Part shown: positions 1-32,281 of the stretch, one piece after another
Layout of the letters: every line of letters begins with the position of its first letter
How positions within the stretch are numbered: the first letter of the stretch is position 1
Assembly: GCA_947467395.1 (NCBI GenBank)
Contig: CANIIC010000024.1
Location: 1-32,281, forward strand
DNA length: 32,281 nucleotides
From: Bryobacterales bacterium
Lineage (GTDB): Bacteria; Acidobacteriota; Terriglobia; Bryobacterales; Bryobacteraceae
Reading direction: 5' to 3'
Notes under the pieces: generated by a model
Database searches by the model: none
The model's input: the letters and a program-made list of their open reading frames with translations, nothing else
Told to the model about the DNA's origin: nothing
Program-made: the position numbers and the translations under genes

Positions 1-135
1 ACCCACTCGCATGCCAGTTGTATGGCTGAGAAGGAGCAGCATGCGATTGCGTCGTGCCCACTTGCCTGTGTGGTTGACTGCATGCGATATGGCGGCATTG
101 AGTTCTTCTGGTGTTAGCACTCGTGCTTGTTTCAT
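1..135 (-). CDS. Minimal tyrosine recombinase, N-terminal part only (runs off left edge)
   Basis: Forty-five codons are visible, from ATG at 135 to the window edge. The protein begins MKQARVLTPEELNAAI and ends in the window with HTTGMRVG, the box I motif of tyrosine recombinases, whose catalytic Arg is residue 43. The catalytic domain therefore starts almost at the first residue, with no arm-binding or SAM-like N-terminal domain, as in minimal catalytic-only integrases. A Shine-Dalgarno-like GGAGGGG (147-153) lies 11 nt before the ATG. The frame stays open upstream to a stop near 230, so a GTG at 207 is an alternative start, but it has no ribosome-binding site. It would be the element's second recombinase, distinct from the 426-residue one at 2068-3348. 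The box II residues and Tyr nucleophile lie outside the window and cannot be checked. Confidence 0.7.
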   Translation of the reverse strand, partial: MKQARVLTPEELNAAISHAVNHTGKWARRNRMLLLLSHTTGMRVG

Positions 136-173
136 GTGTGTTTTGTCCCCTCCAAAATCGTTAGTTGCGTACT

Positions 174-215
174 CGCTTAGCGTAATTTCACTTGTTGTGA
201 AAGTCACTCTAAGCG
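174..215. repeat. Nested inverted repeat upstream of the small recombinase
   Basis: The outer arms CGCTTAG (174-180) and CTAAGCG (209-215) enclose inner arms TTTCAC (186-191) and GTGAAA (197-202) around a 5-nt loop. The structure lies 40-80 bp upstream of the recombinase start at 135. It could be an operator, a recombination core or a replication-related hairpin; the sequence alone does not decide. Confidence 0.5.
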
Positions 216-282
216 CTGTGTGTACTTATGCTCCTGAAAACAATGAGTTTTGAAGTGCGTGCGTGTGCCTGCAAAACAACGA

Positions 283-296
283 CTAATGCGCATTAG
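283..296. repeat. Perfect 14-bp palindrome
   Basis: CTAATGCGCATTAG is a perfect palindrome in the 240-bp stretch between the small recombinase (start 135) and the small gene ending at 375. Dyads of this size are typical of dimeric repressor operators, but no function is demonstrated. Confidence 0.4.
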
Positions 297-374
297 CTGT
301 GGTTTTGGATTGAGCTGTTTGCGCGCCCTGTCGCTGTTTCGCGCGCGCAGTCGCTAGTTGGCAGCGTTTTAACG

Positions 375-560
375 CTAGGAACGCGCTGTAGGGCGTGTTT
401 GAGCGTGTGTTTGAGTTTCTAGCGCTGGCTCTGGTGTTTGAGCTAGCTGTTGTTTCATTGCCGCTACTTGCTGAGGGTGGGGCTGGCGCTTGCGTTGGTT
501 CAGTTGTTTTACTCGTTCTCTCAGCTGCTGCCATATCTCCTCTTTGCGTTTGTCTGTCAT
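375..560 (-). CDS. Small charged hypothetical protein of the element (61 aa)
   Basis: The protein starts MTDKRKEEIWQQLRERVKQL and continues Gln/Arg-rich, ending in a Thr/Ala/Gln-rich tail. The N-terminal ~40 residues look helical and strongly charged. The start at 560 is chosen because GGAAAGGAA lies about 8 nt upstream, a good ribosome-binding site; the frame continues upstream to 686 without one. It lies downstream of rep on the same strand with a 194-bp gap that holds no gene I can support. A different-frame ORF (534 to 283) overlaps it but has its GGAG only 2 nt from the ATG, so I prefer this one. No family is recognised. It could be an accessory or regulatory protein of the element. Confidence 0.45.
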   Translation of the reverse strand: MTDKRKEEIWQQLRERVKQLNQRKRQPHPQQVAAMKQQLAQTPEPALETQTHAQTRPTARS

Positions 561-754
561 TGTCTGTTCCTTTCCTTTGCGTATGTCTTCGTGTTCTTGT
601 AGCTGCTGCGTTGCGTTTGTGCGAAGTGTTGTGGCTAATGTGTTTGGGTACACTTCGGACGACAAGAGCATTGCTGTCATCCTCAATTCAAGTCGGCAAC
701 TGTGGCACTGTACTTGTTTTCTTTGTGTTGCTGCCTGTGTATGTGTGTCTCTGC

Positions 755-1258
755 TTAGCGCGAACCTAAATCCATGTCATCAACCAGCAGCGCGCAATCG
801 TTTCCATCTGTGAGCTTGCGAGTAATGTAATCAGTCCACGCTTGTGGGTGTGATTCAATGGGCCAGAAGTCTAGGCGATTCCAAACACCTTCTGTGTGTA
901 GTGCTGTTCGTTTAAAGCGGTTGAGCAAGTCAGTCGTCATGTTGTATTGCACTCCGTTCTCTAGCTGAAACTGCGCCAGCGGTTTGGGTATGTTGCCCAC
1001 TGCTGCATGCAAGTGATAGCGTTCCAAATCGTCTCCTTGCACCACGGCAGCCCAGGCAATGCGATGTGTGTGGCTTCTGCGTCCACCCCAAATAGCGCGA
1101 TTGAACTTGTGATGAAAGCGGCGCGCAACTGTGGCTGCGCCTGTGGGTGTTGCATATGGTGCGCGCAGGGTGAGTGTGAGTGCGTATTGAAAGCTGTCAC
1201 TGTGTTCAGCTAGCCACTCTCTGATGCTGTGTTTTGAAACGGTGTCTCGTTGATTCAT
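755..1258 (-). CDS. HUH-family replication initiator (Rep-like endonuclease)
   Basis: This 167-residue protein has the three motifs of HUH endonucleases in the right order. Motif I is LTLTL at residues 27-31. Motif II is HLH at residues 82-84 within RYHLHAAVGN. Motif III is YITRK with a candidate nucleophile Tyr144 and a Lys four residues later. HUH enzymes nick single-stranded DNA through a Tyr-DNA link and start rolling-circle replication or transfer. The small size and single Tyr suggest a plasmid or filamentous-phage type Rep rather than a relaxase, and there is no helicase domain. An AGGAG sits 11 nt before the ATG. It is divergent from the DUF6641-like gene across a 153-bp gap. The motif assignment is visible; the biochemical role is inferred. 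IS200-like transposases are also HUH but usually smaller and different in context. Confidence 0.7.
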   Translation of the reverse strand: MNQRDTVSKHSIREWLAEHSDSFQYALTLTLRAPYATPTGAATVARRFHHKFNRAIWGGRRSHTHRIAWAAVVQGDDLERYHLHAAVGNIPKPLAQFQLENGVQYNMTTDLLNRFKRTALHTEGVWNRLDFWPIESHPQAWTDYITRKLTDGNDCALLVDDMDLGSR

Positions 1259-1281
1259 TGCAGTTCTTACTCCTGCAGTTA

Positions 1282-1287
1282 TTTATA
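1282..1287 (-). promoter_or_regulatory. Putative -10 box for rep
   Basis: Read on the minus strand this is TATAAA, about 24 nt before the rep ATG and just upstream of the AGGAG ribosome-binding site (1270-1274). No good -35 box is visible at the expected spacing. The 1259-1411 gap must hold promoters for both rep and the divergent gene at 1412. Confidence 0.3.
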
Positions 1288-1411
1288 CGAACAGCGAGAA
1301 AATGTGCTTTTTCGTGGTTCTGCGGGGTGCATGTGCGGTGATTCACAGCAAGAACAGTGTGTGAGTGCAATTTCGGTTGACTGCTAGGGATTCAGACAAC
1401 AGACTTGCGAC

Positions 1412-1813
1412 ATGAACACATTGAACACACTGAAGCTGACTAGTTTTGAAACAGGTGCAGCTGTTGATGCAAAGACACAGCGCCGTAACAAGCTGGCAAA
1501 CCGCATTGGCGAACAGATTGCTGCTGCTGGTGCACTTGCTGAAGGCACCGTTTACCTGCGCGTGCAGGGAGACAAGCAACGCAGAGTCAAACACTGGTTC
1601 CATGCTGTGGATGACAAACGCTGGGCTGTGCTGGTGTTTTATGGCAGTAAACAGCTGGAACTGGCTAAGGGTAAGAATGCTGTTGAGTGTGTGGGATTGA
1701 CTGGCGTGACTGGCGTGTTGGAGACGCTGAAGGCTGCTGTACTAGCTGGAGAGTTGGACGCACAGATTACGGCTGCTGCAGATGCGCTGAAAAAAGGTTT
1801 CAAGAAGAAGTAG
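1412..1813 (+). CDS. DUF6641-like protein of the mobile element
   Basis: This 133-residue protein starts MNTLNTLKLTSFETG, followed by a QRRNKLANRIGEQI helix, a central beta-rich part (HWFHAVDDKRWAVLVFYGSKQLELAKGK) and an alanine-rich helical C-terminus ending in KKGFKKK. From memory this pattern matches the DUF6641 family: a short NxLxSLKL start, QRRNKL, a YGSKxxELAKGK motif and a GELDAQI-type tail. The function of that family is unknown to me. The basic C-terminus and nearby Rep suggest a nucleic-acid-binding role, but that is inference. No clear Shine-Dalgarno precedes the ATG; the start is chosen because the family begins this way. It is followed after 2 nt by a tiny membrane peptide gene, so the two are probably co-transcribed. 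Confidence 0.6.
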   Translation: MNTLNTLKLTSFETGAAVDAKTQRRNKLANRIGEQIAAAGALAEGTVYLRVQGDKQRRVKHWFHAVDDKRWAVLVFYGSKQLELAKGKNAVECVGLTGVTGVLETLKAAVLAGELDAQITAAADALKKGFKKK

Positions 1814-1815
1814 AT

Positions 1816-1902
1816 ATGAAACGCAACGGCATGATGTGGTTGGTGTGCTTGCTGCTGGTGTTGGTGGTGTGGCAGCTAAATAAAGGCGATGACAATCAGT
1901 GA
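1816..1902 (+). CDS. 28-residue single-pass membrane peptide
   Basis: The peptide has a short basic start (MKRNGMMW), a hydrophobic span of about 12 residues rich in Leu and Val, and a charged tail NKGDDNQ. It begins 2 nt after the stop of the DUF6641-like gene and has AAGAAG about 7 nt before its ATG. Its last 14 nt overlap the next gene. The tight coupling and a credible ribosome-binding site argue that it is real. It is too short for a typical filamentous-phage major coat protein. Possible roles are a small membrane anchor or toxin-like peptide; no family is recognised. Confidence 0.45.
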   Translation: MKRNGMMWLVCLLLVLVVWQLNKGDDNQ

Positions 1903-2071
1903 AGTTATAAAACCGGATCCACTTGTACAACAAGCACAGGCGTTGACTGACAAAGCTAAAGCTCTCAAGCAGCAGTCGCAGCGCCAGCGTGCGGCTGAAC
2001 GCGCGCGCAAAGCACAGGCAGCTTATGCCAAAGCTGTTCAGCAACAAAACCAGCTGCTGACAACTGCCTAA
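1889..2071 (+). CDS. Small Gln/Ala-rich coiled-coil-like protein (60 aa)
   Basis: After a short start MTISEVIKPDPLVQQA, nearly the whole protein is a continuous Gln/Ala/Lys/Arg-rich helix with heptad-like spacing, which suggests a coiled coil. It overlaps the preceding membrane-peptide gene by 14 nt, and its stop overlaps by 4 nt the stop of the convergent integrase gene. It closes a three-gene plus-strand run (1412-2071). No family is recognised. The composition is low-complexity, so the call rests mainly on the compact arrangement. Confidence 0.4.
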   Translation: MTISEVIKPDPLVQQAQALTDKAKALKQQSQRQRAAERARKAQAAYAKAVQQQNQLLTTA

Positions 2072-3348
2072 GCTGTTTCAGCATTGCGATTCTTTTCCGA
2101 GCGTTCCAGCAGAGTGGTAGTGCGGATAGTTCCGTCGGCTTCAATGCGAAAGTCAGCGAGTGCTGAACTGCGACGGATGTCGTCGTTTAGGTGATAGTAA
2201 GTGCGTTCAATCTGAGTAGTGCTGGTGCCGCACATGTCAGCGATGCGCGAAAAGCTGACGCCGCTCATCGCACGCTGCGTAATCATGAAGTGACGCAGAC
2301 TGTAGGGTACGATGCCGCGGGTTCGGAAGTTGTCAATCTCAGCCGCAGCTAGCATGCGATTGAAGTGATAGAGCAAGGTGGTTTTGCTCAAAAGGGCGGT
2401 GCCGTCGGTGCTGAATACCAGCGAGTCGGTGCTAGTGGGTGGAAACAAGCGTCGCAAGCGCACAAAGTATTCGCCGCCTCTGCACATGAATCGACGACTG
2501 AGCCGCACTTTGCTGGTTTCCGCGCGCACTTGTATGTGAGCTAGCTGGACGGTTGTGCCGTTGACTGTGTGTGGTTCAATTGCCACATCGCTCCAGCGCA
2601 GTTGTCGCTGTTCACCAGTTCGCAATCCACTGTTCGCCGCAATCAGTACAAAGTGTCTGACTAGCTGCCGCGTTAGTCGTTCTGTGGCGTCGGGACATGT
2701 CGCCTTTGCACAGTAGCCGCGCATGCGTACACACAAACGCATCCACTCATCTGTTGAGAGCGTTGCGCGCCTGACTGCATCGCTTTTGTAGTCAACTTTG
2801 GGCAGGGCGGGAAATTCAAAAGCATCAAAGTGAGTCTCGCCCCGCCTAAACAACCACTTCATGCAAGCGTTGATGGTGCTTTGTTCGTTTGCAACGGTGA
2901 CTTTGTTGATTTTGCCTGATGTAGTCTTTAGCCGGTGACTGTAGTATTCATCGCAGTCTGTTCTGTCCAGTTCCTTCAGCTTTGTATCTCTGCCAATGAA
3001 AGTCAGCCAGTGCTGCAAGTGCGTTTGAATCGTGCCCAATCGTCCCGCAACGATGATGCCGGTTTCCACATGTTTGCGACGATGTTCCACATACAGCTCA
3101 ACGCCTTTGCGTGTTGTGATGCTGAAGTAGGTTTTGCCCTGTTGCTGATTGGCGTACAGCTCCAAGTACATCTGCTTGCCGCGTTCAATGGCAGTTTCTC
3201 TACTGCGCGTCTTCAGGCTTTTGCGCGCGTACTTGTGTTCCTTCAGCAGCCACATTCTAAACTGCCAGTAAGCACCGCGCTTGTAGACGATTGCCTCGTC
3301 AAAGATGCTGACTTCGCCGGCTTGTAGCTTGTAGTTGCGTAAGCTCAT
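2068..3348 (-). CDS. Tyrosine-recombinase integrase of the guaA-inserted element
   Basis: This 426-residue integrase should cut and rejoin the element at the guaA 3' end. The N-terminal ~80 residues form a basic arm-type region, residues ~85-170 a SAM-like core-binding domain, and ~195-400 the catalytic domain. Visible active-site positions are Arg243 in SGLRTGEQ, a likely Lys280, box II YSLRH with Arg352, and the nucleophile region ERTYYHLN, where Tyr384 fits the usual Y-x-H spacing. The first His of box II is Tyr349, and the later HSS-type His is Thr375 in CGTSTTQIE. I recall such substitutions in a recognised subgroup of phage integrases. The gene lies 163 bp from guaA, reading in the same direction, with repeats in the gap that look like recombinase binding sites. 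No strong ribosome-binding site precedes the ATG. Confidence 0.92.
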   Translation of the reverse strand: MSLRNYKLQAGEVSIFDEAIVYKRGAYWQFRMWLLKEHKYARKSLKTRSRETAIERGKQMYLELYANQQQGKTYFSITTRKGVELYVEHRRKHVETGIIVAGRLGTIQTHLQHWLTFIGRDTKLKELDRTDCDEYYSHRLKTTSGKINKVTVANEQSTINACMKWLFRRGETHFDAFEFPALPKVDYKSDAVRRATLSTDEWMRLCVRMRGYCAKATCPDATERLTRQLVRHFVLIAANSGLRTGEQRQLRWSDVAIEPHTVNGTTVQLAHIQVRAETSKVRLSRRFMCRGGEYFVRLRRLFPPTSTDSLVFSTDGTALLSKTTLLYHFNRMLAAAEIDNFRTRGIVPYSLRHFMITQRAMSGVSFSRIADMCGTSTTQIERTYYHLNDDIRRSSALADFRIEADGTIRTTTLLERSEKNRNAETA

Positions 3349-3387
3349 CAGTCAGTCGCCCACACCTACGATTTTCAGTAGTTGCTG

Positions 3388-3482
3388 AAATGTGTAAGTT
3401 CGTGTGCAACTGTAAAGCGAACGACTCAGCGAAGTCAATGACTTAGCTGTTAGCGTGAAACAAATGTGTAACTTGCTGAGTC
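3388..3482. promoter_or_regulatory. Candidate attachment/arm-site region between integrase and guaA
   Basis: Two near-identical 13-mers, AAATGTGTAAGTT (3388-3400) and AAATGTGTAACTT (3462-3474), match at 12 of 13 positions in direct orientation. An inverted pair GACTCAGC (3423-3430) and GCTGAGTC (3475-3482) is interleaved with them. Such repeats next to an integrase start and a tRNA- or guaA-type target often mark integrase arm sites and its own promoter. The crossover core is expected at or just inside the guaA stop (about 3500-3540). Confidence 0.5.
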
Positions 3483-3511
3483 AATCGTATCAATGAGATA
3501 GCGCCGAAAAC

Positions 3512-5263
3512 TCACTCCCACTCAATAGTCGCGGGCGGTTTGTTGGTGATGTCGTAGAACACACCTCCGACGCCCGTGACGGCGCGGAGTTCAATGACGA
3601 TTTGCGCGAGTAGCGCGTCGGGCATGCGCACGGCGCTGGCCGTCATGCCGTCGACCGAGTAGATAGGGCGCAGCACCACGGAGTCCGGGCGGCCCGGTGT
3701 ACCGAACGGAATCAGCACCACCGGGAACTGCCACACGTCGTTATCGAAGCCCGATTCCAGCGTGATCTTGCGCACGATGGCGTCGGCATGCCGCAGCCGA
3801 TCCAGGCGTTCGCCGGTGAGGAAGCTGGGCACGGCCTGCATCTTCGTCATCTCATCCGCGGTCCACACCTTCACCACGATGCGGTTGATGTTCTCCATGC
3901 GGTTGATCAGCGACGCGGCCTCTTCGTCGGAGGCAGGGAACTCGGGAATCGCGAGCGCGGCGCGATACGTGCGCGAATCTCCCTGCACGCCGACCGAGCG
4001 TACGGGCAGCTTCCAACCTTCCGGCATCACTTCCGCCACGCCCGATTCTTCCGAGCATAAACAGCGAATCGCCAGACCCGGGCCAGGGAACGGATGCCGG
4101 TCGAGCAGCGCGTCGGGCAGACCGATCTGGCGGCCCACCGCGCGCACTTCGTCTTTGTAGAAGGACGCGAGTGGCTCGACAATCTTGCCTTCGTCGATCA
4201 GCTTCTGAATACCAGCGACGCGGTTGTGATGCGTCTTGATCAGGTCGGCCTTGGCCGTCCCGCCCGATTCGATCGTGTCGGGGTAAATAGTGCCCTGACC
4301 CAGCACCCACTGGCCGTCCAGGTAGTGTTCGGATTCGAGGATGCGCTGCTGCACGCGCACAAACTCCTCACCGATGGCGTGACGCTTGGCTTCGGGAGCG
4401 GTGAGGCCTTCGAGCGCGTTCAGGAACTGCTCGCGCGCATCTTCCACTTCAAACGACTTCGCGCCAAGGCCAGAAAAATTCTCGCGCACGAATTCGGTTT
4501 CGCCTTCGCGCATCAGGCCCGTATCGACGTAGGTGCCGTGTACACGATCCGCGCCGAGCGCCTTCAGGCACAAGGTGTAGGCAACAGTGGAATCGACACC
4601 ACCGCTCACGAAGAAAAACACATTGCGTCCCGCAGCCGCATGACGGATTTGATCTTCCACCGCAGCCAACTGGCCCGCCGGGTCCCAATCCTTCACGCAA
4701 CCCGCGATCTGCATCACGAAGTTTTCCAGAATCTGCGGACCACACGCCGTGTGGACCACTTCGGGATGAAACTGCACCGCGTAGAGCCCACGCTTCGGAT
4801 CGGCAATCGCTGCAGCCTTGCACGTAGCCGTGCTGGCGATCACGTCGAAGCCCTCAGGCGGCGTCGCCACCTGATCGCGATGCGACATCCACACTTGTTG
4901 CTTGCCCGAAACCCCACGGAGCAGGGAATCGGTCTTGACGGGTTCCATCTGCGCGAAGCCATACTCGCCGCGCTCGCCCTTTTCGACCTTGCCGCCCAGC
5001 AAGTGCGCCATCAACTGCTGGCCGTAACAGATCCCGAGCACCGGGATCCCGCTCGCCAGCACCGCCGCATCGATGGTGGGGCTCGACGGATCGTACACGC
5101 TGGCCGGGCCACCGGAAATGATGATGCCCTTGCGGCCTTTCAGCTCAGCAGCAGGCGTGTCGCTGGCGGCGACTTCGGCATACACGCCCAGGTCGCGGAC
5201 CTTGCGCGCGATGAGGTGACAATACTGGCCACCTACGTCGAGAACAGTGATTTGAGGGATCAA
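3512..5263 (-). CDS. guaA: GMP synthase (glutamine-hydrolysing)
   Basis: GuaA converts XMP to GMP with ATP and glutamine in purine synthesis. The N-terminal class I amidotransferase domain (to ~190) has Cys79 in GICYGQQ, and His166 and Glu168 in FHPEV. The ATP-pyrophosphatase domain has the P-loop SGGVDS at 220-225. The protein ends with the conserved PPATIEWE. At 583 residues it is longer than the ~525 of E. coli. The LPVRSVGVQGD block occurs before, not near, the C-terminus, and about 130 more residues follow, so the dimerisation domain is of the expanded type also known from eukaryotic enzymes. The start is TTG at 5263, matching the family's N-terminus (ITVLDVGGQY); no ATG or GTG fits and no ribosome-binding site is obvious. 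A mobile element abuts its 3' end without truncating it. Confidence 0.97.
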   Translation of the reverse strand: MIPQITVLDVGGQYCHLIARKVRDLGVYAEVAASDTPAAELKGRKGIIISGGPASVYDPSSPTIDAAVLASGIPVLGICYGQQLMAHLLGGKVEKGERGEYGFAQMEPVKTDSLLRGVSGKQQVWMSHRDQVATPPEGFDVIASTATCKAAAIADPKRGLYAVQFHPEVVHTACGPQILENFVMQIAGCVKDWDPAGQLAAVEDQIRHAAAGRNVFFFVSGGVDSTVAYTLCLKALGADRVHGTYVDTGLMREGETEFVRENFSGLGAKSFEVEDAREQFLNALEGLTAPEAKRHAIGEEFVRVQQRILESEHYLDGQWVLGQGTIYPDTIESGGTAKADLIKTHHNRVAGIQKLIDEGKIVEPLASFYKDEVRAVGRQIGLPDALLDRHPFPGPGLAIRCLCSEESGVAEVMPEGWKLPVRSVGVQGDSRTYRAALAIPEFPASDEEAASLINRMENINRIVVKVWTADEMTKMQAVPSFLTGERLDRLRHADAIVRKITLESGFDNDVWQFPVVLIPFGTPGRPDSVVLRPIYSVDGMTASAVRMPDALLAQIVIELRAVTGVGGVFYDITNKPPATIEWE

Positions 5264-5306
5264 GTTACGAGTTTACCGCAGCAAGGATACATTCACAGTT
5301 GGATCT

Positions 5307-5343
5307 GGTCTCGCCGCGCTTCGGCCAGCCCAGAGCGGAGACC
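5307..5343 (-). promoter_or_regulatory. Hairpin in the putative guaA leader
   Basis: Arms GGTCTC (5307-5312) and GAGACC (5338-5343), with further GC pairing inside, form a bulged stem-loop about 45-80 nt upstream of the guaA start. No known purine riboswitch consensus is recognised. It may be a structured leader or an operator. Confidence 0.3.
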
Positions 5344-5428
5344 CCATTGAAAACCGTTAAGAAGGCCTGTGGCCTAGTTTAGAAATCGATTTTCGAGCAT
5401 CTACTCCGGTAGGCTGACATTGTAGATC

Positions 5429-6217
5429 ATGAGCACCCCCGCGAGCTTTCTTTCCGATCCTCATATCGAAACTTTGAGGTGCCAATTGATCCGGCACCCG
5501 CTGTATTCCAGTGTTCAGACGTATCAGCAACTCCGCATCTTCATGGAATCCCATGTTTTCGCCGTATGGGACTTTATGAGCCTTCTGAAGGCCCTACAAC
5601 AGCGCCTGACGTGTGTTGAGGTTCCCTGGGTGCCAGCCAATGATGCCGCCGCAGCCCGCCTGTTGAATGAAATTGTGTTGTGCGAAGAATCCGATCTCGG
5701 CCCGGATGGCATGGTTCTGAGTCATTTGGAGATGTATTTGCGGGCGATGGCTGAGGTGGGCGCTGATGACGACGCTATATCAAGGACCTTGACCGCTGTC
5801 CGGGAGGGGGCGGGAGTGGCTCATGCATTAAAGACAGGGAACGCTCCCGCGGAATCGGTCGCCTTCGTTCAGTGCACTTTCGAAATAATTGAACGGGGCA
5901 AGGTTCATGAAATCGCTGCCTCCTTTGCGTTCGGAAGAGAAGACTTAATCCCAAGCATGTTCCGCCGCTTGGCAGTGGAGTTGCAGTTCGGAGCGGGGCA
6001 AATGCGGCATTTTCTGCACTACCTGGAGCGCCATGTTGAAGTAGATGGGGAAGATCACGGCCCGATGGCCTTGAAATTGATCGAAGGCTTGTGCGGCCGG
6101 GACGAAGAGAAGTGGGCGGATGTTCGTCGGGTTGTCCGCAAATCGTTGGAGGCACGAGTGGCGCTTTGGGATGCGATCTATCGGCGCAATACCGGCCTGG
6201 ACCCGACGTTGACGTAG
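5429..6217 (+). CDS. DUF3050 family protein (heme-oxygenase-like fold)
   Basis: The 262-residue protein matches the DUF3050 pattern as I remember it: HPLY near residue 23, then RIFMESHVFAVWDFMSLLKALQ, EVPWVP, NEIVLCEESD, FGREDLIPSMF and a final LERHVEVDGEDHGPMALK. The Glu/His in FMESH, the acidic EESD and the HVEVDGEDH cluster are spaced like metal ligands of heme-oxygenase-like di-iron proteins, so an oxidase or oxygenase role is possible. No substrate can be named. Length is normal for the family. It stands alone, divergent from guaA and convergent with the S41 protease, so the context gives no pathway. The start at 5429 leaves only a short non-conserved N-terminus before the conserved block. 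Confidence 0.85.
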   Translation: MSTPASFLSDPHIETLRCQLIRHPLYSSVQTYQQLRIFMESHVFAVWDFMSLLKALQQRLTCVEVPWVPANDAAAARLLNEIVLCEESDLGPDGMVLSHLEMYLRAMAEVGADDDAISRTLTAVREGAGVAHALKTGNAPAESVAFVQCTFEIIERGKVHEIAASFAFGREDLIPSMFRRLAVELQFGAGQMRHFLHYLERHVEVDGEDHGPMALKLIEGLCGRDEEKWADVRRVVRKSLEARVALWDAIYRRNTGLDPTLT

Positions 6218-6258
6218 TTCGACAACGCTCTCCGTTTTAGCTGAGATGCAAACGAAAA

Positions 6259-6280
6259 GGCTCCCAGTTGCCTGGGAGCC
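6259..6280 (-). terminator. Rho-independent terminator of the S41 protease gene
   Basis: A 9-bp stem GGCTCCCAG/CTGGGAGCC with a 4-nt loop lies 19 nt past the protease stop. On the minus strand it is followed by TTTTCGTTT. On the plus strand no T-run follows, so it mainly serves the minus-strand gene. Confidence 0.8.
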
Positions 6281-6298
6281 CCGATGAACAAACGTAGA

Positions 6299-7912
6299 CT
6301 AGCGAACGTTGGTGGCCACTGTTTCCTGGGCCTTCATGCGCTTCACCAGCATGTTCTTCGACTTGCTGAGCAGTTCCTTCGCCTTGGGCATGGAATCCAT
6401 GGCTTTGAGTACCATCGGGTCCTGCTCAATCTTCACGCGTTCGCTTTCGTCGGTGCTGAAAGCCGTGATGTACATTTCGCGCTTCAGTTCCTGCTTCATC
6501 CATTCGCGATTCGCGGTGAAGTCGGCGTCGGTGAAGGTGACTTCCTTCTCCTTCAGATACGCCTTGAACTGATCGATCACAGCAGCGTCCGGCTCCCAGC
6601 CCTGCGGCAGCTTCGCGTCGCCGCGCTTGCCGAAGAAGCGGGTGGAGAAACCGAAGAAGCCGTCCTTGCGGCGCACCGAAATCTGGAACGGATTCAGCAT
6701 GGCCGGTTCGTATTTCTCATCCGGGGTGATGCCGCCGCCGCCGTACACGGTACGGCCCGAGTCCGTGGTCTTCACGTCCTGCAGGTTCTTCTGTTCCAGG
6801 TTCGAGTGCGTGTAGTAGTCGAGGAAGCTGATGTTCGAATAGTCGCGCTGAATCAGGCGACCGCTCGGCGTGTAGTAGTGCGCGGTGGTCAGCGCCAGGC
6901 CCGTGTTGTCGCCCATCGGGTAGACGGTCTGGACCAAGCCCTTGCCGAAGGTGCCTTCGCCCAGGATCCAACCACGGTCATGATCCTGCAACGCGCCGCT
7001 CACGATTTCCGCGGCGGAAGCCGTGTAGCGATCCACCAGCACCACGATCGGGTAGTCCTTGCCGGTGCCATCGGTACGCGCGGCGTAGTTCTTGTTCGGA
7101 GAATTGCGGCCCTGATGGAACACGATGAGCTCGCCCTTCTTCAGGAAGTGGCCGGCCACATCGACGCCTTCATTCAGCAGCCCGCCGGGATTCGCGCGGA
7201 GATCCAGCACCAGACCCTGGACGTTCTTCTCGCCCAGCTTCTTGAACTTATCTTCCATTTCCTGGCTGGTGTTCTCGTTAAACGATTCCACCTTGATATA
7301 AGCGACACCGGGCTTCAACATGTAGCCGCCGCTCACGCTGAAGCGCGGGATTTCGTCGCGCGTGATGTTGAACGTCAGATTCTGGTCGACGCCTTCGCGG
7401 CTGACTTGCACCTGTACCTTCGTGCCGCGCGGTCCGCGCAGCAGGTCGGCGACTTCGGTCGTGTTCAGGCCTTCGGTCTTCTTGTCATTGACCACGACGA
7501 TCACGTCCCCAGGACGGATGCCGGCCTTCGCAGCGGGTGAGCCAGGGAAGGGAGCCATCACAACGGTCTGGCCATTGCGTTGCGCCACTTGCATGCCGAC
7601 GCCGTAGTAGGTGCCGCGTTGTCCTTCACGCAGTTCCTGGAACGCTTTCGGGTCAAAGAAATTGGAGTGCGGATCGAGCGTGCGCAGCATGCCCGGGATC
7701 GCGCCCTTGTAAATCGAATTCTCGGGTTTCACCGCATCGGCGAAGTTCTTCTCCACCACGTCATAGACGGAGGAGAAGGTGCGCAAGCTTTGGCTGGCCG
7801 CGTCTTCGGATGGGGTGGCGGCGGAGGCATCTCCGCTCAAAACGATTCCCGCTCCGATGGAGCAAACCGCGATCACTACGGGGACGAGTAAATGATGACG
7901 ACGCAAGAGCAT
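6299..7912 (-). CDS. S41 family C-terminal processing peptidase (CtpA type), exported
   Basis: This serine protease of the CtpA/tail-specific protease family cleaves proteins near their C-termini outside the cytoplasm. Residues ~8-32 form a signal peptide ending ASAA. A PDZ domain (~102-175; GVGMQV, AGIRPGDVIVVVN) precedes the S41 catalytic domain. The Ser-Lys dyad is Ser299 in YTASAAEI and Lys324 in FGKGLVQ, 25 residues apart as usual. The C-terminal ~130 residues are charged and helical. Length (537) is normal. The annotated ATG at 7912 has its GGAGG only 2 nt away; TTG at codon 3 (7906) would have ideal spacing and may be the real start, with no change to the protein's function. A terminator follows directly, and the upstream gap holds its promoter and then a MerR-gene fragment. 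Confidence 0.93.
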   Translation of the reverse strand: MLLRRHHLLVPVVIAVCSIGAGIVLSGDASAATPSEDAASQSLRTFSSVYDVVEKNFADAVKPENSIYKGAIPGMLRTLDPHSNFFDPKAFQELREGQRGTYYGVGMQVAQRNGQTVVMAPFPGSPAAKAGIRPGDVIVVVNDKKTEGLNTTEVADLLRGPRGTKVQVQVSREGVDQNLTFNITRDEIPRFSVSGGYMLKPGVAYIKVESFNENTSQEMEDKFKKLGEKNVQGLVLDLRANPGGLLNEGVDVAGHFLKKGELIVFHQGRNSPNKNYAARTDGTGKDYPIVVLVDRYTASAAEIVSGALQDHDRGWILGEGTFGKGLVQTVYPMGDNTGLALTTAHYYTPSGRLIQRDYSNISFLDYYTHSNLEQKNLQDVKTTDSGRTVYGGGGITPDEKYEPAMLNPFQISVRRKDGFFGFSTRFFGKRGDAKLPQGWEPDAAVIDQFKAYLKEKEVTFTDADFTANREWMKQELKREMYITAFSTDESERVKIEQDPMVLKAMDSMPKAKELLSKSKNMLVKRMKAQETVATNVR

Positions 7913-7978
7913 AGCCTCCAGGCGCCTACAGTATACCAGCTACGGCAACCGGGGTCGCCCCTGTTTTTTGAACGAGTT

Positions 7979-8137
7979 CTAGATGGTTCGCGCGCCGCGG
8001 ACGGTGACGTTCGTTTCGATCCGGGCGGGCGGTTTACGGCCGGCTTCGGCCTTGCTCGAGTCCTTGCCCAACTCTTTCCCTAAGTCGAGCCGGCGGGCCT
8101 GATCGCTGACGCACACCAGGAACATAGCCTGACGCGC
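7979..8137 (-). pseudogene. 3' fragment of a MerR-type regulator gene
   Basis: The minus-strand translation reads ARQAMFLVCVSDQARRLDL, then a 9-10-residue insertion, then AEAGRKPPARIE and a stop. It closely matches the C-terminus of the intact MerR-type protein at 12977-13492. At the DNA level 8089-8137 and 13063-13111 agree at 47 of 49 positions. Upstream of 8137 all similarity stops abruptly, so the DNA-binding half is missing and the piece cannot act as a regulator. It is a broken paralogue or duplication scar at the left edge of the accessory patch. Confidence 0.8.
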
Positions 8138-8729
8138 ACTCCAACCCCAAGGGCACGCGCCCCTGAATCCCCGTCGCCCTGACCAGAGTGCAGGTGCGTT
8201 GCCTGCGATCAGCCCGGACAACCAGAGTGTCGCCATGGAACCTGCCGCCAACTGAACACTCTGCCCAGCGCGATAGATGGGCACGGACCTTAACCGGTGC
8301 AGCGCGCGGATCGTCCGAACGCGCGCCACCAGGTCTCCACGTTATGCCGAGTTTGAACCGTTTGCGGCGGCCGAGGTCTGGCTGGAGGGCACCTCGTTCT
8401 TGGCACGGCATTTGGAAGTACATTCGTGGAGTATCCGACCGAGTGGCTTGTAACTCCATGCAAAAAAGCGGTTGTTGAAATGCGGACGTATCCGCTCCCG
8501 AGCACGGTCGTCGCGGCCCAGCTGTCCGCAAGCTTGGCGGGACGGCTCCTCAAGCCCTCACAAGCGCGGAATACAGCCGAGCGTTCACCAAACCAGTAGT
8601 ACCTGGGTCCTGGAGTAATTGACCCGGCGTAGCGGGCCAGTTGGTACGCTAGCTACTTGACCAAAGATAGCCCGGAAATGGGGACGAAGTACCGGGACGC
8701 TTGCGTAGCGGTCGGGCACACTTGGGTTC
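8138..8729. other. Gene-free, decayed stretch with a possible secreted-protein remnant
   Basis: No intact gene is supported in these 592 bp. On the minus strand at about 8140-8330, reading AAGSMATLWLSGLIAGNAP and then, in another frame, ATGIQGRVPLGLE resembles the start of the Solibacter-type C-terminal domain of secreted proteins (a PGSxxxLxGSGL motif then a VPL(S)LNGV-like motif). A frame change between the two pieces and stops around them suggest a decayed fragment. From about 8331 to 8729 I recognise nothing; the last part must hold the promoter of the collagen-like gene. Confidence 0.3.
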
Positions 8730-10163
8730 ATGCACGTCCGTCAGTTTGCTCACAGACTTCAACGTCTTTCCATCTCCTTCGCGTTCAGCGTTCTTGGGGC
8801 CCTGTGCCTATCGGCGGGAGCTCGGGGGCAAACGGCGTTCGTGAGTTCGGATTCTTGGCTCGATTCTACGGGCGCGATCAGCAGCAACCCGTTGGCGGAC
8901 GCGCGAGCGCTCCCTCGTGCCCCACGTCTCTCCGGACAATCGAACGGAATCGACGCGCATCTCTACGTCAGTAAAGATAAGAAAGCCCTCATTCAGTTCA
9001 ACCTTGAGCGCTTCCAGAACAGAATCCGGACAAGCCAGAGCTTCTCCGCCAACTTGGTTTTCCACGTGAATGCAGCCTCTGGATCTACCGGATGGGTTGC
9101 CGTATCCCAGGTCACGTCTCCATGGTCTGAATCTGACGTGAGTTGGTCAAATCCTCCGCTAGCCACTGAACCCCTCGTCACGATTCCGGTTCCTGCACCT
9201 CAGTTGTTCTACTCCGTGGATGTAACCGCGATGGTGAGGGAGTGGCTGGCAACTCCGTCCACCAACTTCGGGCTTCAGCTTTCTGGAACAACGTCCGACA
9301 TGTTGATTTCGATCGACAGTAAGGAAAATGATCTCACCAGCCAGCCGGCAAGGATCGAATTTATCTTTGACGCTGATTCCACGGCCCCAACTGCAATGGA
9401 TCTTTCGAGTCTCCGGGGTGAACAAGGCCCGGAAGGGCCGAAAGGAGAGGCTGGTCCTCAGGGGCCAAAAGGTGATGCCGGAGCACGCGGTTCTCAGGGT
9501 CCCCAGGGATTGAAGGGCGACACGGGCGCTCAGGGTCCCCAGGGATTGAAGGGCGACACGGGCGCTCAGGGTCTCCAGGGATTGAAGGGCGACACCGGTG
9601 CTCAGGGTCCCCAGGGATTGAAGGGCGACACGGGCGCTCAGGGTCTCCAGGGATTGAAGGGCGACACCGGTGCTCAGGGTCCCCAGGGATTGAAGGGCGA
9701 CACCGGCGCTCAGGGTCCTCAGGGATTGAAGGGCGAGACCGGTGCTCAGGGTCCTCAGGGATTGAAGGGCGAGACCGGTGCTCGGGGTCCTCAGGGATTG
9801 AAGGGCGACACCGGTGCTCAGGGTCCTCAGGGCTTTCAGGGGATTCCGGGAATTCAAGGCACTCAAGGACCAGCTGGAACGAATGGTGTAGTGGCGACCT
9901 ACAGTAACACCGGCACGCCACAGACGAACATGCACGCAGTCGTGGGAAGTGTAATCGCGAATTCGGGAAATCCAAAGAGTGCCACAGTGACGCTGTCCGG
10001 AGCCGCCGCGTTCTCCAGCGGCAGCAGCTATCGGTGTCTGCTGCAAAATCGCAGCAACATGGAAACCCTGCAACTGACCACTGCCGGGGGATCCAGCTTC
10101 ACCATTCAGACCAGTGCCACCACCGGTTCTGTAAATATTGATTACATCTGCATGGGTAACTGA
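8730..10163 (+). CDS. Secreted DNRLRE-domain protein with collagen-like Gly-X-Y repeats
   Basis: This 477-residue surface or secreted protein begins with a signal peptide (residues ~1-34, ending ARGQ). Residues ~35-220 look like a DNRLRE/CBM-like beta domain: LIQFNLERF, TSPWSESDVSWSNPP, YSVDVTAMVREWL and a final PARIEF are typical. Residues ~231-385 are uninterrupted Gly-X-Y triplets, mostly the 12-residue unit GPQGLKGDTGAQ, able to form a collagen-like triple helix. A C-terminal ~90-residue domain ending DYICMGN follows, possibly a trimerising beta domain. Its stop codon is the first TGA of the left inverted repeat of the IS3-type remnant, so the original end may have been altered, though it looks nearly complete. 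No strong ribosome-binding site is visible. A cell-surface structural or adhesive role is inferred. Confidence 0.85.
   Translation: MHVRQFAHRLQRLSISFAFSVLGALCLSAGARGQTAFVSSDSWLDSTGAISSNPLADARALPRAPRLSGQSNGIDAHLYVSKDKKALIQFNLERFQNRIRTSQSFSANLVFHVNAASGSTGWVAVSQVTSPWSESDVSWSNPPLATEPLVTIPVPAPQLFYSVDVTAMVREWLATPSTNFGLQLSGTTSDMLISIDSKENDLTSQPARIEFIFDADSTAPTAMDLSSLRGEQGPEGPKGEAGPQGPKGDAGARGSQGPQGLKGDTGAQGPQGLKGDTGAQGLQGLKGDTGAQGPQGLKGDTGAQGLQGLKGDTGAQGPQGLKGDTGAQGPQGLKGETGAQGPQGLKGETGARGPQGLKGDTGAQGPQGFQGIPGIQGTQGPAGTNGVVATYSNTGTPQTNMHAVVGSVIANSGNPKSATVTLSGAAAFSSGSSYRCLLQNRSNMETLQLTTAGGSSFTIQTSATTGSVNIDYICMGN
9498..9833 (+). repeat. 36-bp coding tandem repeat (nine full copies plus a partial)
   Basis: Nine full 36-bp units start at 9498, 9534 and so on to 9786, followed by 12 bp of a tenth. 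Each encodes GPQGLKGDTGAQ or a one- or two-residue variant (GLQ; GET; GAR). Units 2-3 and 4-5 form two near-identical 72-bp blocks, which points to recent duplication by slippage or unequal exchange. Copy number is expected to vary between strains, always in frame. Confidence 0.95.
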
Positions 10164-10225
10164 CCTGACCGGGCTTTTCTGTACCAGCCTGATAGCGAGA
10201 CTGAATTCAGGAAGGACCGGGAAAG

Positions 10226-10503
10226 ATCCCAAGGAAGACCTTTATGCCAGAGCAGATCGTGGGGGAGCTGCGGCAGGTAGAGGTGCTGATCGGACAAGGG
10301 CGGACGGTAGGCCGGGGTGCCGAGAGCCGGAGATATCGGAGCAGACGTTCTACCGGTAGCCGAAAGAGTGCGGCGGTCTGCAGATCGAGCAAGTGCGGAA
10401 GCTGAAAGATCTGGAGAGAGAAAATGCAAGGCTGCGGCGAGCGGTGGCTGAGTTGACCGCAGAAAAGCAAGCGCTGAAGGATATCGCGGAGGGAAACTTC
10501 TAA
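10226..10503 (+). pseudogene. IS3-family orfA remnant (frameshifted)
   Basis: Pieces of the orfA helix-turn-helix protein are readable in different frames: FMPEQIVGELRQVEVLIGQG, then CREPEISEQTFYR, a stop where the family has Trp, and then GGLQIEQVRKLKDLERENAR followed by LRRAVAELTAEKQALKDIAEGNF. The last part is the leucine zipper and normal end of orfA, stopping at 10503. At least one frameshift near 10310 and a stop near 10357 inactivate it. It would have bound the IS ends and provided the fused transposase N-terminus. Confidence 0.85.
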
Positions 10504-10666
10504 GTCCCGAGCCGCCCAGGGAAGCCGTCGGACACGCCCGCCAGCAAGGCATCAGTGAACGGCGGGCGTGCCGATTGGTGGGCGCGTGGACTACAATACC
10601 CGGCGGCCACACAGCGCCTTGGGCTACCGTCCGCCTCCCCCGGCAGCCTGGATCGCGGCCGCTTGA
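10503..10666 (+). pseudogene. IS3-family orfB remnant with the catalytic core deleted
   Basis: The reading starts SPEPPREAVGHARQQGISER, RACRLVGAW, the start of an IS3 transposase orfB. It then jumps, with a frame change near 10580-10590, to VDYNTRRPHSALGYRPPPP and a stop at 10664-10666. That second part is the conserved extreme C-terminus. The whole DDE integrase core (over 200 residues) between them is missing, so one deletion removed most of the gene. Confidence 0.85.
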
Positions 10667-10835
10667 GCCTTTCGGGTCACTTCTTCAGCGTTGGTCTGGG
10701 GCAAGGGCCTCAAACGCCGCTCCTTGCCCCACGCCCCCTTCCCGCTTTCCACACTCTCTGTCGGACTGGTACAAATACCGGGCTGGTCACTGTTGCTTGG
10801 TACTTTACGTTGCAATTCCCGGCGCACCGCAAATG

Positions 10836-10908
10836 TTGACGAACTTGTCAATGTATACGGACACGGTTTTGACAACTCGTTGACATTTTGGCCTCAGATC
10901 GGATGTAG
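10836..10908 (+). promoter_or_regulatory. TTGAC/GTCAA repeat cluster and probable promoter of the haloperoxidase gene
   Basis: TTGAC-N6-GTCAA (10836-10851) forms a dyad, and TTGACA recurs at 10869-10874 and 10880-10885, an 11-bp period that places both on one helix face. TTGACA at 10880 is a perfect -35 box, with a weak -10-like TGTAGC 18 bp later. The cluster starts 46 bp after the IS end and 41 bp before the gene start at 10949 is reached. It may be an operator for an unknown regulator. Confidence 0.45.
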
Positions 10909-10948
10909 CCTGCTTGATAGGAAATTCATAAGGCAGGTATTTCAGGTC

Positions 10949-12601
10949 ATGAATGAGAAGCGTTTTTCGAACCCCAGAACGAAAAAGACGGTCACCGGCC
11001 GCCGCGGTTTTCTCGCCAAATCCATGGCGGCGGCGCTCGGCGTCGGTATCACAGATACGACGGCGATGGCTGGTACGAATGGATCGTCCTCAGGTGGTTC
11101 TGAGCGGCTCGAAACCGCGAAGCGCATTCGGGTGGACGCGGCCGCTTTTCACGCGGCTCAAGGTGAGCCGCTGCACCCGAAGAACGAGGATCAAACTGCT
11201 TACCCCCGGAACATTGCCAGCTTTTCCAAGACACTTCCCCACGGCCCGGATGGTGAAGTAGACGCGAACGCATTTGGACAGTTGAAGCGTGCGCTTTCGA
11301 CCGGGGAGGGCGCGGATTTTGCGACGATCCCGATGGGCGGCTCTGGAAAACTCATCAATCCTCGGGCCTCCTTCGCGTTTCAACTCGAGGGAGCGGATCC
11401 CTGCCAGTTCAGCATCCCGGCAGCTCCCTCGTTTAACAGCGCGGAATGTGCTGGGGAAATGGTGGAATTATATTGGCAAGCGCTCACCCGTGACATTCCG
11501 TTCGCGGCCTACGATTCAGATTCTGTGATCGCCCAGGCGGCACGGGACGTGAGCAGACTTTCTGCATTTCGTGGTCCGAAGGCGTCCGGCATTGTCACGC
11601 CTGCCACAATCTTCCGCGGATCCACTGCCGGGGAATTGATCGGCCCCTATCTTTCCCAGTTTCTGATTAAGCCGATTCCGGTCGGCGCCTCCGTTCTTCA
11701 GCAACAGTTCAAGGTGCCGGTTCCTGGTTTGGACTATCTGGTCTACTTCGATGAGTGGCTGGCCAATCAAAACGGCGTCGCTCCAACGCGGGCGATTTCG
11801 CTTGATCCGCAACCGCGCTACATTCGCAATGGGCGAGATCTGGCGTGGTTTGTGCATCACGATTTCAGCTTCCAAATCTTTTTGTCTACTGCGTTGATGC
11901 TGACGTCATACGGAACGGGAGCCATTCATCCGAACAACCCGTACTTGAGGACCACAACCGAAGCGGGATTTGCGACGTTCGGCGCTCCGAACATTCTCGA
12001 TATGGTTGTGCGAGCCGCGAACTATGCTCTTCGAGCAGCTTGGTTTCAGAAGTGGACCGTGCATATGCGCCTGCGTCCAGAGGTATACGCTGCGCGCGTG
12101 CATCAGGTGGTGGCCCGGGTCAAGAACTATCCGGTTCACCCGGAGGTTCTGCGTTCCGATGCTCTGACCCGCTTGGTTGCGCGAACCGGAAGTGCTCTCC
12201 TGCCGCTCTCTTATCCGGAGGGAAGCCCCGCTCATCCGGCGTATCCATCCGGACATGCAACCATTGCCGGTGCATGCGTCACCATGCTGAAGGCATTCTT
12301 CAATGAGGATTTTCTGGTGCCATCGCCGTCCGCGGTGGCGGGCGACGGCCTGTCCCTTCTTCCGTATGCAGGGAACCTTCGGGTGGGGGACGAACTGAAC
12401 AAACTCGCCTCGAACGTCGCGATCGGGCGGAATGCGGCGGGTGTGCATTACCGATCTGATGCCATGGACGGATTGCGTTTGGGCGAGGATGTCGCGATTG
12501 AAATTCTCCGGGATACATTGAGAACATTCCGCGAACAGTTTTCGAGCTTCACCTTCCGGCGCTTTGATGGAACCACTTGCGTCGTGATGCTCCAGCGATA
12601 A
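10949..12601 (+). CDS. Tat-exported vanadium-dependent haloperoxidase
   Basis: The enzyme would oxidise halides with hydrogen peroxide at a vanadate centre outside the cytoplasm. From ATG 10949 it has 550 residues. The frame is open further upstream, but that part is IS sequence, so the downstream ATG is chosen. A twin-arginine signal GRRGFLAKSMAAALG follows the basic N-terminus. Vanadate ligands are visible: Lys368 and Arg376 in KWTVHMRLRP, Ser434-Gly435-His436 in YPSGHATIAG, and Arg494 and His500 in GRNAAGVH. The Lys-to-Arg distance of 8 and Arg-to-His distance of 6 match the algal bromoperoxidase-type family rather than the fungal chloroperoxidase type. Halide preference cannot be told from sequence. 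It sits alone in the accessory patch, just after a dead IS element, with a TTGAC-repeat promoter region. Confidence 0.9.
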   Translation: MNEKRFSNPRTKKTVTGRRGFLAKSMAAALGVGITDTTAMAGTNGSSSGGSERLETAKRIRVDAAAFHAAQGEPLHPKNEDQTAYPRNIASFSKTLPHGPDGEVDANAFGQLKRALSTGEGADFATIPMGGSGKLINPRASFAFQLEGADPCQFSIPAAPSFNSAECAGEMVELYWQALTRDIPFAAYDSDSVIAQAARDVSRLSAFRGPKASGIVTPATIFRGSTAGELIGPYLSQFLIKPIPVGASVLQQQFKVPVPGLDYLVYFDEWLANQNGVAPTRAISLDPQPRYIRNGRDLAWFVHHDFSFQIFLSTALMLTSYGTGAIHPNNPYLRTTTEAGFATFGAPNILDMVVRAANYALRAAWFQKWTVHMRLRPEVYAARVHQVVARVKNYPVHPEVLRSDALTRLVARTGSALLPLSYPEGSPAHPAYPSGHATIAGACVTMLKAFFNEDFLVPSPSAVAGDGLSLLPYAGNLRVGDELNKLASNVAIGRNAAGVHYRSDAMDGLRLGEDVAIEILRDTLRTFREQFSSFTFRRFDGTTCVVMLQR

Positions 12602-12976
12602 CTGCACTTCCGACGCGGCGACTTCCTGCAAACGTCGCTCTGGTGGCAGGAAGGTCTGGAGTCTGGAAAGGAATACCTGTCTCGGTAGAGCTCGAAAGTA
12701 CGGATCGAAGCGCTCTCGCCGAGCAAAAGATCGCGGCTTTATCTGGACTCGTCTATCTGCGGGTACAACCGGCCAGGAAGTTGCTGCTTGTAATCCCTGT
12801 GGGCTCCAACCGAGGAACTGCAGTTGATCGAGCGATCATGCGTTCCCAAATTAGTCCCCGGAACAGCATAGTGGAGCGAGCGGACTGGCCAACCCCTGCT
12901 TGGGGGCATGTCGTCTTCCACGGGTGCCAAAGCTTCTGGTAGATCCAGATTGTCGAGCAGTGCGGGAGGCTGCTTA
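12602..12976. other. Gene-free stretch between haloperoxidase and MerR-type gene
   Basis: Short open frames exist on both strands, but none has a recognisable family or a good ribosome-binding site. The only structure I note is a 14-bp dyad TGATCG-AG-CGATCA at 12825-12838. No T-rich terminator hairpin is seen after the haloperoxidase stop. Confidence 0.4.
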
Positions 12977-13492
12977 CTAGCTGCTACGGGCGCGGCGGGC
13001 CGCCAAGCTGTTTTCAATTCGAACCGGCGGCTTGCGTCCGGCTTCGGGCTTGCTCAGATCCAGCCGGCGAGCCTGATCGCTGACGCACACCAGGAACATG
13101 GCCTGACGCGCGTTCTTCAGGATGTCGATGATGCGGTCCTGACGATCTTCGAGATAAATCGACTTGCCGTCGGTCACCAGATGCAGGTCGGAATCGGCCG
13201 TCATGACTTCGGCCAGCCGGCGGCCCATTTCCTTCTGCAGGAAGCGCAGCACGCGGCGAATCTTTTGCAGCGAAAAACCCTTGCGGCGCAATTCGGCGAT
13301 CACCGTGATCTCCACGACTTCGGCAGGGAAGTACACGCGGCGGTGCCCTTCGTGCCGGGGCGACACGACTTTGCGTTCGTCCCACCACTGCAATTGGCGC
13401 AGACTTACTCCGGCGATGGTGGAAACATCGCTGGAAGAGTAGGTCTTTTCCTCGACGTGTTGCTCCGTGCGAGTCTTGCGAGCTTTAAACAT
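12977..13492 (-). CDS. MerR-type transcriptional regulator
   Basis: From ATG 13492 the protein has 171 residues. Residues ~17-85 are a winged MerR helix-turn-helix: TYSSSDVSTIAGVSLRQLQWWD, then RRVYF and a helix with LRRKGFSLQKIRRVL. The C-terminal ~80 residues hold LHLVTDGKSIYLEDR and ARQAMFLVCVSDQARRLDL and lack the cysteine pairs of metal-sensing MerR proteins, so the signal is unknown. A GTG at 13543 is in frame upstream, but a likely promoter (TTGCAT, 16 bp, TACAAT at 13540-13535 on the minus strand) lies between the two, so the ATG is preferred. The gene is divergent from the DUF302 gene, 86 bp away. A truncated copy of its 3' part lies at 7979-8137. Confidence 0.85.
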   Translation of the reverse strand: MFKARKTRTEQHVEEKTYSSSDVSTIAGVSLRQLQWWDERKVVSPRHEGHRRVYFPAEVVEITVIAELRRKGFSLQKIRRVLRFLQKEMGRRLAEVMTADSDLHLVTDGKSIYLEDRQDRIIDILKNARQAMFLVCVSDQARRLDLSKPEAGRKPPVRIENSLAARRARSS

Positions 13493-13534
13493 AACGGTGT
13501 GCTTCCGTTCTCCGACGTTGGCTACGACCTTTCG

Positions 13535-13562
13535 ATTGTACACGGCTCAGTACTACATGCAA
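13535..13562 (-). promoter_or_regulatory. Putative promoter of the MerR-type gene
   Basis: On the minus strand TTGCAT (13562-13557), a 16-bp spacer and TACAAT (13540-13535) precede the gene. The -10 matches the consensus at five of six positions, the -35 at three. Its place downstream of the alternative GTG start supports ATG 13492. Confidence 0.4.
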
Positions 13563-13578
13563 CAGGGGGCTACATGCT

Positions 13579-13980
13579 ATGGTTCCAGATGTCATGCTCC
13601 TGACCATCCACAGCAACAGAACCCTTCCTGAAATCGAACAGGCACTTCATGAATCGGCTGCTCGTCACAAGTTCGGGATACTCGCCACGCATGATCTGCG
13701 CGAGACGATGAACAAGAAGGGCGTCGAGTTCAATACGGACGTGCGGATCTACGAAGTCTGCAATCCGATGCAGGCGAAAAAGGTCCTGGAAGCCAACGGC
13801 GCTGTGTCGACCGCGCTGCCCTGCCGGATCTCGGTCTATCAGGCGCCGGAAGGCGGCTACAACCTCGCGACCTTGCAGCCGACGGTGCTGATGCAGATGT
13901 TCGGGTCCGCTGCGCTAGGCCCTGTGGCCCAGGAAGTGGAGCAAGTGCTGCAGGAAATGATGGCCGACGCAGCGGGCTAG
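13579..13980 (+). CDS. DUF302 family protein
   Basis: The 133-residue protein follows the DUF302 pattern: an N-terminal [25 protein letters not shown], then [26 protein letters not shown], a central LPCRISVYQ and a C-terminal [13 protein letters not shown], with a helical tail. The family binds unknown small ligands or lipids; no enzyme activity is established to my knowledge. The stop TAG overlaps the stop of the convergent thiS in a shared CTAG. A GGGGG run lies 9 nt before the ATG at 13579; ATG 13594 is an alternative. Divergence from a MerR-type regulator suggests that regulator controls it, which is inference. Confidence 0.85.
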
Positions 13981-14222
13981 CGCGAGCCGCCACCAACGAA
14001 CCAGACGACCTCAAGTTGATCGCCCTCTTCGACCGGCGTCGAAACCCATTCTGTCCGCCGAACAATCTCACGATTTCGTTCCACCGCCACGCGGCCCGGG
14101 TTTACATCCAGGATCTCCAATAGATCCGGTAACTTAAGCCCTTCCGGAACAACTCTGGCTTCGCCGTTTACGGTGATCTGAATGGTGCTGGAGGCGGGAG
14201 AATTCATCGGGCGGTTTGACAC
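13977..14222 (-). CDS. thiS: ThiS-like sulfur carrier protein with a C-terminal extension
   Basis: This 81-residue beta-grasp protein ([23 protein letters not shown], then [17 protein letters not shown] and [15 protein letters not shown]) fits ThiS, which carries sulfur as a C-terminal thiocarboxylate for thiazole synthesis. Canonical ThiS ends in an exposed Gly-Gly. Here the stop follows GGG-Ser-Arg, so two residues must be removed before adenylation, or the protein is a ThiS paralogue. Related carriers in other pathways (the QbsE type) are known to carry such tails trimmed by a JAMM peptidase. No thiG, thiF or peptidase gene is adjacent. It is convergent with the DUF302 gene, and its start overlaps the nuo promoter on the other strand. 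Confidence 0.8.
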
Positions 14223-14245
14223 TTCGTTTCCAGCCTCATTATATT
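14216..14245 (+). promoter_or_regulatory. Sigma70-like promoter of the nuo operon
   Basis: TTGACA (14216-14221), an 18-bp spacer and TATATT (14240-14245) make a near-consensus promoter. The implied leader to nuoA is about 78 nt. The -35 box overlaps the first bases of the divergent thiS gene, so the two genes may influence each other. Confidence 0.65.
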
Positions 14246-14329
14246 CAATAGTTACAGCTGAAATCGCGGGGCGAGCGTGGTGTGTCTATTTCCAACGTCA
14301 GGAAGTGGCCACTCGCAAGCCGGTGAACC

Positions 14330-14719
14330 ATGCCACAAACATACACAGAGCTTTACTTCCCGATCCTGATTCAGGTCATCATTGCCGCAGTTCTAGCGGC
14401 AACTCTCGTAGGCGCCACCGGGTTGCTGGGCAAGCGCTCGAAATCGCCGTTGAAGGACACGCCCTACGAATCGGGCATGGCTCCCGTCGGTTCCGCCCAG
14501 GAACGCTTCAGCGTGAAGTTCTACCTGGTCGGCATGATCTTCATCCTGTTCGACATCGAAGCGGTTTTTCTTTACCCCTGGGTCGTTGTCTACCGCGACC
14601 TCAAGATGTTCGGCTTCTTTGAAATGTTGATTTTCGTCGTGCTGGTGCTGGTCGGCTTCTACTACACCTGGAAAAAGGGCGCGCTCGACTGGTCGGTAAC
14701 GAAAAAGGAGTCCAAGTGA
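14330..14719 (+). CDS. nuoA: NADH-quinone oxidoreductase subunit A
   Basis: NuoA is a small membrane subunit at the junction between the quinone-binding arm and the membrane arm of complex I. The 129-residue protein has three membrane spans (~10-32, ~63-85, ~92-112) and the conserved loop with YESGMAPVGSA, then RFSVKFYLVGMIFILFDIE. GGTGA lies just before the ATG. It is the first gene of the operon. Its stop overlaps the GTG start of nuoC by 4 nt, so nuoB, which normally follows nuoA, is not here and there is no room for a remnant. Confidence 0.97.
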   Translation: MPQTYTELYFPILIQVIIAAVLAATLVGATGLLGKRSKSPLKDTPYESGMAPVGSAQERFSVKFYLVGMIFILFDIEAVFLYPWVVVYRDLKMFGFFEMLIFVVLVLVGFYYTWKKGALDWSVTKKESK

Positions 14720-15153
14720 CCCACCCCGCAATTCTGGAAACGGTGGAGGCGCTCGGCGAAACCACCCTCATCGCGGATCCCGCCAAAATCGTGGATCTGT
14801 GCCGCTATCTCAAAGACACCGAGAAGTACATTCGCCTGAGCGCCGTCACCGCAGTCGACTGGCATCCGGCGACGCCGCGTTTTGAGGTGGTCTATCATCT
14901 GCACTCGCTCGAACCCTTCCGCCGCTTGCGCGTCAAGTGCAAGGTCGGGGGCGAGCAGCCTGCCATCGATTCCGTGTTCAGCGTCTGGCGTGCCGCCAAC
15001 TGGTATGAACGCGAAGTGTTCGACATGTTCGGGATCAACTTCCACAACCACCCGGACCTGCAGCGCATCCTGATGCCGACCGACTGGGAAGGTCACCCGC
15101 TGAGAAAGGACTATCCGGTTCACGGGTACAAGTACAGCTACTCCAATGAATAG
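14716..15153 (+). CDS. nuoC: NADH-quinone oxidoreductase subunit C
   Basis: NuoC (30-kDa subunit) lies in the hydrophilic arm against NuoD and NuoB. The 145-residue protein is shorter than many NuoC proteins but keeps the family signature WYEREVFDMFGINFHNHPDL, with RILMPTDWEGHPLRKDYPV, in its C-terminal half. It uses a GTG start that overlaps the nuoA stop (GTGA), implying translational coupling. It is not fused to nuoD; the nuoD start overlaps its end by 8 nt. Confidence 0.96.
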   Translation: MTHPAILETVEALGETTLIADPAKIVDLCRYLKDTEKYIRLSAVTAVDWHPATPRFEVVYHLHSLEPFRRLRVKCKVGGEQPAIDSVFSVWRAANWYEREVFDMFGINFHNHPDLQRILMPTDWEGHPLRKDYPVHGYKYSYSNE

Positions 15154-16387
15154 GCCCATCCCATACGCCGATCCCGTCTCGACGATCGAGGCGAAGCAGG
15201 AAACTCCGGAGAATCCGTCCGCTGCGCGGCACATGACCCTGAACATGGGTCCGCAACACCCGTCGACTCACGGCGTGCTGCGTATCGTGCTCCAGTTGGA
15301 AGGCGAAGTCATTCGTTCGGCTTATCCGGACATCGGCTTCCTCCATACCGGTATCGAAAAACAGATGGAGACGCGCACCTATGCGCAGGCGGTCACCTTG
15401 ACCGACCGTGTCGACTATCTGGCCAACCTCTCGAACAATCTCTGCTACTGCCTGGCCGTTGAAAAACTGCTGCAGATGGAGATCCCCGACCGCGCCCAAT
15501 GGCTGCGCGTCATGATGACCGAGTTCACGCGCCTGAACAGCCACTTGGTGTGGTTGGGTACGCACGCGCTCGACATCGGCGCCATGTCGATGTTCTTCTA
15601 CTGCTTCCGTGAACGTGAAGACATCCTGCGCATTCTGGAGATGTTCTCCGGTCAGCGCATGATGACCAGCTACATCCGCGTCGGCGGCGTGTCGCTCGAA
15701 GCTCCGCGCGGCTGGCAGCAGGTGGTGGGCAAGTTCATTAAGGGCTTCCCCAGTAAGGTGGATCAGTACGAAGAACTGCTGAACGCCAATCCGATCTGGA
15801 CGCGCCGTACGCAAGGCGTCGGCCACATGGCCGTCGAAGACATGCTGGACCTGGGCATTACGGGTCCGATGTTGCGTGCTGCGGGCGTGGATTGGGATTC
15901 GCGTAAACGTGAGCCTTACTCCAGTTACGAAAAGTTCGACTTCCGGGTTCCCGTCGAAACGTCGAACGACGTGTGGGGCCGGTATCGTGTTCGCATGCAG
16001 GAAATGCGCGAAAGCGCCAAGATCATCACGCAGGTGCTGGAAGGTTTGCCGGAAGGCCCGTTCCAGGCCGACGCTCCGCACGTGGTGCTGCCGCAGCGCG
16101 AAAAGATGAAGACGCAGATGGAAGCGCTCATCTACCACTTCAAGATCGTGACCGAAGGTTATCGTGTCCCGGCCGGCGAAGTGTTCCAGTGCATCGAAGC
16201 TCCGCGCGGCGAAATCGGTTACTACATCGTCAGCGACGGCACACAGAAACCGTATCGCGTGCACATGCGCACCCCTAGCTTCGGGAACCTGCAAGGGCTG
16301 CCGAAGTTGCTCGAAAACACGCTGATCGCCGATTCGATTGCGGCGCTTGGCAGCATGGACTTTGTGTTGGGAGATACAGACCGCTAA
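15146..16387 (+). CDS. nuoD: NADH-quinone oxidoreductase subunit D
   Basis: NuoD (49-kDa subunit) forms most of the quinone pocket together with NuoB. The 413-residue protein carries the signature NMGPQHPSTHGVLRIVLQLE near residue 32, the GFLHTGIEK motif, and the C-terminal region RGEIGYYIVSDG with a final FVLGDTDR. The His in the HPSTHG loop and the downstream Tyr-rich core are the expected quinone-contacting elements. Length is normal. The gene overlaps nuoC by 8 nt and nuoE by 1 nt (TAATG). Confidence 0.98.
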   Translation: MNRPIPYADPVSTIEAKQETPENPSAARHMTLNMGPQHPSTHGVLRIVLQLEGEVIRSAYPDIGFLHTGIEKQMETRTYAQAVTLTDRVDYLANLSNNLCYCLAVEKLLQMEIPDRAQWLRVMMTEFTRLNSHLVWLGTHALDIGAMSMFFYCFREREDILRILEMFSGQRMMTSYIRVGGVSLEAPRGWQQVVGKFIKGFPSKVDQYEELLNANPIWTRRTQGVGHMAVEDMLDLGITGPMLRAAGVDWDSRKREPYSSYEKFDFRVPVETSNDVWGRYRVRMQEMRESAKIITQVLEGLPEGPFQADAPHVVLPQREKMKTQMEALIYHFKIVTEGYRVPAGEVFQCIEAPRGEIGYYIVSDGTQKPYRVHMRTPSFGNLQGLPKLLENTLIADSIAALGSMDFVLGDTDR

Positions 16388-16869
16388 TGACTTTTTCTCC
16401 GCAACTCGAGGAGCGTTTCGCGAAAATGCTCCAATCGTACCCGGAAGGGAAGAAGCGCTCGGCCGTGGTTCCGATGCTGATCTACGCTCAGGATGAAACC
16501 GGAGCAGTGACCGCGGAACTGATCGAAGAAGTGGCCAAGCGTTGTGAAGTAACGCCGCTGCAGGTGGACGAAGTAGTGGGCTACTACTCCATGCTGCACC
16601 GCAAGCCGCAAGGCAAGTTCCACGTGCAGGTGTGTACCAACATCAGCTGCATGCTGGTGGGCGGCACCGAACTCTACGATCAGGCCTGTAAGAAGCTGGG
16701 CCTGGGCCACAAACAGACGGCGGCCGACGGTGTGTTCTCGCTCGAAGAAGTCGAATGCATGGGCGCCTGCAGCTGGGCTCCGATGGTCGCCATCAACTAC
16801 GACTACCACCACAACGTCACCCCTGAACAGTTCGACGCCTTGATCGAAGGCTTAAAGAGGGCTCAGTAA
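16387..16869 (+). CDS. nuoE: NADH-quinone oxidoreductase subunit E
   Basis: NuoE (24-kDa subunit) of the NADH-oxidising module binds the [2Fe-2S] cluster N1a. The 160-residue protein has a helical N-terminal half and a thioredoxin-like C-terminal half. The four ligands are Cys83 and Cys88 in CTNISC and Cys124 and Cys128 in CMGAC, with the family's x4 and x3 spacing. Its ATG overlaps the nuoD stop by one base, and nuoF begins in its own stop codon (TAATG). Confidence 0.98.
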   Translation: MTFSPQLEERFAKMLQSYPEGKKRSAVVPMLIYAQDETGAVTAELIEEVAKRCEVTPLQVDEVVGYYSMLHRKPQGKFHVQVCTNISCMLVGGTELYDQACKKLGLGHKQTAADGVFSLEEVECMGACSWAPMVAINYDYHHNVTPEQFDALIEGLKRAQ

Positions 16870-18176
16870 TGGCGAAGAAACTCTACAACGAACCGAGCCC
16901 GCTAGAGACCAAAGTCATCAGCAAGCGTTGGGGCCTGGAAGGTTCCGAAACGCTGGATGTCTACCTCGCCAACGACGGCTTCAAAGCGTTCCTGAAGGCG
17001 CGCGAGATGACGCCGGAAGCGATCATCGAAGAAGTGAAGACCTCGGCCCTGCGTGGCCGTGGCGGTGCAGGCTTCCCCACTGGCTTGAAGTGGAGCTTCG
17101 TCCCGCGCACTTCGCCCAAGCCGAAGTACATCGTGGTCAACGGCGACGAATCCGAACCGGGCACCTGTAAGGACCGCCTGCTGATCGAATACGATCCGCA
17201 CAACCTGATCGAAGGCATCCTCATCGCCGGTCTGGCGATGGACGCGCACAAGGGCTACATCTACATCCGCGGCGAATATCGCTTCGTCATCGAGAAGATG
17301 AACAAGGCGATTGCCGAAGCCTACGCGCGCGGCTACCTGGGCAAGAACATCGCCGGTACGGGCTTCGATTTCGACCTCTACACGCACTCCGGCGCGGGCG
17401 CCTACGAATGCGGTGAAGAGACTGCGTTGCTCGATTCGCTCGAAGGCAAGCGCGGCGTGCCTCGCATGAAGCCTCCGTTCCCGGCCGTGGCCGGTGCATG
17501 GGCTTCGCCGACGCTGTTGAACAACGTCGAAACGTTCGCTTCCGTTCCCGCGATCATTCGCGATGGTGGCGCGGCGTACGCGGCTCTGGGAACTCCGAAA
17601 AACGGCGGTACGCGCCTGTTGTGCTTGTCCGGTCATGTGAACAAGCCGGGTGTGTACGAAATTCCGCTGGGCTTCCCGATGATGAAGGCCATCAACGAAC
17701 TCGGTGGCGGCATGCGCAACGGCAAGAAGCTGAAGGCCGTGGTGCCGGGCGGTTCGTCCTGCCCGATCCTGCTGGCCAGCGAATGCGACATTGCAATGGA
17801 CTACGACACGGTCGCCAAGGCGGGCAGCATGCTCGGCTCCGGCGGTATGGTGGTCCTCGACGAAGACACCGACATGGTGGCTGTGGCCCTCCGCATCATG
17901 CGCTTCTATGCGCACGAAAGCTGCGGCTGGTGCATCCCGTGCCGAGAAGGTACGACGTGGTTGCGCAAGATTCTGCAGCGCTTCAACGATGGCGGTGGCC
18001 GTCACGAAGATATCGCTCTGATCGGCGACGTGGCGAAGAACATGTTCGGGCGCACCTTCTGCGCGCTGGGCGACGCGGCCGCGATGCCGACGATGTCCAT
18101 CATTCAGAAGTTCTCGCACGAGTTTGAAGAACGGCTGGCGAAGCAGGGATCCGGATTGGTGAGCATCAATGGCTGA
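16869..18176 (+). CDS. nuoF: NADH-quinone oxidoreductase subunit F
   Basis: NuoF (51-kDa subunit) binds NADH, FMN and the [4Fe-4S] cluster N3. In its 435 residues the glycine-rich nucleotide loop GRGGAGFPTGLKW lies at ~63-75, and the NADH/FMN region NGDESEPGTCKDR at ~97-109. The N3 ligands are Cys352, Cys355 and Cys358 in SCGWCIPCREG, with Cys398 in TFCALGD. All expected residues are present. An AGAGGG lies upstream of the ATG within nuoE. Its last 8 nt overlap the start of nuoG. Confidence 0.98.
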   Translation: MAKKLYNEPSPLETKVISKRWGLEGSETLDVYLANDGFKAFLKAREMTPEAIIEEVKTSALRGRGGAGFPTGLKWSFVPRTSPKPKYIVVNGDESEPGTCKDRLLIEYDPHNLIEGILIAGLAMDAHKGYIYIRGEYRFVIEKMNKAIAEAYARGYLGKNIAGTGFDFDLYTHSGAGAYECGEETALLDSLEGKRGVPRMKPPFPAVAGAWASPTLLNNVETFASVPAIIRDGGAAYAALGTPKNGGTRLLCLSGHVNKPGVYEIPLGFPMMKAINELGGGMRNGKKLKAVVPGGSSCPILLASECDIAMDYDTVAKAGSMLGSGGMVVLDEDTDMVAVALRIMRFYAHESCGWCIPCREGTTWLRKILQRFNDGGGRHEDIALIGDVAKNMFGRTFCALGDAAAMPTMSIIQKFSHEFEERLAKQGSGLVSING

Positions 18177-20244
18177 ACTGGTCAAAGTTAAAATCAACGG
18201 GCAGGAGTTCGAGGCCGAAAAGGGCAAGCTGCTGATTGAAGCGGCTCGCGAAAACGGCATCGAAATCCCCGCGTTCTGTTACAAAGAGGGCTACTCGCTC
18301 CAAGCCGCCTGCCGTATGTGCTTGGTGGAAGTGGAAGGTACCCCGAAACTGCAAGTCGGCTGCACCCTGCCGGTAGATGTGAACCGCGACGGCACGCCGA
18401 TGGTGGTTCATACGGAATCGGACACGGTGAAGGCGGCTCGCAAAAGCACGCTGGAACTGCTGCTGACCAACCATCCGCTCGATTGCCCGGTCTGCGACAA
18501 GGGTGGCGAGTGCGAACTGCAGGACATGGTGTTCCGCTACGGCGCCGGCGAAAGCCGCTACACCGAACGCAAGGTCCACACTCCCGAAAAGCAGTGGTCC
18601 CCCGTCGTATTCTTCGACGCTCCGCGTTGCATCCTGTGTTACCGCTGCGTCCGAGCCTGTAACGAAGGCATGGGAGTGGGCGCGTTGGGCATCGGCAACC
18701 GCGGCGTGGTGGCCGAGATCATCCCGAACAAGCACGATCATCTGGAATGCGATGAGTGCGGCGCTTGTATCGACATCTGCCCGGTGGGTGCGCTGACCAG
18801 TGGCATCTATCGCTACCAGACCCGTCCGTGGGAAATGAACCACGTCGGCACGATCTGTACGCACTGCTCCGATGGTTGCAAAACGACCTTGGGCGTTCGC
18901 GACGGCGAGATCATGCGCGGCAACAACCGCGATTCCTCCGGCATCAACGGCGAGTTCCTGTGTGTGAAGGGCCGCTACGGCTTCGACTTCGTGAATCACC
19001 CCGATCGCCTGCAGACGCCGCTGTTGCGCAACGCAGCGGGCGGTTTCGACGAAATCAGCTGGGCGCAGGCTCTGGATCTGGTCTCGAAGAAGTTCACCGA
19101 AGTGAAGTCGAAGAACGGCAAGTTCGGCGTCATCGGTTCGAACCACACCACCAACGAAGAAAACTACTTCCTGCAGAAGTTCGCGCGCCAGGGCCTGGGC
19201 ACGAAGAACATCGACCATCACCGCACCGGTGATCTGGCGACGTTGTTCGATGCGCTTTCGGGCAAGACCGACGCCCTGGCTAGCATGCAGGATGTCTACA
19301 CCGCCAAAGCGGTTCTCGTGGTCGGCAGCGATCTGGCGCAGCAGCATCCGCTGTTGAGCTTCCAGGCGCGCGCCAACTACCGGCATCACGCGGCTCACAT
19401 TTACGCCGTCACCACCGGCGAAGTCCGCGAGGACAAGCAGGCCGTGGCCAGCGTCCGCGTCCAGAAGGGCGGGGAACTGGCTGGAGTCGAATCCCTGCGC
19501 GACAAGCTGAAGGCCGAAGCCAACCTGGTCATCGTCTTCGGCGACACGGTGCAAGGCGACGCGCTCCGCAAGCTGGTCGCCTTCGGCGATTCGCTCGGCA
19601 TCCCGGTCAAGTACGTTGGCTTGGTCGATTACTCGAACTCGCGCGGCGCCTACGACATGGACTTGCTCCCGCGCGACGGCGGTTTAAGCCGTGAGCAGAT
19701 GCTCGCTGCGGCCGACCTCGACGTCCTGTGGGTGGTCGGTGCGAATCCGCTGAAGTCCGCTGCACTGGCATCGAAAAACGCATGCGTCGTGGTGCAGGAC
19801 ATGTTCCTGACTGAAACCGCGAAGGCCGCCACGCTGGTTCTGCCCGCGGCCTCGGCCTACGAAAAGAACGGCACCGTCACCAACGTCACCGGCGAAGTGC
19901 AGAAGCTGAAGCAGGCGATCAAGGTGATGGGCACCAAGACGGACCTGGAAATCATGGGTTCGATCGCGAAGGAAATGGGCCTGAATCTGGGCATCTGGTT
20001 GCCCGAAAAGATGCTGGAAGAAATTCGCAGCACGGTTCACGGCTACAACGTGGCGCTACCGGTTCTGTCCTCCGGCGCGGCGGTGGCGACGCAGCCCCTG
20101 AACGGCAAGGTCGCGGCACTGCCCGGCACCATCGGTTCGGCCGGAGACACGTTGTTCACCTCCGGAACACTGGGCCGCTATTCGAAGACTCTCAACTCGG
20201 TTATGGAGGCCCCCGGCTCTCTGTATGGCGGCAAGGACCACTAA
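18169..20244 (+). CDS. nuoG: NADH-quinone oxidoreductase subunit G
   Basis: NuoG (75-kDa subunit) carries electrons from NuoF toward the quinone arm. Cluster ligands are readable: N1b Cys37, 48, 51 and 65; N5 His102, Cys106, 109 and 115; N4 Cys154, 157, 160 with Cys204, and the paired set Cys164, 194, 197 and 200 as in ferredoxin-like domains. A further C-x2-C-x3-C-x27-C set (Cys230, 233, 237, 265) matches the extra cluster N7, present only in some bacteria. A molybdopterin-oxidoreductase-like domain (~275-620) follows. At 691 residues it is shorter than the ~900 of E. coli but within the family range. It overlaps nuoF by 8 nt; nuoH follows after 6 nt. Confidence 0.97.
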   Translation: MAELVKVKINGQEFEAEKGKLLIEAARENGIEIPAFCYKEGYSLQAACRMCLVEVEGTPKLQVGCTLPVDVNRDGTPMVVHTESDTVKAARKSTLELLLTNHPLDCPVCDKGGECELQDMVFRYGAGESRYTERKVHTPEKQWSPVVFFDAPRCILCYRCVRACNEGMGVGALGIGNRGVVAEIIPNKHDHLECDECGACIDICPVGALTSGIYRYQTRPWEMNHVGTICTHCSDGCKTTLGVRDGEIMRGNNRDSSGINGEFLCVKGRYGFDFVNHPDRLQTPLLRNAAGGFDEISWAQALDLVSKKFTEVKSKNGKFGVIGSNHTTNEENYFLQKFARQGLGTKNIDHHRTGDLATLFDALSGKTDALASMQDVYTAKAVLVVGSDLAQQHPLLSFQARANYRHHAAHIYAVTTGEVREDKQAVASVRVQKGGELAGVESLRDKLKAEANLVIVFGDTVQGDALRKLVAFGDSLGIPVKYVGLVDYSNSRGAYDMDLLPRDGGLSREQMLAAADLDVLWVVGANPLKSAALASKNACVVVQDMFLTETAKAATLVLPAASAYEKNGTVTNVTGEVQKLKQAIKVMGTKTDLEIMGSIAKEMGLNLGIWLPEKMLEEIRSTVHGYNVALPVLSSGAAVATQPLNGKVAALPGTIGSAGDTLFTSGTLGRYSKTLNSVMEAPGSLYGGKDH

Positions 20245-20250
20245 GTCACG

Positions 20251-21432
20251 ATGAACTACTTCATACTGGCTCTCATTAAGACCGGCATCGTCGTGGGCGT
20301 ATTCATGCACGTGCTCGCGTACCTGCAGTGGATCGAGCGCAAAGTCATCGCGCACGTTCAGCTGCGCGTCGGCCCTCGTCGCGTCGGCCCGCACGGCTTG
20401 CTGCAACCGCTGGCGGACGTGATCAAACTCATCACCAAAGAAGACATGATTCCGTCGCACGTGAACAAGGTCTTCTACTACCTGGCTCCGTTCGTCGCTG
20501 TCTTATTCGCCTTGATCTCGATTTCGGTGATCCCCTTCGGGCCGGAAATCGAAGTCTTCGGCATCCGCACGAACATGAGCTTGGCCGACCCTGGCATCGG
20601 CGTGCTGTTCATCCTGGGCATCTCCGGGATGGGCGTGTACGGCGTGGCGCTGGCCGGTTGGGCGTCCAACAACAAGTACTCCCTGATGGGCGGCTTGCGT
20701 AGCTCGGCGCAGATGATCAGCTACGAACTGCCGATGGCGCTCGCGATCGCCGCGCCGCTGCTGATCCTGAATACCCTCAGCTTGCGCGAGATTGGCGAAA
20801 AGCAGGGCGGCTTCGTGCTTGGCGTGATTCCGAACTGGACCATCTTCAGCGGTGGCCAGATCGTCAGCTTCTTCCTCTTTATGGTCGCGGCCTTCGCCGA
20901 AACTAACCGCGTCCCGTTCGATTTGCCGGAAGCGGAAAACGAACTCGTCGCCGGCTTCCACACCGAATATTCCTCGATGAAGTTCGCCTCGTTCTTCATG
21001 GCCGAATACGCCAACATGGTCACGGTCTCGGCCATGGCCACGCTGCTGTTCCTGGGCGGCTGGCATCCGATCTTCCCGGTGGAATACGGTGCGAACTTTA
21101 TCCCCACCCTGATTCACTGGGGTGGTGCCGCGATCCTGTTCTATCACGCCGCGCAGCCTGCCCGGCCCTTCGATAAATACACGTATCCTGTGTTCGGTGT
21201 GATCTTCCTCGGCATCGGCGGCGTCTTCCTGATTCCGTTCCTGCAGCCGATCCTCATGCCTCTGTTCTGGTTCTGCGCCAAGGTCCTCACCATCCTCTTC
21301 GTCTTCATCTGGGTGCGTGCGACTCTGCCGCGTTTCCGCTACGACCAACTGATGAGCTTCGCCTGGACCTTCATGTTCCCGGTCGCTCTGGTCAACCTGT
21401 TCGTAACAGCCCTGGTGGTGGCCCTCTCGTAA
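20251..21432 (+). CDS. nuoH: NADH-quinone oxidoreductase subunit H
   Basis: NuoH (ND1) is the membrane subunit at the entrance of the quinone tunnel. The 393-residue protein has eight or more membrane spans, the conserved loop WIERKVIAHVQLRVGPRRVG at ~29-49, and the acidic loop FAETNRVPFDLPEAENELV that couples quinone reduction to proton transfer. It is somewhat longer than the ~325 of E. coli, with extra hydrophobic sequence at the C-terminus. nuoJ starts 1 nt after its stop, so nuoI, normally between H and J, is missing. Confidence 0.97.
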   Translation: MNYFILALIKTGIVVGVFMHVLAYLQWIERKVIAHVQLRVGPRRVGPHGLLQPLADVIKLITKEDMIPSHVNKVFYYLAPFVAVLFALISISVIPFGPEIEVFGIRTNMSLADPGIGVLFILGISGMGVYGVALAGWASNNKYSLMGGLRSSAQMISYELPMALAIAAPLLILNTLSLREIGEKQGGFVLGVIPNWTIFSGGQIVSFFLFMVAAFAETNRVPFDLPEAENELVAGFHTEYSSMKFASFFMAEYANMVTVSAMATLLFLGGWHPIFPVEYGANFIPTLIHWGGAAILFYHAAQPARPFDKYTYPVFGVIFLGIGGVFLIPFLQPILMPLFWFCAKVLTILFVFIWVRATLPRFRYDQLMSFAWTFMFPVALVNLFVTALVVALS

Positions 21433-21433
21433 T

Positions 21434-21934
21434 ATGGACGCGATCCTGTTTTTGATCTTCGCCGCGATCGCAGTGGTCTGCGGCATCAACATGGTGGTGC
21501 AAAAACACCCCATCTCTAGCGCCCTCTCGCTGGTCGGCGTGATGGCCGCGCTCGCAGCGCTCTACCTGCTGCTGGGAGGCGAATTCATCGCCGCCGCGCA
21601 GTTGGTGGTCTACTCTGGCGCGATCATGGTGCTCTTCATCTTCGTCATCATGCTGCTGAACGCCGGCGCCGAACCGAAGTCGGTCCTCAAGCCGATGGGC
21701 AAGTATCTGGGTGCTCCGCTGCTGGTCGTCTTCTTCGGCATCATGAGCTTCGTTGTCCAGAACATGACGCCGAGTTCTGACAATGTGGTTTTCGGTTCCT
21801 TCAAAGGCGCCGGGCCGCGTGAGATCGGCACCAGCCTCTTCACCGTCTACCTGCTGCCGTTTGAAGTCACCAGCGTTCTGATCCTGATCGCGATTCTGGG
21901 CGCCATTGTGCTGGCCCGCAAGGAGATCGACTAA
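21434..21934 (+). CDS. nuoJ: NADH-quinone oxidoreductase subunit J
   Basis: NuoJ (ND6) is a membrane subunit next to NuoK and NuoH. The 166-residue protein has five predicted membrane spans and the conserved third-span sequence QLVVYSGAIMVLFIFVIML, where the Tyr and Gly are typical. Length matches the family. It is separated from nuoH by a single base and shares one base with the nuoK start (TAATG). Confidence 0.97.
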   Translation: MDAILFLIFAAIAVVCGINMVVQKHPISSALSLVGVMAALAALYLLLGGEFIAAAQLVVYSGAIMVLFIFVIMLLNAGAEPKSVLKPMGKYLGAPLLVVFFGIMSFVVQNMTPSSDNVVFGSFKGAGPREIGTSLFTVYLLPFEVTSVLILIAILGAIVLARKEID

Positions 21935-22260
21935 TGCCGCCGCTTCCGCTGCCGCCCTCGGTGCCTATTTCCTGGTACCTGACGCTGAGCGCGATTCTGT
22001 TCAGCCTTGGCGTTCTGGGCTTCATCCTGCGCCGCAACATCATCACCGTGTTCATGAGCATCGAACTCATGCTGAACGCGGTGAATCTCACGTTCATCAC
22101 GTTTTCCTACATGCTGAAGCGCGTCGATGGACACATCTTCAGCTTCTTTGTGATGGTGGTGGCCGCCGCGGAAGCCGCGGTGGGCCTGGCCATCATCCTG
22201 ACGGTGTTCAAGAACCGCCAGACGCTCGAAATTGACGAGGTAAGTTCGCTTAAGAACTAA
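21934..22260 (+). CDS. nuoK: NADH-quinone oxidoreductase subunit K
   Basis: NuoK (ND4L) is the smallest membrane subunit and part of a proton channel. Its 108 residues have three membrane spans, with the two buried glutamates needed for proton movement at Glu44 (MSIELMLNAVN) and Glu80 (AAAEAAVGLAI). The N-terminus has a short proline-rich lead (MPPLPLPPS) not seen in most relatives. The gene begins in the nuoJ stop codon, and nuoL starts 1 nt after its end. Confidence 0.97.
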   Translation: MPPLPLPPSVPISWYLTLSAILFSLGVLGFILRRNIITVFMSIELMLNAVNLTFITFSYMLKRVDGHIFSFFVMVVAAAEAAVGLAIILTVFKNRQTLEIDEVSSLKN

Positions 22261-22261
22261 C

Positions 22262-24262
22262 ATGCAACTCTGGCTCATACCAATTCTTCCGCTGTTGGGC
22301 TTCCTTATTAACGGGCTCTTCGGCAAGCGGCTTCCCAAAGCTGTGATCAACGCTGTCGCGGTCGGCAGCGTGTTCCTGGCCTTCCTCTGGGTCCTGAAAA
22401 CGTTGAGCGGCCTCGGCGCGTTCTCCGGCGGACTCGAGGAGACCTACTCGGAACACTACTTCACCTGGATCAAATCCGGTTCCCTCGATATCGGCGTGGA
22501 TTTCGCCGTCGATCGGCTCACCTCCATCATGCTGATGATCGTCACCGGCATCGGTACGCTCATCCATATCTACGCAACCGGTTACATGGCCGAAGAGAGC
22601 GGTTACTATCGCTTCTTCGCTTACCTGAACCTGTTCATGTTCTTCATGCTGACCCTGGTACTGGGCGGCAACTTCCTGCTCCTGTTCGTCGGCTGGGAAG
22701 GCGTGGGCTTGTGCAGCTACCTGCTGATCGGCTTCTACTTCTTAGAGAAGTTCGCCACCGACGCCGGCAACAAGGCGTTCATCGTGAACCGCATCGGTGA
22801 CTTCGGCCTCTCTCTTGCCGTGTTCCTGATCGCGATCAACTTCAACACACTCGACTTCGGCAAGGTCTTCGCCCAGGTCAAGACGATGCCGGTCGAAACG
22901 TCGCCCGGTCTGCTGACCGCCATCGCGCTGCTGCTCTTCGTCGGCGCCTGTGGTAAGTCGGCGCAGATTCCCCTGTACGTCTGGCTGCCGGACGCCATGG
23001 CCGGTCCGACCCCCGTGTCGGCCCTCATCCACGCGGCGACCATGGTCACCGCCGGCGTTTACATGGTTACCCGCAGTTCTTCGATCTACCTGCACTCCGC
23101 AGGCGCGCTCGATGTGGTCGCGGTGGTTGGTCTGGCCACAGCGTTCTTCGCCGCGACGGTCGGCCTGACGCAGTTCGATATCAAGAAGGTGTACGCGTAC
23201 TCGACCGTTTCGCAGCTCGGCTACATGTTCCTGGGCCTGGGCGTCGGCGCCTTCTCCGCCGGTATCTACCACGTCATGACGCACGCCTTCTTCAAGGCGC
23301 TGCTCTTCTTGGGCGCCGGTTCCGTGATTCACGGCTGCCATCACGAGCAGGACATGCGCAAGATGGGCGGCCTTCGCAAGTACATGCCGGTCACGATGGC
23401 GGTGTTGGCCTGCGCCACGCTCGCGATCGCCGGTGTGCCGTTCCTCTCCGGTGCGGCCAGTAAAGACATGATTCTCGAAGCGGCCTACGAACACGCCCCC
23501 TGGATGTACTGGGCGGGTGTCGTCACGGCCTGCATGACGGCCTTCTACTGCTCGCGTGCGTTCTTCATGACCTTCTTCGGCGAATATCGCGGCGCGGCCG
23601 CCGACGCCGGCCACGGTCATGGCCACGACAAGAAGAAGGACGATCACGGTCATGCGAAGAAGGATGATCACGGCCACAATGCTGGTCACGGTCACGATGC
23701 GCATGGCCACGACGATCACGGCCACGGTCATCACGGCGGTCTGCCGCACGAATCCCCGTGGGTAATGCTGGCTCCGCTGGTGGTTCTCGCAGCCCTCAGC
23801 TTGGGCGGCCACTACATCTTCAACGTGCCCCACATCCTGGAACCGCTATTCCCCATCCACGAAGGCGAGTCCGAAGCCTGGCTCGAAATCGTGGCGAGCG
23901 CAGCCGGTATCGGCGGCATCGCTCTGGCCTACGTCTTCTACGTGCTGGCCCCGGGGCTGCCCGACGGCATCGTGAGCACCTTCAGTGCTCCGTACCGCTG
24001 GATCTACAACAAGTACTTCGTCGACGAGCTGTATGATGCGGTCTTTGTCGAGCCCACCATCGACGGCTCGCGCAATCTGATGTGGCGCGTCGCTGACGTC
24101 CGCATCATCGACGGCATCGCCAACGGCACCGCAACCGTTGCCCAAGGTTTGGGCGGCATCTTGCGCCGCCTGCAGTCCGGTTACATTCGAAACTACGCCG
24201 CCTGGGTGGTGGCTGGAGCCATCGTCGTGATACTTTGGGTCGGCTTCGGAGGTGCGCGATGA
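22262..24262 (+). CDS. nuoL: NADH-quinone oxidoreductase subunit L with a histidine-rich loop
   Basis: NuoL (ND5) is the distal antiporter-like proton pump of complex I, with a long lateral helix at the C-terminus. In its 666 residues the key Glu146 lies in FVGWEGVGLCSYLL and Lys232 in GACGKSAQIPLYVWLPDAM. Residues 451-491 form a hydrophilic insertion with 15 histidines among Gly, Asp and Lys (HGHGHDKKK through HGHGHH), between two late membrane spans and followed by the usual PHESPWVM. A shorter His-containing loop exists at this place in other bacteria; this one is long. It may bind metal ions or be a spacer. Its stop overlaps the nuoM ATG (ATGA). Confidence 0.97.
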   Translation: MQLWLIPILPLLGFLINGLFGKRLPKAVINAVAVGSVFLAFLWVLKTLSGLGAFSGGLEETYSEHYFTWIKSGSLDIGVDFAVDRLTSIMLMIVTGIGTLIHIYATGYMAEESGYYRFFAYLNLFMFFMLTLVLGGNFLLLFVGWEGVGLCSYLLIGFYFLEKFATDAGNKAFIVNRIGDFGLSLAVFLIAINFNTLDFGKVFAQVKTMPVETSPGLLTAIALLLFVGACGKSAQIPLYVWLPDAMAGPTPVSALIHAATMVTAGVYMVTRSSSIYLHSAGALDVVAVVGLATAFFAATVGLTQFDIKKVYAYSTVSQLGYMFLGLGVGAFSAGIYHVMTHAFFKALLFLGAGSVIHGCHHEQDMRKMGGLRKYMPVTMAVLACATLAIAGVPFLSGAASKDMILEAAYEHAPWMYWAGVVTACMTAFYCSRAFFMTFFGEYRGAAADAGHGHGHDKKKDDHGHAKKDDHGHNAGHGHDAHGHDDHGHGHHGGLPHESPWVMLAPLVVLAALSLGGHYIFNVPHILEPLFPIHEGESEAWLEIVASAAGIGGIALAYVFYVLAPGLPDGIVSTFSAPYRWIYNKYFVDELYDAVFVEPTIDGSRNLMWRVADVRIIDGIANGTATVAQGLGGILRRLQSGYIRNYAAWVVAGAIVVILWVGFGGAR

Positions 24263-25794
24263 GTCTTCTAGACATCGTCCTCTTCCTCCCTCTGATCGGG
24301 TTCCTCGCGATCCTGATCCTGCCGAAGGAATCGAGCCGTATGACGGCCCTGATTCTCTCGCTCGGTATCTTTGTTCTCTCGCTGGGCCTGCTGTCGCCGT
24401 ATATGGGCGACGCGTCTCCCACCGGATGGCAATTCGTGAGCAACGTCTCGTGGATCACCTCCCCGGCGATTCGCTACCACGTTGGCCTCGATGGCCTCAC
24501 TCTGTGGCTGGTCCTGCTCTCCACGATGTTGACGCCGATTGCGGTGTTGATCTCCTGGAACTACATTGACCACCGTGTCAAAGAATACTTCGCCTTCCTG
24601 TTGCTGTTGGAATTCGGCGTCCTCGGCGTGTTCGTCGCGCTCGACATGTTCCTGTTCTACGTGTTCTGGGAACTGTCGCTGGTCCCGATGTACTTCCTGA
24701 TCGGCATCTGGGGTCACGATCGCCGCATCTACGCGGCAGTCAAGTTCTTCCTGTTCACCATGGCTGGCTCCGTACTGATGCTGGCCGCGATGATCTACCT
24801 CTATAACGCGGCGGGCACGTTTGATTACGTCGCCATCCAGAACATGGTGCAGACCGGTGCCCTGAAGTTCGACGGCCAAGTCGGTATGCTCCTGTTCCTG
24901 GCCTTCTTCATCGCCTTCGCGATCAAGGTTCCGCTGTTCCCGCTGCACACCTGGTTGCAGGACGCCCACGTCGAAGCGCCCACCGCCGGTTCCGTCATGC
25001 TGGCCTCGGTCATGCTCAAGATGGGTACCTACGGTCTGGTTCGCTTCTGTCTGACGTTGTTCCCGAACGCCGCGCGCGAAGCCGCTCCGGTGATCGGCGG
25101 TCTCGCGATCGTCGGTATCATCTACGGTGCGCTTTGCGCTTTGGTGCAGCCGAATATGAAGAAGCTGGTTGCCTATTCCTCGGTCAGCCACTTGGGCTTC
25201 GTGGTGTTGGGTGTGTTCAGCTTCACGCAGCAAGGCTTGGATGGCGCGGTTTACCAGATGCTGAATCACGGCGTCTCCACCGGCGCACTCTTCATCCTGG
25301 TCGGCTACCTCTATGAGCGCCGTCACTCGTTGGAAATTTCAGCCTACGGTGGCGTGGCGACTCCCGCTCCGAACCTGGCGATCGTCTTCCTCATCACGAC
25401 CTTCGCTTCTATCGGTCTGCCGGTCCTGAACAACTTCGTCGGTGAATACCTGGTTCTCCAGGGCGCGGCCAAAGCGAACTTTAGCTGGGTTGTCTTCGCC
25501 GCTCTTGGCGTCATCCTGGGTGCTTGCTACATGCTGTGGCTCTATCAGCGCACCTTCTACGGACGAGCTTCCGAATCTCTGGCGCATCACATGCCAGATC
25601 TCACCACCCGCGAGTGGGCGGCCATCGCTCCGCTGCTGATCCTGATGTTCTGGATGGGCTGCTACGCGCAGACCTTCCTGCCCGCCATCAGCGCGCAAAA
25701 CACCGCGATTCTCAATCAAATGAACCAAAATCGAGTGGAGCAAGCCGCCACACCGGCATTGCCTGCGGGAGCGGAGGTGCGCAATGCTCGCTAA
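24259..25794 (+). CDS. nuoM: NADH-quinone oxidoreductase subunit M
   Basis: NuoM (ND4) is the middle antiporter-like proton pump. From ATG 24259, whose ATGA overlaps the nuoL stop, it has 511 residues; an upstream in-frame ATG at 24235 would start inside nuoL and add nothing conserved. Key charged residues are Glu138 in FYVFWELSLVPMYF and Lys223 in FAIKVPLFPLHTWLQDAH. About 14 membrane spans are expected. The last ~20 residues are hydrophilic. It overlaps nuoN by 11 nt. Confidence 0.97.
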   Translation: MSLLDIVLFLPLIGFLAILILPKESSRMTALILSLGIFVLSLGLLSPYMGDASPTGWQFVSNVSWITSPAIRYHVGLDGLTLWLVLLSTMLTPIAVLISWNYIDHRVKEYFAFLLLLEFGVLGVFVALDMFLFYVFWELSLVPMYFLIGIWGHDRRIYAAVKFFLFTMAGSVLMLAAMIYLYNAAGTFDYVAIQNMVQTGALKFDGQVGMLLFLAFFIAFAIKVPLFPLHTWLQDAHVEAPTAGSVMLASVMLKMGTYGLVRFCLTLFPNAAREAAPVIGGLAIVGIIYGALCALVQPNMKKLVAYSSVSHLGFVVLGVFSFTQQGLDGAVYQMLNHGVSTGALFILVGYLYERRHSLEISAYGGVATPAPNLAIVFLITTFASIGLPVLNNFVGEYLVLQGAAKANFSWVVFAALGVILGACYMLWLYQRTFYGRASESLAHHMPDLTTREWAAIAPLLILMFWMGCYAQTFLPAISAQNTAILNQMNQNRVEQAATPALPAGAEVRNAR

Positions 25795-27232
25795 CTTCAT
25801 CCCCAGCGCCGCCGAATACGCGCGCTTCATGCCCGAGCTGATCCTGATTGTGGTCGGCACGCTGATCATGTTCCTCGAAGCGTTCCTCGAAGGGGAACGC
25901 AAGCCGATCCTCAGCATCCTCGCCGGTCTCGGCTTGGTTGCTGGCATCTTCGCCGCCCTGACCGCGCCGCAAGGCATGGCGTTCCAGGGCATGCTGGCTG
26001 TCGACGGCTTCGCGACCTTCTTCAGAGTCCTCGTGATGGCCGCCGGCCTGCTCGTTCTGCTCAGCTCCTCGGAGTATCTGCAGCGCGAAGGTCACGACAC
26101 CGGCGAGTTCTACGCTCTCGTTCTGTTCAGCATCGTGGGCCAGTGCATCATGGCCAGCGCGAATGAACTGATCATGATCTTCATCGGCCTCGAGATCTCC
26201 TCGATCGCGTCCTACATCCTGGCCGGCTACCTCCGCGACGATGCGCGCAACAACGAATCGGCGCTGAAGTACTTCTTGCTGGGTTCCTTCGCCACCGCCT
26301 TCCTGCTGTACGGTGTGGCCTGGATCTACGGCGCGACCGGTTCGACCAACCTGGCGACGATTCACAACGCGCTGCTCTCCGGTGCGAATTCCTCCACCCC
26401 GTTGATCAGCGTGGCGGCTGGTCTAATCTTCGTCGGTCTGGCCTTCAAGATCTCGGCTGCTCCCTTCCAAGGTTGGGCTCCCGACGTCTATCAGGGTGCT
26501 CCTGCTCCGGTCTCCGGCTTCCTGACCGTTGGCCCCAAGGCTGCGGCGTTCGCGGTTCTGATTCGCATCTTCGTGGATGCCTTCAGCTCGATCTCAGATC
26601 GCTGGCTTCCCGTCGTTTGGGGCTGCGCTCTGGCGACGATGCTGGTCGGCAACCTCGCCGCTCTGCTGCAATCGAACATCAAGCGCATGCTGGCCTACAG
26701 CTCGATCGCACACGCCGGCTACGTGCTGGTTGCGGTTTGCGCGAACTCCGGTACGGGTTCGGCCGCCGCGATGTTCTACCTGGCCGGTTACGCGTTCACC
26801 AACATCGGCGCCTTCGCCGTGGTTTCGCACTTCGCCCGCAAGGGTGAGAAGTATGTCGCCATCGAAGACTTCGCCGGTCTGTCTCAGCGTCAGCCGGGCA
26901 TGGCCGCGATGCTCACCATCTTCTTACTCAGTCTCATTGGTGTGCCTCTGACCGCTGGTTTCTTCGGCAAGTTCTACATCTTCAAGGCCGCCCTCGATTC
27001 GCATCTGGTGTGGCTGACGGTGTTGGGCCTGTTGAACAGCGCCATCGCCGCTTACTACTACCTGCGTATCCTGGTCGTGATGTACATGAAGGAACCGGGC
27101 GAATCGACGGAAACTCTGACTGCTCCTGGTCCGATGTTGACGCTCGCCATCTACGGCTCGGCCGTGATGACCCTGGTGCTCGGCATCCTGCCGGGTTGGG
27201 TGCTCGACTACGCCGTGAAGGCCGCGCAGTAG
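25784..27232 (+). CDS. nuoN: NADH-quinone oxidoreductase subunit N
   Basis: NuoN (ND2) is the antiporter-like proton pump nearest the quinone arm. The 482-residue protein has Glu137 in MIFIGLEISSIASYILAGY and a Lys in LAFKISAAPFQGWAPDVYQG, the expected proton-path residues. About 14 membrane spans are expected. It is the last gene of the operon: a hairpin terminator begins 24 nt after its stop. Confidence 0.97.
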   Translation: MLANFIPSAAEYARFMPELILIVVGTLIMFLEAFLEGERKPILSILAGLGLVAGIFAALTAPQGMAFQGMLAVDGFATFFRVLVMAAGLLVLLSSSEYLQREGHDTGEFYALVLFSIVGQCIMASANELIMIFIGLEISSIASYILAGYLRDDARNNESALKYFLLGSFATAFLLYGVAWIYGATGSTNLATIHNALLSGANSSTPLISVAAGLIFVGLAFKISAAPFQGWAPDVYQGAPAPVSGFLTVGPKAAAFAVLIRIFVDAFSSISDRWLPVVWGCALATMLVGNLAALLQSNIKRMLAYSSIAHAGYVLVAVCANSGTGSAAAMFYLAGYAFTNIGAFAVVSHFARKGEKYVAIEDFAGLSQRQPGMAAMLTIFLLSLIGVPLTAGFFGKFYIFKAALDSHLVWLTVLGLLNSAIAAYYYLRILVVMYMKEPGESTETLTAPGPMLTLAIYGSAVMTLVLGILPGWVLDYAVKAAQ

Positions 27233-27256
27233 TTCCAACGTAAATCAAAAAAGCGA

Positions 27257-27289
27257 AAGCCCGCCGTGACCGCAAGGTCCGGCGGGCTT
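27257..27289. terminator. Bidirectional terminator between nuoN and the cupin gene
   Basis: A 10-bp stem AAGCCCGCCG/CGGCGGGCTT continues, after a bulged T, with GACC/GGTC closed by a GCAA tetraloop. On the minus strand it is followed by TTCGCTTTTTTG, a good T-run for the cupin operon. On the plus strand only CGTGTTTTC follows, weaker but adequate for nuo. Confidence 0.85.
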
Positions 27290-27305
27290 CGTGTTTTCGG
27301 ACGAC

Positions 27306-27758
27306 TTACTTCTTATCGAGCTTCAGCAACAAGTAGCTGAGCTGCTTTCCTTCCGGCACGACCACCCAATGCGGCAATCCTGCCGGCACATGCACGATGT
27401 CGCCCGGGCCAATCTTCTTATCTGTCGATCCCGTCAGTCCTTTGCCGCGGACCTCTCCCGCGGTCGTCGGATGACCTTCGATCATCGCGCCACCAATCTT
27501 CAGCGTGGCCTCGCCTTCCGTCACGATCATGATGTCCGCAAGACGCTCGTGAATCTCTGACTCGCCCGTCTTATCGCGGCGCACAACAATGGCCGTGTAG
27601 CCGCTGAGGTTGCCGATCGGGCCACCCGCCATCCCGGTCGCATCCACCTTGGCAGCTTTCGCGCGATCGGTGATCTCCGACGCTTTCCACATCGAGAATC
27701 CAGTAGGGTCCTGCGCGAATAGCGCCAGGGCAGGGACGAAGACAAGCCAACGTTTCAT
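27306..27758 (-). CDS. Secreted small cupin protein
   Basis: The 150-residue protein has a signal peptide (MKRWLVFVPALALFAQ) and one cupin barrel at ~55-145. The two cupin motifs are SEIHERLADIMIVTEGEATLKIGG and GDIVHVPAGLPHWVVV; the histidines in IHE and LPHW are likely metal ligands. Substrate and activity are unknown; secreted single-domain cupins of this kind are common in Acidobacteriota. It is last in a minus-strand operon, 12 nt after the MFS transporter gene, and is followed by a strong terminator. Confidence 0.85.
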   Translation of the reverse strand: MKRWLVFVPALALFAQDPTGFSMWKASEITDRAKAAKVDATGMAGGPIGNLSGYTAIVVRRDKTGESEIHERLADIMIVTEGEATLKIGGAMIEGHPTTAGEVRGKGLTGSTDKKIGPGDIVHVPAGLPHWVVVPEGKQLSYLLLKLDKK

Positions 27759-27770
27759 GGGGCTATCGTA

Positions 27771-29060
27771 TCATTGCTGCTGCTTCAGCGGCTTGATCAA
27801 CAGCGTCAGCAGGAAACCCACCGCCAGCAACCCGGCGAGCATCTGCAACGGACTGTCGTAGATGTGGACCAAGCTCGCCCCCGGCGCCAAGCCCGCCTTC
27901 GCGCGTTTCGATAATTCAGTGATGATCACTGGACCCACCACCGCCGCCGCGCTCCAAGCCGTCAACGTTGCACCATGAATCGCGCCCACGTTCTCCGGCC
28001 CGAAGATATCGGCCAGGAATGCAGGGATCGTCGCGAAACCACCACCGTACATGCTCACGACCAGAAATAAGCTCGCTTCAAACGGAGTCAACGCGCCACT
28101 CGCCGCCAAGCCCGGAATCAAGAGGAACAACGCCACCTGCGTCACGAAAAACACCCGATACGTGTTGCGCCGGCCGATGTAATCCGATCCCGACGCCCAC
28201 AGAAACCGCCCGCCCGCATTGAAGATGCTGAGTAGCGAGACCACTGTGCCTGCTTGCAGCGCCGTCATCCCGAACAAATCCTGCATCATCGGCGATGCTT
28301 GCGCCAGGATGCCGATCCCCGCCGTCACGTTGATGAACAACATGCCCCACAGTAGGTAAAACTGCCGCGTTCGAATCGCCTGATTGCGAGAGACGCTTTG
28401 CGTCGCGATCATCGCATTCTGATGCTCCGGTGGATTCCATCCCTCCGGCTTCCAGCCCGCGGGCGGCCTCGACAACAACCGCGCGCCGATCAACATCACC
28501 ACCAGATACACGGCACCCATGATCAACACAGTATTCGCGACGCCCATGCTCTCAATGAACATCGCATTCAGCCGACCCGCGATAAACGCGCCGCCTCCGA
28601 AGCCCATGATCGCCATGCCCGTGGCCATCCCACGTCGATCCGGGAACCACTTCACCAGCGTGCTCACGGGAGCAATGTACCCCAGTCCGCACCCAATCCC
28701 GCCGATCACGCCCATCCCCAGGAACACCAGCACCGCCTGCTTCAGCGCCAGCCCCAGTCCACCAATCAACAACCCGCTGCCGAAGAATAACGCTGCAGCG
28801 GTGGCGGCGATTCGTGGGCCTCTGCGCTCTACCCACGGGCCGCCGAACGCCGCACTCAGCCCCAGCAAAACGAGGGCCGTCGAGTACGTTGCATAAGTTG
28901 GATTAAACCAGCCAACGTCGGCGAACAATTGCTGCATGGGGCGGTTGAAAGTGCTCCATGCATAGACACTGCCGATGCAAAGGTGGACCGCAACCGCTCC
29001 CAAGGGAATCAACCAGCGATTCACAACTGGGGTAGTCGGAGAAGAAGCGGTGGCAGCCAT
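27771..29060 (-). CDS. MFS transporter, oxalate/formate antiporter (OFA) family
   Basis: This 429-residue membrane protein with 12 expected spans has the OFA-type start NRWLIPLGAVAVHLCIGSVYAWSTF, the loop RRGPRIAATAAA, and DRRGMATGMAIMGFGGGAFI in the fifth-span region. OFA members exchange oxalate, formate or other monocarboxylates across the inner membrane; the substrate here cannot be assigned. It lies 10 nt after the M28 peptidase gene and 12 nt before the cupin gene, in one operon. No oxalate or formyl-CoA genes are nearby to support oxalate exchange. Confidence 0.88.
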   Translation of the reverse strand: MAATASSPTTPVVNRWLIPLGAVAVHLCIGSVYAWSTFNRPMQQLFADVGWFNPTYATYSTALVLLGLSAAFGGPWVERRGPRIAATAAALFFGSGLLIGGLGLALKQAVLVFLGMGVIGGIGCGLGYIAPVSTLVKWFPDRRGMATGMAIMGFGGGAFIAGRLNAMFIESMGVANTVLIMGAVYLVVMLIGARLLSRPPAGWKPEGWNPPEHQNAMIATQSVSRNQAIRTRQFYLLWGMLFINVTAGIGILAQASPMMQDLFGMTALQAGTVVSLLSIFNAGGRFLWASGSDYIGRRNTYRVFFVTQVALFLLIPGLAASGALTPFEASLFLVVSMYGGGFATIPAFLADIFGPENVGAIHGATLTAWSAAAVVGPVIITELSKRAKAGLAPGASLVHIYDSPLQMLAGLLAVGFLLTLLIKPLKQQQ

Positions 29061-29070
29061 CCACCAAATT

Positions 29071-31149
29071 CTAGCGAGTTTCGAGCAGCAACTGTGTAGC
29101 AGCTTCGATCTGAGCTGTCGCGGCTTTCAGCGTTCCGGCCAAGCGCTGTGCCTGCTCGTTCGCTTCTGCCCAGCGCTGACCTTCCAGTGCCTCGCGCACG
29201 CCCGGCAACGTCTTGGCCGTGTAGCCCGTCAGCATGCCCGGCGCGTAGAGTTGATTCCGATACCACTCGCGCCCCGGCAGTCCGTCATTCAACACGAACG
29301 CCTGCTCCACTGCTTGGATCACTTGATTCGCGCGCGTCGTCACCGCGCCTCGCTTCACCGCCATCGCGTATGCCACTTCGAACTCGCGGCCCGCGACATT
29401 CAATCGCCCAGCCTGCAGCATCAACTCGCGGAAATCGATGTTCGAGCCCGCGGGAACCTGCGACCGAACTTCTTCCACCTGCCGGCTCACTGTCTGCGCC
29501 AGCGACTGATAGTCGAAGGGCAGGGCATCGGCATTCGCCAGCCGCAGAATCGCCAGCGTCATCACCTGCGTCAGCGCCACCGCATACTTGCGGTCCGTAT
29601 CTGAATACAGGTCGAAGAAGCGAATCGTATCGTAGTTCGAATGATACTGCCCCGGTAATGCGCCAAAGCCGAGGTTCAAGCTGGCGATGCCCAGATGGTG
29701 CAGGAAGCCCACATAGTCCGAACCCGACCCCAGTGCACCCAACGGCAACTCCGGAACCTGCTGCCCCGGCCTCACTCCGCCGGAGATCGTCTGCAAGATA
29801 CTGGTGCCGGTGTGCGGATCTTCGGTATCGCGGAACACTTCATCCAGGAACCGGTCCAACGACGACGAACCGCCCGCGCTCATCATGCCGGAGCCGTTCG
29901 AGTCCGTGTTCAAATACACTGCGTTGCCCTTACGCAATTCGTCGGCGTGCTTCTCCACCCACTCCGTCGAACCCAGCAGCCCGAACTCCTCGCCATCCCA
30001 CAGCGCGAGTTCAATCGTGCGCTTCGGCTGCCATCCATCCTTGACCAGCAGCGACAACACCCGCGCCGTTTCCATTACCACAGCCGACCCGCTCACCGGA
30101 TCGCTCGCGCCATTCACCCACGCATCATGATGATTGCCGTAGATCACCGAGCCTTCATCTTTCGAGGAACCCGGGATCGTCGCGATCACGTTGTACAGCG
30201 GCTTGTTCGTCCAATCGAAATCCACGCTCAGGTGCGCGCTCACCGCGCTCGGTCCCAAGTGATACGTGATCGGCAACGCGCCGCGCCACGGTTCCGGAGC
30301 CAGCGGACCCTGTAATTTTTCGAGCAGCGGCTCCGCGTCCGTCCACGAAATCGGCAGTACCGGGATCTTCAAAATCGTCGCAGCCTCGGAACGATCCAGC
30401 CGCTTGGCTCCCGGCTCCGACGCCCAGCCCGGCGTCAACGGATCGCCCGTGTACAGCGCCATGTCCATCACGCTGCCGCGTTGCGCGCCCTGCGCTGGCC
30501 GCATCGGACCATCCGGATACGGATTGTCGACAAAGAACCCATCGTCGCGCGGATCGGAATAAATCAGGCAACCCAACGCTCCGCGATCCTGCGCCAACTT
30601 CGGCTTCAGCCCGCGCCACGCGCGGCCATACCGCGCGATCACGATCTTGCCGCGCACACTCACGCCCTGACTCTCCAGGAACGCGTAATCTTCCGGCGTG
30701 CCGTAGTTCACATACACCAGCGGAGCCGTCACATCGCCCGAAGCCGCGTACGCGTTGTACGTCGGGATCTGCCCGTGATCCGCGGTGTCCGCATCTTCCG
30801 TCACTACAGGCTCTGTCAGGGACGCCTTGAACCCAGGGATCTCCAACAGCCGAGTAGTCGGGTACGGCAGCAGCGCTTCGAACGTTTCGATGCGCGTGGT
30901 CAGTCCCCACTCGCGAAACTGTTGCGCTGCGTAATCAGCCACCTGCTTCGAACCGGGCGACCCGGCGACATGCGGCGTGCGCGCCATGCGCTCCATGTAG
31001 AGCTTCAGCAAATGCGGGGAGGGAAGGGACTTCGCCGCCTGCTCGCGCTTCTGCTCGATCGCTTGCGAGGCTTCGTTAAACCCGCGAATCGGCGCTTGAG
31101 CCCACATCGGCAGCGCAACGGTGAGGACGAGCAGGCCGCGGGTCAGCAT
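29071..31149 (-). CDS. M28 family metallopeptidase, glutamate carboxypeptidase II type
   Basis: The 692-residue exported peptidase would remove C-terminal residues such as glutamate from peptides in the periplasm or outside the cell. It has a signal peptide (~1-18, ending WAQA), a PA domain (~140-210), the M28 zinc domain (~315-520) and a C-terminal helical dimerisation domain. The zinc site is complete: His340 in GNHHDAW, Asp350 in GASDPVSG, Glu387/388 in WDGEEFGLLGS, Asp416 in NTDSNGSG and His503 in YHSNYDT. Length matches glutamate carboxypeptidase II relatives. It begins 1 nt after the DsbD-like gene's stop, so the two are co-transcribed. Confidence 0.93.
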   Translation of the reverse strand: MLTRGLLVLTVALPMWAQAPIRGFNEASQAIEQKREQAAKSLPSPHLLKLYMERMARTPHVAGSPGSKQVADYAAQQFREWGLTTRIETFEALLPYPTTRLLEIPGFKASLTEPVVTEDADTADHGQIPTYNAYAASGDVTAPLVYVNYGTPEDYAFLESQGVSVRGKIVIARYGRAWRGLKPKLAQDRGALGCLIYSDPRDDGFFVDNPYPDGPMRPAQGAQRGSVMDMALYTGDPLTPGWASEPGAKRLDRSEAATILKIPVLPISWTDAEPLLEKLQGPLAPEPWRGALPITYHLGPSAVSAHLSVDFDWTNKPLYNVIATIPGSSKDEGSVIYGNHHDAWVNGASDPVSGSAVVMETARVLSLLVKDGWQPKRTIELALWDGEEFGLLGSTEWVEKHADELRKGNAVYLNTDSNGSGMMSAGGSSSLDRFLDEVFRDTEDPHTGTSILQTISGGVRPGQQVPELPLGALGSGSDYVGFLHHLGIASLNLGFGALPGQYHSNYDTIRFFDLYSDTDRKYAVALTQVMTLAILRLANADALPFDYQSLAQTVSRQVEEVRSQVPAGSNIDFRELMLQAGRLNVAGREFEVAYAMAVKRGAVTTRANQVIQAVEQAFVLNDGLPGREWYRNQLYAPGMLTGYTAKTLPGVREALEGQRWAEANEQAQRLAGTLKAATAQIEAATQLLLETR

Positions 31150-31150
31150 G

Positions 31151-32281
31151 TTAGAGAGGTCGGGATTGGAGGAACTTCAAGTACTCTTGCGGATCGCGCG
31201 TGGATCCGGAAAACTGCGCCACCACCGTTTCATCGGGCTTCATCACCACGTAGAACGGCTGCGAGATCGTGTTGTAGCGTTCCTGCAATTTCTGATTCAC
31301 TTCGGCCGCCGCATCCAGGCCATCGGTGTACAGTTCCACCAGAACGAACTCACCCAACGCCGACGCGATCTCCGGCTTCGGGAACATGTTCGCCTTCATC
31401 CAGTGGCAGTTCGTACAGGCGTAGCCGGTGAAGTTCACCAGCACCAGCTTGTTCTCGGCGCGAGCCTTGTCCAGCGCTTCGCGATACTGATCCTTCATCC
31501 AGACCGGACCGCTCGAAGCCACCGGTGAGCCACCCAAGGACGTCCTGTTCACCGCCACCGGAACATAGGCGTCGAGCTCGCCCAGCGGCGCCCCGAACAT
31601 CCCCGGCAACAGACTGAACGCGAACACCAGGAACGCGCTCCCACTCAGCAAGCGTCCGATGCCCAGCGTTTCGTCCGGCTCCACGCCTTCCATGCGGAGC
31701 AGTCCTAGCAGGTACAAGCCTGCCATGGAGAACAAGACGAACCACGCAGCCAGGAACCGTTCTCGGGTCATGAAGCCGGTCTGCAGCACCTGATCGATGT
31801 TGCTCACATACTTCAGCATCACGGCCAGCAGCACGAAGCCCATCACGACCTTCACGCGAGCCAACCAGCCACCGCTGCGCGGCAGCTTCTTCAAGTACGA
31901 AGGGAACGCCGCCAGAAAGAAGAACGGCGACGCGAGGCCAGTGGCGAAGCTCGCCATGCCCACCATCGGTTGCGTCAAACTGTTGCTCGTGACCGACGAA
32001 GCCAGCAGCGGTCCCACGAACGGACCCACGCAAGCAAACGACGTCAGCGAGAACGTCAGCCCCATCAGCAACGTGCCGAAGTAACCGCCACGGCGCGACG
32101 CATGATCCATCTTTGTCAGCAAGCCGGAGGGTAGGGTAATCTCAAACGCACCCAGCAGGCTCATCGCGAAGATCGCGAACACCACGGCGATGAAGCCGTT
32201 CACCCACGGGTTCGAACTCATCTGCACTACACCGAACGGCCCCAGCGCGAGCGTCAGCGTCAGCGCGAGTCCGCAGAACAG
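31151..32281 (-). CDS. DsbD-like membrane protein with C-terminal thioredoxin domain (5' partial)
   Basis: The frame stays open to the right edge, so the start lies outside the window. The visible N-terminal part (LFCGLALTLTL, then FAIFAMSLLGAFEI, and SFACVGPFVGPLLA) is the DsbD-type membrane domain with one of its redox cysteines. After a short linker, the C-terminal ~120 residues form a thioredoxin-like domain with CTNC in VNFTGYACTNCHWMK. Such proteins pass electrons from cytoplasmic thioredoxin to periplasmic disulfides. The GTG at 32227 is not a credible start because conserved membrane sequence continues before it. It leads the visible operon of peptidase, transporter and cupin, which may include further genes outside. 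Confidence 0.9.
   Translation of the reverse strand: MFCGLALTLTLALGPFGVVQMSSNPWVNGFIAVVFAIFAMSLLGAFEITLPSGLLTKMDHASRRGGYFGTLLMGLTFSLTSFACVGPFVGPLLASSVTSNSLTQPMVGMASFATGLASPFFFLAAFPSYLKKLPRSGGWLARVKVVMGFVLLAVMLKYVSNIDQVLQTGFMTRERFLAAWFVLFSMAGLYLLGLLRMEGVEPDETLGIGRLLSGSAFLVFAFSLLPGMFGAPLGELDAYVPVAVNRTSLGGSPVASSGPVWMKDQYREALDKARAENKLVLVNFTGYACTNCHWMKANMFPKPEIASALGEFVLVELYTDGLDAAAEVNQKLQERYNTISQPFYVVMKPDETVVAQFSGSTRDPQEYLKFLQSRPL

Follow-up and report, generated by a model that had tools for sequence, protein, structure and literature searches.

Do twelve nuo genes that lie together in one stretch of acidobacterial DNA, with nuoB and nuoI missing from their midst, belong to a complete complex I, and if so, where are the two missing subunits encoded? 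The window, by which the whole analysed stretch of 32,281 nucleotides is meant (contig CANIIC010000024.1 of the Bryobacterales assembly GCA_947467395.1), contains the tightly packed run nuoA-C-D-E-F-G-H-J-K-L-M-N. The absent genes encode the subunits of clusters N2 and N6a/N6b.

Gene Order of the nuo Run

All genes of the run are located on the forward strand. Pfam matches were checked for nine of them, namely, nuoA (14330..14719, PF00507), nuoC (14716..15153, PF00329), nuoD (15146..16387, PF00346), nuoE (16387..16869, PF01257), nuoF (16869..18176, PF01512/PF10589), nuoG (18169..20244, PF10588/PF00384), nuoH (20251..21432, PF00146), nuoJ (21434..21934, PF00499), and nuoK (21934..22260, PF00420). 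NCBIfam models were matched above their curated cut-offs by nuoF (TIGR01959), nuoG (TIGR01973), nuoL (22262..24262; NF005141 and TIGR01974), nuoM (24235..25794; TIGR01972), and nuoN (25784..27232; TIGR01770). The listed start of nuoM is a TTG, and the true start probably lies inward of it. By these profile matches, the NADH module nuoE, F, and G is present in the window.

The canonical placement, which is nuoB between nuoA and nuoC and nuoI between nuoH and nuoJ, is not found. The GTG start codon of nuoC at 14716 lies inside nuoA, which extends to 14719, giving an overlap of 4 nt that was also inspected in the A-C junction sequence; nuoH ends at 21432 and is separated from the nuoJ start at 21434 by 1 nt. 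The run has no space for either gene. The initial annotation had described a complex I operon without nuoB and nuoI and without a scar, and both observations hold.

Location of nuoB and nuoI in the Source Genome

Both genes are displaced, not lost, in this genome. A search of the source genome retrieved a single NuoB on contig C104, which was again the only one among the matches listed in a repeat search with TIGR01957. A single full nuoI is found on contig C47; it is the only NuoI match above the cut-off of TIGR01971, the other three matches being weak (21–31 bits). With the 12 genes of the window, all 14 core subunit genes are accounted for, and nuoC and nuoH occur once each in the whole genome. 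The closest solved structures of the two proteins are the complex I chains 2fug_6 (NuoB) and 2fug_9 (NuoI), and in the alignments the NuoB cysteines as well as the two NuoI motifs CxxCxxCxxxCP are intact. We take these cysteines to be the ligands of N2, N6a, and N6b. The suggestion in the initial annotation that the genes had moved to another locus is thus borne out, but not that they had moved together, as in this genome they lie on different contigs among unrelated neighbours. In two near-closed relatives, nuoB and nuoI are about 0.2 and 0.6 Mb apart.

Conservation of the Split Layout

The same core order is present in Terriglobus, Granulicella, Edaphobacter, and Occallatibacter. In a named scan, the loci of which were picked by likeness to the NuoH of the window, favouring window-like loci, nuoB was absent from 24/24 acidobacterial A-C junctions and nuoI from 30/30 H-J junctions (32 loci), in contrast to the 48 nonacidobacterial loci, where 30 were ABC versus one AC, and 38 HIJ versus six HJ. 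By the reasoning of the initial annotation, under which an order common to all relatives would make the arrangement ordinary, it is therefore largely ordinary for its class. In the phylum sample, among the matches listed, 44 cores have this spacing, and 24 of them are complete. In the set of relatives, 31 cores lacked B and I among the matches listed, with some distant B for 31 and some distant I for 30, where the distant gene may be part of another complex of that genome. Both tallies are restricted to cores whose nuoC and nuoH share a contig.

Among the matches listed, the 12-gene-type layout is found in 8/8 sampled genomes of a family of the same class (f8), while in 4/4 genomes of family f26, nuoB is kept beside nuoC with nuoI elsewhere, representing a half-way state. 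In family f3 of the same order, the 12-gene core was not seen; this family relies instead on another complex I, in which nuoI adjoins nuoH. Two relatives, G012 (99% complete) and G031 (91%), gave no NuoB match while nuoC, nuoH, and nuoI were present, which is probably due to gaps.

Several profile searches of the genome set contribute to these counts, which hold among the matches listed. From the table of relatives, PF01058 matches of about 410–507 nt (mostly hydrogenase-like), NuoI matches scoring less than roughly 45 bits, and the second fragment of any NuoH match that was split were left out; a 444-nt PF01058 match (G015:C184) was kept as the best, albeit uncertain, NuoB candidate of that genome. 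From the phylum table, group-4-hydrogenase-like or divergent complexes were removed by hand, including NuoH matches of 240–297 bits, and some lower-scoring partial NuoH matches were retained.

Phylogeny of the Relocated Subunits

The 19 stand-alone NuoB proteins from genomes with the 12-gene core form one clade (support 98/91), as do the 18 matching stand-alone NuoI proteins (99/90), whose sister is the stand-alone NuoI of family f26 (100/98). The same genomes are grouped in a core tree, which was calculated by a quick method without bootstrap from concatenated C, D, H, and J proteins realigned over their full joined length. In nine relatives with two stand-alone NuoB (G010, G029, G030, G035, G024, G032, G057, G060, and G136), the two copies are divided between two separate supported clades. 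The first NuoB tree included one NuoB from each of the last five genomes, all in the second clade; their remaining NuoB, added later, fell in the clade of the window.

A single origin was rejected for relocated NuoB (36 versus 27 rows, p-AU 7e-7) and for relocated NuoI (32 versus 29 rows, p-AU 5e-80), in tests for which the groups were named after the trees had been seen, long branches were included, and an extra NuoB of G146 beside its operon was counted as relocated. The second Ardenticatenia NuoI forms a very long branch in the NuoI tree, and the tree labels "op" and "pair" were assigned by distance alone, leaving G137 (nuoB beside a D-like ORF) ambiguous. Whole-operon transfer between lineages could add to multiple-origin patterns. 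Within the phylum, nuoB and nuoI seem to have moved out of nuo operons on more than one occasion, in some cases as a nuoB-nuoI pair. Because many relatives do the same, the split layout appears to reflect an old rearrangement rather than a broken enzyme.

Flanking Genes and Expression Signals

A constant partner gene was looked for beside 14 stand-alone nuoB and 19 stand-alone nuoI loci, counting neighbours within about 7 kb each (except for the source genome's own loci), and none was found. A malQ-like gene is close to nuoB in 7/14 loci, including the source genome, and a DNA-alkylation-repair gene in 2/14; an EamA-like and SLT pair is close to nuoI in 5/19 loci and a PMT_2 gene in 3/19. Outside the genus of the window, the malQ-like gene is the only one of these neighbours that was found.

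A sigma-70-like promoter upstream of nuoA (14216..14245, forward strand, TTGACA-18-TATATT) is predicted by consensus match only, with 11/12 matches; it is the sole one found in 13500–27800, compared to a shuffle mean of 3.6. On the same strand, a possible terminator hairpin is located 3' of nuoN (27275..27289), with eight terminator-like sites in the region versus a shuffle mean of 10.9. Fixed-rule promoter scans upstream of the stand-alone nuoB and nuoI returned no promoter. Boxes were scored at 14 stand-alone nuoB loci, none of which belongs to the second clade, and at 12 nuoI loci. A TATAAT-like box with at least 5/6 matches lies 6-7 nt upstream of the nuoB start in 12/14 genomes (shuffle mean 0.18), which suggests that the stand-alone nuoB may be transcribed as a leaderless mRNA. 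For nuoI, the 12 loci that served to define the box pattern were also those used to count it; at seven held-out loci, the strict pattern occurs in one, and by eye TATACT is seen near the start in three f8 loci. Three transcription units probably supply the subunits of complex I.

Alternative Explanations

The initial annotation had also considered that nuoB and nuoI might be shared with a second complex I. Several relatives do carry two or more complexes, and the partner might also be a hydrogenase-like complex; yet the single nuoC and nuoH of the source genome contradict sharing by copy number here, and in the nine relatives examined, the two stand-alone nuoB belong to different supported clades, so that this idea is unsupported and appears very improbable. 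Hardly more credible is a 12-gene complex functioning without NuoB and NuoI, with the stand-alone genes serving something else. Nothing beyond the separate location of the two genes speaks for it, while profile matches and cysteines mark the two proteins as ordinary NuoB and NuoI, and no further nuoC or nuoH was found in the genome.

An artefact of binning or assembly, by which nuoB and nuoI would stem from other organisms or would have been excised by misassembly, might be suspected in a genome that is a 278-contig draft and shows 3.14% contamination. Against it, the core and the NuoI of this genome adjoin those of the congeners G001 and G014 in the trees, and its NuoB falls inside the clade of the genus, where its exact branch is unresolved, and is 94% identical to that of G001 and G014 versus 84–88% for four other congeners. 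The G + C contents of the three pieces are 59.0, 61.2, and 61.0%. Furthermore, G145 and G030 each have the split layout within one contig, and the complete record of Terriglobus roseus contains the same core. We regard an artefact as the least likely of the three.

Comparison with Known Systems

As in the canonical nuoA-N operon, all 14 core subunits are encoded and the order of the remaining 12 is unchanged; the difference is that nuoB and nuoI are each found singly and apart from the operon. According to the passages available on Nitrospina gracilis, its NUO-2 is a second complex I whose nuoB2 likewise lies outside any operon; unlike the complex of the window, it exists in addition to a canonical copy, its remaining genes are split too (nuoACHIJKLMN, nuoEGD, and nuoF2), and nuoI is with nuoH (PMC3578206). 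For Acidobacterium capsulatum, likewise an acidobacterium, the available passages name "nuoAC" and "nuoE-N" in their account of operon expression, resembling the present layout, while the authors term it a whole nuoA-N operon; these passages do not discuss where nuoB and nuoI are located (PMC11636273). In three genomes from other families of the phylum (G078, G143, and G125), the core also starts A-C-D-E-F-G-H-J-K without B and I, the stretches examined ending in K or L. Here, B and I adjoin each other away from the operon and form a separate lineage in the trees.

Proposed Organization and Its Meaning

Summarizing, the window very probably encodes most of a proton-pumping NADH:quinone oxidoreductase of the ordinary 14-subunit type. 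Its genes would be distributed over three transcription units, which are the 12-gene run, the stand-alone nuoB for the N2 subunit, and the stand-alone nuoI for the N6a/N6b subunit. Departure from the operon would have taken place in an ancestor of this acidobacterial class, with nuoI going first and nuoB later; each gene would have been inserted among unrelated genes, and the operon junctions would have closed tightly. Each relocated gene would be driven by its own promoter, and the products of the three units would co-assemble into one active complex.

For the phylum, a rather speculative reading is that nuoB and nuoI, encoding the Fe-S subunits near the quinone site, repeatedly leave the operon, whereas the genes next to them remain, and acquire their own promoters, with nuoB apparently leaderless, so that the supply of the N2/N6 wire may be set separately, amounting to assembly control by a limiting subunit; the result at the held-out nuoI loci makes this reading slightly less likely. 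The split layout explains why annotation that relies on operons can class complex I as incomplete in this group. It also shows that, across much of a bacterial class, three separate places can encode a 14-subunit complex I that is apparently intact. The recurrent exit of the same two genes from the operon, together with the half-way state in a related family, provides a test case for why some subunits escape operon linkage and for whether assembly is limited by controlling nuoB and nuoI separately.

The nuo Run and the Stand-Alone Genes

Twelve nuo genes (nuoA, C, D, E, F, G, H, J, K, L, M, and N) lie on the plus strand of the window at 14330-27232, and nuoB and nuoI are absent. The initial annotation had reported just such a run, which gene calls and profile matches confirm, and its junction spacings are correct in the window sequence, with a 4-nt overlap of nuoA and nuoC and a 1-nt gap between nuoH and nuoJ. 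A promoter-like TTGACA-18-TATATT site, the sole one found within 13500-27800, ends 84 nt upstream of nuoA, and a weak terminator-like hairpin is located downstream of nuoN; both sites are consensus matches only, neither kind being commoner in the region than in shuffles. A DUF302 domain gene (13579-13980) is found shortly upstream of nuoA. Since the closest named relatives by NuoH, among the matches listed, are Terriglobia and Candidatus Sulfopaludibacter records, we infer that the window comes from this part of Acidobacteriota.

In the draft assembly of the window (278 contigs; completeness 95.67%, contamination 3.14%), profile searches placed a single NuoB on contig C104 and, counting matches above the family cut-off, a single NuoI on C47; NuoC and NuoH occur once each, both inside the window. 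The nuoB gene is flanked by a divergent 4-alpha-glucanotransferase gene on one side and a DNA-alkylation-repair gene on the other. The nuoI gene adjoins a divergent PMT_2-domain gene and is closely followed by a transporter-like ORF, termed EamA-like on the basis of a PF07168 match below cut-off, and by a transglycosylase gene. Among solved structures, both proteins match chains of complex I best, namely, 2fug_6 for NuoB (E 9e-66) and 2fug_9 for NuoI (E 4e-45), with cysteines aligned in both. Given one match each, aligned cysteines, and separate contigs, the two genes are therefore single-copy, intact, and non-adjacent; the initial idea that they may have moved together to another locus does not hold for this genome.

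Signals Upstream of the Stand-Alone Genes

A hexamer matching TATAAT in at least five of six positions precedes the stand-alone nuoB start by 6-7 nt in 12 of the 14 genomes scored (search range 5-8 nt), against a mean of 0.18 and a maximum of 3 in shuffles; for this gene as for nuoI, start codons were picked by eye and the genomes are related to one another. In the genome of the window the hexamer reads TATAAT, 6 nt before a GTG start (L064:8529-8541, on C104). A spacing of 6-7 nt before the start codon is that of leaderless mRNA, and the stand-alone nuoB mRNA is probably leaderless. Before nuoI, a TA[AC]N[AC]T hexamer is located 8-13 nt from the start in 12/12 loci (shuffles: mean 0.3), the pattern being derived from the same 12 loci. 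The nuoB box is the firmer, because the nuoI pattern is post hoc and its strict form recurs in only one of seven hold-out loci; by eye, TATACT was seen near the nuoI start in three loci of f8, a family of the same class. Neither box precedes any of the 12 nuo genes of the window, and a fixed-rule promoter scan yielded none before nuoB and, before nuoI, none that was correctly positioned and oriented.

Distribution of the Layout

An assembly effect is very unlikely as the cause of the split, given single-contig layouts in two relatives. In G145 (3 contigs), the core run, nuoI, and nuoB lie at ~3.78, ~4.68, and ~4.87 Mb of one 4.9-Mb contig; in G030 (2 contigs), a single 6.7-Mb contig carries the core at ~5.17 Mb, nuoI at ~3.95 Mb, and the matching nuoB at ~4.57 Mb. 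In two other genomes, G012 (99% complete) and G031 (91%), nuoC, nuoH, and nuoI are present and no NuoB match was found.

Named genomes were scanned with the NuoH of the window, and the best 80 loci by likeness, a choice favouring cores of its type, comprise 32 acidobacterial-titled loci, with nuoB at 0/24 A-C junctions and nuoI at 0/30 H-J junctions seen, and 48 others, with A-B-C in 30, A-C in 1, H-I-J in 38, and H-J in 6. Named genomes with this core order include Terriglobus roseus DSM 18391, Granulicella mallensis, G. aggregans, Edaphobacter lichenicola, and Occallatibacter savannae. Cores were further tallied where nuoC and nuoH lie 4.5-8.5 kb apart on one contig. The relatives set (61 genomes, being that of the window and others drawn mainly from its genus, family, and order) yielded 44, of which 31 lack both nuoB and nuoI, 7 have both, and 6 are of another type with nuoI near nuoC; some distant nuoB accompanies all 31 (G015 being uncertain) and some distant nuoI 30, the exception being the 65% complete G002. 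Complete operons are common across the phylum as a whole, since 24 of the 44 cores in a sample of 88 further genomes are complete; 14 lack both genes (distant nuoB in 13, not in G134; distant nuoI in 14), 5 lack nuoI only, and 1 is of other type. In family f3, of the same order, 15/18 genomes gave nuo matches, all with nuoI beside nuoH and a stand-alone nuoB, and the 12-gene core was not found in the 18. The A-C-D-E-F-G-H-J run is complete but for nuoB and nuoI in 19/20 fetched cores, the twentieth (G032) showing only A to H.

PMC12361115 describes complete complex I in most Acidobacteriota species, with matches clustered within 250 bp. PMC11636273, on Acidobacterium capsulatum, refers to 'nuoAC' and 'nuoE-N' in its account of nuo expression and treats the set as the whole nuoA-N operon. 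A literature search, mostly outside subscription journals, found in the texts available no description of nuoB/nuoI relocation in Acidobacteriota.

Other breaks were encountered as well. A Methylomirabilota MAG contig (L127) carries an L-M-N-A-C-D-E-F-H-J run without nuoB, nuoG, and nuoI, and is either a non-acidobacterial contig missing the same two genes or misbinned; Gemmatimonadetes (L085) and Fimbriimonadales (L122) loci have H-J with nuoI not between. In family f28 (G086, G098, G109, G120, G130, G139, G148), one complex I is split into nuoB-C and nuoH-I loci and a second keeps all four of these genes in one place; this operon break is of another kind. Two genomes of family f37 have tandem nuoI pairs without nearby nuoH (G107:C7:26020-26935, G118:C34:133441-134391).

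History of the Relocation

The stand-alone NuoB of 19 core-bearing genomes, that of the window included, form one clade (branch support 98/91; 100/97 in an earlier 14-row set), as do the 18 matching NuoI (99/90). Sister to the latter is the stand-alone NuoI of G138 (100/98), of family f26, in which nuoB lies beside nuoC and nuoI elsewhere in 4/4 genomes; both the core of G138 (quick tree) and its NuoB (98/95) group with the class of the window and Chloroflexi. On the simplest reading of these trees, nuoI would have departed first and nuoB later.

The initial annotation had also considered sharing with a second complex I. For nuoB this looks unlikely: the 10 stand-alone rows belonging to a second, different complex I of the class fall in a clade of their own (100/99), and nine genomes (G010, G024, G029, G030, G032, G035, G057, G060, G136) hold one NuoB in each of the two, so that nuoB is apparently not shared. 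In G057, a nuoA-like ORF (L248:5244-5723) and the stand-alone nuoB are on opposite strands, ~1.4 kb apart, the core having its own nuoA.

Further lineages of the phylum have similar cores: in G078, G143, and G125, nuoB and nuoI sit as a pair at another locus, and in G063 and G103 both genes are apart; cores without E, F, and G between D and H likewise have the pair elsewhere (G099, G110, G131, G140). A nuoB-nuoI-nuoB row in G125 (L205; C23:82142-83616) encodes two NuoB of different clades, as if for two cores. A single clade of all relocated rows was rejected in tree tests for NuoB and for NuoI, with groups named post hoc from the trees, long branches, and the extra NuoB of G146 counted as relocated; whole-operon transfer between lineages could add to such patterns.

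Summarizing, the operon layout, with two genes relocated, is common to much of its class, and comparison of operon order makes it largely ordinary by the standard of the initial annotation itself. The repeated relocation pattern behind it is moderately interesting.
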